DNA of 64,000 bases from assembly GCA_946184615.1 (NCBI GenBank), contig CAMHFN010000007.1, positions 1 to 64,000 of the forward strand, given 5' to 3'. The stretch is from an uncultured Bacteroidales bacterium (GTDB lineage: Bacteria; Bacteroidota; Bacteroidia; Bacteroidales; F082). Made by a program: the position numbers and the translations under genes. The notes below the pieces were generated by a model. That model saw nothing but the letters and a program-made list of their open reading frames with translations. It was not told the origin of the DNA and ran no database searches. This document shows positions 1 through 64,000 of this stretch, piece by piece; the first letter of the stretch is position 1; each line of letters opens with the position of its first letter.

Positions 1-1183
1 CGTCCATGGCGCGGACGGTCTTGCCGTCTTCGTTCTGCTTCATGTAGAAAGCCTTGATCTCTTTCGGATAGTCGGTGAGGATGACCGGCTTCTTGAAGTG
101 CTTCTCGACGAGGTAACGCTCGTGCTCCGACTGCAGGTCGACGCCCCAACCGTCCACGGGATACTGGAACTTGCCCTTCTTGTTGTAGTTGGAGTTGCGC
201 AGGATGTCGATGGCCTCGGTGTAGGTGAGGCGCACGAACTCATGCTCGAGCACGAAGTGCAGCTTGCTGATGAGTTCCATCGACTTGTCTTCCTCTTTCT
301 TGCCCTTCTCTTCGTCTTGGAGGCGCTTGCTGAGGAACTGGAGGTCGTCCATGTTGTTGTCCAAAGCGTATTGGATCAAGTATTTCAGCATCTCTTCGGC
401 GAGGTCCATGTTGTCGTTGATGTCGTAGAAGGCCATCTCGGGTTCGATCATCCAGAACTCGGCCAAGTGGCGCGTGGTGTTGGAGTTTTCGGCACGGAAC
501 GTGGGACCAAAGGTGTAGATCTTGCCCAGCGCCGTGGCGGCCAGCTCACCTTCGAGCTGTCCCGATACAGTAAGGTTGGTCGACTTGCCGAAGAAGTCCT
601 GCTTGTAATCGACGTTGCCTTGCTCGTCGCGGGGCGGGTTGTTCAAGTCCAAGGTGGTCACTTGGAACATCTCGCCGGCACCCTCTGCGTCGGAGGCGGT
701 GATGAGCGGGGTGTGGATGTTGTAGAAACCTCTTTCGGTGAAAAACTTGTGAATGGCAAACACCATGGCATGGCGTAGACGCATCACCGCACCGAAAGTA
801 TTGGTGCGGAAACGCAGGTGGGCGATGTCACGCAAGAACTCCAAGGAATGCTTCTTGGGTTGCAACGGGTATTCATCGGGGTTGGCAGGACCGAATAGCC
901 CGATTTCCTTTACGGAGAGCTCCACGGCCTGACCGCTGCCCATGGAGGCCACCAAAACTCCCTTGGCCCACAAGGAGGCTCCAGCGTGCATCAAGGCCAG
1001 ATTCTCCTCGGGGATGACGTTCAAGTCAATGACCAGTTGCAAGTTGTTGATGGTGGAACCATCGTTTAAGGCAATGAAAGCCACGTTTTTGCTGCCGCGC
1101 TTGTTGCGCACCCAGCCCATTACGGTAATCTCTTCTTCCGAAGCCTGCATCTGCAAGGCTTGCTTGATTTCTACTCTTTTCAC
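1..1183 (-). CDS. asnS: Asparagine--tRNA ligase (partial, runs off the window start; GTG start)
   Basis: Reverse-strand translation reads [43 protein letters not shown]...[25 protein letters not shown]...[29 protein letters not shown], class II AsnRS-like; the ORF track split it because of the GTG start and window edge. Confidence 0.93.
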
Positions 1184-1207
1184 GGTATGATGTTTTAAAC
1201 TTAGGCG

Positions 1208-1215
1208 CAAAGTTA
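1208..1215 (-). promoter_or_regulatory. Bacteroidota -7 element TAACTTTG upstream of asnS
   Basis: Matches TAnnTTTG about 25 nt upstream of the GTG start. Confidence 0.55.
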
Positions 1216-1248
1216 TGAAAAAAACACAATAGACGAATAAAAATGCCG

Positions 1249-1256
1249 TATATTTG
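1249..1256 (+). promoter_or_regulatory. -7 element TATATTTG only 5 nt before the start codon of the DAHP synthase gene
   Basis: TATATTTGCAACGATG; TAnnTTTG consensus. Confidence 0.6.
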
Positions 1257-1261
1257 CAACG

Positions 1262-2278
1262 ATGAACGATCCAATTGTCATGGCCGGCCCGTGTAGTGTG
1301 GAGTGTGAGGAGCAAATCCTTGCCACAGCGCGTGCTTTGGCCAAAATACCTGAAGTGAAACTATTACGGGGGGGCATCTGGAAACCCCGTACCCGTCCCG
1401 ATGCCTTTGAGGGTAGGGGAGAGGAAGGGTTGAAATGGCTCCTTGAAGCCAAGAAAGAGACGGGCCTGCCCATAGCAACCGAGGTGGCCACGCCTGAACA
1501 CGTTGAATTGGCCTTGAAATACGAGGTCGATGCCTTATGGATCGGTGCCCGTACCGTGGTCAACCCCTTTTCGGTGCAGCAACTGGCCGATACCTTGAAA
1601 GGCATGGACCTCCCCGTTTTTATCAAGAATCCCGTCTCTCCTGACCTAAACCTTTGGGTGGGAGCTTTCGAGCGTTTCAGAAAAGCAGGGGTGGCCCCAT
1701 TGGCGGCCATCCATCGGGGCTTCTCCTATTATAAAGAATCCCCTTACCGCAACTTCCCGATGTGGGAAATTGCCATCGAGTTGAAGCGTGTTCTTGATGT
1801 TCCGGTGCTCACCGACATCAGCCATATCTGTGGATGTCGGGAACTGCTTCGTGACACCGCCCAGAAATCGATCGATTTGGCTTTTGACGGCTTGATGGTG
1901 GAATGCCACCACGATCCTGACCATGCACTCACCGATGCTAGTCAACAGATTTCACCAGAAATGTTGAAAGAATTATTGGTATCGCTGCGGCCTCGCTCCT
2001 CTCAGGCTGCTGCTAATGATCAAGTGCTGGCAGCCCTTCGTAGCGAGATTGACGACATTGATGCTGAATTGCTCCAGCTGTTGGCTCGTCGGATGAATGT
2101 CTCAAGCCAAATCGGTGCATACAAGAAAGAGAAGGGACTCACGGTGGTGCAGATGGATCGCTGGAAACAAATCTTGGCCAATCACCTCCAAACGGGAGAA
2201 GAACTCGGCCTTTCAAAGGAATTAATAAATAAGGTGTTCGAAGCCATCCATCTGGCCTCCATCCAACGCCAATCTTAA
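1262..2278 (+). CDS. Bifunctional 3-deoxy-7-phosphoheptulonate synthase / chorismate mutase
   Basis: [20 protein letters not shown]...[23 protein letters not shown] (DAHP synthase) followed by [35 protein letters not shown] (chorismate mutase). Confidence 0.93.
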
Positions 2279-2302
2279 TTCTTACTTCTTACTTCTGTCT
2301 TC

Positions 2303-2752
2303 TCAATTAAAAATGTGCACCTCATACCCATCAAAACTGGTGCGGTACTGAATGAGCGGATAAATACCGTCGCCTTCGAAGATGTCGCCATTAATAATAT
2401 TGTATTTGATGTCGTTGCAGTTGTCGACAACGAAGGGGAAATCGACCACCAGTCGGGTGAGATTGCCGTTGTTGTCCCGGCAGTCGGGATTATTAGGGGG
2501 AAGTCGGTCGTAGGCCCTGAACTCGTCTTGCGATAACCGGTACACAATGAGACCACGACTGGTACTCATCGGGTCGGAAGTCAGGTACGTGTAGCCGCTC
2601 ACCACCCTCAGGTCGTAATAGTCGATCTGGTTGAGGTTGATGGTGATGTTGATGATGGCGTTGGGGTAGTTTGGGTTTTCATGGACATCCTTGCAGCCTT
2701 GTAATGAGGCTGTGAGCAGCAGGATCAAAAGCAGGGTTCGTTTGTTTTTCAT
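2303..2752 (-). CDS. Putative lipoprotein with a degenerate Rieske-like fold
   Basis: Lipobox LLLTASLQGC; C-terminal GLIVYRLSQDEFRAYDRLPPNNPDC...DNCNDIKYNIINGDIFEGDGIYPLIQYRTSFDGYEVHIFN resembles Bacteroidota Rieske-fold lipoproteins but lacks the CxH/CxxH ligand pattern. ORF trimmed to ATG at 2752. Confidence 0.65.
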   Translation of the reverse strand: MKNKRTLLLILLLTASLQGCKDVHENPNYPNAIINITINLNQIDYYDLRVVSGYTYLTSDPMSTSRGLIVYRLSQDEFRAYDRLPPNNPDCRDNNGNLTRLVVDFPFVVDNCNDIKYNIINGDIFEGDGIYPLIQYRTSFDGYEVHIFN

Positions 2753-2756
2753 TCCG

Positions 2757-2764
2757 CAAATGTA
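2757..2764 (-). promoter_or_regulatory. -7 element TACATTTG, 4 nt from the ATG of the lipoprotein gene
   Basis: Reverse strand reads TACATTTGCGGAATGAAA. Confidence 0.55.
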
Positions 2765-2784
2765 GTTGTTTTTGCTGAAAGTGC

Positions 2785-2792
2785 TATCTTTG
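2785..2792 (+). promoter_or_regulatory. -7 element TATCTTTG upstream of the small lipoprotein gene
   Basis: TAnnTTTG consensus, about 23 nt before ATG 2816. Confidence 0.55.
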
Positions 2793-2815
2793 TACGTCGA
2801 AAAACACGAAAACGG

Positions 2816-3061
2816 ATGAAGAGAAGTGCCATTTTTTTCTTGGTTTTGCTCTTGCTGATGACTTTTTCCTGTGCCTCTAGCCGCTCCAGTAGGGCGATTC
2901 GAAAGGCCGAGCGGATGATGGAGCAGCAAGAGAGGCAGGCCCAAAAGGATTATGAGAAAGCCATTGACACGCACTATAAGCATCAGGCTCCGAAGACGAA
3001 GAAGATGATTCGTGAAGACCGGCGCCGTGCCAGACGACTGAATCGGCATCTGCAACGCTGA
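2816..3061 (+). CDS. Small basic putative lipoprotein (81 aa)
   Basis: Signal peptide with LLMTFSCAS lipobox, then charged helical region. Confidence 0.65.
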   Translation: MKRSAIFFLVLLLLMTFSCASSRSSRAIRKAERMMEQQERQAQKDYEKAIDTHYKHQAPKTKKMIREDRRRARRLNRHLQR

Positions 3062-3245
3062 GTCTCTATTAATATTAAATAGGTGTGTTTTTCTTAAAAG
3101 CAGCCTTTTTCTGTCAAAATTTTTTTTCGGGAGAGTTGTTTTGTAATCCCTTAATTTTCATCATTTTCACAAGATGTGAGAATTTTTTTAACGAAAAAAA
3201 CATCACTAAAAATTGTTTTTTCTTGTGTGCTTGGTAAAAAGTTTA

Positions 3246-3253
3246 TAATTTTG
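3246..3253 (+). promoter_or_regulatory. -7 element TAATTTTG upstream of the TonB-dependent receptor
   Basis: TAnnTTTG consensus about 50 nt before the start codon. Confidence 0.5.
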
Positions 3254-3304
3254 ATGGCTTTTTAGTGCAAATTAAATAGGAAGTATAACATAAAATCACA
3301 AGGT

Positions 3305-6300
3305 ATGTTTAGAAATTTACTAATGACCCTTGCAATTGTGTTGGCAACATGCACGTTAGCTTTCGCACAGCAAGGACGACTCAAAGGAAAGGTTACCGAT
3401 GAAACGGGTCAGCCCGTATCGTTCGCAAACATCGTCCTCGAAAAAGGAGGAACCTTGGTTGGCGGTGCGACTTCGGATTTCGATGGTAACTATGACATCA
3501 ACCCTATTCCTCCGGGAACGTATGATTTGAAGGCAACCTTCGTTGGCTACAACAATTATGTCTTGAACGGCATCATTATTCCGGCCAACAAGATTACCGA
3601 TTGGAACATTAAGATGCAGAGTGGTGCCATTAGTCTGACGGAGGTCACGGTTATCGATTATGAGGTTCCGTTGATCTCGAAGGATAACACCACGTCCGGT
3701 GCTTCCATCACCGCTGAGGAAATCGCTAAGTTGCCGAACCGTTCGGCATCGGGTGTCGCCTCTACCGTAGGCGGTGTGTACTCGGCTGACGGTGAGGTCG
3801 GTAGTATCCGTGGTTCTCGTGAAGACGCCGTCTACTACATCGACGGTGTGAAGGTCATCGGTAGTTCCAGCGTTCCGCAAAGCGCTATCGACCAGGTGGA
3901 CGTCATTCTTGGTGGTACCCCTGCCATGTATGGTGACGCCATGGGCGGTATCATCAACGTGACTACCAAAGGCCCCAGCCGTACCTTCGGCGCTGGTCTG
4001 GAACTTGAAACCTCAGTGGAAGGCTATGGCCGTAACCGTTTGGGCTTCAGCATCCAGGGACCACTCATCAAGGGTAAGCAAGCCGAGACCGCTCTGCTGG
4101 GCTTCTTCCTCGCTGGTGACCTCTCCTACAACAAAGTGGGTGCCCTCTCTGCTACGGGTTTCTATACCGCCGACCAAAGATGGCTGGATACCATCTCCAA
4201 GTATCCTCTCGTCCCCACCGGCATTGGTGCTGGTACCTACCAAACAGCTTCCTTCACCAAAAAGGACGACTTGGTTTACTCCAGATTATCAGCCAACACC
4301 AGCAGCTATTCCGTGAACCTCTCGGGTAACATCAACGTTCGTACGACCGAGACCATCAACCTCACCATCGGTGGATCGTTCTACAGATACAGCGGACACG
4401 GATTCTCACGTAGCTTCTCCTACTTCAACACCGATAAAAACTATATCAGCAAGTCAGGGACCACCCGTGGCTATATCCGCTTCACCCAGCGTTTCCCCAC
4501 CGCCCCCGAAAGCACCTCGCTGATTCGTAACTTCTACTATAGCATCCAAGCCGACTACACTAGATCAACAGGTGAGTATGGTGACCCCGACCTTTGGGAC
4601 AATATCTTTGGATATGGCTACCTCGGAAACTTTATGACCTATAAGACCCCGACTTATCAAGTGGGTAACGTTGACTCTGTGCTTGTGGACGGTCAATATA
4701 GAAACTTCACCAACGTCTGGACCCTGAACTCCTGGGACTACGACACCCTCGTCGAGTTCACTCCCTCGGAACTCAACCCCCTGTTGGCCAGATATACCGA
4801 TTATACCATCGACCTCTATAGAGGCAATGGCGCTAGCGGTTACTACGACAACTTCACCAACCTTCAACTCAATGGTGGTCTGGTGAACGGACGTACCCCG
4901 AACTACATCTATGGCATGTATGCCGTCCCCGGCACCATCATGTCCAACTACGGTAAGTCCGTCAGCGACCAGATCGCTTTCAACGTCAACGCCTCCATGA
5001 CGATTGGTAACGGCGATAGCTCACACGAAGTGAAACTCGGTTTCCAATATGAACAGCAGAACTCCAGCGGCATGAGCTACGTTACCGACTACTGGACCCT
5101 TATGCGTGGCTTGGTGAACTCCCATATTCAAGAGTTGGATATGGCTAACCCGTATGCGACCAGCTATGACGGTTACGTCGATACCGTCCGCTTCCACAGA
5201 TTCTACGACGGTGACAACCAGTTTGTTTTCGACGTCAACCTGCGTAAAGCTATGGGTCTCGATCCCAAGGGAACCGACTACATCTTGATCGACTCCTATG
5301 ATTTTAGCGACAACTCCATCATGTATTATGATGAGAACGGCAAGAAGAATAAAGCCTATGTCTCTGGCGGCCTCGATATCAGCATGTTCTCACCTGACGA
5401 ACTTACCCGTGACGGTCAACTCTATGTGTCCTACTACGGCTACACTTACGATGGTAAGAAACACGGCTGGGGAGAACGTCCTACGCTCGATGACTTCTTC
5501 ACTGAGACCAAGACCGATGATAATGGCAATACCTTCTTCACCCGTCCTGTGGCCTCCAGCCAGCCTATTTACGCTGCCGGTTATATCCAGGATAAATTCG
5601 CCTTCAAAGACTTGATCTTCCAAGTCGGTGTTCGTGCCGACCGTTTTGACGCTAACCAGTCGGTGTTGAAAGACCCCTTCATCCTTTACAACTACTTCAC
5701 TGTCGGCGACAAACGCTCCAATGGTCAGATTGAACTTCCTACAGGTGAGTTTGTCACCATCCCGAGCAACATCGGCGACGACTACGCCATCTATATCAAC
5801 GGCCTTACCGACATCAACGAAATCACTGGTTTCCGTAGCGGTACCACATGGTATAATGCTGACGGTGCTATCGTGGCTTCCCCGACGGCTCTGGCCAGAG
5901 GCGGTACCGAACCTACCCCGTGGGTCAAAAACCCTGACCAACAAAAGGTGGACCAAGCTTCCTTCGAAGACTATAAACCTTCATGGGACTTCATGCCGCG
6001 TATCTCCTTCTCCTTCCCGATTTCTGACGAGGCCCTGTTCTTCGCTCACTACGACAAGCTGACCCAGCGTCCTTCAAGTGCCTACTTCGTCACCCCGCTC
6101 GACTATTACTACTTCACTGAGAATTCCGGTTCTATCGCCAACCCGAACTTGAGACCTATGCAGACGGTTGACTACGAACTCGGTTTCACCCAGAAGATCA
6201 ATAACACCTCCTCGTTCACCATCACGGCCTACTATCGTGAGATTCGTAATATGGTTCAGATGTATCGTCTGACAGGTGCTTACCCGAAGTCCTACACTTC

Positions 6301-7066
6301 CTACAGTAACCTCGACTTTGGTACCACCAAAGGTATTACCGCCGAATACGACCTCCGTAGAACCAAGAACGTCCGTGTGCGTGCCAACTACACTTTGCAG
6401 TATGCAAGCATGACCGGTTCTTCCACCTCAACGGCTGCCGCTCTGATTAGCGCTGGTGTGCCTAACCTGAGATCAACCTTCCCGACGGGTTTCGACCGCC
6501 GTCACGCCGTCAGCCTTACCGTTGACTATCGTTACGGTTCTGGTAAGAAATACGATGGTCCCGTCATCAACCGCGAGAAGTCAGGCAAGAGCCCCATTCA
6601 ATTGCTCGCCAATGCAGGTGCCTCTCTGACACTGACCGGTGGTTCCGGTGCCCCGTACACCGCTTCACGTACCGTGACCTCCCCGATCTCTGGTGGTAAC
6701 AACCTGCTTGAAGGTACTTACTACGGCTCCAGAATGCCGGCCTCCTTCAAGATGGACCTCCGTGTCGACAAGGACTTCTATATCACCCTCGGTGGCAATA
6801 AGGAAGGTAAGACAGGCCGCGAAGCCTTCTTCAACGTGTATGTCAACGTGACCAACCTCCTTAACGCAAAGAACATCTTGAGTGTTTACAACGCAACTGG
6901 CGACCCTGATGATGATGGTTACCTCACCTCAGCCAAATATCAACAGGAAATCCGCAACCAGTTGGATCCCGAAGCTTTCATCCAAATGTACCAGATCTAC
7001 GTGAACAACGGTGGACACTACTCCACACCTCGCCAGATCAAAGTCGGTGCAAGCTTTAACTTCTAA
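3305..7066 (+). CDS. TonB-dependent receptor with N-terminal carboxypeptidase-regulatory-like domain
   Basis: Signal peptide; GRLKGKVTDETGQPVSFANIVLEKGG (CarboxypepD_reg-like); plug region YYIDGVKVIGSSSVPQSAIDQVDVILGGTPAMYGDAMGGIINVTTK; long beta-barrel ending VGASFNF. Confidence 0.93.
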   Translation: MFRNLLMTLAIVLATCTLAFAQQGRLKGKVTDETGQPVSFANIVLEKGGTLVGGATSDFDGNYDINPIPPGTYDLKATFVGYNNYVLNGIIIPANKITDWNIKMQSGAISLTEVTVIDYEVPLISKDNTTSGASITAEEIAKLPNRSASGVASTVGGVYSADGEVGSIRGSREDAVYYIDGVKVIGSSSVPQSAIDQVDVILGGTPAMYGDAMGGIINVTTKGPSRTFGAGLELETSVEGYGRNRLGFSIQGPLIKGKQAETALLGFFLAGDLSYNKVGALSATGFYTADQRWLDTISKYPLVPTGIGAGTYQTASFTKKDDLVYSRLSANTSSYSVNLSGNINVRTTETINLTIGGSFYRYSGHGFSRSFSYFNTDKNYISKSGTTRGYIRFTQRFPTAPESTSLIRNFYYSIQADYTRSTGEYGDPDLWDNIFGYGYLGNFMTYKTPTYQVGNVDSVLVDGQYRNFTNVWTLNSWDYDTLVEFTPSELNPLLARYTDYTIDLYRGNGASGYYDNFTNLQLNGGLVNGRTPNYIYGMYAVPGTIMSNYGKSVSDQIAFNVNASMTIGNGDSSHEVKLGFQYEQQNSSGMSYVTDYWTLMRGLVNSHIQELDMANPYATSYDGYVDTVRFHRFYDGDNQFVFDVNLRKAMGLDPKGTDYILIDSYDFSDNSIMYYDENGKKNKAYVSGGLDISMFSPDELTRDGQLYVSYYGYTYDGKKHGWGERPTLDDFFTETKTDDNGNTFFTRPVASSQPIYAAGYIQDKFAFKDLIFQVGVRADRFDANQSVLKDPFILYNYFTVGDKRSNGQIELPTGEFVTIPSNIGDDYAIYINGLTDINEITGFRSGTTWYNADGAIVASPTALARGGTEPTPWVKNPDQQKVDQASFEDYKPSWDFMPRISFSFPISDEALFFAHYDKLTQRPSSAYFVTPLDYYYFTENSGSIANPNLRPMQTVDYELGFTQKINNTSSFTITAYYREIRNMVQMYRLTGAYPKSYTSYSNLDFGTTKGITAEYDLRRTKNVRVRANYTLQYASMTGSSTSTAAALISAGVPNLRSTFPTGFDRRHAVSLTVDYRYGSGKKYDGPVINREKSGKSPIQLLANAGASLTLTGGSGAPYTASRTVTSPISGGNNLLEGTYYGSRMPASFKMDLRVDKDFYITLGGNKEGKTGREAFFNVYVNVTNLLNAKNILSVYNATGDPDDDGYLTSAKYQQEIRNQLDPEAFIQMYQIYVNNGGHYSTPRQIKVGASFNF

Positions 7067-7105
7067 TGAACGATGGTTGAATCTAAAAGAATAATCACAG
7101 ATAAT

Positions 7106-10100
7106 ATGAAGAATATCGCACGTTTATTGTTTGTCGCGCTCCTTATGATGGGCGTTACAATTCCAGGAAAGGCTCACGTCTGGGTCGGTGACGGTACCCC
7201 CTCTAAGGGAAACCGGGAGCTGAAAGAGACGACAGCCGGATGTTCACCATCGTCCGCTTTTGAATGGTTGAACATCAACAATGTTAGAACCCGTTTTAAC
7301 GCGGGCGGTGACATGTGGTGGGACCTCCCCGGTGGTATGGGAGCCCAGTACTTCATCCCTGCCAATGGCTCTGCTACCTCTTTGTTCGCTGGTGCTCTTT
7401 GGATCGCTGGTCGTGACATTAACAACCAGTTGAAATGTTCTGCTGTGCGTTTCCGTCAAGGTCCCGATCTCAAGGGTGGTAACGATTTCTGGACAGGTCC
7501 TCTGACCCTCGATGGTGCCAACATCGACGCTGTTACCTGCGCCGAATGGGACCGCATCTGGAAAATCACCCGCGATGAAGTTGACGAGTTCATCAATCAC
7601 TTGACGGGCCCGAAAGATGACCCCAAATCCAGATACGGATCTTTTGAACCTACCGAGGATTATCCGTCACCCCCGAAGATCATTCTCGAATGGCCTGCCC
7701 ATCCTGAAATCGTCGGTGGTAACTGGGACGGCGTCAGCCACTACATGGCTCCCTTCTATGACAATAACTTCAACGGTGAATATGATCCCGAGAACGGTGA
7801 CTTCCCCTATTATGATGTTGACAATGAACTCTGTCACACCAAGACCCCAACCATGGACGAGCAGTATGAGCCCGAAGCGATCCACGGCTCCATCCTCTCC
7901 GACCAAGTGCTGAAAGGTGACCAAACCCTGTGGTGGGTGTTCAATGATAAGGGTAATTCACATACCGAATCCCACGGTTCAGCCATCGGTCTTGAAATCC
8001 GTGCACAAGCTTTCGGATTTGCTACCAACGACGAAATCAATAACATGTCGTTCTGTAGCTACGAGATCATCAACCGCTCTACTTATGAACTCACCAACAC
8101 CTACTTCTGCCCTTGGACTGACGTGGACCTTGGCTATGCCCGTGACGACTATGTGGGTTGCGACGTGCAACGTGGTCTTGGTTACGGTTACAATGGTTAT
8201 GCTATCGATGGTAGCGGTGAACCTGAAGCTTATGGTAACCAACCTCCAGCGGTGGGTATCGACTTCTTCCAGGGTCCTTATATGGATGCTGATGAAATAG
8301 ACAACCCCAAATATAAATTCACCATCAATTCCGTGTTCACTGGTCTCGACCCGATCTCTGGTGACTCCATTTTCATCCATGATACCGTCGATAGAGAACA
8401 ACTCTGCGATGAGTCCATCAATGGTGTGAACTTCGGTAACGGCATTGTCGATGATGAACGTTTCGGTATGCGCCGCTTCCTTTATCACACCAACGGTGCT
8501 GCCCAAACGGGTGACCCGGAATATGCTTCCGACTACTATAACTTCCTGCGTGGTATCTGGAAGGACGGTAACAGCATGATGTATGGTGGTAACGCTTATC
8601 CAGGCACCTCTGGTGTCGTGGGTCCCGCCTGCGTGTTCATGTTCCCCGGCGATACCGACCCCTGCAACTGGGGTACCGGTGGTATTCCTCCGGGAGGTGG
8701 TTACAACCAAAATGGTAAATACTGGACCGACTCTGAAGCGGGCAACAAGCCGGATGACCGTCGTTTCATGCAGTCCGCTGGTCCCTTCACCTTGAAACCA
8801 GGTGCCGTCAACTACATCACCTTCGGTGTGCCGTGGGCTCGTGCTACCTCGGGTGGTCCTCAAGCTTCTGTGGAACTTCTCCGCGTGACCGACGACAAGT
8901 GCCAGGCTTTGTTCGACAACTGCTTTAAAGTTATCGATGGCCCCAGCGCTCCTGACCTCACCATCCGCGAACTCGACCAGAAACTTATCGTTTATCTGTC
9001 CTATACTCCTTCTTCAAACAACTATAAGGAAGGCTATATCGAAAAAGATCCTGAAATCCCGGAGTATCGCCCCGATGATTCTACCAAATTGGCCGACCGT
9101 TTCTATCGTTTCGAAGGTTATAAAGTGTTTCAGCTTGTCAACGATGAAGTCGGTGCTGATGAACTTAGCAACAATGCCAAGGCTCGTCTGGTCTTCCAAT
9201 GCGACATCCAAAATGGTGTTTCCCACCTGGTCAACTATGAATGGGATGACCATATTGGTGCTATCGTTCCTAGTTTGAAAGTGGATGGTGCCGATGCCGG
9301 CATTACCCATAGCTTCGTGGTCACTGAAGACTTGTTCTCCACTGGTGAGAGCACCTCTCTGGTCAACCATAAGACCTATTATTACATGGCCGTTGCTTAT
9401 GCCTATAACAACTATATGGACTATGCCCAGGATCCTAGCGAACCCATCCTCCTTTCAGGTCAGCAAAAGCCCTACCTCGAAGGTCGTAAGGACATCAAGT
9501 GCTACGAAGCCGTCCCGCATAAGATCATCAATGGTACTGTGATGCAGTGTGAATACGGTCAGAAACCGGCCATCACTCGTCTCGTCGGTATCGGTAATGG
9601 TGGCAATGAACTTGAGTTGAGCGAAGAGACCGTTCACGACATCCTTTACGATAAGGATAACAATTTGAAGGTGGCTAGCAAAGAGGTTGTAATGGGTCAT
9701 CCCGACTACCCGATTGCTTATCATCCTTCCTACAAAGTGGGTTATGGTCCTCTCAATGTGAAGGTGATTGATCCTCTTAATGTGAAATCCACCACCTACG
9801 AACTCACCTTTGACTCCTTGTTCCCAGTGTATACCCATGGCGTTTCGACCAATAACTCCGTTCAACTTGTCGGTAGCGATACCGTACAAGATAGTAGAGC
9901 CTTGCGTATGGCTTCTCACTGGACTCTTCTGGATACGGTGAGCGGCGAGGTCTACCATTGCGATACGATCACCACCTTCTCTGATGAAAAGATGTTCATC
10001 GATAGAGGTATCTCCATCACGGTCAACCAGCCTTGGAATCTTGGCCCAGTGTATGTGGGTAAGTTGTGGGACAATGACCAAAGCAACCCGCACTTCTATA

Positions 10101-11665
10101 AGGCTTACGAAGTGCTGGCCAACAACAGTGGTTTGATTACTTCTTCACTGACCTTCCAGGACAGCACGCACAAATGGCTCGATGGTATTCGCGACAAGGA
10201 CTTCCTGGCCAGCAGCCCGCTGAACTGGATTCGTTCTGGAACGTACCATGACTCAGAAAACAGCGACAACGATGACTTCAATATGGCTGACAAACTGGTT
10301 GCTTCCGACCCGACTGAAGCGTTTGAAAAGATCGCCAACCGTACTTGGGCTCCTACCTGCCTCTGCGCTTTCCAGCAGAACTCCGTCTATCCAGTTCCTG
10401 TTGGCGGTGCACGTGACACGACCTACTTCAGGAAAACCAATAGTGTGGATATTGTGCTGACCAGTGATACTAACTTGTGGACGCGTTGCCCAGTTATTGA
10501 GGCCTGCCCCGATGAAAAGTTGTCGCAAAACAATGTGAAACAGTTCACTTTGAGAAAAGCTGCCTCTGTCGACAAGAAGGGTAATCCCTATATCGATCCC
10601 AGAACGAACAGACCTTGGGAAGATTGGACCAACGACACGACAAGCACGTATATCAGTAACAATCCTAATGACCCCAACTACATCTCCCCACAGGGTATGA
10701 GCTGGTTCCCAGGCTATGTTATCGATGTGGAGACAGGTGCACGTTTGAACGTCATCTTCAGTGAAGACTCTTATCTTGAAGACCTTAATGGCCGTGATAT
10801 GAAATTTAATCCTCCGGCGGTGATGAAGAGCACTGTGGATGAACTGTATGGCGACCGTTCACAACTCTATGATCCTGCCATCTTCCGTCAAGTCGACGAG
10901 GAGGCCGTCTTCGGAGGCAAACACTATGTGTATATCTTGGGTATGGGTCAACCGAACAATCTGCCCAACAACGTCCAAATTCCAAGGGAGGAATTCAACG
11001 CCCCCGCCTATGACGCCGGTCGTTATGCCTTCAACCTCCTCTGCAAGTTCCAAATGAATAACACTTGGAATACCCTTTACAGAGGCTTCTTGTGGAGACA
11101 GGCCATGTATATTGGTATGCCGATGGCTGTTGAAGGACAGACCTGGCTCCAACCTGGCAACGATGCCAAGATCCGTATCCGTGTTGCTAAGCCTTATGAA
11201 CCAGGTTATTCTTACCTGCCCGTTGATACGACTTACCTCAACAATCCGGATTATGGTCTGAACATCAACAACCTGTATCCGAAGTATCGCTTCACCATCG
11301 AAGGACTGGATCCTGTACAAAACGATCCTGCAAAGACCGAAAGCGACCTTGACTTGATCACAGTGGTCCCGAATCCTTACTATGCCTTCTCTGGTTACGA
11401 AGCCAACGCTTTGAACAACAAGGTTAAGATCACGAACCTTCCTAACAACTGTACGGTGACCATCTACAACCTGGCTGGTACCAAGATCCGTCAGTTCAAG
11501 AAGGATAACGAACTGACCTCCATCGAATGGGATCTCACTAACTTCGCCAATACGCCGGTGGCTTCAGGCTTCTACCTGATCCATGTCAAGGATAACACCA
11601 GCGGTGGTGAACGCACGGTCAAGTTCTTCGGTGCAATGCGTCTAATTGACTTGAATACGTTCTAA
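7106..11665 (+). CDS. Giant secreted protein with non-canonical T9SS-like C-terminal domain
   Basis: Signal peptide MKNIARLLFVALLMMGVTIPGKAHV; C-terminus DLITVVPNPYYAFSGYEANALNNKVKITNLPNNCTVTIYNLAGTKIRQFKKDN...VASGFYLIHVKDNTSGGERTVKFFGAMRLIDLNTF. Start moved from 7073 to the signal-peptide Met. Confidence 0.8.
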   Translation: MKNIARLLFVALLMMGVTIPGKAHVWVGDGTPSKGNRELKETTAGCSPSSAFEWLNINNVRTRFNAGGDMWWDLPGGMGAQYFIPANGSATSLFAGALWIAGRDINNQLKCSAVRFRQGPDLKGGNDFWTGPLTLDGANIDAVTCAEWDRIWKITRDEVDEFINHLTGPKDDPKSRYGSFEPTEDYPSPPKIILEWPAHPEIVGGNWDGVSHYMAPFYDNNFNGEYDPENGDFPYYDVDNELCHTKTPTMDEQYEPEAIHGSILSDQVLKGDQTLWWVFNDKGNSHTESHGSAIGLEIRAQAFGFATNDEINNMSFCSYEIINRSTYELTNTYFCPWTDVDLGYARDDYVGCDVQRGLGYGYNGYAIDGSGEPEAYGNQPPAVGIDFFQGPYMDADEIDNPKYKFTINSVFTGLDPISGDSIFIHDTVDREQLCDESINGVNFGNGIVDDERFGMRRFLYHTNGAAQTGDPEYASDYYNFLRGIWKDGNSMMYGGNAYPGTSGVVGPACVFMFPGDTDPCNWGTGGIPPGGGYNQNGKYWTDSEAGNKPDDRRFMQSAGPFTLKPGAVNYITFGVPWARATSGGPQASVELLRVTDDKCQALFDNCFKVIDGPSAPDLTIRELDQKLIVYLSYTPSSNNYKEGYIEKDPEIPEYRPDDSTKLADRFYRFEGYKVFQLVNDEVGADELSNNAKARLVFQCDIQNGVSHLVNYEWDDHIGAIVPSLKVDGADAGITHSFVVTEDLFSTGESTSLVNHKTYYYMAVAYAYNNYMDYAQDPSEPILLSGQQKPYLEGRKDIKCYEAVPHKIINGTVMQCEYGQKPAITRLVGIGNGGNELELSEETVHDILYDKDNNLKVASKEVVMGHPDYPIAYHPSYKVGYGPLNVKVIDPLNVKSTTYELTFDSLFPVYTHGVSTNNSVQLVGSDTVQDSRALRMASHWTLLDTVSGEVYHCDTITTFSDEKMFIDRGISITVNQPWNLGPVYVGKLWDNDQSNPHFYKAYEVLANNSGLITSSLTFQDSTHKWLDGIRDKDFLASSPLNWIRSGTYHDSENSDNDDFNMADKLVASDPTEAFEKIANRTWAPTCLCAFQQNSVYPVPVGGARDTTYFRKTNSVDIVLTSDTNLWTRCPVIEACPDEKLSQNNVKQFTLRKAASVDKKGNPYIDPRTNRPWEDWTNDTTSTYISNNPNDPNYISPQGMSWFPGYVIDVETGARLNVIFSEDSYLEDLNGRDMKFNPPAVMKSTVDELYGDRSQLYDPAIFRQVDEEAVFGGKHYVYILGMGQPNNLPNNVQIPREEFNAPAYDAGRYAFNLLCKFQMNNTWNTLYRGFLWRQAMYIGMPMAVEGQTWLQPGNDAKIRIRVAKPYEPGYSYLPVDTTYLNNPDYGLNINNLYPKYRFTIEGLDPVQNDPAKTESDLDLITVVPNPYYAFSGYEANALNNKVKITNLPNNCTVTIYNLAGTKIRQFKKDNELTSIEWDLTNFANTPVASGFYLIHVKDNTSGGERTVKFFGAMRLIDLNTF

Positions 11666-11704
11666 TTTATCGGAAAAATGCTTAACCTTAAAAATTACAG
11701 AATC

Positions 11705-12778
11705 ATGAAGAAAACATTCAGATATATCGTATTGAGCCTCGTACTCCTTCTCGGAGTCAGCGCTCCCAAAGCATTTGCAGGTAATGAGGACCGTTCTGGT
11801 CAAGCGGGTGCACCTGAACTCTTGATCAATCCCTGGGCGGCTTCTGCCGGATGGGGTAATGCAGGCATGTCGTTCGTGAAAGGTGTCGAATCCATGTTTG
11901 GCAACGTTGCTGGTCTCTCGGGTGTCAAGTCCCTTGATGTCAACTTTACCCATACCGACTGGATGAAAGGTTCGGAGGTGAGAGTCTCTGCCTTTGGTCT
12001 TGCCGTCCGCGTGGGTGAGTCCAGCGTCCTCGGTCTCTCGTTCAATTCCTTGAACCCCGGTACCATTCCGGAAACCACTTATGATAGCCCTGAAGGTGCA
12101 GGTCACGGTACGTTCAAACCTAGCTTGATGAACATCAACATCGGTTTTGCCAAGGCCTTCTCCAACAGTATCAGTGGCGGTTTCAACTTGAAGATCATCA
12201 GCGAGTCCATCGCTAACATGGGTGCCGTCGGTGTTGCTCTCGATGCCGGTATCCAGTATGTCACGGGTCCCTTCGATAACATCCACTTCGGCATTACCCT
12301 GAAGAACATTGGACCTACCATGACGATGTCGGGCGACGGTCTCTCACTCAAATCGTACATCTATCCGAACAGCTCCTTGCAATGGACCATGAACCAACGT
12401 GCAGACCAGTTCGAATTGCCTACCCAATTGAGTATTGCCGCTGCTTATGATTGGCATTTCGCCGAAGAGCACCGCATCACCTTCGCAGGCAACTTCATCT
12501 CCAACTCCTTTACCAAAGACCAATATGTCCTTGGTGCCGAATATGGCTGGAGAGAATGGTTCCTGATCCGCGGTGGTTACGTCTTCGAAGGCGGCCTGTT
12601 TAACGGCTACCTCGATGACAACTGCATGAACCTCAACAAAGGTCTCCATGCCGGCTGCTCCGTGCAAGTCCCGATCTCCAAGTCGGAGAACGCCCCTGTG
12701 CTCGCTATCGACTATGCCTTCCGTAACACCTACGCTTACAAAGGCACCCATAGCATCGGTGCAAGACTTATTTTCTAA
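11705..12778 (+). CDS. PorV/PorQ-family outer-membrane protein
   Basis: MKKTFRYIVLSLVLLLGVSAPKAFA signal; LLINPWAASAGWGNAGMSFVKGVESMFGNVAGLSGVKSLDVNFTHTDWM is typical of the PorV/PorQ family; barrel ends IGARLIF. Confidence 0.8.
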   Translation: MKKTFRYIVLSLVLLLGVSAPKAFAGNEDRSGQAGAPELLINPWAASAGWGNAGMSFVKGVESMFGNVAGLSGVKSLDVNFTHTDWMKGSEVRVSAFGLAVRVGESSVLGLSFNSLNPGTIPETTYDSPEGAGHGTFKPSLMNINIGFAKAFSNSISGGFNLKIISESIANMGAVGVALDAGIQYVTGPFDNIHFGITLKNIGPTMTMSGDGLSLKSYIYPNSSLQWTMNQRADQFELPTQLSIAAAYDWHFAEEHRITFAGNFISNSFTKDQYVLGAEYGWREWFLIRGGYVFEGGLFNGYLDDNCMNLNKGLHAGCSVQVPISKSENAPVLAIDYAFRNTYAYKGTHSIGARLIF

Positions 12779-12808
12779 AATGTGTTGCAGCATCTAAAAG
12801 AAATTTAG

Positions 12809-12816
12809 TATATTTG
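12809..12816 (+). promoter_or_regulatory. -7 element TATATTTG of a predicted greA promoter (TTG at 12785-12787 as possible -33)
   Basis: TTG-N21-TATATTTGC; transcript would start about 12820. Confidence 0.6.
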
Positions 12817-12833
12817 CACGTCGAAAAAAAAGT

Positions 12834-12865
12834 AGACCCTTATTTCGGTAAGGGTCTCTTTTTTC
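12834..12865 (+). terminator. Intrinsic-terminator-like hairpin inside the predicted greA 5' leader
   Basis: Perfect 9-bp stem AGACCCTTA(12834-12842)/TAAGGGTCT(12849-12857) followed by CTTTTTTC. Confidence 0.75.
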
Positions 12866-12888
12866 ACGTTATAAAAAAACCTAGTATC

Positions 12889-13365
12889 ATGTCAGAAATC
12901 AAGTATTTTACCGCTGAAGGACTACAGAAACTGAAAGACGAACTCGATGACCTCATCCTTCGCGAACGCCCCCGTATCATCCAAGCCATTGCTGAGGCCC
13001 GCGACAAAGGCGACCTCTCTGAAAATGCTGAATATGATGCCGCCAAAGAAGCTCAAGGCCTACTCGAAGCCAAGATAGCCGACCTCCAAGACCTCATTTT
13101 CAACGCCCGCATCCTCGACGAGTCCAAGATCGATACCTCCAAAGTGCTCCTTTACTCTACGGTTAAGATTCGGAACACCAAAACCAAGGCTACGATGACC
13201 TATTCCATAGTTCCCGAAAAAGAGGCCGACTTCAAGTCGGGAAAACTCTCTATCAATTCCCCTATCGGTCAAGGTCTCCTCGGTAAGAAAGTCGGTGAGA
13301 TGGCTGAAATCGTCGTCCCCGCCGGTAAAATGATCTTCGAAATTCTCGAAATCACACGCCAATAA
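12889..13365 (+). CDS. greA: Transcription elongation factor GreA
   Basis: MSEIKYFTAEGLQKLKDELDDLILRERPRIIQAIAEARDKGDLSENAEYDAAKEAQ; start trimmed from 12814. Confidence 0.96.
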   Translation: MSEIKYFTAEGLQKLKDELDDLILRERPRIIQAIAEARDKGDLSENAEYDAAKEAQGLLEAKIADLQDLIFNARILDESKIDTSKVLLYSTVKIRNTKTKATMTYSIVPEKEADFKSGKLSINSPIGQGLLGKKVGEMAEIVVPAGKMIFEILEITRQ

Positions 13366-13401
13366 CTCTAAATTCTATAGTATTAATTGTTAATTGTCGT
13401 T

Positions 13402-13794
13402 ATGGCTACCATTTTTTCCAGAATCATCAACGGTGAAATTCCGTGTTATAAGATTGCTGAAAACGACCGTTTTTTCGCTTTCCTCGACATTAATCCTTTG
13501 TCGAAAGGCCATACGCTTGTCGTTCCCAAGCACGAAACGGACTACATCTTCCATATTGAAGACGAAGAACTCGGACAGATGATGGTGTTTGCCAAGCAAG
13601 TCGCCAAGGCTATTGAAAAGGCCATCCCTTGCAAACGCATCGGCGTGGCCGTTATCGGACTTGAAGTGCCTCACGCTCACATCCACCTCGTCCCGATTAC
13701 CTGCGAGGGCGACCTGGACTTTAAAAAGGAGCATCTTAAACTCACCCAGGAAGAATTCGTCGACATCCAACAGCGTATCACCAGCGCATTCTAA
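13402..13794 (+). CDS. HIT family protein
   Basis: MATIFSRIINGEIPCYKIAENDRFFAFLDINPLSKGHTLVVPK...GLEVPHAHIHLVPI (HxHxH motif). Confidence 0.94.
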   Translation: MATIFSRIINGEIPCYKIAENDRFFAFLDINPLSKGHTLVVPKHETDYIFHIEDEELGQMMVFAKQVAKAIEKAIPCKRIGVAVIGLEVPHAHIHLVPITCEGDLDFKKEHLKLTQEEFVDIQQRITSAF

Positions 13795-13800
13795 TGCACT

Positions 13801-15078
13801 ATGAAAAGGACCCTCACGCTGTTGCTGTTGCTACTTGTGGTATGGAAGGCCACAGGGCAGGTTTTTGACTTGCCTTGCGACGATTTCGACTATAAGGAGA
13901 GCGTGCACACCGTGTTGCTCTATGCCGATGGCAACCCAACCAAGGATCCGCTCATTCCGCTCAACCCATCCCTGAAACGCCTGACCCTCTCGTTCGACTT
14001 GCTGGGTACCGATGGCGATGTGCTTAACTATACCTTTATCCATTGCACCAACGACTGGTTTCCCTCCGAAACCCAACGCCAGAACTATGCCACTGGCTAC
14101 GACTATGGACGTATTGATGATTACGATTTCTCTCGAAATACCCTCGTCGATTATGTGCATTATCGCCTCAATTTTCCCGAAGCCGATATGATGCCCGTGG
14201 CCTCGGGCAATTACCTCCTCATTGTCTATGGCGATGACCTTCGTGAGGAAAACCTTTATTTCACGCGCCGTTTTATGGTCTACGACGAAAAAGCGACCAT
14301 TCAGGCTGCTGTGCCGCGTTATTGTGACGATCTCAACTTGAGCGGTACCCACCAACAGCTCAATATCACCGTCACCATGCCAAGCATTATGGCCGGTAAT
14401 GTGCAACAGTATGCCAATATGACCATACGACAAAATGGTCGGTGGGACAATGCCGCCATCGGAATAAAACCCTCGTTCGTTTATCCCGATTATATCTCCT
14501 ACGAGCATAACCCCATGACGGTGTTCGAGGCCGGCAACCAATATCGCCGTGTCAACTTCAGTGATTTCTACTTCCAGTCGGAAAACATCGCCCGTATCTA
14601 TCAAACCGACGACTATTATGTGGTCGACTATGCCGTCTGCGATTCCCGCGCCCGGAAACCTTACGTCACCTATGAGGATATCCATGGCGAGAGATATATT
14701 TATGTCGCCAACGAGGGCCGTGAAACCGATACCGAGGCGGATTATGCCTGGCTCAACCTCTTCCTGCGCTGGCCCTATCCACTGGAGAATACCGACCTCT
14801 ACGTGATGGGGGCCGTAAACAATTGGCAGTTTGATGAACGCAACCTGATGCACTACAACCATGAGTTGCGCGGCTACCTTTGCCAATTGTTGCTCAAACA
14901 GGGCTATTACAACTTTCTCTTCGTCACCGCCGACCGTGATACGGGCATCGTCAGTACCGAACTGACCGAAGGCAACCTCTGGGAAACCGATAACCTCTAT
15001 AAAATCTATCTCTATTATTACAATCCTAACAAAGGATTCGACGAATTAATAGGGTACGCTTTCGTGAATTCCCATTAA
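13801..15078 (+). CDS. DUF5103 / type IX secretion system plug protein
   Basis: Signal peptide; SVHTVLLYADGNPTKDPLIPLN...LNYTFIHCTNDWFPSETQRQNYATGYDYGRIDDYDFSRNTLVDYVHYRLNFP, typical of DUF5103 (T9SS plug). Confidence 0.85.
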   Translation: MKRTLTLLLLLLVVWKATGQVFDLPCDDFDYKESVHTVLLYADGNPTKDPLIPLNPSLKRLTLSFDLLGTDGDVLNYTFIHCTNDWFPSETQRQNYATGYDYGRIDDYDFSRNTLVDYVHYRLNFPEADMMPVASGNYLLIVYGDDLREENLYFTRRFMVYDEKATIQAAVPRYCDDLNLSGTHQQLNITVTMPSIMAGNVQQYANMTIRQNGRWDNAAIGIKPSFVYPDYISYEHNPMTVFEAGNQYRRVNFSDFYFQSENIARIYQTDDYYVVDYAVCDSRARKPYVTYEDIHGERYIYVANEGRETDTEADYAWLNLFLRWPYPLENTDLYVMGAVNNWQFDERNLMHYNHELRGYLCQLLLKQGYYNFLFVTADRDTGIVSTELTEGNLWETDNLYKIYLYYYNPNKGFDELIGYAFVNSH

Positions 15079-15093
15079 TTTCCGCTTTTCATT

Positions 15094-17580
15094 CTACATC
15101 GGATCCACATCGATTTGAACGATTACCGATTTATACTCGGGAAGGAGTTGAAATTCATGTATCTTATTCATTATCAAGTCTTTAACCTGTTTTGCATTGT
15201 GCTCTCGGTTGAATTTTACAAGCATCTGCTTGATATACAGGTTTTTGACTCGTGACACGATGGGGTATTCTGGGCCGAGCAAATCGTGTTTGAAAATGGG
15301 ACGAAGTCGGCTGGAAAGTTCGGCGGCGGCTGGATTGAGTTTTTGGAAGTCTTTGTGTTTGAGACGGATCATGACCAGGCGGTAGAAAGGAGGGTAGCCG
15401 AATTGCCTCCGTAGGGCCATCTGTTTTTCGTACAATCCCTTGAAGTCGTTGCGTAACACATCTTGCAGCACTGGGTGTGAGGGTTCGTAGGTTTGGATGA
15501 TGACCTGTCCTTGTTTGCCTTTGCGTCCGGCGCGTCCTGCCACTTGGGCCATCAGCTGGAAACTCCTTTCGTAGGCCCTGAAGTCGGGGAAAGAGAGCAT
15601 GTTGTCGGCATTCAGGATGCCCACCACTTTGACGGAGTCGAAGTCCAACCCCTTGGTCACCATCTGGGTGCCCACCAGCACGTCGGTTTCCTTCTCCTGA
15701 AAAGCCTCAAGGATGCTTTGGTAGTCGGTCTTGGATCGGGTGGTGTCGAGGTCCAGACGGGCAATTTTGGCTTCAGGAAGGATAAGTTTCAAGTCTTCTT
15801 CCACCTTTTCGGTGCCGAAACCGTGCATTTTGATGTTGGTGCTGTGGCATTGGGGGCATTCGGTCGGCACGCTGGCTGTGTAGCCGCAATAGTGGCAACG
15901 CAGCACGTTTTGTCGTTTGTGGTAGATGAGGCTGACGTCGCAGTTGATGCACTGTGGCACGTAGTGGCATTCATCGCATTCGATGCGCAGCGAGAACCCT
16001 CGTCGGTTTTGAAAGAGAATGGCTTGGTTGTGTTCTTCCAGCGTCCCTTTCACCGCTTCCAGCAACGTACTGCCAAAGTCAGCTTGAAGGGTCTTTCGCT
16101 TTCGTTCCACGCGCATGTCGCTGAGGATGATTTCAGGCATTTGCACCCCTCCGTAGCGTTCGGTGAGTTCGACCAAGTGGTAGCGTTGGTGGAGGGCGTT
16201 GTAATAGCTCTCGTAAGAGGGTGTAGCGGAGCCTAGAAGCACGTTGGCCTTATGGAGGTCTCCTAGCACGATGGCCGCATCGCGAGCGTTGTAGCGAGGC
16301 GCAGGGTCGTTCTGCTTGAAACTGCTGTCGTGTTCTTCGTCAACGATGATCAAGCCCAGGTCGGAATAGGGGAGAAAGATGGCTGACCTTGAGCCGATGA
16401 TGACCTGGCGTTGGGTGCCTCGATTTTTGGCGAAGTCGTTCACCTGTTGCCATACTTCCACCCGCTCGTTGGTGCCGTAGCGGGAGTGATACACCCCTAA
16501 CCGGTCGCCAAAATACTGTTTCAAACGGTTGATGATTTGGGCGGTGAGGGCGATCTCAGGCAATAGGTAGAGTACCTGCTTTCCTTTATCGAGGGCTTCT
16601 TGGATGATTTGGATATAGATCTCGGTTTTGCCGCTGGAGGTGACGCCATGCAGCAATACGGGTTGATGTTGTTGGAAGCCTTCCTTGATTTGGCTATAGG
16701 CCTTTTTTTGCGCCTCAGTGAGTTGTATGGAGGAAGTGGAACGTTGTGCCTTGAAGTCTTTCAAACGACTTACCTGACGCTCATAGACCTCGAAAATGCC
16801 TTTTTCAGCCATGGTCTTGAGGACCGTGCTGTTGGCGTTGGCTTTTTTCAGCAGTTCGCTGGCCTTAAGGTCGTGGTCGCAGTCTCCACCCAAGGTAAGG
16901 TAGGCCAGAAGGATCTCGAGCTGTTTGTAGGCTCGTTTCGTCAGTTGGTCCATCAGTTCTTGCAGCAGGGCCTCGTCGCGGTAATCTCCGATGAGGCGAA
17001 CGAACCGTTCATATCGTGCTTTGTATTTCTCGTTGAGTTCCTCTTCCATCACTAGGATGCCTTTCTCCATCATGGTGTGGATGAGCGGCATCACTTTTTT
17101 GTATCCGATAATCTTGCTCACTTCGCTGATGGCGATCTTGGGCTGTATCTGGAGAGCTTCCACGATGAGGTACTCGTAGTCGTTGAGCGTCATGCTGTCG
17201 AGCATGAACTCGGGGGAGAGTGCCACTTTCGACTCGCTGCTTAGCTTGAGGGCGGAGGGGAGGGCGGCTTGCATCACCTCACCGGGATGGCAGAGGTAAT
17301 AGGTTTTCACCCAGTCCCAGAACTTGAGTTGTGTGGCATTGACGATGGGTTCTGTGTCGAGGATGTCGGTCAGATATTTCACCTCCATCTGGGGGACCTG
17401 TTCGGTGATGGCCGTCACTAGACCTGACAGGATTTTGGTTTTGCCAAAGGGGACGGCGACCCGTTGTCCCACGCGGATGTCGTTGTTCAGTGCGTAGGGG
17501 ACACGGTAGGTGAAGGTGCCTGGCACGGGGACGGGCAGGAGCACTTCGGCAAACAGGGTGATGCGGGTGTTTTCTGACAT
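15094..17580 (-). CDS. priA: Primosomal protein N' (PriA helicase)
   Basis: VLLHGVTSSGKTEIYIQIIQEAL, IVDEEHDSSFKQNDPAPRYNARDAA, zinc-binding CDECHYVPQCINCDVSLIYHKRQNVLRCHYCGY; start trimmed to MSENTRITLFAEVLLPVPVPGTFTY. Confidence 0.96.
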   Translation of the reverse strand: MSENTRITLFAEVLLPVPVPGTFTYRVPYALNNDIRVGQRVAVPFGKTKILSGLVTAITEQVPQMEVKYLTDILDTEPIVNATQLKFWDWVKTYYLCHPGEVMQAALPSALKLSSESKVALSPEFMLDSMTLNDYEYLIVEALQIQPKIAISEVSKIIGYKKVMPLIHTMMEKGILVMEEELNEKYKARYERFVRLIGDYRDEALLQELMDQLTKRAYKQLEILLAYLTLGGDCDHDLKASELLKKANANSTVLKTMAEKGIFEVYERQVSRLKDFKAQRSTSSIQLTEAQKKAYSQIKEGFQQHQPVLLHGVTSSGKTEIYIQIIQEALDKGKQVLYLLPEIALTAQIINRLKQYFGDRLGVYHSRYGTNERVEVWQQVNDFAKNRGTQRQVIIGSRSAIFLPYSDLGLIIVDEEHDSSFKQNDPAPRYNARDAAIVLGDLHKANVLLGSATPSYESYYNALHQRYHLVELTERYGGVQMPEIILSDMRVERKRKTLQADFGSTLLEAVKGTLEEHNQAILFQNRRGFSLRIECDECHYVPQCINCDVSLIYHKRQNVLRCHYCGYTASVPTECPQCHSTNIKMHGFGTEKVEEDLKLILPEAKIARLDLDTTRSKTDYQSILEAFQEKETDVLVGTQMVTKGLDFDSVKVVGILNADNMLSFPDFRAYERSFQLMAQVAGRAGRKGKQGQVIIQTYEPSHPVLQDVLRNDFKGLYEKQMALRRQFGYPPFYRLVMIRLKHKDFQKLNPAAAELSSRLRPIFKHDLLGPEYPIVSRVKNLYIKQMLVKFNREHNAKQVKDLIMNKIHEFQLLPEYKSVIVQIDVDPM

Positions 17581-17589
17581 AGGCTCGTA

Positions 17590-17626
17590 AAAAAACGTCT
17601 GGCAAAAATTGCCAGACGTTTTTTTG
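17590..17626. terminator. Bidirectional intrinsic terminator downstream of the 17647-19626 gene, immediately upstream of priA
   Basis: 12-bp perfect stem AACGTCTGGCAA/TTGCCAGACGTT flanked by A- and T-tracts. Confidence 0.85.
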
Positions 17627-17646
17627 TTCATGAGAAGTGATACTAC

Positions 17647-19626
17647 TTATTTAACCACAAACTTCACGGTCTTGTCGAAGCCGTTAGCGCTGATGGTGCA
17701 GAAGTAGATGCCGCTCTTGAGGTCAACATTGATGGTGTTGGCACCCATGCTGAGGCGTTGGTTGAACTGTTTCACGGTTTGGCCAACGAGGTTGACGATG
17801 GTGATGGTGGCGTCAGCGTCAGAGGCTGATTTCACGATCACATAGTCAGTGGCGGGATTAGGATAGATGTTGTAAACCACATCCTTGGCCTCGTGATTGT
17901 TCACGCTGGCATAGTCGGATTCAACATGGATCTTGTCGACGGCGATGTTGTTGTCAGTGGCAGCGGTCTGAGTGCCGTTGCTGGGGATGTACCAACCGAG
18001 GTCGAAGTCATACTGATAGGAGAACCAGAATTCAGCATCTTGAGTGGTGTTGGCCACGGCATTGGTGAATGCGCAGTCAGCAGCGGAAAGTTCGAAGTTG
18101 ATGTCCTCGTCGAGGATGTCAACCAGCTGATCCCAGTAACCTTTGTCAACATTGCGGTAGCTGAGGCAGATGCTTCTCATGTAGTAAGGCTTGTTCTCGT
18201 TGACACGGCGCATGTCGGGAGTCGAGTAGGCGCAGGCGAGGTTGCCTTGCGGGTCGCATGACAGGGCCGGGTGACCGGAAGCGCCATAGAAACGTTGATA
18301 GTAGTCAGCAGCGACATCGGAGGTGTGGTAGAACTTGTCGTTGTCCCACTCGTAGTCGGCGAATCTCGGAATGAAACCGATCCACTTGGTGGTGTCGGAG
18401 TCTCTGATGATGTAGCCCGGATTCTCTTCATCAGGCCACCACAGACGGGCAGCGTGGTGAGGATTGCCATCGGGGGATTGGATGGGGCCGTCCATTTCGC
18501 TGTTCCAGTAAAGGATACCGTCAACAGCCATGCCATAGTAGTAGCTGTAGCTGGTGCCGAGTTCATCGTGGATCATTTCCAGGGTGTTCAGAGCTACGTG
18601 GACTGTACCACTGTTGTCCATGGTGAGGGTTCCACTCATAGGTCTGTACAGGGTGTCGGTGTAAACAGAGTTAGGATCGGTTTCCCAGTCGAGGCCTGCA
18701 TACGGGTCTTCCCAAACCAGGTATCTTTGCCAGGTGCGACCGTCGTCGGTGGATTTGAACATCAAGGTGTGGTAGTCAATGGCACCAGCATAAAGGATGG
18801 CCACGTTGTGACCGTTGGCGACGATGGCATAGTCATCAGCGCTGTAGTGGTCCATTTCTTCGTTGGTTTCGGCGAGAGGACCGTAGCTGATCTCCCAGTT
18901 TTCGGCATCCTCTGAACGGAGGTACACTTGATAGTGGTGGATCTCGCTGTCGCTCACGCTGTGTTGGATGTCACCAATCACGTGGATAATGTTGTGGTGG
19001 TCACCGGAAGTGGCGATTCTCGGCCAGCTGGCATCGTCATCATAGGGGAAACCTGCGGGGCTGATGGGCAGTTCACCTCTGTATTCCCATTCGCCTTCAC
19101 CGGCTTTCTCTCTGGTCCAGCAACGCATGGAAGCGTGGTTGATCAGGATTTCACCTTCATCACCCCAGCGGGCAATGCTCGGCCATCCAGTACGGGCATC
19201 CATGCTGGTTGAAGCCTCCAAGCGGTTGGTGGGTTGATCACCCCATTCACCGTCTTTGAAGTAGTTGTAACCTGTACCACGGTCAGACATGGAGGCGTTG
19301 TACTGGTGTGACATGGTAGCAGTCACAGCGACATCACCGTTAGGCATCTGGTACATACGGTTGCTGATGAAGTGGTTCGACTGGAGGTCGTAGGTGGTTG
19401 TCATGGCTTGGGCATCCTCCCAGTCATCCATTCTGTTAATAACCACACTGCGGGCAGCTTGAGGAGCATAGTTGGCTGCACTTTCCTCGGCAACGACTTC
19501 CTTGCCAATGGCCACTTTGTTCTTGTCAGCTCTGGCTGACCTGATCTCGCTCTTCAACATTCTTTCTTGCGCAAAGGCTGAGATACCCACAGCCAAAGCG
19601 AGCATGATGAATAAACTTTTTTTCAT
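17647..19626 (-). CDS. T9SS type A sorting domain-containing protein, Asp-box/sialidase-propeller-like
   Basis: Signal peptide; Asp-box KSTDDGRTW; C-terminal YNIYPNPATDYVIVKSASDADATITIVNLVGQTVKQFN...GIYFCTISANGFDKTVKFVVK. Confidence 0.85.
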   Translation of the reverse strand: MKKSLFIMLALAVGISAFAQERMLKSEIRSARADKNKVAIGKEVVAEESAANYAPQAARSVVINRMDDWEDAQAMTTTYDLQSNHFISNRMYQMPNGDVAVTATMSHQYNASMSDRGTGYNYFKDGEWGDQPTNRLEASTSMDARTGWPSIARWGDEGEILINHASMRCWTREKAGEGEWEYRGELPISPAGFPYDDDASWPRIATSGDHHNIIHVIGDIQHSVSDSEIHHYQVYLRSEDAENWEISYGPLAETNEEMDHYSADDYAIVANGHNVAILYAGAIDYHTLMFKSTDDGRTWQRYLVWEDPYAGLDWETDPNSVYTDTLYRPMSGTLTMDNSGTVHVALNTLEMIHDELGTSYSYYYGMAVDGILYWNSEMDGPIQSPDGNPHHAARLWWPDEENPGYIIRDSDTTKWIGFIPRFADYEWDNDKFYHTSDVAADYYQRFYGASGHPALSCDPQGNLACAYSTPDMRRVNENKPYYMRSICLSYRNVDKGYWDQLVDILDEDINFELSAADCAFTNAVANTTQDAEFWFSYQYDFDLGWYIPSNGTQTAATDNNIAVDKIHVESDYASVNNHEAKDVVYNIYPNPATDYVIVKSASDADATITIVNLVGQTVKQFNQRLSMGANTINVDLKSGIYFCTISANGFDKTVKFVVK

Positions 19627-19693
19627 GTTGTGATGATTTAAGTTAATGAATAGTTAGTGTTTTGAAATTTGTCTAAATCGTCATTTTATCGTG

Positions 19694-19701
19694 CAAAGAT
19701 A
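19694..19701 (-). promoter_or_regulatory. -7 element TATCTTTG for the 17647-19626 gene
   Basis: Reverse strand TTATCTTTGCACG. Confidence 0.55.
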
Positions 19702-19743
19702 ATAAAACTTTTTTATTGGTGTTTCTTTTTTGATTTTTTTTCT

Positions 19744-19751
19744 TACTTTTG
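19744..19751 (+). promoter_or_regulatory. -7 element TACTTTTG for the GH92 gene
   Basis: TAnnTTTG consensus, divergent from the minus-strand promoter at 19694. Confidence 0.5.
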
Positions 19752-19785
19752 ACCATAAATTAAATTGTAATGCAAAAACCCTGCC

Positions 19786-22671
19786 ATGAATCGTAATGTA
19801 TTCTTCTTGCTGCTGGTTACCTTGTTTTTCGCCTCCTGTAATCCCGTCGAGGTGAAGGAACCAGCCTCTTATGTCGATCCTTTTATCGGCACTGGCGGCC
19901 ACGGCCACACCTTCCCAGGGGCCACGGCGCCCTTCGGAATGATGCAGTTTAGCCCTGACACTCGCATGAACGATTGGGACGGATGCTCGGGCTACCACAC
20001 CTCCGACCACACCATCCTGGGCTTCAGTACGACCCACCTCAGCGGCACAGGCTGCTCCGACTATGGCGATTTCCGCTTCACCCCAGCCGTCGGCAACGAC
20101 ACCTGCTCAAGCTTCAGCCATGAGAATGAATGGGCCAAGCCAGGCTATTACTGCGTCGCATTCGACCATCCCAAAGTAATCACGGCCCTTGCGGCCGGCA
20201 ACCGTGTGGGCATCATGCGCTGCACCTTCCCCCAATCGGACCAAGCCAAACTGCTATTGAATATGGTGCAAGGGGTCAATGATGAATTTGTGTATGAATC
20301 CACACTCGATGTGGAATCCCCCACCGCCATCACCGGGTTCCGCCGTACCCGCGACTGGGCCAACGACCAATACCTCTATTTCTATGCGGAGTTCTCCAAG
20401 CCCATGAAGTCCTACGATGTCGATGAACAGCATAATGCCTCATTCGTCTTCGATACCGAAGAAGGCGAATCGGTCACCATGCGTATCGCTATCTCTCCCG
20501 TCGATGCCCAAGGAGCGAGAAACAATCTGAAAGCTGAACTCAACGACGGCGACTTCGACATCGATGCCCTGGCTGCTAAAACCTATGACCAATGGAACAC
20601 CGAGCTGAAACGTATCGAAGTGCAAGGCAAGGACGAGTCCGATATGAGGGTGTTCTACACCAACCTCTATCATGCCATGGTCGCGCCTAACCTCTTCTCC
20701 GATGCCGATGGCCGCTACCGTGCCCACGATCTGAAGGTCTATCACTCCGACCGTCCGGTCTACACCGTGTTCTCCTTGTGGGATACCTTCCGCAGCTTGC
20801 ATCCCCTGTTCAGTCTCATCCAACGTGAACGCACCACTGACTTTATTAATACCTTTATTAATAACTACCAAACCGATGCGGAACACATGTTGCCCATCTG
20901 GGAACTTGCTGGCAACGAAACGCATTGCATGATTGGCAACCATGCCATCCCTGTGATTGCCGATGCCTATTTCTGCGGGATCCAGGGCTTCGATGCCAAG
21001 CTGGCGTTGGAGGCCATGGCCAACTCCTCGCGGCAGGACCGCCGTGGCATGGGGGCCTATATGCAGTATGGCTTCATCCCCGTTGACAAAGAAGGGGAAG
21101 CCACCTCTAAGACGTTGGAATATGCCTACGACGACTGGTGCGTGGGCCGGTTGGCGGAGGCCCTGGGCGAAACCGACATCGCCAACGAGTTCTACCAACG
21201 TGCCCAAGCCTACAAGAACCTCTATAATCCCACCAACCAGTTCTTCCAAGGCCGTCGCAACGGTGGCTTCATGCAACCTTTCGACCCCACGCAGGTCAAC
21301 TTCACCCTCACCGAAGCCAACACTTGGCAGTATAACTTCTTCGTGCCACAGGACATCAACGGTCATATCGACCTGATGGGCGGCCCCGAGGCCTACGGCA
21401 AGAAACTCGATGCCCTTTTCACGGCCTCCAGCAAACTGTCAGGCCGCGAACAACCGGATATCACGGGGCTCATCGGACAATATGCCCACGGCAACGAGCC
21501 GAGCCATAATACCGTGTATATGTACGACTTCATCGGACAGCCCACCAAGACTCAGAACTATGTGAAGCAGGTGCTGGATGAGTTCTATACCGACGAACGC
21601 GACGGTCTCTGTGGCAACGAGGATTGCGGCCAGATGTCGGCTTGGGGAGTCTTCTCCGCTTTGGGATTCTATCCTGCTACGCCGGCTTCAGGCTATTATG
21701 TGCTGGGCCTCCCTCGTTTCGAGAAGGCAACTCTCAACCTCGACAATGGCAAGCAGTTCACGGTGAAAGCCAAGAACTTGACCCCGCAAAATGGCTACGT
21801 GAAGTCGGTGACCCTCAATGGCCAACCGTTGCAACGTAGCTACATCACCTTCGACGAGGTCTACCATGGGGGTGAGCTGGTGTTCACCATGACCGATGCC
21901 CCTGACTCACCCTGGGCTACTCAGTTGGAGAACTGCCCCGTGTTGCGTATCCCTGGGGAGAGCATCCTGGTGGTGCCGGCCATCAACGCGGAGTCGAACA
22001 CGTTCTTCGATAGCGTGGCAGTGTCCATGAGCCATCCCGTGGAAGGCACGGTGATCTACTATACCCTCGATGGAAGTGCCCCCGATGCCCATAGCATGGT
22101 TTACACCAAGCCCATCACCTTGCGTCAGAGCACTACGGTCCGTGCCGCAGCCTTACAAGGCGACCGCTGGAGCTGTGCCGTCGATGCCGATTTCTATTAC
22201 ATCGACGCGAAACGTGCCGTCAAGCTGGATCACCCCTATTCCAACCAGTATGAGGCGGGTGGCTTGAAAGCCCTCATCGACCACCAACGTGGCGGCGAGA
22301 ATTTCCGTACAGGCGTGTGGCAGGGCTACCATGGCGTCGACCTCGTGGCTACCGTCGACCTGGGTGCCAAGCAGAAGGTGAACCGCCTCGCGGGGAGCTT
22401 CCTGCAAGAACAAGGCTCGTGGATCTTCATGCCTAGCGAAGTGGAGTTCTTCGTCTCTGATGACGGCAAACGCTTCCGTAGCGTGGGTAAGGTGATGAAC
22501 ACCATCCCCGTCGACGAGGAGGACCCCGTCATCCAAGAGTTGGAGGTGCGTCCGCGTTGCGAGACCCGTTACGTGAAGATGGCGGCCAAGACCATCGGCA
22601 CCTGCCCCGACTGGCATGTGGGTGCCGGCCAACCGGCTTGGCTCTTCTGCGACGAATTTGTCATCGAATAA
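19786..22671 (+). CDS. GH92 family glycosyl hydrolase (alpha-mannosidase-like) with chitobiase-C-like and F5/8-C-like C-terminal domains
   Basis: YVDPFIGTGGHGHTFPGATAPFGMMQFSPDT, LSGTGCSDYGDFRF, NEPSHNTVYMYDF, DGLCGNEDCGQMSAWGVFSALGFYP; C-terminal VEGTVIYYTLDGSAPD plus discoidin-like module. Confidence 0.94.
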   Translation: MNRNVFFLLLVTLFFASCNPVEVKEPASYVDPFIGTGGHGHTFPGATAPFGMMQFSPDTRMNDWDGCSGYHTSDHTILGFSTTHLSGTGCSDYGDFRFTPAVGNDTCSSFSHENEWAKPGYYCVAFDHPKVITALAAGNRVGIMRCTFPQSDQAKLLLNMVQGVNDEFVYESTLDVESPTAITGFRRTRDWANDQYLYFYAEFSKPMKSYDVDEQHNASFVFDTEEGESVTMRIAISPVDAQGARNNLKAELNDGDFDIDALAAKTYDQWNTELKRIEVQGKDESDMRVFYTNLYHAMVAPNLFSDADGRYRAHDLKVYHSDRPVYTVFSLWDTFRSLHPLFSLIQRERTTDFINTFINNYQTDAEHMLPIWELAGNETHCMIGNHAIPVIADAYFCGIQGFDAKLALEAMANSSRQDRRGMGAYMQYGFIPVDKEGEATSKTLEYAYDDWCVGRLAEALGETDIANEFYQRAQAYKNLYNPTNQFFQGRRNGGFMQPFDPTQVNFTLTEANTWQYNFFVPQDINGHIDLMGGPEAYGKKLDALFTASSKLSGREQPDITGLIGQYAHGNEPSHNTVYMYDFIGQPTKTQNYVKQVLDEFYTDERDGLCGNEDCGQMSAWGVFSALGFYPATPASGYYVLGLPRFEKATLNLDNGKQFTVKAKNLTPQNGYVKSVTLNGQPLQRSYITFDEVYHGGELVFTMTDAPDSPWATQLENCPVLRIPGESILVVPAINAESNTFFDSVAVSMSHPVEGTVIYYTLDGSAPDAHSMVYTKPITLRQSTTVRAAALQGDRWSCAVDADFYYIDAKRAVKLDHPYSNQYEAGGLKALIDHQRGGENFRTGVWQGYHGVDLVATVDLGAKQKVNRLAGSFLQEQGSWIFMPSEVEFFVSDDGKRFRSVGKVMNTIPVDEEDPVIQELEVRPRCETRYVKMAAKTIGTCPDWHVGAGQPAWLFCDEFVIE

Positions 22672-22697
22672 TTTTTTAATATTCAATTTTTAACAAT

Positions 22698-23915
22698 ATG
22701 AAAGATTCAATCGTAATCCTCGCCGGCGGCGGTCCGGCTCCTGGAATCAACACGGTGATCAGCACTGTGGCAAAGACCTTCCTCAAAGACGGCTATCGCG
22801 TCCTGGGTCTTCATGATGGGTATAAAAACCTCTTCCGTCCCGAAAAAGAAGTGGATGAAATCGACTTCATCTGGGCGGATGAAATCCAAAAACAAGGGGG
22901 CTCGGCGCTTCGTATGAGCCGGTATAAACCGAAAAACGAGGAGTTCAACCCGGATTTCTTCGTGCAAAACAACATCAAGCTCCTCGTCACCATCGGTGGC
23001 GACGACACCGCTTCCACGGCCAACCGCATCTCCAAGTATCTGCGTGACAATAACGTGCCCATCCAGAACATCCATGTGCCCAAGACCATCGACAACGACT
23101 TGCCGCTGCCTGATGGCAACCCGACGTTTGGTTACTACTCCGCTAAGGATGCCGCTGTGCATCTCGTGCAGACTGTCTACGAAGACGCCCGCACCAGCGG
23201 CAACTGGTTTGTGCTCTCTGCCATGGGTCGCGAGGCGGGTCACCTGGCCTTCGGCATGACCTCGGCCTGCCATTGCCCGATGGTCATCATCCCTGAGATG
23301 TTCAATAAGGCGGAGGTCACCCTCGATGCCATCGTCAACCTCATGGTCAGCTCCATCGTGAAGCGCAAGCTCCTGGGCGTGAACTATGGCGTCATCATCA
23401 TTAGCGAGGGTGTGTTCCACTTCATGACTGACGAGGAAATCGAGAAATCGGGTGTGGCTTTCACCTACGATGAGCACGGCCATCCTGAGCTGGGCAACGT
23501 GAGCAAGGCGCACATCTTCAACTTGCTGCTGCAGCAACGGTTGAAGCTCCTTGGCCTCAACGTGAAGAGCCGTCCAGTGGAAATCGGCTACGGCATCCGC
23601 TGCGTGCAACCCAACGGCTATGATTTGACGTACTGCTCGCTGCTGGGTTATGGGGTCAAGAAACTCTTCCTGCAAGGAGTCACGGGTGCCATGGTCACCA
23701 CCAATCCCAAAGGTGAGATTATCCCGTTGTATCTGAAAGATGTCGAGGATGAAAACGGCAAGATCAAACCTCGTTTGGTCAACCTCAACGGTCCGAAGGC
23801 GGAACTCATCTTCAACGAAGGGTTGCAGTACCTCAAGCCTGAAGACTACGAGGCTGCAAAACACTATCTCCCCGAACCTGAACAATACGATTTCAAGAAA
23901 ATCCTGAAGTGGTAA
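22698..23915 (+). CDS. Phosphofructokinase family protein, predicted PPi-dependent
   Basis: ILAGGGPAPGINTVIS, TIGGDDTASTAN, PKTIDNDLPL, FVLSAMGREAGHLAFG. Confidence 0.92.
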   Translation: MKDSIVILAGGGPAPGINTVISTVAKTFLKDGYRVLGLHDGYKNLFRPEKEVDEIDFIWADEIQKQGGSALRMSRYKPKNEEFNPDFFVQNNIKLLVTIGGDDTASTANRISKYLRDNNVPIQNIHVPKTIDNDLPLPDGNPTFGYYSAKDAAVHLVQTVYEDARTSGNWFVLSAMGREAGHLAFGMTSACHCPMVIIPEMFNKAEVTLDAIVNLMVSSIVKRKLLGVNYGVIIISEGVFHFMTDEEIEKSGVAFTYDEHGHPELGNVSKAHIFNLLLQQRLKLLGLNVKSRPVEIGYGIRCVQPNGYDLTYCSLLGYGVKKLFLQGVTGAMVTTNPKGEIIPLYLKDVEDENGKIKPRLVNLNGPKAELIFNEGLQYLKPEDYEAAKHYLPEPEQYDFKKILKW

Positions 23916-23945
23916 AGAAGGGGAGGAGATGTCAAGGTTTTTATT

Positions 23946-23980
23946 AAGAATTAGAGAATTAGCCTAATTCTCTAATTCTT
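23946..23980. terminator. 16-bp perfect inverted repeat between convergent genes
   Basis: AAGAATTAGAGAATTA-GCC-TAATTCTCTAATTCTT; AT-rich, so terminator function is inferred. Confidence 0.55.
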
Positions 23981-24008
23981 GACATAAAAAGTCTTGAAGG
24001 AGTCCTTT

Positions 24009-24845
24009 TTATTGGATCTTTTGGTAAATCAACTCGATTACCTTGGCCTTGGCATCCTCAATCAGGCTCTCGTCGGTGGGGAAGGGCACGGGCTGTTGCT
24101 TCATCCGTTCCAAAGTCTGTTCCGAGCAAGCCTCGCGTGAGCCTTCGATGGTGGTATAGGTGTAGTTGAAGTTGGAGGTCATCTCGTAAGGGTAGGCCAG
24201 AAGGAGCCGTTTGCTCCTTGGGTCGACGAAGACGACTTTGCCTTTTACGGTGGCGCTCTTGCTGAGGTTGTGGTCGGTCACCGTGGCAGTCAACCCTTCG
24301 CGGGTCTCCTTGAAGCTCACTGTCTCATCGCGGTTGGGCCCGGCGTGTTGGTGGAACACCTCCAGGTGCATCATCCGGCTCAAGTCGCCATACCTACGGG
24401 CTATCGATTTCAGTTTGAAGTCGTTCAGCTGACTGTTGTCGCGGTTGACACGCTCCAAATCTCTGATGAGATGGTCGGTTAGGTCAAGGTCGGGCGATGG
24501 GGCACTGAGCGTCTGGCTGATCTTCGCTGTCAGATAGGTCTCGGCCTTGTTGCGTGCTTGGGTCAGCTCCTCGTCGAGGTCGAGTGGAACATAGCGGAGG
24601 CTGCGTCTCACTTCCTCAGGGAAGCGGGCCATCTCGTCGCTACGTCCTTTGATGCTGCAATAACGCTCAAAGATCTCGGGCCAGATCTCGGGTTTCCCTG
24701 TGGCTTTCAGTTCTTGAATCCGCTCATGGTCGGCTTGGTTGGCTTGATGATACGCCACGCCGGTTTTATACAGTCTCTTGTTGGTGTTGCATGAGGTGGC
24801 CAGTAAGCAGGCCAGCAATGCTATCGGTACGATAAGGTGTTTCAT
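24009..24845 (-). CDS. Putative lipoprotein of unknown function
   Basis: Signal peptide with lipobox LLATSC; no family recognised. Confidence 0.7.
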   Translation of the reverse strand: MKHLIVPIALLACLLATSCNTNKRLYKTGVAYHQANQADHERIQELKATGKPEIWPEIFERYCSIKGRSDEMARFPEEVRRSLRYVPLDLDEELTQARNKAETYLTAKISQTLSAPSPDLDLTDHLIRDLERVNRDNSQLNDFKLKSIARRYGDLSRMMHLEVFHQHAGPNRDETVSFKETREGLTATVTDHNLSKSATVKGKVVFVDPRSKRLLLAYPYEMTSNFNYTYTTIEGSREACSEQTLERMKQQPVPFPTDESLIEDAKAKVIELIYQKIQ

Positions 24846-24903
24846 GGTCGTTTTGTTTTCACAAAAAACTAAATTAGTACAAATATCGCACCAAAATAAT
24901 CCC

Positions 24904-24911
24904 TATTTTTG
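24904..24911 (+). promoter_or_regulatory. -7 element TATTTTTG, 4 nt before the GTG of the prenyl synthase gene
   Basis: CCTATTTTTGCCTTGTGGAAAAG. Confidence 0.5.
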
Positions 24912-24915
24912 CCTT

Positions 24916-25887
24916 GTGGAAAAGATACAACAACTGAAAGAACGATTTGATGCTTTCATTAAGGGTGTCGAGTTTGTGAAGCGTCCCCAAGGACTTTACG
25001 AACCGGTGGCGTATACCGTACTTCAGAAGGGCAAACGCCTTCGTCCCATGCTGTGCTTGTTGGCTTGCGACCTTTTCGGGGGCGAGTATCACGAGGCCGA
25101 ATATCCCGCTTTAGCCTTGGAGACAGCGCATAATTCCACCTTGATTCACGACGATATCATGGACCAATCACCCATCCGTCGTGGCATGGAGACCGTTTAC
25201 AAGAAATGGGACACCAACCAGGCCATTCTTTCGGGTGATGCGGCTTTGGGGATGGCTTTCGATTTCGCTATGCGCACCCATCGTCCCGTGGAGACGCTCT
25301 CGTTGTTGACCCATGCCATGCTCGAAATTGATGAAGGGCAGCAGATGGACATGGAATTTGAAACGCGAAAAGAAGTGAGCATCCCCGAATATTTGGAGAT
25401 GATCCGGCTTAAGACAGCGGTGCTCATGGCCACAAGTCTCCAAATCGGTGCAGTAGTGGCTGGCGCCGATGATGACGACCAGCGTCATCTTTACGATTTT
25501 GGCATCGGCATCGGCATGGCCTTCCAACTGCAAGACGACATCCTCGATTGTTACAGCGATGTGTCGGTGTTCGGAAAGGTGACGGGCGTGGATATCGTTG
25601 AAAACAAAAAAACGTTGATGTACTTGAAAGCCCTCGAACTGGCTTCACCGGAACAAAAAGAACGGCTGATGGCTTTGTTCTCGGGAGAGGTCTCACTCCA
25701 CCCTCAACGCAAAATCGATGAGGTGATTGCCCTTTACGACGATCTCGGAGTCAAGGCAGAAGTGGAGCGTTTGATGGCTGACTATTACCGCCAGGCCTAT
25801 GCGGCTCTGGAGGCGGTGAAGCTCCCTGAGGAACGAAAGATCCATCTTCGGCGTTACGCTGAAATGCTTTCAGGCAGAAATAAATAA
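24916..25887 (+). CDS. Polyprenyl synthetase family protein (GTG start)
   Basis: LQKGKRLRPMLCLLACDLFGG, LIHDDIMDQSPIRRGMETVYKKW, FQLQDDILDCYSD; the ORF track start 24778 reaches into the divergent gene, GTG 24916 gives VEKIQQLKERFD. Confidence 0.92.
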   Translation: MEKIQQLKERFDAFIKGVEFVKRPQGLYEPVAYTVLQKGKRLRPMLCLLACDLFGGEYHEAEYPALALETAHNSTLIHDDIMDQSPIRRGMETVYKKWDTNQAILSGDAALGMAFDFAMRTHRPVETLSLLTHAMLEIDEGQQMDMEFETRKEVSIPEYLEMIRLKTAVLMATSLQIGAVVAGADDDDQRHLYDFGIGIGMAFQLQDDILDCYSDVSVFGKVTGVDIVENKKTLMYLKALELASPEQKERLMALFSGEVSLHPQRKIDEVIALYDDLGVKAEVERLMADYYRQAYAALEAVKLPEERKIHLRRYAEMLSGRNK

Positions 25888-25889
25888 AA

Positions 25890-25924
25890 AAACAGGCTTG
25901 ATTTTTTTTCAAGCCTGTTTTTTT
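25890..25924. terminator. Bidirectional intrinsic terminator
   Basis: AAAAAACAGGCTTGA-N7-TCAAGCCTGTTTTTTT between convergent genes. Confidence 0.85.
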
Positions 25925-25941
25925 GTCATTGAAAAGCGATC

Positions 25942-26430
25942 TTATCTGTTGGCTTTTCCGTTGTCCTTGGTGGTAGTGGCTTTACCGACTTGGGGCTTGG
26001 GAGGGATCACTCTGGCAGGTTCTTTAGTGGGAGCCTTGCTGGTTTTGTCATCCTTCAGGGCTTCTGCTTTTGCTTTTTCTTCAGCAGCTTTGGTGTCGGC
26101 TACTTTAGGATCCTTTCCAGTGCTGTTCTTGGAGGTGATGTTCTTGCCCGTGTTGACGGTGGTGCCGGCGTTGTTTTCTTTGTTCTTGTCGGAGGTACCC
26201 ACACCGATTGCGGTGCTGGCATTTGCTGAACCGCTGCCCTTCATGTCAATCTTGGTCTTGGTCTTCTTGGCAGGAGTAGCCTTCTTTTCAATAGTGGCCT
26301 TCTTTTCAGTGGGTTGAACTTTGAAAGTCTTTTCAGGCTTCTGAGGAGTAGCTGTTCTTTCTTGAGCGTTGAGGTTGGCGATTCCGATGGTGAAGAGAGC
26401 CATAACACCGAGTACTAATGCTTTTTTCAT
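25942..26430 (-). CDS. Secreted low-complexity Lys/Thr/Ala-rich protein
   Basis: MKKALVLGVMALFTIGIANLNAQ signal peptide, mature part dominated by K/T/A/P/E/G. Confidence 0.6.
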   Translation of the reverse strand: MKKALVLGVMALFTIGIANLNAQERTATPQKPEKTFKVQPTEKKATIEKKATPAKKTKTKIDMKGSGSANASTAIGVGTSDKNKENNAGTTVNTGKNITSKNSTGKDPKVADTKAAEEKAKAEALKDDKTSKAPTKEPARVIPPKPQVGKATTTKDNGKANR

Positions 26431-26481
26431 AATGTTGAATTTTTAATTGTTAATAAATTGAGTTTTGAATGTTCTGTCTTG

Positions 26482-26489
26482 CAAAAATA
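26482..26489 (-). promoter_or_regulatory. -7 element TATTTTTG for the 25942-26430 gene
   Basis: Reverse strand TTGTATTTTTGCAAG. Confidence 0.55.
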
Positions 26490-26546
26490 CAATATCCGTA
26501 CCAAAAAATCAAATTCCGAAAAAAAATTTAAAAAAAAATTAAAAAT

Positions 26547-27758
26547 TTATAAAAACAGGCAGCTGTCGCCGTAACTTAAGAAGCGAAATCCGTTGTCGAG
26601 AGCGAATTGATACGCCTCTTTCCATTGGTCGCCAATGAGTGCTGATACTAATAATAACAAGGTGCTTCGGGGTTGGTGGAAGTTGGTGATGAGGCCTGTG
26701 ATGACTCGCATGGTGTACCCAGGGGCGATCATCAAGGCGGTGGTGGCTTCGAGGCGGGTGAGTTGGTGTTGGTCTAGATAGCGGAGGAGGTTTTCCAATG
26801 CCTCGCGGGTCGAAAGGGAGGGATGGGACTCGTAGGGATACCATTGTTCGACATGGAGTTGACGCAGTGCCATGCCTTGTTCGGCAAGCGTCATGCCCAG
26901 CCAGTAGAGGCTTTCCAAAGTGCGGGTGCTGGTGGTTCCGACGGGAATGATGGGGCCTCCGAGGTGCTTGATCAGGTTTTGGATGAAGCTTCTCCTGACC
27001 ACGATGGTCTCCGAGTGCATGGCGTGTCCGCCAATGGTGGAGGTGGCCACGGGACGGAAGGTGCCGGCACCGACGTGAAGGGTGACTTCGTCGAGTTCAA
27101 AGCCCTCATGACTCAACTGCTCCAACAAGGGCTTGGTGAAATGAAGCCCCGCAGTGGGAGCGGCCACCGAACCATCATAACGAGCAAACACGGTCTGATA
27201 ACGGTCACGGTCCTCGGGCTCGGCCTCCCTATTTAAATAAGGTGGAAGGGGAATCTCACCGGCAGCCTCAAGAAGCGTGGCAAAAGGCATCTCTACAGGA
27301 GTCCAGGAAAATTCAATCTCGGAATATTGGTCGTTCTTCGCGATGCGCTCGGCCTGAAGCACCACTTCTTGCCCGTTGACGTTGAGCGGCATGTGCAACA
27401 AACCTTCCCGCCAACGCTTGGAGTTCCCAACCAAACACTTCCAGCGAACGGGAGAACGACTGCTGAAGGCAACCTGGTAGTCGTCGTCAGGCTCAAGACA
27501 AAACACCTCGATGTGCGAACCGGTCTCCTTCTGAAACTGCAACCTGGCACGGATCACTTTGGTCTCGTTGAAGACCAACAGCGCCTTCGGTGGAAGGAAG
27601 TCGCCAATGTGCTTAAACTGTGAAGCCTGTAACCGATGGTCCTTCAGCACCAACAACTTCGAGGCGTCGCGTTCCGCCAAGGGATATTTGGCAATGCGTT
27701 CCTCGGGCAGGGGATAGTCGTATTCGTCGATGGAGATGCTCTTGATATCCGTCATCAC
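26547..27758 (-). CDS. queA: S-adenosylmethionine:tRNA ribosyltransferase-isomerase
   Basis: YDYPLPEERIAKYPLAERDASKLLVL, LLVFNETKVIRARLQF, DGSVAAPTAGLHFT, LHVGAGTFRPV, TNFHQPRSTLLLLVSALIG. Confidence 0.96.
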   Translation of the reverse strand: MMTDIKSISIDEYDYPLPEERIAKYPLAERDASKLLVLKDHRLQASQFKHIGDFLPPKALLVFNETKVIRARLQFQKETGSHIEVFCLEPDDDYQVAFSSRSPVRWKCLVGNSKRWREGLLHMPLNVNGQEVVLQAERIAKNDQYSEIEFSWTPVEMPFATLLEAAGEIPLPPYLNREAEPEDRDRYQTVFARYDGSVAAPTAGLHFTKPLLEQLSHEGFELDEVTLHVGAGTFRPVATSTIGGHAMHSETIVVRRSFIQNLIKHLGGPIIPVGTTSTRTLESLYWLGMTLAEQGMALRQLHVEQWYPYESHPSLSTREALENLLRYLDQHQLTRLEATTALMIAPGYTMRVITGLITNFHQPRSTLLLLVSALIGDQWKEAYQFALDNGFRFLSYGDSCLFL

Positions 27759-27793
27759 TGATTTTTTTTTGCAAATGTAACATATTGTTTTTC

Positions 27794-27801
27794 TATTTTT
27801 G
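27794..27801 (+). promoter_or_regulatory. -7 element TATTTTTG, divergent from queA
   Basis: TAnnTTTG, 23 nt before ATG 27825. Confidence 0.55.
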
Positions 27802-27824
27802 CAAAAGATTCAAAAAATGATACT

Positions 27825-29402
27825 ATGAAAAAGACTTTAATGCTTCTTTTGATGCTAGTGGCAGCGATGTGGGTTGAAGCACAGACGTTGGAAGTCAGCG
27901 GGAAACAATCGGGCATTTGGGAGGCTGACACGGTACGTGTGACGGGGGATGTGGATGTGATGGGCTCGCTTGAGGTGAGACCAGGAACAGTGATCCTCTT
28001 CGACAATTTTAGTGGTATCAACGTCGCCAATGGTGCTGAGTTTTCGGCTTTAGGCAACGAAGCTGATAGCATCGTTTTCACCGTGATCGACACGACGGGC
28101 TTCTATAATGAGTATTCAGGTAGAGGCGGTTGGAACGGCTTGCTGGTGGACAAGGGGAGAGTCCGTCTTGACTATTGTGTGCTTGAGTATGGTAAGGCCA
28201 TCAACGGCAAGGATAAAGAGGGCGGTGCATTAAACGTCAAAGGTGGCGACATCGAGATCGCCCATAGCACCTTGCGCTGTAATTTTTCTTGTGACAGGGG
28301 AGGGGCCATCCACGCCCAAGACGCTGATGTCGTGATGCGCTCGTGCCAGGTCAACGACAACAGGGTATACACCGAAGGCACCACCTATGCCATGTATGGC
28401 GGTGGTATCAGCCTCCTGAAATGCCATGTCGACATGAACGGCATGGAGTTTCATGGCAATTATGCACCGACATGCATCGGTGGGGCTCTTAGCCTCGACA
28501 GCTGCAAAGTCGACTTGCATAATGCAGTGTTTGCCGACAACATCGGTCTCAACGGCGGCGGCATGTATATCATGCGTAACAACAATACGGTGAGTACGCT
28601 CTATAACCTGGTCTTTCATGACAACTACTCCGGTCATTTCGCGGGAGGTCTTGCCTTTGCCGATTCCTCTCCCTACGTTTATAACCTTCTGGTGTATAAC
28701 AACTCTTCGGAAGGGGTTAACTGCAATGGCGTGTTCTTCTTCCAGCATAGCCAACCCAAAATGAACAACTGTATCGTTTGTGGCAACTATCCGCCACCTT
28801 CGGATATGCCTTACGACTCCATCCAGATGTGGGTGTGGACCACCGACGATTATGCGCCGGAGTTCTACAATTGTCTGATAGAAGGAGGTCGGAAACTGAT
28901 CACAAGTGGAGATATGATCAAGGTGTTCGAGGATGTCATTGACGCGGATCCCTTGTTTGTGGATGCGGCCAACAACGACTTCCACCTTCAAGAAGGGAGT
29001 CCTTGCCGTGATGCAGGTCACGAATTTGTTCCGTTTGACCTGATGGAAGGGACGGATCTCGGGGGTCTCCGCAGGGTGTCGAACGGTCGTATCGACATTG
29101 GACCGTACGAGTATTCCGCCGCATCGGTGCCTCAATTTGAAACAGAAACCACGTCGGCACGTCTGGTGGGTAACCCACTTGATGCTGCAAGTCGTTTGGT
29201 GATGGAATTGAGCCGCTCCCAGCGGGTGTCCATAAAGGTCTGTTCCATGACGGGGCAGGAAGTGGCGATGATGTCCTTCGACGGCGTTGCTGGGTCTAAT
29301 GAATGGGGTCTGGGTGATTTGGCGCAACGGCTTGCCTCTGGCCTCTATGTTTTGGAAGTGGTTACAGAAGAAGGTGTTTGTGCCCTCAAAACGATGAGAT
29401 GA
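27825..29402 (+). CDS. Secreted parallel-beta-helix protein with T9SS-like C-terminal domain
   Basis: Signal peptide; repeated GGAL/GGAI/GGGI/GGGM strands with DN motifs; C-terminal SQRVSIKVCSMTGQEVAMMSF...[23 protein letters not shown]. Confidence 0.75.
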   Translation: MKKTLMLLLMLVAAMWVEAQTLEVSGKQSGIWEADTVRVTGDVDVMGSLEVRPGTVILFDNFSGINVANGAEFSALGNEADSIVFTVIDTTGFYNEYSGRGGWNGLLVDKGRVRLDYCVLEYGKAINGKDKEGGALNVKGGDIEIAHSTLRCNFSCDRGGAIHAQDADVVMRSCQVNDNRVYTEGTTYAMYGGGISLLKCHVDMNGMEFHGNYAPTCIGGALSLDSCKVDLHNAVFADNIGLNGGGMYIMRNNNTVSTLYNLVFHDNYSGHFAGGLAFADSSPYVYNLLVYNNSSEGVNCNGVFFFQHSQPKMNNCIVCGNYPPPSDMPYDSIQMWVWTTDDYAPEFYNCLIEGGRKLITSGDMIKVFEDVIDADPLFVDAANNDFHLQEGSPCRDAGHEFVPFDLMEGTDLGGLRRVSNGRIDIGPYEYSAASVPQFETETTSARLVGNPLDAASRLVMELSRSQRVSIKVCSMTGQEVAMMSFDGVAGSNEWGLGDLAQRLASGLYVLEVVTEEGVCALKTMR

Positions 29403-30121
29403 CCATGGGCCTACGGCAACATATTCCGAACCTCATCACCTGCGGCAACTTGGTCTCGGGCTGTTTCTCCATCCTGTTTTCGTTTGAAGGGATGCCGGTG
29501 GCGGCTGCCGTCATGATTTTCGTGGCAGGCCTGTTCGATTTCTTCGATGGCTTTACCGCACGGCTGCTTCATGCCCATTCTCCTATTGGGGCGGACCTCG
29601 ACTCGCTTTCTGATGTGGTGTCGTTTGGCGTGGCGCCAGGGTTTATCATGTATCATTTGATGGGTGAGGGCATGGCCGAACCGATTTGGCCTTTGGGCCA
29701 GGTGTCGCTCTTCGCTTGCACGGCTTTCCTGCTGCCGGTGTTCTCTGCCGTGCGGCTGGCCAAATTCAATGTGGATTCACGGCAAACCACTTCGTTCATC
29801 GGACTCCCTACGCCACCGATGGCGATCTTCATGGCCTCGCTGCCCTTGGCGTTTTGGCAAAAAGGGATCCTCGGACAACCGGTACTGCATCCTTACCTCT
29901 GTTTAGGGATCGTTGTCCTCTTCTCGGTGTTGATGGTCTGCAACCGCCCGTTTTTCTCTTTCAAGATGAAATCGCTATCCTGGAGAGGCAATGAGTTGCG
30001 CTGGGTCTTCTTGGGTCTGGCTGTGGCGGCCTTCGTGGTGTTCAGGTTTGTCGCTCTGCCCTTTATTCTGTTGGGCTATATCCTGCTGTCGGTATTGTTT
30101 TACCGGCCACAGCATCCTTAG
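29399..30121 (+). CDS. pssA: CDP-diacylglycerol--serine O-phosphatidyltransferase
   Basis: [24 protein letters not shown]...[35 protein letters not shown]; start overlaps the upstream stop (ATGA). Confidence 0.92.
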
Positions 30122-30858
30122 TCAAACACCTTCCTCTTGTATTCGAAGTTGTGTCCGAGATAGACGTCGCGGACGTGGGGGTTGGAGGCTAGCACCTCGG
30201 GCTCTCCCGACATCAACACCTTGCCGTCGGCGAGGATATAGTCGTAGTCGGTGATGGAGAGGGTTTCGTTGACGTTGTGGTCGGTGATGAGCACTCCGAT
30301 GTTTTTTTGTTTCAGTCGGGCAATGATGCGCTGGATATCCTCCACGGCAATGGGGTCGACACCGGCAAAAGGCTCATCCAACAGGATGAAGTTGGGGTCG
30401 ACGGCTAAGGCTCGGGCGATCTCCGTACGGCGACGCTCACCTCCTGAGAGCTGGACTCCCATGTTTTTTCTGACATGTTGCAGGCCAAACTCCTCGAGTA
30501 GGGCCTCCAGCTTCTGTTTTCGCTCATCGCGGGTCAAGTCTTTCTTGAACTGTAGCACGGAGAAGATGTTGTCTTCCACGCTCATCTGTCGGAACACTGA
30601 GGCTTCCTGGGCCAAGTAGCCGATGCCCGTTTGGGCTCTTTTGTACATGGGCTCGTCAGTGATCTCCCGTTCATCGAGGAACACCTGACCGGCGTTGGGT
30701 TTGATCAGGCCTACAATCATGTAAAACGTGGTGGTCTTGCCAGCCCCGTTAGGGCCTAAGAGTCCCACGATTTGCCCTTGTTGCACTTCCACGCTCACGT
30801 CGTTGACGACGGTGCGTTGTTTGTATTTTTTCACCAGATGTTGTGTCCAGAGTTTCAT
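30118..30858 (-). CDS. lptB: LPS export ABC transporter ATP-binding protein
   Basis: [72 protein letters not shown]. Confidence 0.94.
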
Positions 30859-31841
30859 AATACGCCTTCTTTTAAGATGTCGTGAAGATGGATGACTCCT
30901 ACATAGCGCCCGTCTTTCAACACGGGCAGTTGGGTGATGCTGTTGTGTCGCATTTTGTGGAGTGCGTCGGCCACGAGGTCGTCTACGTCGATGGTCTTGG
31001 GGTTGGGGGTCATGATGTCGCGGGCCTGGATATGTTCAATGTCGGGGTGCTTCAGTAGCATGCGACGCAAATCGCCGTCGGTGATGATGCCCACCACCGA
31101 GGAAGAATCGTTTTGTGAAGCGTCTTTACAGGTAACCACGGCGGCTCCTAATCGTTTTTTGGTCATCTCAATGATCACCTGGGTGAGGGTGTCGTCGGGA
31201 CTTACTTCGGGCTTTTCATTATTAATATAGAGGTCTTTCACTCGGAGATAGAGTTGTTTGCCCAGGGCGCCGCCAGGATGGAACTTGGCGAAGTCGGCTG
31301 TTGAGAAGCCGCGGCATTGCATGAGGCAAACGGCCAAGGCATCGCCCATGACGAGCTGTGCGGTGGTGCTGCTGGTGGGAGCGAGGTTGCCAGGGATGCC
31401 TTCGTGGTCGACGGTGACATCGAGCACGTAGTCAGCTTGCTGTGCCAGATAACTGTCGCGGTTGCCCACGATGGCAATGATGGTGTTGCCACGTAGCTTG
31501 ATCAAAGGTACCAGCACCTTCACCTCTGGAGTCTCGCCGCTTTTCGAGAGAATCACTACCAAGTCGTGCTCACGGATGATGCCCAAGTCGCCATGAATGG
31601 CATCGGCAGCGTGCATGAATACGGAGGAAGTGCCCGTGGAATTCATCGTTGCAGCGATTTTTTGAGCGATGATGGCACTTTTCCCGACCCCTGAAAACAC
31701 GGTGACCCCTTTGTTTTCAAGCATCAGACGGACTACATCACAAAAACCATGGTCCAGCGAGGGAAGAAGCCCCCTTATTGCAGCCGCTTCGTTTTCAATT
31801 ACTTGTGCCGCTATATGATGTATTTCTTCAAAAGAAAGCAT
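30855..31841 (-). CDS. KpsF/GutQ family sugar-phosphate isomerase (SIS + CBS domains; arabinose-5-phosphate isomerase-like)
   Basis: [53 protein letters not shown], then two CBS repeats. Confidence 0.93.
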
Positions 31842-31882
31842 TTTTTTTCTTTTTTTTCTTGCTTTATACGAATAAATAATTA

Positions 31883-31890
31883 TAACTTTG
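31883..31890 (+). promoter_or_regulatory. -7 element TAACTTTG for recQ
   Basis: TAnnTTTG about 36 nt before ATG. Confidence 0.55.
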
Positions 31891-31926
31891 TAAGGATAAC
31901 GAACAAATCGGTTTGAGATTGCAAAT

Positions 31927-34131
31927 ATGGCAAAAAAAGTTGAGACATCAATCTACAAGTTGCTGAAAGAGGTTTTCGGCTTTGACCAGTTTAAAGGGAA
32001 CCAAGAAGAAATCATAAAGAGCGTACTAGCGGGGAACAACACTTTTGTGTTGATGCCCACGGGGGGTGGCAAATCGCTGTGCTACCAACTGCCGGCTTTG
32101 ATGAAACCGGGGACCGCCATCGTGGTCTCGCCCCTAATCGCCTTGATGAAAAACCAAGTGGATATGATCCGCAACTTCGGTACCGAGCTGGGTATCGCCC
32201 ATGTGATGAACTCCTCGCTCTCGAAAGCGGAGCTTCTGGAGGTGAAAGAAGACCTCAAAAACGGTAAGACCAAGATGCTGTATGTGGCTCCCGAGTCGCT
32301 GACCAAAGAAGAGACCGTGGACTTCCTTCGCACCCTCAAAATCTCTTTCGTGGCCATCGACGAGGCACACTGTATCTCTGAATGGGGACACGACTTCAGG
32401 CCAGAATACCGCCGCCTGCGTCCCATCATCAACGCCATCGGCAAAGACCTGCCCGTCATCGCTCTCACCGCCACGGCCACCGTCAAAGTGCAGAACGACA
32501 TCATGAAGAACCTGGAAATCATGGATGCCAAGGTCTTCAAATCGTCGTTCGACCGCCCCAACCTTTATTACGAGGTGCGGCCCAAAACCAAAGACGTCAT
32601 CAAGGATATCATCAAATATATCAAGCAAAACCAAGGAAAGTCGGGCATCGTGTATTGCCTCAGCCGTAAAAAAGTGGAGGAACTGGCCGAAACTTTGGTG
32701 GTGAACGGCATCAAGGCACTCCCGTATCACGCAGGACTCGATAGCCAGACCCGTAAAGAGAATCAAGATAAATTCCTGATGGAGGAAGTGGATGTGATTG
32801 TCGCCACCATCGCCTTCGGCATGGGTATCGACAAACCGGATGTGCGCTTCGTCATCCACCATGACATCCCCAAGAGCCTGGAAGGCTATTACCAAGAGAC
32901 GGGCCGCGCCGGTCGTGACGGAGGCGAGGGAAATTGCATCGCTTTCTATGATTATGAGGATATCCATAAACTTGAGAAATTCAACAAGGGCAAAAACGTC
33001 GCCGAACAGGAAATCGCACGTGAGTTGCTGAACGAGACGGTGACCTACGCCGAGTCGGCCGTGTGCCGCCATCGCCTGCTGCTCCACTACTTCGGTGAGG
33101 AATATGAGAAAGAAAATTGTGGCTCGTGCGACAACTGCCGCTATCCCAAGGAGAAATTTGATGGCAAGGAGGACATGAAAATGGTGCTGGAGGCGGTGCT
33201 GGAAACCAAACAACTCTTCAAGACCAAACATATCGCCGAGTTGCTGGTGGGTAAGCTTACCGGTGACATCAAGGCCGCCAAGCAGGAAAACAACGAGTTC
33301 TTCGGTGCCGGTGGCGACCACGACGAGAAATATTGGACCGCCATCATCCGCCAGGGCTTGGTGCATAAGATGCTGAGCAAAGACATCGAGAACTATGGCA
33401 TCCTGAAAATCACCAAAGAGGGTAGGGACTTCATCAAGAAACCTTATCCCCTTCTGCTGGTCAAAGATCATGACTACGATGCGGCCGACGACGAGGAAGC
33501 CGAAGCCATGGCGATGGGCATGAGCAAGGACAGCGGCACCGACCGCACCTTGTTTACCATGCTCAAGGACCTCCGTAAGACCATTGCCAAACAGAATGGA
33601 CTGCCGCCTTTCGTCATCTTCCAGGATCCTTCGCTCGAGGATATGGCCATCCAATACCCCATCACCAAAGAGGAAATGACCCAAATCGCTGGCGTGGGTG
33701 CCGGCAAGGCGGAGAAGTTCGGTGAGCCGTTTATCAAGCTCATCAAAGAGTATGTCGAAGAAAACGACATCACCCGTCCTAACGACATGGTGGTGAAGTC
33801 GGTGGTCAACAAGTCCGCCCTCAAGATCGGCATCATCCAGAACATCGATAAGCGCATTCCTCTGGAGGATATCGCCTACGGCAAAGGCTTGTCGTTTGAT
33901 GAACTGTTGTCGGAAATCGAGAGCATTGTCTCCAGCGGCACCCGTCTCGACCTCAACTATTATATCGAGGAGAATATCGACATCTATCATCAAGAGGACA
34001 TCCTCGATTACTTCCACGAGGCGGAGTCTGACGATGTGCAACAGGCGCTGCGTGAACTGGGGGAGGATGAATACAGTGAGGAGGAAGTCCGTTTGATGCG
34101 TATCAAGTTCCTATCGGAAGTCGGCAACTGA
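31927..34131 (+). CDS. recQ: ATP-dependent DNA helicase RecQ
   Basis: [59 protein letters not shown] zinc motif, HRDC-like C-terminus. Confidence 0.96.
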
Positions 34132-34133
34132 CC

Positions 34134-34466
34134 ATGAGAAAATGCTTGCTTTTCGTGATTGTGGCGTGGCTTGTCTTGCCGTCGTGCACGGAGAAGGACA
34201 AACGTCCAGAGATCTTTCTCGATGAACCCCAGATGATCGATGTGCTGGCAGATGCCTATCTTCTGGAAGCACGGCTCAATTTGCGGAAGTCGGCGGGTAA
34301 CGATGTGTCGGAGCTTCAGGTGACGTTTTATGACCAACTGTTTGAGCATTATGGCATTACCGACAGCATCTTTGAACAAAATATGGCGTACTACACACGG
34401 CAGCCCGCCATTCTCGAACGTATTATGGATTCCGTGGCGAACCGATTTGCTAAGGCTCGTCAATAG
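34134..34466 (+). CDS. DUF4296-like lipoprotein
   Basis: LPSCTEKDKRPEIFLDEPQMIDVLADAYLLEARLNL...QVTFYDQLFEHYGITDSIFEQNMAYYTRQPAILERIMDSV. Confidence 0.78.
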   Translation: MRKCLLFVIVAWLVLPSCTEKDKRPEIFLDEPQMIDVLADAYLLEARLNLRKSAGNDVSELQVTFYDQLFEHYGITDSIFEQNMAYYTRQPAILERIMDSVANRFAKARQ

Positions 34467-34476
34467 AAAACTAATA

Positions 34477-34514
34477 GGGAGTTTCTCCTGATTACGATGT
34501 CAGGAAAAACTCCC
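34477..34514. terminator. Hairpin between convergent genes
   Basis: GGGAGTTTCTCCTGA / TCAGGAAAAACTCCC, imperfect stem. Confidence 0.55.
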
Positions 34515-34553
34515 ATTCTCTAATTCTTGATCAAGAATCTTGATAAAATAGAT

Positions 34554-34922
34554 TTAGTTGCCATCGGGCTTGATGTCTTCCGGCACAGGACCGTATTGGT
34601 TCTCGGTCTTTTGGCCTTCTTGGGCCCACCACACGATGAGGATGATGATGCCAACAACCGGGATGAGGCCAAGCAACAGGAACAACCCTTGCTTGTTGAT
34701 GTCATGCAAACGACGGCATCCAACACTCAAGGTGGGGAGCAAGATGGCCAACGACCAAATGCCGCTCAAGATGCCACCAACTCTTCCAAATAAGCCCAAG
34801 ATGAAGCTTACGACAAAGCTAAACAAGAAGGCATACCAGAATTCCTTACGGCCAGCGCGGCCTTCAAAATTGACGTAGTTCTTTAAGAACACATGTTTTG
34901 CTACAGCAATAAATTCGTTCAT
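34554..34922 (-). CDS. DUF805 domain-containing membrane protein
   Basis: FKNYVNFEGRAGRKEFWYAFLF-like N-terminus, SVGCRRLHDINKQGLFLLLGLIPVVGIIILIVWWAQEG. Confidence 0.92.
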   Translation of the reverse strand: MNEFIAVAKHVFLKNYVNFEGRAGRKEFWYAFLFSFVVSFILGLFGRVGGILSGIWSLAILLPTLSVGCRRLHDINKQGLFLLLGLIPVVGIIILIVWWAQEGQKTENQYGPVPEDIKPDGN

Positions 34923-34958
34923 GGTGATTGATATTTAGTTGAACATTTTTTTCACACA

Positions 34959-34966
34959 CAAAGGTA
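34959..34966 (-). promoter_or_regulatory. -7 element TACCTTTG for the DUF805 gene
   Basis: Reverse strand TTACCTTTGTG. Confidence 0.5.
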
Positions 34967-35004
34967 AGGAAAAAAACAGATTATCAAAACAAATACGAAA
35001 AAAA

Positions 35005-36675
35005 TCACTCTTTGAGTTTTTTGTACCTGAACCGTTTGGGCTCCACATTGCCGAGGCGTTTCATCTTGTTTTCCTCATATTCGGAGTAGCTGCCCTCGAA
35101 GAAATACACCTGTGAGTTGCCCTCGAAGGCGAGGATGTGGGTGGCCACGCGGTCGAGGAACCAGCGGTCGTGGCTGATGATGACGGCGCAGCCGGCGAAG
35201 TTCTCCAGACCTTCTTCCAAGGCGCGGAGTGTGTTCACGTCGATATCGTTGGTGGGTTCGTCCAAGAGGAGCACGTTGGCTTCCTGTTTCAGGGTGAGGG
35301 CGAGGTGCATGCGGTTGCGTTCGCCGCCTGACAGCACGCCGGCCTTTTTCTGTTGGTCGTTGCCGCCGAAGTTGAAACGGGAGACGTAGGCGCGCGAGTT
35401 CATGCTGCGCTTGCCGAGTTGAATCAGTTCGTTGCCGCCGCTGATGACTTCCCAGACGGTCTTCTCCGGGTCGATGTCGGCATGTTGCTGGTCGACATAG
35501 CCGATTTTCACGGTCTCACCGACCTCGAATGTGCCTGAGTCGGGTTTCTCCAAACCCATGATGAGGCGGAACAGCGTGGTCTTGCCCGCGCCGTTCGGCC
35601 CGATGACCCCTACGATGTCGCCTTGGGGCAGGCTGAAGTTCAGGTTCTCAAACAGCAGCTTGTCGCCGTAGGCTTTGGTGACATCATGGGCTTCGATGAC
35701 CTTGGCACCCAGACGGTCGCCGTTGGGGATATAGATCTCGAGTTTTTCTTCTTTTTCCTTCACGTCTTCGTTGAGCATCCGTTCGTATGACTCCAGACGT
35801 GCTTTGCCTTTGGCGTGACGGGCCTTGGGAGCCATGCGCACCCATTCCAATTCGCGCTCGAGGGTCTTGCGGCGTTTGCTCTCGGTCTTCTCTTCCATGG
35901 CGAGTCGGGCGGTCTTTTGGTCGAGCCACGAGGAATAGTTGCCCTTCCACGGGATGCCCTCGCCGCGGTCGAGTTCAAGGATCCAGCCAGCCACATGGTC
36001 GAGGAAGTAACGGTCGTGGGTGACGGCGATGACGGTGCCTTTGTATTGCTGCAAGTGGCTCTCCAGCCATTGGATGCTCTCGGCATCGAGGTGGTTGGTG
36101 GGCTCGTCGAGGAGCAGGATGTCGGGCTCTTGTAACAACAGTCTGCATAAAGCCACACGACGGCGTTCGCCACCAGAGAGGTTCTTTACGGGGGTGTCGC
36201 CTTCGGGACAGTTGAGGGCGTCCATGGCGCGCTCCAGCTTGCTGTCGAGTTCCCAGGCGTCATGCTGCTCGATGAGTTCGGTCAGCTCCCCTTGGCGGGC
36301 GATGAGTTTGTCGAAGTCGGCATCGGGCTCGGCAAATTGGTTGTTGATTTCCTCGTATTCCTTGAGGATGTCGACGATTTCCTGTACGCCTTCCTCCACC
36401 ACTTGGCGTACGGTCTTGTCGTCGTCGAGCTGCGGCTCTTGGTCAAGCATTCCGATGGAATAGCCGGGCGAGAACACCACTTCGCCGTTATAGGATTTCT
36501 CCTTGCCCGCGATGATGCGCAACAAGGTGGATTTTCCAGCTCCATTCAGACCGATGATGCCGATTTTGGCACCATAGAAGAACGAGAGGTAGATGTCTTT
36601 CAGGATTTGTCGCGACGGTGGGATGATTTTGCTCACGCCTACCATCGAGAAGATGATTTTTTTGTCGTCAGCCAT
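35005..36675 (-). CDS. ettA: Energy-dependent translational throttle protein EttA (ABC-F)
   Basis: Two ABC cassettes with [32 protein letters not shown] and SGGERNRMHLALTLKQEANVLLLDEPTNDID, SVGVSK/PPSRQILKDIYLSFFYGAKIGI N-terminus. Confidence 0.94.
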   Translation of the reverse strand: MADDKKIIFSMVGVSKIIPPSRQILKDIYLSFFYGAKIGIIGLNGAGKSTLLRIIAGKEKSYNGEVVFSPGYSIGMLDQEPQLDDDKTVRQVVEEGVQEIVDILKEYEEINNQFAEPDADFDKLIARQGELTELIEQHDAWELDSKLERAMDALNCPEGDTPVKNLSGGERRRVALCRLLLQEPDILLLDEPTNHLDAESIQWLESHLQQYKGTVIAVTHDRYFLDHVAGWILELDRGEGIPWKGNYSSWLDQKTARLAMEEKTESKRRKTLERELEWVRMAPKARHAKGKARLESYERMLNEDVKEKEEKLEIYIPNGDRLGAKVIEAHDVTKAYGDKLLFENLNFSLPQGDIVGVIGPNGAGKTTLFRLIMGLEKPDSGTFEVGETVKIGYVDQQHADIDPEKTVWEVISGGNELIQLGKRSMNSRAYVSRFNFGGNDQQKKAGVLSGGERNRMHLALTLKQEANVLLLDEPTNDIDVNTLRALEEGLENFAGCAVIISHDRWFLDRVATHILAFEGNSQVYFFEGSYSEYEENKMKRLGNVEPKRFRYKKLKE

Positions 36676-36690
36676 GTATTGTTGAATTGT

Positions 36691-37869
36691 TTATTTGTTG
36701 AGTTGTTTTTCCATAGCGTTTTCAAGGATTTCCGTCGCCTTGCCCCAGTCATAAACCCGATTCGTGAAATCGAATCCCGCTTGGGCGAGGCGTTCGGCTT
36801 TTTCTTTGTCCGTCAACAAGGTGATGATATGTTGTGCCATTTCTTCAGCGTTGCTTCCGACCAGGATTTCTTCATTGGGTTGGGCCCCCAGAGAGGCGTT
36901 GGCCAAGGGTGAGGTGATGGCTGGAAGGCCCATCGACATGGCTTCCAAAAGTTTGTTCTGAAGTCCTGTGCCGATGCGCATTGGGGCGATGAAGACACGA
37001 CTATGGGCGTAGGCGTCGCGGATGTCATCGAGCCAGCCGCTCACCAGGATGCGGTCCGAAGCGGCATGTTTCACTTTCGGGTCGGGGGTGGCACCGGCGA
37101 TGTATAGTTTGGCTTCGGGCAGGGTTTCCCATACGAGGGGCATGATCTCATGGGTCAAGTATTCCACGGCATTCACGTTGGGCGCATAACTCATGTTGCC
37201 CGTAAATACCAAATCGTAGTTCTTCTCACGCTCCATCGGCTTGAAATAGTCGTGGTCGACCCCGTTGGGGATGATGAGGATTTCTCTTTTTTTAGGATGC
37301 GGGATCAGGTCGCGGTCAGGCTCACTGATAATGGTTTTCACATCGAAATCATCGAATACTTGGGCCTCATAACGGCAAAGGCGTTGGTATTCCATGTTGA
37401 AAACGGGTTGGGCGATCCAGCCGGCAATGTCGCGGCGGCGTTTTATGCCGTATGAGAAAACGTCTTGATAGTCAATGGCTTTCGGAAGGTCTTTATGCCG
37501 GAGGTACTCTGCCACGCGTACCAATTGCCCAAACAACATGTCGGGATGGTGTTTCGCGATGAGGGCATCCACTTTCTTCGCTGCCTTACGATTGTAGAAA
37601 TAACCGCATTGTATGGGCCATCCTTTGAAAAACGCGCGTGTCATTCCTAGAAGGATCTGTGGCTTGGTGATTCTGATGAAGTTCACGGAGGCGCAATAGG
37701 GTTGCAGGGCCTGAAAGGCTTGCTGTTCGTCTACTTGGGGGTCGTCGTTGAGGGCGCATAGCACAATCTCGTTGTGTTTTGCAAGTTGCTTGACCTGGTT
37801 GTAGGCTCTGAGTTTGTCGCCTTTCTCAAGCGGATAAGGGATGCGGGGGAGGAGTACAAAGAGCTTCAT
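36691..37869 (-). CDS. Glycosyltransferase, GT4-like
   Basis: LLPRIPYPLEKGDKLRAYN, LIIPNGVDHDYFKP, LVFTGNMSYAPNVNAV, IAPMRIGTGLQNKLLEAMSMGLPAITSPLA. Confidence 0.9.
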   Translation of the reverse strand: MKLFVLLPRIPYPLEKGDKLRAYNQVKQLAKHNEIVLCALNDDPQVDEQQAFQALQPYCASVNFIRITKPQILLGMTRAFFKGWPIQCGYFYNRKAAKKVDALIAKHHPDMLFGQLVRVAEYLRHKDLPKAIDYQDVFSYGIKRRRDIAGWIAQPVFNMEYQRLCRYEAQVFDDFDVKTIISEPDRDLIPHPKKREILIIPNGVDHDYFKPMEREKNYDLVFTGNMSYAPNVNAVEYLTHEIMPLVWETLPEAKLYIAGATPDPKVKHAASDRILVSGWLDDIRDAYAHSRVFIAPMRIGTGLQNKLLEAMSMGLPAITSPLANASLGAQPNEEILVGSNAEEMAQHIITLLTDKEKAERLAQAGFDFTNRVYDWGKATEILENAMEKQLNK

Positions 37870-37871
37870 GG

Positions 37872-39089
37872 CTAGACGAAAGTGATTTTCGATGAGGGTT
37901 TGATTTGGGCGTAAAACAACAGCAACCGCTCGGTGAGCTTGCGGTTGTCGTACACTTCTTCCACCAATTTGCGTGCCGCTTTTCCGACTTCCACGGCCAA
38001 GGCGGGATTTTCGTTGAACCGCCTTATGACTTCTGCCATTTGGGCTTTGTTTTCGGCAATGATGATGTTGCTGTCTTCTTCGTAAAGGATGCCCTCGGCA
38101 CCTACCATCGTAGTGATGACAGCCTTGCCCAAGGCCATCGACTCGATGATTTTGATGCGGATGCCGCTGCCAGAGAGCAAGGGGACGATGGCGACATCGT
38201 GGTTGGCGACAAACTCCTTGGCGTCAGGTACCTCGCCGATGACATTGACGTGGGGATTCTTCAGCTCCTTCAGCCATTCGGGCATGTTCCTCCCTGCCAG
38301 GTGGAAGACAAAATCGGGCACCTTCTCCACCACGGTGTCCAGGCAGTTCTCGATGAACCAACGGATGCCCTCTTCGTTGGGTATCCAGTTCATCGAGCCG
38401 ATATGGTAGAATTGGGGTTGCCCCTCGATCTCGTAGTTTGGAGTAAAATCTTCGGGATAGACCCCGTAGGGGATGTCGATGGTCGTGGTGGCGCAGTATT
38501 TGCGGAAATAGGCAGCGTCTTTTCGGGTGATGGCGGCAATGCCGTCGACTTGGCTGATGGCGGTCAGCTCGTAGTTCTTCAACGTCCTCGCCAGATGTTT
38601 GATATAAGCTCGCTTCAGGAAGAACTTGGTGCCTTTGGCAATGCGCTCCCAGATGAGGTGCTCCACGTTGTGGGCCCGCAACACAATCACCGCCTTCGAG
38701 TGCTTGCGGATGGCCTCCACGTACGGGGTCATGAAAAGGGTCTCCAGTTGCACCACCTCGTAGCTGTCTTTCTTCAGCACTTCGACCAATCGTTGGGTGA
38801 AGTCTTTCGAAACGAAACGTTCCACATGATACGACTTCTTGGAGAACAGGTTTTTGAAAGCCTGCAAGGGCTTGACGCGAAGATCCACGTCGATGAGTTC
38901 GAGGCCGGTCCTCTGGAGGTAGTCCTCGGGGATGTCCTTGAGGCTGACGTTATATTTCTTGCTGTTGACTGCCAGTATTTTGACCTGATGTCCCGCTTCG
39001 AGCAGCCCGTTGACGATGCTGTTCATCGCCATGGGACCGCCTTCAACGGCTGGATAGGGGGGCTTGTTGCAGAGGAGAAGAACCTTCAT
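37872..39089 (-). CDS. Glycosyltransferase, GT4-like
   Basis: LCNKPPYPAVEGGPMAMNSIVNGL, VPLLSGSGIRIKIIESMALGKAVITTMVGAEGI. Confidence 0.9.
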   Translation of the reverse strand: MKVLLLCNKPPYPAVEGGPMAMNSIVNGLLEAGHQVKILAVNSKKYNVSLKDIPEDYLQRTGLELIDVDLRVKPLQAFKNLFSKKSYHVERFVSKDFTQRLVEVLKKDSYEVVQLETLFMTPYVEAIRKHSKAVIVLRAHNVEHLIWERIAKGTKFFLKRAYIKHLARTLKNYELTAISQVDGIAAITRKDAAYFRKYCATTTIDIPYGVYPEDFTPNYEIEGQPQFYHIGSMNWIPNEEGIRWFIENCLDTVVEKVPDFVFHLAGRNMPEWLKELKNPHVNVIGEVPDAKEFVANHDVAIVPLLSGSGIRIKIIESMALGKAVITTMVGAEGILYEEDSNIIIAENKAQMAEVIRRFNENPALAVEVGKAARKLVEEVYDNRKLTERLLLFYAQIKPSSKITFV

Positions 39090-39119
39090 TTGGAGAATTT
39101 AGAATTAAGAATTTAAAGA

Positions 39120-40505
39120 TTAGTGTCGGGTGGCTTTAAAGGTGAGGAAGAGACCGATGGGGAGGATGACCATCGAGGATAACCATACCCCCAAAAACAT
39201 ATTCAAATCGCCGAATTCAGCCATTCGTTCCGCCACGGTGGAGATGATATAATAGATGACGAAAAACAGCACAGAGACCACCACGGGCAAACCTAGACCT
39301 CCCTTCCTGATGATGGTGCCCAGCGGGGCTCCGATCAGGAAGAAGATGATGCAGGCGAAACTCAAGGTGAATTTCTTGTGCAGCTCTTTCTTGTGTTTCT
39401 TGATGTTGAGCTTGTGTGCCCCCAAGTCTTGGTTGTTGAACGACACGTTCTCCTTGGCAGTGCGCGCCGTACCCATCGCCACGTCAAGCACATTGTTCCT
39501 GACACTGGGGTCGAGATGGTCGATCAAGGGCCATTCGAGGTGAGAGATGGAAGGGGGATGGTGGGAGGCGAGAGGAGACAGAAGGGAGGTGTCTCTTTTC
39601 ACTTGCTCGTAATTGCCCAACCGCTGTTGAAAGCCTTGGGTGAATTTCTCCTGCTTCCGGTCGTAGTTCAGCTCCAACGAGTCGAGCGCCGTGGTGAGCT
39701 GATGGATGTTCATCATCGCTTGGTACGACTTATACATGTCTTCGTTCGACCGCGTGAGGTCGAAACTCTCTAAACTGAACTTGATTTGCTCCTCCTTGAA
39801 CGACATCCGCTCAAACGGGCGGTTGAACTTGAAGGTCTGCTTGTTGGAGTTGTCCTCCGTGTAGTTGTGCCCGTTGTAAAGCGTGAAGATGATGCTCCGC
39901 TGGTTGGGGCTGAGCGACATCATCCCCGAGTCGGCCACGATGATCTTGTTGTTCCCGTCACGGTCGGTGTGGTCGTAAATCTTCACCCCGTAAATGGTAC
40001 TTCCGTCTTTGCCTTTTTTATCTACATAAATGACGTAATTTTCTATATCTCTATAAAAAATGCCTTCTTTGATGTCGAAGGCCAGTTTTTGTTTTCTCAC
40101 ATCGAAGAGCAAGGTCTTGAATTTGAGCATGGCCACCGGGTTGATGCTGTTGGAGAAGACGAAGGCCAGTCCGCTGAGGACGATGGAGAAGATGAACAGG
40201 GGCCGCATGGCGGTCCAAATGGAGATGCCCGCCGCCTTGATGGCCACCAACTCGTAATGCTCGCCCAAGTCACCGAAACTCATGATGGATGCTAGCAAAA
40301 TGGCCAAAGGCAACGCCATCGGTACGAAGGTGATGGAGGCGTGGAAGAACAGTTCCATCAAGATCTTGAACGACAAACCTTTGCCGACCAAGTCGTCTAC
40401 ATAAACCCATAAAAACTGCATCAGCAGTACGAAAATCACGATGAAAAACGTGAAGACAAAACTGCCGAGGAAGGATCTTAATATGAGTTTGTATAGTTTT
40501 TTCAC
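39120..40505 (-). CDS. LptF/LptG family permease (GTG start)
   Basis: Six-TM YjgP/YjgQ architecture: MKKLYKLILRSFLGSFVFTFFIVIFVLLMQFLWVYVDDLVGKGLSF...FFLIGAPLGTIIRKGGLGLPVVVSVLFFVIYYIIS. Confidence 0.92.
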   Translation of the reverse strand: MKKLYKLILRSFLGSFVFTFFIVIFVLLMQFLWVYVDDLVGKGLSFKILMELFFHASITFVPMALPLAILLASIMSFGDLGEHYELVAIKAAGISIWTAMRPLFIFSIVLSGLAFVFSNSINPVAMLKFKTLLFDVRKQKLAFDIKEGIFYRDIENYVIYVDKKGKDGSTIYGVKIYDHTDRDGNNKIIVADSGMMSLSPNQRSIIFTLYNGHNYTEDNSNKQTFKFNRPFERMSFKEEQIKFSLESFDLTRSNEDMYKSYQAMMNIHQLTTALDSLELNYDRKQEKFTQGFQQRLGNYEQVKRDTSLLSPLASHHPPSISHLEWPLIDHLDPSVRNNVLDVAMGTARTAKENVSFNNQDLGAHKLNIKKHKKELHKKFTLSFACIIFFLIGAPLGTIIRKGGLGLPVVVSVLFFVIYYIISTVAERMAEFGDLNMFLGVWLSSMVILPIGLFLTFKATRH

Positions 40506-40521
40506 TCGTTAGGAATTAATG

Positions 40522-40529
40522 CAAAAATA
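40522..40529 (-). promoter_or_regulatory. -7 element TATTTTTG for the LptF/LptG gene
   Basis: Reverse strand TTTTATTTTTGCATTAATTCC. Confidence 0.5.
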
Positions 40530-40537
40530 AAAAAAAT

Positions 40538-40545
40538 TACCTTTG
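40538..40545 (+). promoter_or_regulatory. -7 element TACCTTTG for the PAS-like gene
   Basis: TAnnTTTG, 22 nt before ATG 40568. Confidence 0.5.
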
Positions 40546-40567
40546 CCACACTGAAAATAGAAATGCC

Positions 40568-40915
40568 ATGGATTTTTTCAAGGAAATTAACATCGCCGTG
40601 ACGGTCAGTGACCGTGAGGGCAACGTGATTTATCAAAATGACAGCTCCATCGAGGTGAACGGCGACGCTCGTGGACGCAATTTGCAACAATGCCACAACC
40701 CGAAATCGTGGGAGATGATTTGCCACATGCTGAAGGAGGATGTCTCCAACGTCTATACGATTTCCAAAAAAGGGAAGAAAAAATTGATTTACCAGACTCC
40801 TTGGTACGATGAGAACGGAGAAGGGGGAACGGAAAACGGTAAACGGGAGCCGGCAGGGTTGGTGGAGTTCTCCATTATCCTACCGGAGGAGATGCCGCAC
40901 TACGACAGGAATTAA
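40568..40915 (+). CDS. Small single-domain PAS-like protein
   Basis: FFKEINIAVTVSDREGNVIYQNDSSIEVNGDARGRNLQQCHNPKSWEMICHMLKE...YTISKKGKKKLIYQTPWYDENG. Confidence 0.75.
   Translation: MDFFKEINIAVTVSDREGNVIYQNDSSIEVNGDARGRNLQQCHNPKSWEMICHMLKEDVSNVYTISKKGKKKLIYQTPWYDENGEGGTENGKREPAGLVEFSIILPEEMPHYDRN
40811..40852 (+). repeat. Six 7-nt units in frame within the PAS-like CDS
   Basis: GAGAACG GAGAAGG GGGAACG GAAAACG GTAAACG GGAGCCG. Confidence 0.75.
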
Positions 40916-40918
40916 TTC

Positions 40919-41299
40919 TTAATTAAACGTAAAGAAGAGGTTCCCCAGGAAATTCCAGATCATGGCGGTGCCAATGGCGAAGACTTTGCTGAGGTAGAAG
41001 TTCCATTTCAGTTGGTTGTGGAGCAGATACACCGTCAGGGTGTCGATGCCCAGGCCGACCAGTGAAATGAGGAAATACTTGGCGTATTCGATGCCCACTT
41101 GTGGGTTGGTGCTCTGGAACGTCCACCAACGGTTGAGCAAATAGTTGGAGGTGGCGGCGAAGACAAAGCCTAGGATGTTGCTGAGGTATTTGTTGAGATG
41201 GCAGACCTCCTTGAAAAACCAAGTCACTCCGAAATTCACCAGCACGCCGGAGAACCCCACGGTACCGAATTTTAGGAATTTCAGGATATAGGAATTCAT
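40919..41299 (-). CDS. GtrA family protein
   Basis: FLKFGTVGFSGVLVNFGVTWFFKEVCHLNKYLSNILGFVFAATSNYLLNRWWTFQS. Confidence 0.93.
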   Translation of the reverse strand: MNSYILKFLKFGTVGFSGVLVNFGVTWFFKEVCHLNKYLSNILGFVFAATSNYLLNRWWTFQSTNPQVGIEYAKYFLISLVGLGIDTLTVYLLHNQLKWNFYLSKVFAIGTAMIWNFLGNLFFTFN

Positions 41300-41338
41300 C
41301 GTTTGGATTGCTTCGTCGTTCCTCCTTGCAATGACGGC

Positions 41339-41830
41339 TTAGAGGAACTTGGTGAGGAAGATGAAGGGCATCAGTGTCTCCACACCGTCAAACACAAACA
41401 CTTTACCGGTGTTGCCTTGGCAGATGATGCGCATGGGGATGTGGGAGCGTTGTTCGGTCTCCACCATCACCTGACGGCAGGCGCCGCAAGGTGCTACGGG
41501 TTCGGTGACCTCCGTGATTTCGGAATAGGCAGTAATGGCAATCGCCTCCACGGGCACGTCAGGATACTGGGCTTGTGCAGCAAACAGGGCCGTACGCTCG
41601 GCACAGAGTCCGCTAGGATAGGCAGAGTTTTCGATGTTGCACCCCTTGACGATGACACCATTGGATAGCCTAGCAGCCGCTCCTACGTGGAACTTTGAGT
41701 ACGGCACGTACGAGTTCTCGGTGGCTTTGTGGGCTTGTAGCAGGAGCTCTGCGTCGGCAGGAGCACAAGCCGCCATCTCCTTTTCATCTTCGTAGACGGT
41801 GTAGTCTGAGATAAACTGTTGTTTCTTCAT
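41339..41830 (-). CDS. cdd: Cytidine deaminase
   Basis: SYVPYSKFHVGAAARLSNGVIVKGCNIENSAYPSGLCAERTALFAA...PCGACRQVM; start trimmed to ATG 41830. Confidence 0.95.
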   Translation of the reverse strand: MKKQQFISDYTVYEDEKEMAACAPADAELLLQAHKATENSYVPYSKFHVGAAARLSNGVIVKGCNIENSAYPSGLCAERTALFAAQAQYPDVPVEAIAITAYSEITEVTEPVAPCGACRQVMVETEQRSHIPMRIICQGNTGKVFVFDGVETLMPFIFLTKFL

Positions 41831-41831
41831 G

Positions 41832-43400
41832 TTATTGCTTTTCGGGTTTTTCCTCCCCTTTTCCAGTTGCAAAGATAAGCAAAGAATTGAATAATGCAAA
41901 CCATGTGACTCCCGCTTGTGTCTCCAGGGTGTCCTCGGGCAGCATCGAGAGGAGTGCGATGACCAAGAAAACGGTATACAAATAGGAGCGACAGCGCTTC
42001 GACGAGCCATAGGGGTAGAATAACGTCGTTAAAAAGAGGAGCAGCCCGATGAGGCCGAATCCCACCGTGATGGAGAGAAATTGGTTGTGTGCGCGGTGGC
42101 GATACTGCGCTTCCAGAGGTGAGCGGAGCGTGTCGTAAGCCTGACGGTAGGCCTCGGGGACATCGCCGGTGCCTACGCCAAAGACGGGGTGCTGCTGGAT
42201 GAGGTAGAACGAGGCACGGGTGTATTCGATGCGCTGTGAGAGCGAGCCTCCGTTGGGATTGTTGTAACGGCGGTATTGGTTGTACTCAAAAGCTGTCTCC
42301 GAGAGCCGTGCCTTAAGACCGGGATGTACGAAGTTGTTGTAGTTGGCGATGCCGTTCTCCACGTTGACAAGGTCTTGTTCGTCCAAGGCATCCACGCCGG
42401 AGGCATCTTTTCTCAAGCCTTTGGAAGTCAAATACCGAGCTAAGGTAGCTTCGAGGTTCTCGCCGTTGCGGGTGAGACCGTCGTAGTCGAGTTCGCTGCG
42501 CTGGTTCCAAGCCTCACGCATCTCGGGACGACAGAAATACAGGCCAATGTACTGCCCGTCCTCCACGGGGAAACATACCGTGTCGTGCCAGTAGTCGTTA
42601 CCTAAGGCCGTTGTCTTGTCGAGTCGGGTGATATCGACGGGTTCTACACGCAGTAGACGGTCGACGGTGCGGTAAAGGATCATCCCTACCGTTAGAGGAA
42701 CAACGATAAGAACCGTCAGGCCAACGAGTTTCCAGGCCGTGCTTCTCACCTTGGTGAAATACACGTAAAGCAAGGTGGCGGCCAGCCATCCGGCAAAGGC
42801 GAGATAACCCGAGAGCGACTCAAAGAGATAAAGTTGAATGGCAAACCAGACGATGAGCACTCCCTGTACCGCTTTTTCCCAGCCCTTGGAGTTTCTAGTG
42901 ACCCAATAATAACCCACAATCGCCATGCAAAACACTATGTTCAGGCAAAAGCGGATATGGCTGATGAAATGCGAGATCTCACGGATGTCGCCATAGTCGT
43001 TTTTCAAATAATAGCCGAAACTGATGCAGGTCGCTACAAACACGGAGCCTACATAGAACAACATCAGTAGGTCGAAGAGCTTCTTGCTCAAGGGCTTAAC
43101 CGAAGAGAGTACCAAAGGCAGTATGAGGAGTGGCAACTTGACCCTGAGGTCTTTGAAAGCGTATTCGAAATCGGAAGTGTAGAGGAGTCCCACGAGATGC
43201 AGCAGAAAGAGAGCCACCAGCACCACGGCGATCTTGTTGTGGAAGAAACGTTGGAGCTTCACCTTGAGGGGGTCGCCTGTGAAGAGCCAAACGGCCATCA
43301 GGAGAAACTGCGAAGCGCCCATCATGAACGGCGAGAGCGTGAGGCTAGTCGCCATGATGGCCAAACTGATCCATACCAGTATTTCGTTTTCCGTTTTCAA
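41832..43400 (-). CDS. O-antigen ligase family (Wzy/WaaL-like) membrane protein, TTG start
   Basis: Multi-TM, FYLIQQHPVFGVGTGDVPEAYRQAY and HNQFLSITVGFGLIGLLLFL; TTG overlaps the upstream stop (TTGA). Confidence 0.85.
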   Translation of the reverse strand: MKTENEILVWISLAIMATSLTLSPFMMGASQFLLMAVWLFTGDPLKVKLQRFFHNKIAVVLVALFLLHLVGLLYTSDFEYAFKDLRVKLPLLILPLVLSSVKPLSKKLFDLLMLFYVGSVFVATCISFGYYLKNDYGDIREISHFISHIRFCLNIVFCMAIVGYYWVTRNSKGWEKAVQGVLIVWFAIQLYLFESLSGYLAFAGWLAATLLYVYFTKVRSTAWKLVGLTVLIVVPLTVGMILYRTVDRLLRVEPVDITRLDKTTALGNDYWHDTVCFPVEDGQYIGLYFCRPEMREAWNQRSELDYDGLTRNGENLEATLARYLTSKGLRKDASGVDALDEQDLVNVENGIANYNNFVHPGLKARLSETAFEYNQYRRYNNPNGGSLSQRIEYTRASFYLIQQHPVFGVGTGDVPEAYRQAYDTLRSPLEAQYRHRAHNQFLSITVGFGLIGLLLFLTTLFYPYGSSKRCRSYLYTVFLVIALLSMLPEDTLETQAGVTWFALFNSLLIFATGKGEEKPEKQ

Positions 43401-45040
43401 GGTCTCAAAATGGATTCATATCGTTGTTTGTCGAGCAGGATCTCAAAGGCGGCATTTAGGTCTTCATCTTTTTCCAGCGAAGCCTCGATGCGTCCTACTT
43501 GGTAGTAGTAACGTCCGACGATTTCCAGACGCAGCAGCTCCTCGATATCGGAGCGGTTTTTCAGCAAGTCATTGTCCTTATCGGCTTGCAGTTGCCGTTC
43601 CAGGGCTTCGATTTGGGTTTTGACACTCTCGAGATAGCCTTCTTCTTTGGCAAGTTTTTTGAACTCTTTAATCTTTTTCTCGCTCTCGGTGGTATAGCTG
43701 AAGCCTTTGTCCTTCACAAACTTCATGAAGTCGGCGTAGGTGGCGTCATCGATTTTGAACGTCTTGGCTGGGGCGATGCTTTGATGCTCGTGGACGTATT
43801 GGGTGGCGTAGTCGAAGATGTAGTTCTTGGCATAGAGGTAAGCGGTTGCGGTGGCGTATTTGGTGGGCTCGATTCTCACGTCGGGCATGATGCCGTGGCC
43901 TTCGTAGACGGTGCGTCCCGCCGCGGTCTTGAACGGCTTGCCCAAAGTATCTTGCGATTTGAGCGTGTCATTATCTAACTTTCTTCTTTTCGAATAGTCG
44001 ATCTCCTGAATGCAGCGTCCGCTGGGGATGTAGTATTTGGCGATGGTGACTTTCATTTGGGTGTTGTAGGAGAGGGGTAAGATGTTTTGTACCAGGCCCT
44101 TGCCGAAGGTGCGTTGTCCGATGACCACGCCGCGGTCATAGTCTTGGATGGCACCAGAGAGGATCTCGCTTGCCGAGGCGCTCCCGCCGTCGACGAGGAT
44201 GGCCAGGGGCAGCTCTTCGTCGATGGGTAGGTTGCTGGTAGCATACATGTTGGCGGCATGTTGTGACTTGCCTTTGGTGGAGACCACGGGTTTGCCCTTG
44301 GGGATGAAGAAGTTGACGATGTCGACAGCTTCGTTGAGCAGTCCTCCGCCGTTGCCGCGGAGGTCGATGATGAAGCCTTTCAGCTCGTGGTCTTTCTTCA
44401 TGTCGAGGAGATGCTGCTTCAGCTCGTTGGCAGCGTTTTTGGTGAAGCTGTTGAAGCTCACGTAGCCGATGCCATTGTCGAACACGGTGGCGTAGGGGAT
44501 GTTGTCGATCTTTACCTTCTCACGTTTCAGGGTGAATTCGAGGGGCTTTTCCTCGCCGTAGCGTCTGATTTTGAGAGTCACTTCGGTGCCAGGCTGTCCT
44601 TTGAGCAACTCGCTCACTTGGTCGGTAGGTTTTTTGTGCGTGTCCACACCGTTGACGGAAAGGATGGCGTCGCCAGCCCGCAGTCCAGCCTTTTGTGCCG
44701 GCCATCCCTCGTAGGGGTCAGAGATGCGGGTGTATTCGCCGTCGTATTGGATGATGGCTCCGATGCCGCCATATTCGCCTGTGGTCATGAGCTTGTAGCT
44801 CTCGATCTCTGACTCAGGGATGAAGACGGTGTAGGGATCCATCTCATTCAACATGGCGTCGATGGCTATTTCGTTGAGCTCCGCTGGGTCAATCTCATCC
44901 ACGTAGTTCAAGTTGAGCTCCCTTAAGAGGCTGTTGTAAATGTCAATGCTCTTTGCAATCTCAAAATTGTTTTGTTTCTCCTGTCCAATGACAGATATCG
45001 ACATCAAAAGGCCGATTAATAAAATGTGTATTCTCTTCAT
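43397..45040 (-). CDS. S41 family peptidase (C-terminal processing protease-like)
   Basis: PDZ region GIGAIIQYDGEYTRISDPYEGWPAQKAGLRAGDAILSVNG; catalytic GFIIDLRGNGGGLLNEAVDI, LVDGGSASASEILSGAIQDYDRGVVIGQRTFGKGLVQ. Confidence 0.94.
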   Translation of the reverse strand: MKRIHILLIGLLMSISVIGQEKQNNFEIAKSIDIYNSLLRELNLNYVDEIDPAELNEIAIDAMLNEMDPYTVFIPESEIESYKLMTTGEYGGIGAIIQYDGEYTRISDPYEGWPAQKAGLRAGDAILSVNGVDTHKKPTDQVSELLKGQPGTEVTLKIRRYGEEKPLEFTLKREKVKIDNIPYATVFDNGIGYVSFNSFTKNAANELKQHLLDMKKDHELKGFIIDLRGNGGGLLNEAVDIVNFFIPKGKPVVSTKGKSQHAANMYATSNLPIDEELPLAILVDGGSASASEILSGAIQDYDRGVVIGQRTFGKGLVQNILPLSYNTQMKVTIAKYYIPSGRCIQEIDYSKRRKLDNDTLKSQDTLGKPFKTAAGRTVYEGHGIMPDVRIEPTKYATATAYLYAKNYIFDYATQYVHEHQSIAPAKTFKIDDATYADFMKFVKDKGFSYTTESEKKIKEFKKLAKEEGYLESVKTQIEALERQLQADKDNDLLKNRSDIEELLRLEIVGRYYYQVGRIEASLEKDEDLNAAFEILLDKQRYESILRP

Positions 45041-45071
45041 CTTCTTACTTCTTACTTCTGTCTTCTAAAAA

Positions 45072-45302
45072 CTACGGTACTGGATCATACCCGCTCCCTC
45101 CCCAAGGATTGCACGACAGCACCCGTTTCACCGTGAGCCATCCTCCTTTGAAGGCCCCATATTTCTCCAGGGCTTCGATACCGTAATTGGAGCAGGTGGG
45201 GGTATAGCGGCAGGCCTTGCCGAGCCAGGGCGACAAGGTAATCTGATAGAGTCGGATGAGCAGGATGAGCAGTTTAGTTAAGGGTCTGAAGCGTTTTTTC
45301 AT
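45072..45302 (-). CDS. yidD: Membrane protein insertion efficiency factor YidD
   Basis: [62 protein letters not shown]. Confidence 0.95.
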
Positions 45303-45675
45303 AACGGTTGATGAGTTCATTGACGGCTTTGTCGGTTCGTTCAAGCATCTCTGCGTAGGAGTGGATGACGGTGGCATTGTATATGAACGCAACATCGATG
45401 GAAATAGTATCGCGTGCGCATACTTCGTACAGTTTGGTCTTGTTTTTTCTCCATGCCTCGCGAATGAGCCGTTTCACACGGTTGCGTTTGATGGCGTGGT
45501 GGAAGCGTTTTTTGGAGACGGAGAGGAGCATCCGGCAAGTCACGGGCTTGTCGCCCACAGGCCTGATCAGAAACACGACACGGTAGGGATAACACGAAAA
45601 ACCAGCCCCTTTCTCGAAAAGGGACTGGATTTCGCTCTCTCTACAGATTCGTTCGTATTTGGGGAAGTCCTCCAT
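45274..45675 (-). CDS. rnpA: Ribonuclease P protein component
   Basis: [31 protein letters not shown]; overlaps yidD by 29 nt. Confidence 0.93.
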
Positions 45676-46439
45676 TATTTCTTTTTGGTCTTCTTGTTTT
45701 CAGCAGCCACATATTCCTCGATGGCCATGGTCATCGAATGGGCGGTCTCGGTGGGTGCATGGAAGTCGAGCCGGAAGCCCGCCTCGGTGATGGCATGGCA
45801 GGTGGCATCGCCAAAGCCTCCGATGGCAACCTCTTTCTGCTTGAACTTGGGGAAGTTGGCTTTCAGCGACTCGATACCGGCGGGGCTGAAGAAGACCAGC
45901 ATGTCATAGTCATCGATTTTTACCGTATCGGTCAGGTCGGCCGACACCGTGCGGAACATCACGGCTTTGGTGTAGTTGATCTTGGCCTCGGCTAGCTGAT
46001 CCGGGATGCTGTCGGAACTGATGTCGGAACAGCAGTAGAGGTATTTCTCTTCCTTGTGCTTCTTGATGACCTCCATCAGGTCCTCGAACTTCTGGTTGCC
46101 ATAGAAGACCTTGCGCTTGCGGTATTGCACGTAACGCTGCAAGTATAAAGCCGTCGACTCGCTGATGCAAAAATACTTCAACGTCTCAGGAACCGTGTAA
46201 CGCATCTCCTTGGCTACTCTGAAGAAGTGATCGACAGCATTGCGGCTCGAAAGGATGATGGCCGTGTATTCGGGCAACTTGATGTGCTCCTGACGCAATT
46301 CACTGGCAGTGACGCCCTCCAGCTTGATGAACTTCTCGAAAGTAAAGTTAACCCCGTATTTCTTTGCCAAATCGCCGTAAGGGGTCTTGGTAATGTCAGC
46401 CGGTTGAGGCTGTGACACTAGTATGTTTTTGATTTTCAT
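45675..46439 (-). CDS. hemD: Uroporphyrinogen-III synthase
   Basis: ILVSQPQPADITKTPYGDLAKKYGVNFTFEKFIKLEGV...VFFSPAGIESLKANFP...ATCHAITEAGF. Confidence 0.88.
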   Translation of the reverse strand: MKIKNILVSQPQPADITKTPYGDLAKKYGVNFTFEKFIKLEGVTASELRQEHIKLPEYTAIILSSRNAVDHFFRVAKEMRYTVPETLKYFCISESTALYLQRYVQYRKRKVFYGNQKFEDLMEVIKKHKEEKYLYCCSDISSDSIPDQLAEAKINYTKAVMFRTVSADLTDTVKIDDYDMLVFFSPAGIESLKANFPKFKQKEVAIGGFGDATCHAITEAGFRLDFHAPTETAHSMTMAIEEYVAAENKKTKKK

Positions 46440-46451
46440 TTTGTTAGCGAG

Positions 46452-47183
46452 TTAAAGAACAGTGTTGTTTGCGAAAAAACGCATCCCCGCCGTGAAAAGC
46501 AGGACGAGAGGTGCGATTTCGAGCGTGCAAAAATACAAAAAAATATAAAACGACGGCAATTTTGAAAAAACTCTCGTTTCAATAACGCTGATAATCAATC
46601 GCATCAGCGCCATTGCAAAAAGAATGCCAACACCTACCCACACAAAAACCGAGTTGGGAATGTACAACACGGGCAGTAAGACCAGCATCAAAACCAGGAA
46701 TCCGTAGGTCGACACGGAGAGGTCGGCGGTGATTTGTCGCGCCACGACTTCCTTTTGTCGAAACAACCAGCCCATGAAAGCCAAAGTCAGATAACGCAAC
46801 AGCATCCACACGGCCGTTCCTCCTAAGAGGATGCCGAAGAAGCCCAAGCTATTGTAAGTGTCCACATCGCGGGAGAAAATGACGGAAGCCTTTTGCAAAA
46901 ACAAGGCCGTCACCACGATGTAGGCAAAAAAGAAGGCGAAGCCGATGAAACTCCTCGTGGGGGACCACTCGCGCAACAGCTGGTTGGTGTGTGCCACCCC
47001 TCCGGGGACGCTCAACAGTTGGCGGAACTGACGAGGATACAACTGCTTGTTGACCACGACCAGCAACAACACCGCTGCCAACACCACCAAGTTCCAGCCC
47101 ACCAGCACCTCGTGCGTGACCCGCTCCATGGGACTGATCACGCCCTGGAACCCCGATGTGATAAAAGTTGAGACCTCCTCCAT
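46452..47183 (-). CDS. DUF4271-like membrane protein
   Basis: Multi-TM protein next to hemD/rnpA/yidD, an arrangement I associate with DUF4271 in Bacteroidota; start trimmed to MEEVSTFI. Confidence 0.7.
   Translation of the reverse strand: MEEVSTFITSGFQGVISPMERVTHEVLVGWNLVVLAAVLLLVVVNKQLYPRQFRQLLSVPGGVAHTNQLLREWSPTRSFIGFAFFFAYIVVTALFLQKASVIFSRDVDTYNSLGFFGILLGGTAVWMLLRYLTLAFMGWLFRQKEVVARQITADLSVSTYGFLVLMLVLLPVLYIPNSVFVWVGVGILFAMALMRLIISVIETRVFSKLPSFYIFLYFCTLEIAPLVLLFTAGMRFFANNTVL
46528..46535 (-). promoter_or_regulatory. -7 element TATTTTTG inside the upstream gene, for hemD-rnpA-yidD
   Basis: Reverse strand TTTGTATTTTTGCACGC, about 90 nt upstream of hemD. Confidence 0.4.
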
Positions 47184-47224
47184 TTTCCTCTTAAAATAAC
47201 TTTGCAAAGATAAGAATATTTTCC

Positions 47225-47232
47225 TAATTTTG
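47225..47232 (+). promoter_or_regulatory. -7 element TAATTTTG for pta
   Basis: TAnnTTTG about 45 nt before the ATG. Confidence 0.55.
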
Positions 47233-47277
47233 CCTTTTCAACAACAATTCAACAATTCAACCAATAAACAATTCAAC

Positions 47278-48288
47278 ATGAATTTAATGCAAGAAATCAT
47301 TGCCAATGCCCAAGCCCACAAGCAACGCATTGTGCTTCCCGAAGGGGATGAACCCCGTACTTTGAAAGCCGCCGACCGCCTTCTCGCTGATGGCGTGGCC
47401 GACATCATCCTCATCGGCCCCGCTGAGAAAATCAAAGAGATGACGGCTGAGTTCGGTCTGCAGAACATCGGCAAGGCCCGCATCATCGACCCCAAAAACA
47501 ATCCTGACAAACAGAAATACGCCGACCTGCTCTACGACCTCCGTAAAGCCAAGGGCATGACCCCTGAGCAGGCTTCCGATTTGGCGGAGAACTTCATGTA
47601 TCTTGGCATCCTGCTGGTCAAGGCTGGCGAAGCCGACGGCCTCGTGAGTGGTGCCCGCTCCACCACAGGCGACATGTTGCGTCCTGCCCTGCAGATCATT
47701 AAGACCGTTCCCGGCGTGAGCTGCGTCAGCGGTGCCTTCACCATGTTCCTCCCCGAAGGTTGCCCTTACGGCACCGATGGACGCATGGTGTTCGCCGACT
47801 GTGCCGTGACCCCCATGCCTACCGCTGAACAGCTGGCTGAAATCGCCATCTGCACCGCCGACACGGCCAAGGCCATCGCCAAAATCGACCCCGTCACCGC
47901 CATCTTGAGCTTCTCCACCAAAGGAAGCGCCAAACACGAAGTGGTCGACAAGGTCATCGAAGCCACCCGGATCGCCAAGGAACGCCGTCCCGACCTCGTG
48001 CTCGACGGTGAGCTGCAAGCCGATGCCGCCATCGTGCCTTCTGTGGGCTCCAGCAAAGCCCCCAACAGCCCCGTCGCCGGCAAAGCCAACACCCTCGTGT
48101 TCCCCTGCCTCGAAGTGGGTAACATCGCCTACAAACTCGTCCAACGTCTCGCCGGCGCCGAAGCTGTCGGCCCCGTGCTCCAAGGCCTTGCCAAACCTTG
48201 CAACGACCTCAGCCGTGGATGTTCCATCGACGATGTGTACAAACTGGTGGCCATCACTTGCAACCAAGCAATAGCTCAAAAAAAATAA
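47278..48288 (+). CDS. pta: Phosphate acetyltransferase
   Basis: RIVLPEGDEPRTLKAADRLLADGVADIILIG, EADGLVSGARSTTGDMLRPALQIIKT; start trimmed to MNLMQEII. Confidence 0.95.
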   Translation: MNLMQEIIANAQAHKQRIVLPEGDEPRTLKAADRLLADGVADIILIGPAEKIKEMTAEFGLQNIGKARIIDPKNNPDKQKYADLLYDLRKAKGMTPEQASDLAENFMYLGILLVKAGEADGLVSGARSTTGDMLRPALQIIKTVPGVSCVSGAFTMFLPEGCPYGTDGRMVFADCAVTPMPTAEQLAEIAICTADTAKAIAKIDPVTAILSFSTKGSAKHEVVDKVIEATRIAKERRPDLVLDGELQADAAIVPSVGSSKAPNSPVAGKANTLVFPCLEVGNIAYKLVQRLAGAEAVGPVLQGLAKPCNDLSRGCSIDDVYKLVAITCNQAIAQKK

Positions 48289-48295
48289 TTCATTC

Positions 48296-48312
48296 GCACC
48301 CCATCGGGGTGC
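48296..48312. promoter_or_regulatory. GC-rich hairpin in the pta-ackA intergenic region
   Basis: GCACCCC-ATC-GGGGTGC with no U-tract. Confidence 0.5.
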
Positions 48313-48327
48313 CAGATCGGTAGAAAA

Positions 48328-49533
48328 ATGAAAATATTAGTTTTAAATTGTGGCAGCTCCTCCATTAAATACCAGCTGCTGGATATGGAAAACACCAACT
48401 CTGCCCATGTGTTGGCAAAAGGTCTCCTCGAACGTATCGGCCTCGAAATGGGCGAATTCACCCATAAATACAATGGTGAGAAGTATTACGAACAACTTCC
48501 CATCCCGAACCATACCGAAGGCATCAAGTTGGTGCTTAAGGCTTTGGTCGACCCGAAGATGGGCGTGATCAAGGACCTGAAGGAAATCAACGCCGTCGGT
48601 CACCGCGTGGCACACGGCGGCGAGAAGTTCTCGCAAAGCGTCCTCATCGACGACAACGTCATCGGCTTGATCAAAGAACTGTGCGACTTGGCTCCGCTGC
48701 ATAACCCCGGTGCCCTGCAAGGCATCGCCGCCATGCAGGAAGTCCTTCCTGGCATCCCCATGGCCGCCGTGTTCGACACCTCGTTCCATACCACCATGCC
48801 GCCTGAGGCTTATCTCTACGCCCTCCCGTATGAATACTACGAGAAATATCGCATACGCCGCTATGGCTTCCACGGTACCAGCCATAAGTTTGTGGCCGAG
48901 AGAGCCGCCGACTTCGTGGACAAGGATTGGAACCAATGCAAGATCGTGACCTGCCACCTGGGCAGTGGCGCCAGCATCGCCGCCGTCGAAAACGGCAAAT
49001 CGGTGGAGACTTCCATGGGCTTCACCCCCGTCGAAGGCCTCGTCATGGGAAGCCGTACCGGCGACCTCGACCTGGGTGCTTTCATGTATATCATGGACAA
49101 AGAAGGCCTCAGCACCAAGGAGATGAATACGCTGGTCAACAAGAAGTCGGGCCTCGTGGGCATCACCGGAGGCAAACAGGACATGCGTGACGTGCGCGCC
49201 GCCAAAGAAGAAGGCGACGAACGTTCAACCTACGCCTTCAACATGTTCGCCCACCGGGTGAAGAAATACATCGGTGCCTATATGGCCGTCATGAACGGAT
49301 GCGATGTGCTCGTCATGACCGGCGGCATCGGCGAGAACGCCTGGTTCATGCGTGAGGCCATCCTCGTCGACATGGAGTTCCTCGGCATCAAACTCGACCA
49401 CCGTCTCAACAAAGAAACCATCGGCGAAGCGGGCGTGATCTCCACCCCCGACTCCAAAGTCACCGTGGTGGTCTATCCTACCGACGAGGAATTCGTCATC
49501 GCCAAGGATACCTTTAACTTGGTGAAGAAGTAA
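48328..49533 (+). CDS. ackA: Acetate kinase
   Basis: MKILVLNCGSSSIKYQLLDM, YGFHGTSHKFVAERAA, CHLGSGASIAAVENGKSVETSMGFTPVEGLVMGSRTGDLD. Confidence 0.97.
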   Translation: MKILVLNCGSSSIKYQLLDMENTNSAHVLAKGLLERIGLEMGEFTHKYNGEKYYEQLPIPNHTEGIKLVLKALVDPKMGVIKDLKEINAVGHRVAHGGEKFSQSVLIDDNVIGLIKELCDLAPLHNPGALQGIAAMQEVLPGIPMAAVFDTSFHTTMPPEAYLYALPYEYYEKYRIRRYGFHGTSHKFVAERAADFVDKDWNQCKIVTCHLGSGASIAAVENGKSVETSMGFTPVEGLVMGSRTGDLDLGAFMYIMDKEGLSTKEMNTLVNKKSGLVGITGGKQDMRDVRAAKEEGDERSTYAFNMFAHRVKKYIGAYMAVMNGCDVLVMTGGIGENAWFMREAILVDMEFLGIKLDHRLNKETIGEAGVISTPDSKVTVVVYPTDEEFVIAKDTFNLVKK

Positions 49534-49567
49534 GAAGTAAGAAGACAGAAGACAGAAGATAGAAGAT
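49524..49567 (+). repeat. 7-nt-phased purine-rich repeat downstream of ackA
   Basis: AAGAAGT AAGAAGT AAGAAGA CAGAAGA CAGAAGA TAGAAGA. Confidence 0.75.
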
Positions 49568-49588
49568 GGTATTGTGATTCCGTGACGA

Positions 49589-52063
49589 ATGGAACAATAT
49601 AGCATAAAACAAATAGCAACAATCATCAACGGCCGTCTGGTGGGCACGGAAGAGGATCGTGTCATCCAAAACCTGCTCATCGACAGCCGTCGACTCGATG
49701 CCGCGGGACTAACCCTGTTCTTTGCGATGGCGAGTCATAGAAATGATGGCCATAAATATATTGAAGATTTGTATCAAAGTGGGGTCCGCGCCTTCGTGGT
49801 GAGCCGGCTGCCTGAGACAACGCATCCCGATGCGTGTTACCTCTTGGTGCCTGACGTGCTGCAAGCCCTGCAACAACTGGCGGCCCATCACAGGAAACAG
49901 TTCAACATCCCTGTCGTCGGTATCACGGGTAGCAATGGCAAGACCATCGTCAAAGAATGGCTGGCACAACTGCTGAGTCCGGACTATAACCTGGTGCGAA
50001 GCCCCAAAAGCTATAACTCGCAGGTAGGGGTGCCGCTCTCGGTGTGGCGTATGGACGAGACCCACCAGCTGGGCATCTTCGAGGCGGGCATCTCCAAACC
50101 CAACGAGATGGCAGCCCTCCAGAAGATCATCAAGCCGACCATAGGCATCTTCACCAATATCGGTCAGGCGCATGAGGAAAACTTCATCAGCTTCATGCAG
50201 AAGGCAGGGGAGAAGCTTAACCTCTTTGCCCAAACGGAGACCTTGATCTATTGTATGGACTATTACGACATCCAACAGGTGATTCTCCGTGCCGACTTGG
50301 GAAAGAGGATGCACTTGATTCCCTGGAGCCGTAAGTTCAAAGAAGCCGAAGTGTTCGTGTCGTCGGTCGAAAAAGGGGAGAAGTCCACCCGTCTGACCCT
50401 GGTGTACCAAGGTGAAACGATGGCCTTTGCTATTCCTTTTGTCGACGAGGCCTCCATTGAGAATGCCATCCACTGCATCACCCTGTGCCTCTTCCTGAAG
50501 ATGCCTAAGGAGATCCTTGCAGAGCGACTTCAGGGCTTGACCTCTATCGCCATGCGTCTTGAGATCAAGTCGGGCATCAACAATTGTACCATCGTCAACG
50601 ACTATTACAACTCCGATGTCAACTCGCTGTCCATCGCCCTCGATGTGATGAACCAGCAACGCCAGCATCAGGATAAAGTGCTCATCCTCTCCGATATCCT
50701 CCAGAGCGGTCGCGATGAGCATGAATTGTATAGCGATATTGCGCAATTGCTTGAGAACAAAGGTGTTGGGATGTTAATCGGTATCGGAGAGGCGATCTCG
50801 CGGCAGGAACGTTACTTCAAGATGAAGCATTTTTTCTTCAAGGATGTCAACGACTTCTTGCAGCGCTTCCCGCTCTCGCAGTTCCGCAACCAGACCATCC
50901 TTTTAAAAGGTGCCCGAGCTTTCGAGTTCGAGCAAATCAGCATGGAGCTGCAAGAGAAAGCCCACGAGACGGTGTTGGAGATCAACTTCAACCACCTGGT
51001 CAACAACTTCAACCATTACCGTTCGCTTATCAAGCCTGAGACCAAGATCATGGTCATGGTGAAGGCTTTCGGCTATGGCAGTGGCAACTACGAGGTGTCG
51101 AACATCCTCCAGTTCCACCGCGCCGACTACCTCACGGTGGCGTTTGTCGACGAGGGTGTGGAGTTGCGCCGTGCGGGCATTAATCTGCCTATCATGGTGA
51201 TGAGTCCCGAAGTGAACAGCTACGACAATATCATCAAATACCATCTAGAGCCCGAGGTGTTCAGTTTCCGTAACCTGAAACTCATTGAGCGCACGTTGGC
51301 CATCACGGGGGTCACCATCCCTTTGAATGTCCATGTCAAACTCGACACGGGCATGCATCGTCTGGGGTTCTCGTTGAAGGAGCTGCCCGAGCTGATCCGT
51401 CGCATCCAGGCCAACCCGCTGATCCATGTGAGGAGTGTGTTCTCGCATCTGGCCACGGCCGACAACCCCGACGAGGATGAGTTTACCATGAGCCAGATCC
51501 GCGTGTTTGAGGAAGGGAGCCGGATGATCGTTGATGCTTTCCCTTATCAGGTGTTGCGCCATATCCTCAACACGGCGGGTATCACCCGTTTCACCCAGTA
51601 TCAGTTCGACATGGTGCGGTTGGGTATCGGCCTCTATGGTGTTCCTACCTGTAAGGCCGATGAGGGGATGCTGGAGACGGTGGTGTCGCTCAAGACCACC
51701 ATCAACCAAATCAAGGACATCCCGTCGGGCGACAGCATCGGCTATAACCGTCATGGTCATGCCGAGCACGACATGCGCATCGGCATCGTTCCTATCGGCT
51801 ATGCCGATGGTCTCTCAAGGTTGCTGGGCAACGGCAATGGGAAGTTCTACGTCAACGGCCAACAAGTGCCGGTGGTGGGTGACATCTGCATGGATATGTG
51901 CATGCTCGACCTCACCGGCGTGGAAGCCGAGGAAGGCGACACGGTGGTCATCTTCGATGCCGAGCACCCCATCAGTGCGATCGCCCGTGCCAGCCAGACC
52001 ATCCCCTACGAAGTGATGACCCGCATCTCCCAACGCGTGAAACGCATCTACTACCAGGAATAA
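49589..52063 (+). CDS. Bifunctional UDP-N-acetylmuramoyl-tripeptide:D-alanyl-D-alanine ligase / alanine racemase
   Basis: MurF part VVGITGSNGKTIVKEWLAQLL, NDYYNSDVNSLSIALD; Alr part VMVKAFGYGSGNYEV, KLDTGMHRLGF, SIGYNRHG, IPIGYADGLSR-like, DICMDMCMLD. Confidence 0.95.
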   Translation: MEQYSIKQIATIINGRLVGTEEDRVIQNLLIDSRRLDAAGLTLFFAMASHRNDGHKYIEDLYQSGVRAFVVSRLPETTHPDACYLLVPDVLQALQQLAAHHRKQFNIPVVGITGSNGKTIVKEWLAQLLSPDYNLVRSPKSYNSQVGVPLSVWRMDETHQLGIFEAGISKPNEMAALQKIIKPTIGIFTNIGQAHEENFISFMQKAGEKLNLFAQTETLIYCMDYYDIQQVILRADLGKRMHLIPWSRKFKEAEVFVSSVEKGEKSTRLTLVYQGETMAFAIPFVDEASIENAIHCITLCLFLKMPKEILAERLQGLTSIAMRLEIKSGINNCTIVNDYYNSDVNSLSIALDVMNQQRQHQDKVLILSDILQSGRDEHELYSDIAQLLENKGVGMLIGIGEAISRQERYFKMKHFFFKDVNDFLQRFPLSQFRNQTILLKGARAFEFEQISMELQEKAHETVLEINFNHLVNNFNHYRSLIKPETKIMVMVKAFGYGSGNYEVSNILQFHRADYLTVAFVDEGVELRRAGINLPIMVMSPEVNSYDNIIKYHLEPEVFSFRNLKLIERTLAITGVTIPLNVHVKLDTGMHRLGFSLKELPELIRRIQANPLIHVRSVFSHLATADNPDEDEFTMSQIRVFEEGSRMIVDAFPYQVLRHILNTAGITRFTQYQFDMVRLGIGLYGVPTCKADEGMLETVVSLKTTINQIKDIPSGDSIGYNRHGHAEHDMRIGIVPIGYADGLSRLLGNGNGKFYVNGQQVPVVGDICMDMCMLDLTGVEAEEGDTVVIFDAEHPISAIARASQTIPYEVMTRISQRVKRIYYQE

Positions 52064-52136
52064 AAAAGGAAAACCCCTCCCACAACCCTCCCACACCTAT
52101 TATATTAATATACGCTCCCTCTAAATTCTAAATTCT

Positions 52137-52772
52137 ATGCAATCGTCTCCCCTTGTCAGCAACGACTACGAAGGATCGGAAGTGCGCCTCTGTGAGGACG
52201 GCAAATACCGATGGAAATACGAACTCAATATGATCACCAACCCGGTGATTATGTTGACGGTGTTCAAGATCTTCTTTTACATTATTTTGGTTGCGATATT
52301 GGTTTTCTGTCCCATCCTGTATCTGAGTGATGGCGATTGGGATGGGGCACTTGGCATGATCAAGGCGATGGGCATCATGTTGGCGATCTTTGCCGTGTTG
52401 ACTTTTTTGGGTACGGCGCTCCTGAGTGTGATTTACGGGGGAAAATACATCGTCCTTTTCGAGATGGACGAGGAAGGGATTAATCACACCCCGCTGCCCG
52501 CACAGGTGGATAAGGCACGCAAATTGGGGTTGCTCACCTTCTTCGTGGGACTTATTGCCAAGCGACCGACGACTGCGGGAGCGGGATTGCTTTCCACGGC
52601 CCGAACCAGCAGCACCTCCACCTTTAAAAAGGTCCGTCGTGTGCGCAGTCGCCGTTGGCTTCACACCATCAAGGTGAATCAGCTGTTTGACCGCAACCAG
52701 GTGTACGTCCCCAAGGAGGATTATGACTTCGTGCTCGACTACATCAAGTCGCGTTGCGTAAACGCAAAATAA
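52137..52772 (+). CDS. Hypothetical membrane protein
   Basis: Two hydrophobic segments; no family recognised. Confidence 0.65.
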   Translation: MQSSPLVSNDYEGSEVRLCEDGKYRWKYELNMITNPVIMLTVFKIFFYIILVAILVFCPILYLSDGDWDGALGMIKAMGIMLAIFAVLTFLGTALLSVIYGGKYIVLFEMDEEGINHTPLPAQVDKARKLGLLTFFVGLIAKRPTTAGAGLLSTARTSSTSTFKKVRRVRSRRWLHTIKVNQLFDRNQVYVPKEDYDFVLDYIKSRCVNAK

Positions 52773-52828
52773 AAATGAATCTTCATTGAAAAAAAGTTTC
52801 ATTTTAACTTGTTTTCAAATTTTTTTTT

Positions 52829-52836
52829 TATTTTTG
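52829..52836 (+). promoter_or_regulatory. -7 element TATTTTTG for the 1499-aa adhesin gene
   Basis: TAnnTTTG with an approximately 70-nt leader. Confidence 0.55.
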
Positions 52837-52911
52837 CCCTACCAAAAAGTGTAAAGTAAAAAATCAATTTATAATTGACTCTATCCTATTATTAACTTAA
52901 ATTAATGTATT

Positions 52912-55900
52912 ATGTTTAAAAAGTCTTTACTCTTAGCACTCCTAATGGCACTGTTTACGCCATGGGTAGCTAATGCACAAACGACCGTGGAGATAGGAGA
53001 TGGTACTGCTACTACCAACACCAATCCTATTGGAACGTATTACAACTACTCCATCACCGAGCAGCTCTACACTGCCGATGAGATTGGAACGGCTGGAACC
53101 ATCAGTAGCATCAGTTTCTACTATATGGGGCTTGCCGCCAAAGATCTCCCGATTACGGTTTACATGCAAAACGTTGATGCAGAAGACCTTTCAACAGGCA
53201 TCAGCCTTGCCGATGCAGACGAGGTCTACAATGGAACGCTTTCCGTTACCACAACAGCGGGTTGGGTTACCATCGACCTCGACACGCCTTTCGCCTATGA
53301 CGGAAGATCGAACCTGCTGATTGGCATCATCAAAGATTATCTTTACTACTTCAGCGGCCAATCATGGCAGGGCACCTCTGTTTCCAATATGGCCCGTTAC
53401 ACTCAAAGCGATGGTTCTGGCCCTTACACGACTAGCACAGTGCCTGGATCTACAGCAGCTGTCCGCCCGAACATCCAGATGGTCATCACTGCTGGTAGCG
53501 GCTCTGTGTGCGACAAGCCAGAAACCTTTGAAGTTTCCAACGTGACCACCAACAGTGCCACTCTCACTTGGACAGGCGGCAGCGGCACTTACAACGTTGA
53601 GTACAAAGGTGGTTCGGTTCAAGATTGGACGGCTTATCTGACCAACACCACAGCTACCACTGCCAACTTGACCGGTCTCACCCCTGGCACAAATTACCAA
53701 TACAGAGTGCAGAGCATTTGCTCAGACGGCACAAGCGGCTGGAAGAGTGTGAGCTTCTCCACCATGTTCGGTATCCCGTTGGTTGAAGAGTTCGGCACGG
53801 CCATTCCTTCCGGTTGGTCAATTTACAACGGATTGGTTGAAAATGTGCTGGCTGGCGGCGACTTGACCACTGCAAGCTACGGCTGGAGCTTCGGTAGCAA
53901 CAACGGCGTGTTCGACAACCATGCCCGCGTCAACATCTATGGCACTAGCTGCAATAATTGGCTGGTTCTTCCCACCCTTGACATGGAAGACAACGTGCAG
54001 CTCATGTTTGATGTAGCCTACACCGCCTACAGTGGCACGGGAGCCCCTGCCCAAACTGGTGAAGACGATAAGTTCGTCGTTCTGGTCAACAACGGCCGCT
54101 CCTGGGAAATCATGCGCCAGTGGGACAATGCCGGCAGCGAGTATGTGCTGAATGACCTCAACACCACGCCTATCACGGTTGCCATCAACTTGAGCAACTA
54201 TGCCGAAGCCGGCCAGCCAATCACTGTGGCATTCTATGGTGAATCCACTGTGAGCAATGCTGACAACAACCTGCATATCGACAACGTAAGCATCGACTAT
54301 ATCCCTGCTTGCCCGAAACCCAATGGCCTTGCTGTAAACTATGAAAGCGGCACCACTGCCACTGTAACGTGGAATGGCGACGCTGCCAGCTACCAGTTAG
54401 ACGTGAACGGCACCACCTATACCTCCAACACCAATTCGTATAACCTCACGGGTCTCGAACTCGCCACCACTTACGAAGTGAAAGTCCGCGGCAACTGCGG
54501 CAGCGATGGCTACAGCGAATGGACCAATACCGTCAGCTTCAAGACTGACAACTGCATGCCCGAAGACATGTGCGCCCTTACCTTTGTCCTCTCTGATAGT
54601 TATGGTGACAGTTGGAACGGCGCTTCCATCGGTGTTTATGACTATACCGGTGAAGAAGTGGGCGACCTTTTGGCCTCAGTAACCATCTCGTCAAGTCTTG
54701 GAGCTGATGTGGAGCAAACCACTACTCTTTCTTTCTGCAACGGACAAGAGCTTGCCATCATTTGGACGGCAGGTAGCTATGACAGCGAGTGCTCCTACAC
54801 CATCACCGACCTCAACGGCGACATCGTTGCTCAAGACGATTTTGATTTGGCCTTGGCTTACACTGTCGACTGCACCGAGACCGACTGCCGTAGACCTTCT
54901 GACTTTGTCGCTTCTGAAATCGGCCCCCACAGCGTGGTGCTGAGCTGGACCGAGAACGGCCCTGCCACCTCATGGGTCATTGCTTATATATCAGAAAATG
55001 ACGAGGAGATTACCGAAATTACGGTCAACACCAATCCTTACACTCTCACCGGCCTTACTCCTGAAACCGCCTACGCTGCCCAGGTGACTCCTGTGTGCGA
55101 TGTGGACAAACCGAGTGAGATTGTTTACTGGACTACCGACGTGGCCTGCCCGAGACCCACGAATTTGAGTGCTGTTCCTTATCCTAACTCAGCCAATTTG
55201 ACTTGGAACGGCTTTGCCGATGCCTACGACCTCGAATGGGCTTTGATGCCTGCCTCAGGATCGAAGGATGCCCTCTGGCTGCAGTATGACAATGGAACGG
55301 TGGTTACCAATGTTGGTAACAGTACAGTTTATGAATGGACTTGGGCTGTGATGTATCCTGCTGATATGCTCCAAGGCAATAATAGGCTTTCAAAAGTTGC
55401 ATTCTATGAGACCAGCTACTATTCAGAAGGAGATCCTATCACTATCAACATCTATTCTGGTGGCGATAGCGAACCTGGAACATTAGTTTACACAGAAAAT
55501 GTCACCTGCACTGGTACTGTCGGAATTCACGAAGTCATACTTTCGTCTTTTGTAAATATCGATCCTGCTCAAAACCTTTGGATTACGCTTACTTCAACAA
55601 CAATCGATCGTCCCATGGCGATGAGTGCCGTTGACGAAGCCAACGGCAGATGGGTTGACAACAACGGTAGCTGGATAGATTTAGGTACCGCCCTTGCCTC
55701 TGTTTCTACATACACCTTCATGATTCGCGGCTATGTTGAACCTGGCTTCGATCCTGAGGAATTGGACTGGAATCCTGTTTCAGGCATCACTTCACCTTAC
55801 ACCCTCGAAGGTCTGCAACCTGAAACGACCTATGTCGTCAGAGTGAAAGCCAATTGCGGTGGCGATGACGGAGAAAGTGACTGGACCATGATTACCTTCA

Positions 55901-57411
55901 CCACACCTTCTGTCTGTGATATGCCGAACACCTTTAATGCTGAAGTTGAGGCTACCTCCGCCACCCTCAGCTGGGTTGGTTATCAAGAGAGCTTCAATTT
56001 GAAATACAGAAGTCTTGCGAAACTCGAAAATGCTACCCTCACGGAGAACTTCGATGAGGGCATGGGTGACTGGACCACCATCGACGCCGATGGCGACGGT
56101 TACACCTGGGTTTCGAGCATGAATCCTGGCGACTATCACAATGCAGGTGTTGACCTGACTGGCAATGGCCACAACGGTTCAGCCCAGTTCGTGATTTCAG
56201 GATCTTATTCCAATTCATTAGGTGCAGCCTTAACTCCCGACAACTATCTTGTTTCGCCTCAAATTGAGTTGGGCGGCGGTATTGAGTTCTGGGTCAAGGC
56301 TCAGGATGCCGGTTACTTTGCTGAGCACTTTGGCGTTGCCGTGTCAACCTCGGGCAACACCGATGCCGCTGATTTCACCACTATTGCAGAATGGACATTA
56401 GAAGATGGAAATGATTGGCATAAATATGTTGTTGACTTAAGTGCCTACACTGGACAAGGTTATGTGGCTATCCGTCACTTCAACTGCACCGATATGTTCA
56501 TCCTCAATCTGGATGACATCTCATTTGGTCCGGTAGTACCTGCCAGCGACTGGATTGTTGTGGAAGAAACCAACACTCCTTATGTGCTCAGCACTGAACC
56601 TAATACCACTTACGAATGGCAAGTCCAGGGCGTTAGCCGTGAATGCACCACCGAATGGTCTGAAATCCAATCCTTCACCACTCCTGAACTGACTACCATT
56701 GAACAACCCATCACCCTCAACACGGGTTCCAACTACGTTTCATTCTATGTTGATATCACCATGGATGAACTGAAAGCTGCTATACAAGCTGCGTACGTAG
56801 GTGGCAACGTCACCATCAAGTCTCTGAATTCGGGTCAAACCATGTACAACGGAGCCAGATGGAGAGGTTCCTTGAATACTTTGAATATGTCCGAAATGTA
56901 CATGATTGTGGTTTCTGATGATGCTGATGCTATGGAAATCTCGGTCGAAGGCATGCCTATTGATCCTGCTTCCTATCCGATTAACATCGCCGCGGGTACC
57001 ACATGGTTTGCATTCCAACTCTCCGAGCCTATGACTGTTGCTGATGCATTTGCTGAATTTGATGCTGTGAATGGTGATGCTATCAAGTCGAGTGGTTCTG
57101 GCCAAGCCACCTATAACAATAGATGGAGAGGTGCTCTTACCACACTGCAACCTGGTGTTGGCTATATCTTCAAGGCAGCTGACGCAGTCACTGAAGCCAG
57201 ACCGCTTGTCTTCCCCACTCCTCGCAAGGCTGGAAACGCCAAAGCTTCTTTCATGCCTCAAAACGTGGACAAGATGGCCCTCAAGACAGTTCAAGTCAAG
57301 ACCCTGGACCTCCAAATTAGCAAGCCCGAACGTGCGAATGTTCCTTCTAAGGCTAACCAAACAAACAATTTTCACGACACTGTTTCAAGATTGTTTAATA
57401 AAATTCACTAA
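52912..57411 (+). CDS. Multi-domain secreted adhesin (FN3 and cleaved-adhesin-like domains), no recognisable T9SS C-terminal domain
   Basis: Signal peptide; several FN3 units (SATLTW...YNVEYK...NLTGLTPGTNYQYRVQSIC); cleaved-adhesin-like segments; C-terminus ends PSKANQTNNFHDTVSRLFNKIH. Confidence 0.85.
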   Translation: MFKKSLLLALLMALFTPWVANAQTTVEIGDGTATTNTNPIGTYYNYSITEQLYTADEIGTAGTISSISFYYMGLAAKDLPITVYMQNVDAEDLSTGISLADADEVYNGTLSVTTTAGWVTIDLDTPFAYDGRSNLLIGIIKDYLYYFSGQSWQGTSVSNMARYTQSDGSGPYTTSTVPGSTAAVRPNIQMVITAGSGSVCDKPETFEVSNVTTNSATLTWTGGSGTYNVEYKGGSVQDWTAYLTNTTATTANLTGLTPGTNYQYRVQSICSDGTSGWKSVSFSTMFGIPLVEEFGTAIPSGWSIYNGLVENVLAGGDLTTASYGWSFGSNNGVFDNHARVNIYGTSCNNWLVLPTLDMEDNVQLMFDVAYTAYSGTGAPAQTGEDDKFVVLVNNGRSWEIMRQWDNAGSEYVLNDLNTTPITVAINLSNYAEAGQPITVAFYGESTVSNADNNLHIDNVSIDYIPACPKPNGLAVNYESGTTATVTWNGDAASYQLDVNGTTYTSNTNSYNLTGLELATTYEVKVRGNCGSDGYSEWTNTVSFKTDNCMPEDMCALTFVLSDSYGDSWNGASIGVYDYTGEEVGDLLASVTISSSLGADVEQTTTLSFCNGQELAIIWTAGSYDSECSYTITDLNGDIVAQDDFDLALAYTVDCTETDCRRPSDFVASEIGPHSVVLSWTENGPATSWVIAYISENDEEITEITVNTNPYTLTGLTPETAYAAQVTPVCDVDKPSEIVYWTTDVACPRPTNLSAVPYPNSANLTWNGFADAYDLEWALMPASGSKDALWLQYDNGTVVTNVGNSTVYEWTWAVMYPADMLQGNNRLSKVAFYETSYYSEGDPITINIYSGGDSEPGTLVYTENVTCTGTVGIHEVILSSFVNIDPAQNLWITLTSTTIDRPMAMSAVDEANGRWVDNNGSWIDLGTALASVSTYTFMIRGYVEPGFDPEELDWNPVSGITSPYTLEGLQPETTYVVRVKANCGGDDGESDWTMITFTTPSVCDMPNTFNAEVEATSATLSWVGYQESFNLKYRSLAKLENATLTENFDEGMGDWTTIDADGDGYTWVSSMNPGDYHNAGVDLTGNGHNGSAQFVISGSYSNSLGAALTPDNYLVSPQIELGGGIEFWVKAQDAGYFAEHFGVAVSTSGNTDAADFTTIAEWTLEDGNDWHKYVVDLSAYTGQGYVAIRHFNCTDMFILNLDDISFGPVVPASDWIVVEETNTPYVLSTEPNTTYEWQVQGVSRECTTEWSEIQSFTTPELTTIEQPITLNTGSNYVSFYVDITMDELKAAIQAAYVGGNVTIKSLNSGQTMYNGARWRGSLNTLNMSEMYMIVVSDDADAMEISVEGMPIDPASYPINIAAGTTWFAFQLSEPMTVADAFAEFDAVNGDAIKSSGSGQATYNNRWRGALTTLQPGVGYIFKAADAVTEARPLVFPTPRKAGNAKASFMPQNVDKMALKTVQVKTLDLQISKPERANVPSKANQTNNFHDTVSRLFNKIH

Positions 57412-57441
57412 GAAAAGTTAAACCATAAAATCTAATACATT

Positions 57442-59028
57442 ATGAAAAAACTAGTATTGACTTTAATCGTGTCATTCGCACTTCTGGGTTCGGCTTTCGC
57501 CCAGTACAACTCTGACATTTACGAATCCTACTGGATTGACCAACTGAATGTTCATGTCTACAATCCCTACGAATATCCAGACTGCATCGTTCCCTTCGCA
57601 CAGATTGACGGCGAGTTCGTCACCTATGATATGGATTACGAAGCCATGGAAATCGGTGTTTTCGATGAAAGCGGCACCTGCCGTGGCCACTCCTTCCTGG
57701 TTGATGACGGTGAGGACTACCCCATCACCGAGATCTCGGTCTACCGTATGCTTGCAGGCGACAACGACCATCTGCTCTCCTTCATGATGTACGACCATGC
57801 CAATGGCATTTTGTACACCGAGTGCACTCCCAACAACGACTACTACACGGGTTACGACTACGTTGAGATTTACATGGGTGACCTTGATAACGCCCCGATC
57901 CTCAACTTCGCTACTCCTGTAGTGGCTTCCTATGAGAAGTTCATTGAAGGCTATGGTGAGAGTGCTGGTGGTTACTACCTGATTGCCACTCCTGTTGCCG
58001 ACGCCGACCCCACTGCTGTCACGGGTATGACCACTGGCAACTACGACCTGTATGCCTTTGACCAGACTCAAGACCTTGAATGGCGTAACTATAAAGAGGA
58101 TCTCTTCAACCTCGAGTTCGGCAAGGGTTACCTCTATGCCCACGGCACCGATGTCACACTGGAATTCAGCGGCACGACTTACGATGGTGACGGAGAATTT
58201 GACCTTGTTTACGACGATGCTGCCGACTTCAAGGGCTGGAACCTGGTAGGTAACCCCTATCTGGAGACGGCCTATATCAACCGTGAGCACTATGTCATGA
58301 ACGAAGAGACCGGTCGTGGCGAATTCATCGCAGTCGCCGCCACCGAAGGCATTCCGGAAATGGAAGGTGCTTTCGTGATCGCTGAAGGCGAAGGTGAGAC
58401 TGTTACCTTCACCACCACCGCTCCTGGTAAGGCCTCCATGCTCGCCCTCAACGTGAGCCAGGGTAACGGCGTCATCGACCGTGCCATCGTCAGCTTTGGT
58501 CAAGGCCACCGTATGCCTAAGATCATGCTCAACGAAAATAACACTAAGGTGTACATTGTGGAAGACAACGCCGACTTTGCCGTGGTTCGCAGCGAAGGCC
58601 AAGGTACGATGCCTGTCAGCTTCAAGGCTGAAAACAACGGTACCTACACCCTCAGCATGAACAGCGAGAACGCTGAGTTCAGCTACCTCCACCTCATCGA
58701 CAACATGACTGGCAACGATGTCAACCTCCTCGAGACCCCGAGCTACAGCTTCGAAGCCACCACGAGCGACTATGCCAGCCGTTTCCGCCTGGTGTTCGCC
58801 ACGGGTGAAGCCACTGATGGCAACTTCGCTTTCATCAGCGATGGTGAAATCATCCTCAGCGGTGTCAACGGCAACAGCATCGTCAATGTGTTCGATGTCA
58901 CGGGCCGTCTGGTCAACAGCAACAACGGTGTCAACCATATCTCCACCGAGAGCATGTCTGCTGGCGTTTACATGATCCAACTCGTCAACGGCGAGAACAT
59001 CATGACCCAGAAGATCGTTGTGAAATAA
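57442..59028 (+). CDS. T9SS type A sorting domain-containing surface protein
   Basis: Signal peptide; C-terminal GEIILSGVNGNSIVNVFDVTGRLVNSNNGVNHISTESMSAGVYMIQLVNGENIMTQKIVVK. Confidence 0.88.
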   Translation: MKKLVLTLIVSFALLGSAFAQYNSDIYESYWIDQLNVHVYNPYEYPDCIVPFAQIDGEFVTYDMDYEAMEIGVFDESGTCRGHSFLVDDGEDYPITEISVYRMLAGDNDHLLSFMMYDHANGILYTECTPNNDYYTGYDYVEIYMGDLDNAPILNFATPVVASYEKFIEGYGESAGGYYLIATPVADADPTAVTGMTTGNYDLYAFDQTQDLEWRNYKEDLFNLEFGKGYLYAHGTDVTLEFSGTTYDGDGEFDLVYDDAADFKGWNLVGNPYLETAYINREHYVMNEETGRGEFIAVAATEGIPEMEGAFVIAEGEGETVTFTTTAPGKASMLALNVSQGNGVIDRAIVSFGQGHRMPKIMLNENNTKVYIVEDNADFAVVRSEGQGTMPVSFKAENNGTYTLSMNSENAEFSYLHLIDNMTGNDVNLLETPSYSFEATTSDYASRFRLVFATGEATDGNFAFISDGEIILSGVNGNSIVNVFDVTGRLVNSNNGVNHISTESMSAGVYMIQLVNGENIMTQKIVVK

Positions 59029-59058
59029 ATTGTAAAATAATCTAAAATTTGAATCAAT

Positions 59059-59331
59059 ATGAAAAAATTAGCATTATCAATCGCAATCGTTCTCGGAATG
59101 AGCCTTGGTGCTTTCGCTCAGGGCGGTCTCTTCCAATATGGCAACGCTTATGACGAATACGGCACCCGCACGGGACTCCGTGGCACACTCACCGATCCGT
59201 TGATTCCTATCGTCCCTGGCCATGGTGAAACCAGTAGCCAAGACGGCACGGAAACACCGCTCGCCGGTGGTGCACTCCTTCTCATCGGCTTCGGCGCAGC
59301 CTATGCCCTGAAGAAGAGAAACGAGAAGTAA
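59059..59331 (+). CDS. Small secreted protein (90 aa) with Gly-Gly/TM/Lys-rich CTERM-like C-terminus
   Basis: MKKLALSIAIVLGMSLGAFAQ signal and TPLAGGALLLIGFGAAYALKKRNEK tail; paralogue at 62889. Confidence 0.8.
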   Translation: MKKLALSIAIVLGMSLGAFAQGGLFQYGNAYDEYGTRTGLRGTLTDPLIPIVPGHGETSSQDGTETPLAGGALLLIGFGAAYALKKRNEK

Positions 59332-59390
59332 TCTGAAAACGGAAAACGGAGAACGGAAAGTTTCCCGTTCTCCACCTCTGTGATTCTTCA

Positions 59391-59419
59391 AAAAAAAGCC
59401 TCCCTCCGGAGGCTTTTTT
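59391..59419. terminator. Intrinsic terminator after the first small CTERM-like gene
   Basis: AAAAAAAGCCTCC-CTCC-GGAGGCTTTTTT. Confidence 0.85.
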
Positions 59420-59512
59420 ATTTTTAGTTCCCCTCGTCTTTATATTAATAAGGTGTGCTCGAGAGAAAGTAAAAAAATCTTTAAAAAGATGTTGTACGTA
59501 AAATTTTTTTTG

Positions 59513-59520
59513 TAATTTTG
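59513..59520 (+). promoter_or_regulatory. -7 element TAATTTTG for the 1071-aa surface protein
   Basis: TAnnTTTG with an approximately 65-nt leader. Confidence 0.55.
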
Positions 59521-59590
59521 CAGCCCGAAATGGAAAAAAACACAATTAATTCAACTTATTATAAATCAAATTAAAAACAAATCGAACGAA

Positions 59591-62500
59591 ATGAAAAAAT
59601 CTTTATTTTCATTGATTCTTATCTGCTTCGCCTTCTTTGGCGTGGCTAATGCACAGCAATCGTTGCCGTATAGCTACGGCTTCGAAGACAACAACCTGGC
59701 CACTGATGGCTGGATTGCTAATGTTACAAGTGCTTCCTCTGGCATTAACAGCGCGGCTGCCTATTCAGGTAGTTATGGCTTTAGGTTCAATTATTCCGAG
59801 CAATCAGGAAGCCTGATTTCACCGGTACTCACTGGTGGCGACTTGGGTGTTGACGTATCCTTCTGGTACAAGGAATACAGCAACTCTTATGGTGACGAGC
59901 AATTCTATGTCGGTTATACCACTGACGCGAACAACACCGACGTCGATGCTTTCACCTATGGCACCATTGTTACCGCTTCAACAAGCTGGCAAGAATACAC
60001 CAATTCTTTCCCTGCTGGCACCAAGCGCATTGCCATCAAGTATGTCTATAATGATGCGTTTTATCTTTACCTTGACGACTTCACCTTTGAAGCTGTGAGC
60101 GACTGCCCCAGACCAAAAAACCTTGAAGTTACTTTAGGTGATGATACCGCCACAGCTACTTGGACAAGCGATGCCACCAGCTTTAACATCGACATCAACG
60201 GCACTGTGACCAACGAAGTCACCAACCCCTACACCTTCGATACTGAAATGTCTACGGCTTACACCGTGAAGGTTCAGGCCAATTGCGAAGGTGGCGAAAC
60301 CAGCGATTGGAGTGATGCTTACACCTTTTACACTCCTTCTTGCCGGCCCAGCGACATGTGCTCCATCACCCTCAACCTCACCGACTCCTATTCTGATGGT
60401 TGGAATGGCGGTAAGATGGAAGTGGTGGATGCCAACACTAGCGAAGTCTATGGCACCTATACCATTGAAAGTGGTGGCTCCGCTAACTACGAGCTTGCCC
60501 TTTGCCCTGGTACTGTGGTCAACTTCGTCTATACCGCAGGCAGCTATGGCACTGAAAACGGTTGGGTGATTTATGATGCTAATGGTGAAGTCATCACCGA
60601 GGCGGCTGGTTGCAACTCGGGTTGCAATCATACCAACGGCATCCAAGCCACCTATACTATGAACTGCTCTGGCTGCTTCAAGCCCAAGAATCTCACAGAA
60701 ACCAACGTTTCCTTTACTTCTGCCACTTTGAGCTGGGAGGGAAACAACGACAGCTATGTGCTGCAATACCGTCCTTGGAATCCTGCTGGTGACGATATCA
60801 TCACCACCGGCACCTTGACCACTTACACTGTTGATTTGAGTCAATACGAAGGTACTGGTTCTGTGGCCATCCGCCACTACGACATTTCCGACATGTTCCA
60901 ACTGATTGTTGACAACATTGAAGTGACCAACGCTACTGGAACGGTTGTCTATTCCCAAGACTTCGAGAGCTGCGGCGGCAATATGCCTTCCGAATTCTCG
61001 AATATGGACTTGGATGGTGATGGTTATATGTGGGAAATTGCTTCCTCACCTTCTTCTAATGTCGATGGCACATACGGTATCGTTTCCGCAAGTTATGATA
61101 ACAACGCTGGTGCATTGACTCCTGACAACTGGTTGATTCTCTCCGGCCTTGAAATGGGTGGCCAGATGACCTTCCAAGCTCGTGGACAAGACCCACAATA
61201 TGCCGCTGAAAACTTCGCTATCTACGTTTCTACGGAGAACAGCATTGTTGAAGTTCCTGTCACTGCCACTACCTATAATGCCACTGGCTTGACTCCTAAC
61301 ACGCCTTACGCATGGCAAGTGAAGGGCATTTGTGGCGATGAAGAAACCAGCTTCGTTTCCTCTTTCTTCAAGACTAAGGACGATATGTTTGTCTTTGCTA
61401 CCACGGGTAACTGGAACGTTGTTAGCAACTGGAAAGATGCCGAAGGTAATGCAGTCACGGCTCTGCCTACCGCTGATAACAACGTCCGCATCGATGCCGC
61501 TGCCACCATTCCTGCTGGCTATGTCGCCTACGCTAACAAAGCCACTATCGGTACGGGTTCTATCACCATCGAGGACGGTGGTCAGCTGAAACAAAACGCT
61601 GCTACCTTGAGAGTCACTATGGAAAAAGAAATCGCTGGCTACGGCGAAAGCGATGGTAACTACTACTTCATTGCCAGCCCGTTCAATGGCCGTACCCTCT
61701 ATTCAACCTCTGGTTCGTTCAGCCATGTTGACAACATGCTTACTGGTGAATACGACCTCTATGCCTTCGATGCTACCGAAGAACTTGAATGGATCAATTA
61801 CAAATCCAGCCCCACCCACATTGCTTTCCAAGCTGCCAATGAACTTGCTGGCCTGCTGTATGGCGAGGGTTACCTCTATGCCAATCAAGAAGGAACAACC
61901 TTGGAATTCGAAGGTACCGCTGGTAAGAGCAACAACTACTCCGAAACCAAGGATTACACGTTCGACAGCGAATCCACCAACGACTTCAATGGCTGGGCAC
62001 TTGTGGGTAACTTCTTCACCTGCAACGCCTACATCAACTACATCGATGCCAATGGCAACGCTTTGGAAGCTGACTTCTATACTTTGAACAACGACAACAC
62101 CTACACCCTGATGACCTCGGGTCAACCTCTGGCTCCTTGCACTGGTGCCCTCATCAACTACAAAGCCACAGGTAAGGTCCAGTACTCCACCGAGGCTCCT
62201 GCCGCCGGTAAGGGTAGCATGCTCGACATGACTGTCACTGAAGGTCGTGGTAAAGTCGACCAAGCCCGTATCCGCTTCGGCGAAGGCTTTGGCCTCGAAA
62301 AGAAGAGCTTCCGCAACAGCGGCAGCCTCTACATGCCTCAAGACAATAAGGACTACGCAGTGGTCTATGCCGAGAACGAAGGTGAAATGCCTGTCAACTT
62401 CAAGGCTGAAAAGAACGGTACCTACACCATCAGCTTCAACACCGAGAACGTTGAGTTCGGTTACCTCCACCTCATCGACAACATGACTGGCAACGACGTC

Positions 62501-62806
62501 GACCTGCTCAGCACTCCTAACTACAGCTTCGAAGCCAACACCACCGACTACGCCAGCCGCTTCCGCCTGGTGTTCAGCGCCAACAACGCCAACGAAGGCA
62601 GCTTCGCCTTCATCAACAACGGTGAGATCATCCTCAGCGGTGTCAACAACAACAGCACCGTCAATGTGTACGATGTTACCGGTCGTATGATCAGCAGCAC
62701 CAACGGTGCCAACCGCATCTCCACCGAGAACATGTCAGCTGGCGTCTACATGATCCAACTCGTCAACGGCGAGAACGTCATGACCCAGAAGATCGTTGTG
62801 AAATAA
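59591..62806 (+). CDS. T9SS surface protein with FN3 and permuted cleaved-adhesin-like segments
   Basis: Signal peptide; FN3-like units; C-terminal half homologous to the 57442 gene; ends TVNVYDVTGRMISSTNG...GVYMIQLVNGENVMTQKIVVK. Confidence 0.88.
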   Translation: MKKSLFSLILICFAFFGVANAQQSLPYSYGFEDNNLATDGWIANVTSASSGINSAAAYSGSYGFRFNYSEQSGSLISPVLTGGDLGVDVSFWYKEYSNSYGDEQFYVGYTTDANNTDVDAFTYGTIVTASTSWQEYTNSFPAGTKRIAIKYVYNDAFYLYLDDFTFEAVSDCPRPKNLEVTLGDDTATATWTSDATSFNIDINGTVTNEVTNPYTFDTEMSTAYTVKVQANCEGGETSDWSDAYTFYTPSCRPSDMCSITLNLTDSYSDGWNGGKMEVVDANTSEVYGTYTIESGGSANYELALCPGTVVNFVYTAGSYGTENGWVIYDANGEVITEAAGCNSGCNHTNGIQATYTMNCSGCFKPKNLTETNVSFTSATLSWEGNNDSYVLQYRPWNPAGDDIITTGTLTTYTVDLSQYEGTGSVAIRHYDISDMFQLIVDNIEVTNATGTVVYSQDFESCGGNMPSEFSNMDLDGDGYMWEIASSPSSNVDGTYGIVSASYDNNAGALTPDNWLILSGLEMGGQMTFQARGQDPQYAAENFAIYVSTENSIVEVPVTATTYNATGLTPNTPYAWQVKGICGDEETSFVSSFFKTKDDMFVFATTGNWNVVSNWKDAEGNAVTALPTADNNVRIDAAATIPAGYVAYANKATIGTGSITIEDGGQLKQNAATLRVTMEKEIAGYGESDGNYYFIASPFNGRTLYSTSGSFSHVDNMLTGEYDLYAFDATEELEWINYKSSPTHIAFQAANELAGLLYGEGYLYANQEGTTLEFEGTAGKSNNYSETKDYTFDSESTNDFNGWALVGNFFTCNAYINYIDANGNALEADFYTLNNDNTYTLMTSGQPLAPCTGALINYKATGKVQYSTEAPAAGKGSMLDMTVTEGRGKVDQARIRFGEGFGLEKKSFRNSGSLYMPQDNKDYAVVYAENEGEMPVNFKAEKNGTYTISFNTENVEFGYLHLIDNMTGNDVDLLSTPNYSFEANTTDYASRFRLVFSANNANEGSFAFINNGEIILSGVNNNSTVNVYDVTGRMISSTNGANRISTENMSAGVYMIQLVNGENVMTQKIVVK

Positions 62807-62818
62807 AATAGTTCCATC

Positions 62819-62847
62819 GGGGCGGACCCCTCGGCCCGCCCCCTTTT
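62819..62847 (+). terminator. GC-rich hairpin with short T-run between surface protein and small CTERM-like gene (possible attenuator)
   Basis: GGGGCGG-N10-CCGCCCC then CTTTTG. Confidence 0.6.
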
Positions 62848-62888
62848 GAAACGAAGTTAAAAACGAAAGAAATAAAAATCTGAATACA

Positions 62889-63140
62889 ATGAAAAAATTA
62901 GCTTTGTCACTCGCAATCGTTCTCGGAATGACGGTTTGCGCCTCTGCTCAAGGTGGCTTCTTTGGTAAAGGTCCTTCCACCGAAGACGCTGGTAGCCGTG
63001 GTGGTTTCCCCGGTATGCCTGGTCATGGTGAGACTGGTAACCAGGATGGTCAAGGTCAACAGACCCCGCTCGCTGGCGGTGCTCTCCTGCTCATCGGCTT
63101 CGGCGCTGCTTATGCCATGAAGAAGAGAAACGAGAAGTAA
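62889..63140 (+). CDS. Small secreted protein (83 aa) with Gly-Gly/TM/Lys-rich CTERM-like C-terminus
   Basis: MKKLALSLAIVLGMTVCASAQGG...PGMPGHGETGNQDGQGQQTPLAGGALLLIGFGAAYAMKKRNEK. Confidence 0.8.
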   Translation: MKKLALSLAIVLGMTVCASAQGGFFGKGPSTEDAGSRGGFPGMPGHGETGNQDGQGQQTPLAGGALLLIGFGAAYAMKKRNEK

Positions 63141-63162
63141 GAAAAATTGAAATTCTGAATTC

Positions 63163-63193
63163 TAAAAAAAGCCTCCCCACGGAGGCTTTTTTT
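63163..63193. terminator. Intrinsic terminator after the second small CTERM-like gene
   Basis: AAAAAAAGCCTCC-CCAC-GGAGGCTTTTTTT, nearly the same as the terminator at 59391. Confidence 0.85.
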
Positions 63194-63254
63194 ATTTCCC
63201 AGTTAACTTGAGTATCCTTTCTTCGTCAAATTCCTCAACTTTGAGAGAAAATTG

Positions 63255-63262
63255 TATTTTTG
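63255..63262 (+). promoter_or_regulatory. -7 element TATTTTTG for the GH20 gene
   Basis: TAnnTTTG, 22 nt before ATG 63285. Confidence 0.55.
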
Positions 63263-63284
63263 CAAATAACAAAACGGATCCATT

Positions 63285-64000
63285 ATGATGCGAAAACACG
63301 TTATCCTGCTCTTCCTCATGGCACTGCTGCTCTCCGCTTGTACAGAGCAACTTCCACAAGCCAACTACGACGTTATCCCTCTACCTAAAGAGGTAAAACG
63401 GATTGAAGCCAAACCGTTCACCCTCCGTGAGCAGACCGTGGTCTATTACGAAGAAGGCCTTCATCGTGAAGCGCAGTTTCTCAGTGAATATGTAAACGAC
63501 CTCATGGGCTATCCGCTCGCCACCACCCCCTTTAACGGAGAAACCGATGGCATCGTACTGCGTCTTGTCCCTGACGACTTCACCCAAGCCGAAGCCTATG
63601 ACATCACCATCACCCCCCATCAGGTTACCCTCAAAGGCTCCGACCCTGCTGGCGTGTTCCATGGTGTCCAAACCCTTCGTAAATCCCTCCCCATCGCTCA
63701 CCTCCCCATCGCTCTCCCTTGCGGACAAATCCATGATTGGCCCAGCTTTGCCTACCGTGCCATGCACCTCGATCCCTGTCGTCATTTCATGGATCTCGAC
63801 TCGGTGAAGATCTATATCGACATGCTGGCCCTCCATAACATGAACCAATTCCATTTTCATCTCAGCGAGGACCAGGGCTGGCGTATCGAAATCAAGAAAT
63901 ACCCTGAGCTTACGAGGGTAGGGGCCTACCGTAACGGCACCGTCATCGGCCGTAACGGTCGTCTCTACGACACCATCCGCCATGGGGGCTTCTATACCCA
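63285..64000 (+). CDS. GH20 beta-N-acetylhexosaminidase-like lipoprotein (partial, runs off window end)
   Basis: Lipobox LLSAC; NYDVIPLPKEVKRIEAKPFTL...GVFHGVQTLRKSLP...FAYRAMHLDPCRHFMDLDSVKIYIDMLALHNMNQFHFHLSEDQGWRIEIKKYPELTRVGAYR. Confidence 0.92.
   Translation, partial: MMRKHVILLFLMALLLSACTEQLPQANYDVIPLPKEVKRIEAKPFTLREQTVVYYEEGLHREAQFLSEYVNDLMGYPLATTPFNGETDGIVLRLVPDDFTQAEAYDITITPHQVTLKGSDPAGVFHGVQTLRKSLPIAHLPIALPCGQIHDWPSFAYRAMHLDPCRHFMDLDSVKIYIDMLALHNMNQFHFHLSEDQGWRIEIKKYPELTRVGAYRNGTVIGRNGRLYDTIRHGGFYT

Follow-up and report, generated by a model that had tools for sequence, protein, structure and literature searches.

Gene organization of the two units

The window, the 64,000-nt stretch of a gut Bacteroidales genome that was analyzed, contains two consecutive units in which a T9SS cargo gene is followed by a gene for a mini-protein of 90 or 83 aa (Table 1). 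The initial annotation had proposed that the two mini-proteins share a signal peptide and a tail, that each lies directly behind a T9SS-tailed gene and that each is followed by the same GCCTCC/GGAGGC terminator, and all three proposals were borne out. The mini-proteins are 70% identical, a whole-genome search from the 90-aa protein recovers the 83-aa protein (E = 7e-25), and the gaps between cargo and mini-protein genes are 30–82 bp. The gene for a 1499-aa protein stops 30 bp upstream of the 528-aa cargo gene at position 57442, and its product was without a match in the T9SS CTD model search. Putative promoters were located by matching the general Bacteroidota -7-like consensus.

Table 1. Positions of genes and predicted features of the two units in the window.
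Feature	Positions	Strand	Description or evidence
Putative unit 1 promoter, Bacteroidota -7-like element TATTTTTG	52829..52836	+	pattern match only
1499-aa secreted protein, unit 1 first gene	52912..57411	+	fn3 and choice-of-anchor J domains
528-aa T9SS type A cargo, paired with 90-aa protein	57442..59028	+	TIGR04183 36.1 bits
90-aa mini-protein	59059..59331	+	begins with signal peptide (MKKLALSIAIVLGMSLGAFA/Q); PGHGET..QDG in the short mature part; ends in CTERM-like tail
Tripartite tail of 90-aa protein, TPLAGG-ALLLIGFGAAYAL-KKRNEK	59254..59328	+	NF046080 18.4 bits; tail profile A4 62.7 bits
Unit 1 intrinsic terminator (AAAAAAGCCTCC/GGAGGCTTTTTT)	59392..59419	+	hairpin fold -17.5 kcal/mol, z -4.9
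Putative unit 2 promoter, Bacteroidota -7-like element TAATTTTG	59513..59520	+	pattern match only
1071-aa T9SS type A cargo, paired with 83-aa protein	59591..62806	+	TIGR04183 42.8 bits
G+C-rich hairpin between 1071-aa cargo and 83-aa genes, possible attenuator	62819..62842	+	weak U tract; 62806-62860: -19.4 kcal/mol, z -2.1
83-aa mini-protein	62889..63140	+	begins with signal peptide; PGHGETGNQDG in the Gly-rich mature part; ends in CTERM-like tail
Tripartite tail of 83-aa protein, TPLAGG-ALLLIGFGAAYAM-KKRNEK	63063..63137	+	NF046080 17.9 bits; tail profile A4 65.7 bits
Unit 2 intrinsic terminator (GCCTCC/GGAGGC)	63163..63194	+	hairpin fold -19.2 kcal/mol, z -5.9

The earlier description of the locus as a duplicated unit holds for the two copies in the window, but three genes, starting at 52912, probably form the operon of unit 1, and the genome encodes five full members of the mini-protein family. 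On contig 10 the 528-aa/90-aa pair recurs as a mosaic copy, in which the small protein is 100% identical and the terminator differs; this copy is preceded by a 1150-aa gene that shares C-terminal repeats with the 1499-aa gene. On contig 5 a diverged member follows a T9SS gene, the contig 36 member stands alone and has a promoter-like element to itself, and a weaker sixth match on contig 40 (99 aa) reaches the contig end. Scanning genome contigs with an alignment of three sequences gave only 3 close relatives.

Both window cargo proteins score above the 23-bit cut-off of TIGR04183, the model of the T9SS type A CTD, with alignments that begin at model position 12–15 and lack a YPNP-like start motif. 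Such a motif usually, though not universally, opens a T9SS CTD; among paired CTDs of Bacteroidales, 89 of 90 lack it, whereas it is present in 18 of 20 CTDs sampled from this genome. The 528-aa cargo combines its YPNP-less CTD (residues 473–528) with a RemA/RemZ-type module (approximately residues 160–452), whose profile scores 263 bits even when rows from this genome are excluded from training. The 1071-aa cargo has an fn3/cleaved-adhesin N-terminal part (Pfam fn3 and Cleaved_Adhesin), the same type of module (255–342 bits; profile run on residues 670–1071) and a YPNP-less CTD at residues 1013–1071. An AF2 model of the 528-aa cargo has a pLDDT of about 85 over residues 160–528, and its CTD matches solved T9SS CTDs. 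In a fold search with this protein, the high-probability matches were limited to the T9SS CTD and a DUF3244-like domain, and the remainder was generic beta-sandwich noise.

Mini-protein tails and the exosortase-family enzyme

The mini-proteins are short secreted proteins with a tripartite C-terminus (motif, helix and basic end), as in PID-CTERM proteins. The closest NCBIfam model for both window tails is PID_CTERM (NF046080), and both score below its curated cut-off of 26 bits, as does the best genus member among those checked singly (19.9 bits). Over 149 members, the motif has the general form P-[ILV]-[DGA]-[GS]-G, followed by a short helix and a basic end; its variants are PIDGG (77 members) and PLGSG (26 members), and also PVGSG, PIGGG, PLAGG and PLGGG. 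We read the window tails, by their sequence, as belonging to the CTERM sorting class and as a diverged PID-CTERM. The mature parts of the mini-proteins are short and of low complexity, and Pro/Gly-rich in most lineages.

The initial annotation had assigned the tail to the CTERM class and named GlyGly-CTERM/rhombosortase as one of its models. The class assignment stands, while the GlyGly-CTERM model gives no match to the window proteins at E<=1. It is very improbable that a GlyGly-CTERM/rhombosortase or LPXTG/sortase-like system processes the tail: the GG pair and the TIGR01167 (LPXTG_anchor) scores of 16.3 and 17.4 bits, barely above a low cut-off of 15.9, would fit such processing, but the window mini-proteins contain no LPxTG motif and do not match PEP_CTERM (TIGR02595) at E<=1 (8.8 bits on another genus member), SG or NG takes the place of GG across much of the genus, and the genome has an exosortase-family gene instead. 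The GlyGly-CTERM, PEP-CTERM and LPXTG readings of the tail were rejected for want of a match, or for a match without the motif.

That exosortase-family protein is the only one encoded in this genome (contig 1, about 152033–152650), and it is a candidate for the dedicated processing protease that had been postulated. Its top-scoring exosortase model is exosortase X (XrtX, NF046081; 92.8 bits), and four genus members score 84.9–92.8 bits, all below the curated cut-off of 170 bits. The exosortase/archaeosortase signature TIGR04178 (cut-off 23 bits) is passed at 56.9–62.5 bits, with 59.3 bits and, in a second search, 61.8 bits for the enzyme of this genome. Residues C103, R144 and H165, which correspond to the catalytic Cys, Arg and Arg/His conserved in this superfamily, are invariant across 11 genus exosortase sequences; an AF2 model from these 11 sequences (pLDDT 56) was too poor for active-site geometry. 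We read the genus enzyme, from these scores, as a separate XrtX-like sub-branch that together with the tails makes a diverged PID-CTERM/XrtX pair. A neighborhood check found the exosortase gene not near the mini-protein genes in this genome. Its flanking genes have no evident relation to it, one being small-conductance channel-like and one a sugar kinase; an OMP_b-brl_2 protein is its neighbor in another lineage.

Co-occurrence with exosortase-like genes, a check suggested at the outset, gave a clear association. Across 323 genomes of the order, the presence of a tail or PID-CTERM against the presence of an exosortase yields counts of 71/8/52/192 (P = 2e-28). All 12 tail-positive order genomes are exosortase-positive (P = 7e-6), as are all 8 when the genome's own genus is left out (P = 3e-4), and 16 genomes of the order have a PID-CTERM ORF no more than 1 kb from the exosortase ORF. 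Within the genus, tail proteins were found in 99 of 100 genomes (E<=0.1) and exosortases in 95 of 100. Five tail-bearing genus genomes have no detectable exosortase, two of which (G062 and G069) are 98% complete; about 12 such gaps are expected from MAG incompleteness. A TIGR04178 rescue search left these five genomes negative and turned 2 of 8 PID-positive order genomes (G205 and G456) positive. Overall, there is strong support from genome comparison that an exosortase-family enzyme, in this genome nearest to XrtX though below its cut-off, tracks the tail across the order.

These data also bear on the alternative that the tail is an uncut membrane anchor, whereby the mini-protein would stay in the inner membrane, face the periplasm and serve as a chaperone or adaptor that helps its T9SS neighbor to the translocon. 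A signal peptide, one helix and a basic end suit a type I membrane protein, and the five genus genomes retain tails without a detected exosortase. Cleaved CTERM signals, however, typically have a small-residue-rich helix preceded by a conserved motif such as P-x-x-G-G or P-x-x-S-G, which is what the tails have; together with the strong co-occurrence and the many genomes in which PID-CTERM genes adjoin the exosortase gene, this makes an uncut anchor quite unlikely.

Pairing with one T9SS cargo family

For 114 of the 149 distinct mini-proteins with upstream sequence, the preceding gene encodes a T9SS-CTD protein (median gap 40 bp), compared to a base of about 81 CTD genes in the whole 2.34-Mb genome; this tail-profile search, too, had been proposed as a check, and the neighbor association it looked for is present. 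Among the mini-proteins not behind such a gene, 13 share their locus with an exosortase gene. The partners are distinguished by a module outside the CTD, which is present in 24 of 24 tested paired partners from several classes and in 3 of 3 unpaired genes with the CTD type of paired partners, versus none of 17 canonical cargo genes from this genome. In this genome, 4 of 8 genes with the window-type CTD have no mini-protein, one of these 4 being at a contig end. The partner-family profile matches RemA (E = 2.7e-28) and RemZ (E = 1.8e-27) over all 443 positions (5–447); phmmer searches of single partner sequences against the PDB returned nothing useful, and RemA/RemZ were seen only with the family profile. 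Judged from the genomes compared, mini-protein genes lie directly behind one particular T9SS cargo family, phylum-wide.

Pairing could in principle arise by coincidental expansion, in which a two-gene cassette was duplicated by hitch-hiking and has no functional link. The copies in the window and on contig 10 are indeed a recent mosaic duplication of a whole pair, but cargo and mini-proteins that have diverged very far from these are also found paired, over many families and classes. Because drift would have broken so widely recurring a pairing, we regard coincidence as extremely improbable.

A further alternative accepts that the mini-proteins are exosortase substrates and supposes that the freed peptide works separately, as a signal peptide or surface decoration, and shares only operon and regulation with the cargo. 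The short, low-complexity, mostly Pro/Gly-rich mature parts would agree with such a role, as would the members that stand alone (contig 36) or lie by an exosortase gene without a T9SS neighbor. However, pairing is limited to one cargo family, set by a module outside the CTD, rather than extending to random T9SS cargo or operons. A physical partner therefore fits better than a separate peptide, which we consider unlikely.

Proposed mechanism and relation to known systems

The mechanism that we favor, with moderate confidence, is that an exosortase-cut mini-protein yields a peptide dedicated to the adjoining RemA/RemZ-type T9SS cargo as its subunit or anchor. Each unit would be an operon in which a surface protein exported by the T9SS is encoded together with a mini-protein of its own (two-part, or three-gene in unit 1). 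Sec would take the mini-protein into the periplasm, where the diverged PID-CTERM signal would keep it in the inner membrane until a single XrtX-like enzyme cleaves it close to the motif, whereby a mature peptide of roughly 45–60 residues is freed or transferred. The released peptide would most likely go to the cell surface. The sequences themselves show the tail architecture, the exosortase homolog and its invariant residues, the co-occurrence across genomes, the gene pairing and the specificity for the partner module; from this comparative evidence we infer cleavage, transfer, surface location and physical partnership. Points that weigh against the mechanism are the sub-cut-off scores of tails and enzyme, the distant exosortase gene, the five tail-bearing genus genomes lacking an exosortase, the stand-alone contig 36 member and the 4 of 8 unpaired genes of the CTD type.

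The mini-proteins resemble PID-CTERM proteins (NF046080) in being short and secreted and in having P-x-x-G-G followed by a helix rich in glycine and alanine and by a basic end, and PID-CTERM members from other families also lie behind T9SS cargo genes; they differ in that the genus has PLGSG, PLAGG or PLGGG for PIDGG and scores 18–20 bits against the cut-off of 26. The genus enzyme is, like exosortase X, a multi-helix membrane protein with conserved Cys, Arg and His, but at 85–93 bits against 170 it forms a separate sub-branch and, in this genome, is not beside a mini-protein gene. PEP-CTERM/EpsH and GlyGly-CTERM/rhombosortase likewise combine a tripartite C-terminal sorting signal with an intramembrane enzyme, but their motif and enzyme subfamily are different and their tail models do not match. 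XrtF (TIGR04128) is also an exosortase-family protein of a T9SS bacterium, Flavobacterium johnsoniae, but of a different subfamily (the genus enzyme scores 43–51 bits against a cut-off of 90); its deletion affects surface colonization and biofilm, and its substrates are unknown (PMC10936215).

RemA and RemZ are T9SS cargo of F. johnsoniae (PDB 8gl6 and 8gl8; PMC10994853), and their last ~490 residues align with the whole C-terminal module of the partners. RemA is a gliding adhesin, from which the partners here differ by their fn3/adhesin-like N-terminal parts. The portions of PMC10994853 that we consulted make no mention of a mini-protein partner of RemZ.

The initial annotation recognized no described system with this pairing. 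This holds for the coupling, of which we found no published account, but not for the sequence classes, as NCBIfam models of PID-CTERM and exosortase X exist already and the class is not new. Literature searches for PID-CTERM, XrtX and their NCBIfam accessions gave no match in the relevant sense, and no described function for either was found in searchable papers. The coupling of mini-protein and T9SS cargo appears to be new, while the sequence classes are already known.

A more far-reaching possibility, which we put forward only tentatively, is that the two sorting pathways are linked throughout the phylum: RemA/RemZ-type cargo would be co-produced with a dedicated exosortase-released peptide (PID-CTERM and its PLGSG variant) that it requires as a surface subunit or covalent anchor, such that one adhesin would consist of a T9SS half and an exosortase half. 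With the pairing described here, PID-CTERM and exosortase X gain a concrete neighbor, one T9SS cargo family homologous to the gliding protein RemA, and PID-CTERM is extended to a large genus from the gut in which both the tails and the enzyme score under the present model cut-offs. The role of exosortases in Bacteroidota is thereby made testable.

Cargo and mini-protein units in the window and the host genome

The two small secreted proteins (mini-proteins) and their two T9SS-tailed neighbours (cargo) were confirmed where the initial annotation had placed them. The mini-proteins are 70% identical, and the features they were said to share (signal peptide start, PGHGET..QDG element and tail) are indeed invariant. 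The upstream stop codon lies 30 bp (unit 1) or 82 bp (unit 2) before the mini-protein gene, and the proposed terminators of both units fold into strong hairpins. An additional gene in front of unit 1 ends 30 bp before the cargo gene. A Bacteroidota -7-like element is found before each unit. None was found in either intergenic gap between cargo and mini-protein, and co-transcription of the two genes is therefore the simplest reading. The gap of unit 2 holds a G+C-rich hairpin, possibly an attenuator setting the ratio of cargo to mini-protein.

Coordinates of features in the window and elsewhere in the host genome
Feature	Position	Size	Location
Bacteroidota -7-like element	52829		window, before unit 1
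Additional gene	52912-57411		window, in front of unit 1
Unnamed C-terminal repeat region	56600-57411		window
Cargo gene, unit 1	57442-59028	528 aa	window
Mini-protein gene, unit 1	59059-59331	90 aa	window
Bacteroidota -7-like element	59513		window, before unit 2
Cargo gene, unit 2	59591-62806	1071 aa	window
G+C-rich hairpin	62819-62842		window, unit 2 gap
Mini-protein gene, unit 2	62889-63140	83 aa	window
Unnamed C-terminal repeat region	5921-9160, 11138-14590		L005 (contig-10 locus)
Exosortase-like protein	about 152033-152650	206 aa	contig 1

The unnamed repeats (GSNYVSFYVDIT...YNGARWRGSL...GYIFK) are common to large secreted proteins adjoining these units. Where tested, these proteins did not match the T9SS CTD model, and the repeats are possibly a further C-terminal region worth attention.

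In the host MAG (2.34 Mb, 60 contigs, 79% complete), 81 genes exceed the T9SS CTD cut-off, and there are five full mini-protein members. On contig 10, an identical 90-aa protein is encoded behind a 529-aa cargo. Compared with window positions 57513-59309, its DNA is a mosaic: 700 bp of the cargo gene are 100% identical, identity drops to 58-87% across most of the stretch that runs up to and through the CTD, and the mini-protein gene reaches 98-100%. Gene conversion or recombination could have produced this duplicate, as could an artefact of assembly at repeats. The contig-36 member stands alone near the contig end, with its own promoter-like element, and is preceded by a 5-formyltetrahydrofolate cyclo-ligase-like gene, as identified by ORF inspection. 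A diverged member on contig 5 (SPLGSGLILLAGMGGLYMLAKRKKE) starts 4 bp inside the end of a T9SS-CTD gene, overlapping its stop. The end of contig 40 holds a weaker match, a 99-aa protein lacking upstream sequence.

The tail signal and a candidate processing enzyme

The suggested GlyGly-CTERM reading of the tail was not supported, as the window proteins gave no match at E<=1 and their nearest NCBIfam model was instead PID_CTERM (NF046080), at 18.4 and 17.9 bits against a curated cut-off of 26. PEP-CTERM likewise gave no match at E<=1, and LPXTG_anchor just passed its low cut-off, but the proteins lack the LPXTG motif. In the 149 members collected, the tail motif ranges from PIDGG (77) to PLGSG (26), PVGSG (8), PIGGG (7) and PLAGG, PLGGG and PLDGG (6 each); the window tails therefore appear to be a lineage variant of the PID-CTERM signal. 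At E<=0.1, a tail profile found members in 99 of 100 genus genomes, which yielded between 1 and 25 matches each.

In 23/39 genus members and 19/83 order members, the tail comes after an HG-containing element (HGETGNQ, HGTTGNQ, HGQTGNQ), which none of 28 mini-proteins at phylum level has; this element may be a site of recognition or binding. Loci at order and phylum level (e.g. L140-L144, L148, L153) also hold a second class of PID-CTERM protein, PPPPPPQDIPIDGG, which often adjoins an exosortase gene rather than following T9SS cargo; it may be an accessory substrate of the exosortase itself.

Most of the genus genomes searched with PF09721 have an exosortase-like ORF. The host's protein, on contig 1, has exosortase X (NF046081) as its best NCBIfam model, at 92.8 bits without reaching the cut-off of 170, and passes the superfamily signature TIGR04178 (59.3 bits, cut-off 23). 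Cys103, Arg144 and His165, which we take to be the catalytic positions of exosortases, are invariant among 11 genus members. From their adjacent accession numbers, we infer that NCBI treats NF046080 and NF046081 as a pair. In two loci of one sub-lineage (L099 and L106, from genomes G123 and G136), a gene for an OMP_b-brl_2 outer-membrane protein immediately precedes the exosortase gene.

The same 323 order genomes were searched with all three profiles, and 123 matched the exosortase profile, 12 the tail profile and 73 NF046080. All 12 tail genomes were exosortase-positive (Fisher p=6.6e-6), as were 8/8 outside the host's genus (p=3.2e-4), and PID-CTERM or tail against exosortase gave 71/8/52/192 genomes (both, signal only, exosortase only, neither; p=1.8e-28); these p-values ignore shared ancestry, though the positives nonetheless spread over many families. 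By coordinates, a PID-CTERM ORF lies <=1 kb from an exosortase ORF in 16 order genomes. Within the genus, 95 of 100 genomes have an exosortase; the other five (G062, G069, G070, G072, G086) matched neither the exosortase profile nor TIGR04178, when about 12 absences are expected from MAG incompleteness alone. Since two of these five are rated 98% complete, strict dependence of the tails on the exosortase is not proved.

In two related genomes (G095, G107; loci L170, L171, L172, L174), a single reading frame carries the signal peptide, the mini-protein and its PLGSG-type tail, then a second hydrophobic stretch that includes a lipobox-like Cys (LLIGTTGC, LLLGLSQC), and finally a large domain that Pfam and NCBIfam do not name. 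This may be a polyprotein; such a chain would have to be cut to yield two products, which fits a cleavable tail.

Pairing with RemA/RemZ-type cargo

Using an HMM built from 20 host-genome CTDs, and counting only CTD genes directly upstream on the same strand, we found a T9SS neighbour at 114 of 149 members (median gap 40 bp), a set of best-scoring or hand-picked matches rather than a random sample, compared with about 4-5% expected from the CTD-gene share of the host genome. The association extends over genus members (33/41), order-level tail members (19/23) and PID-CTERM members at order (38/57) and phylum (24/28) level. Hand-picking of the order-level set avoided exosortase-adjacent loci and did not use T9SS adjacency as a criterion. 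Among the 35 members lacking an upstream CTD gene, 13 share their locus with an exosortase gene.

The YPNP-type motif is absent from 89/90 paired Bacteroidales CTDs and present in 18/20 sampled host-genome CTDs, as well as in 22/23 paired CTDs from other classes of the phylum. The paired Bacteroidales CTDs thus form a subclass without this motif, accompanying a RemA/RemZ-type module that precedes the CTD. Paired cargo from different classes align with one another over 300-450 residues at 20-40% identity. A module profile excluding the CTD matched 24/24 tested paired partners, some outside the order, 3/3 unpaired genes of the same CTD type and 0/17 canonical host-genome CTD genes; rebuilding it without own-genome rows left the outcome unchanged. 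Against solved structures, the family profile matched the entire C-terminal ~490 residues of both RemA (E=2.7e-28) and RemZ (E=1.8e-27). For the 528-aa partner, AF2 gave a good model of residues 160-528, in which the CTD matches T9SS CTD structures already solved.

Proposed processing of the mini-proteins

The initial annotation recognised no described system with this pairing. PID-CTERM and exosortase X are already known as sequence classes in NCBIfam; the pairing stands as undescribed in those parts of the type IX secretion and exosortase literature that we covered, while the NCBIfam notes on NF046080 and NF046081 may record a T9SS link. Our literature search found neither PID-CTERM nor exosortase X named in this sense. 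As judged by sequence, the host's genus is a diverged branch under the cut-offs of both models.

We propose that the mini-protein would be exported by Sec and retained in the membrane through its tail, that an XrtX-like exosortase would cut the tail, and that the freed peptide would anchor the RemA/RemZ-type cargo or act as its partner at the surface. It is highly probable that the mini-proteins are exosortase substrates, and the chances are about even that the freed peptide acts as partner of the T9SS cargo; the mechanism as a whole is, on these sequence comparisons, moderately favoured.
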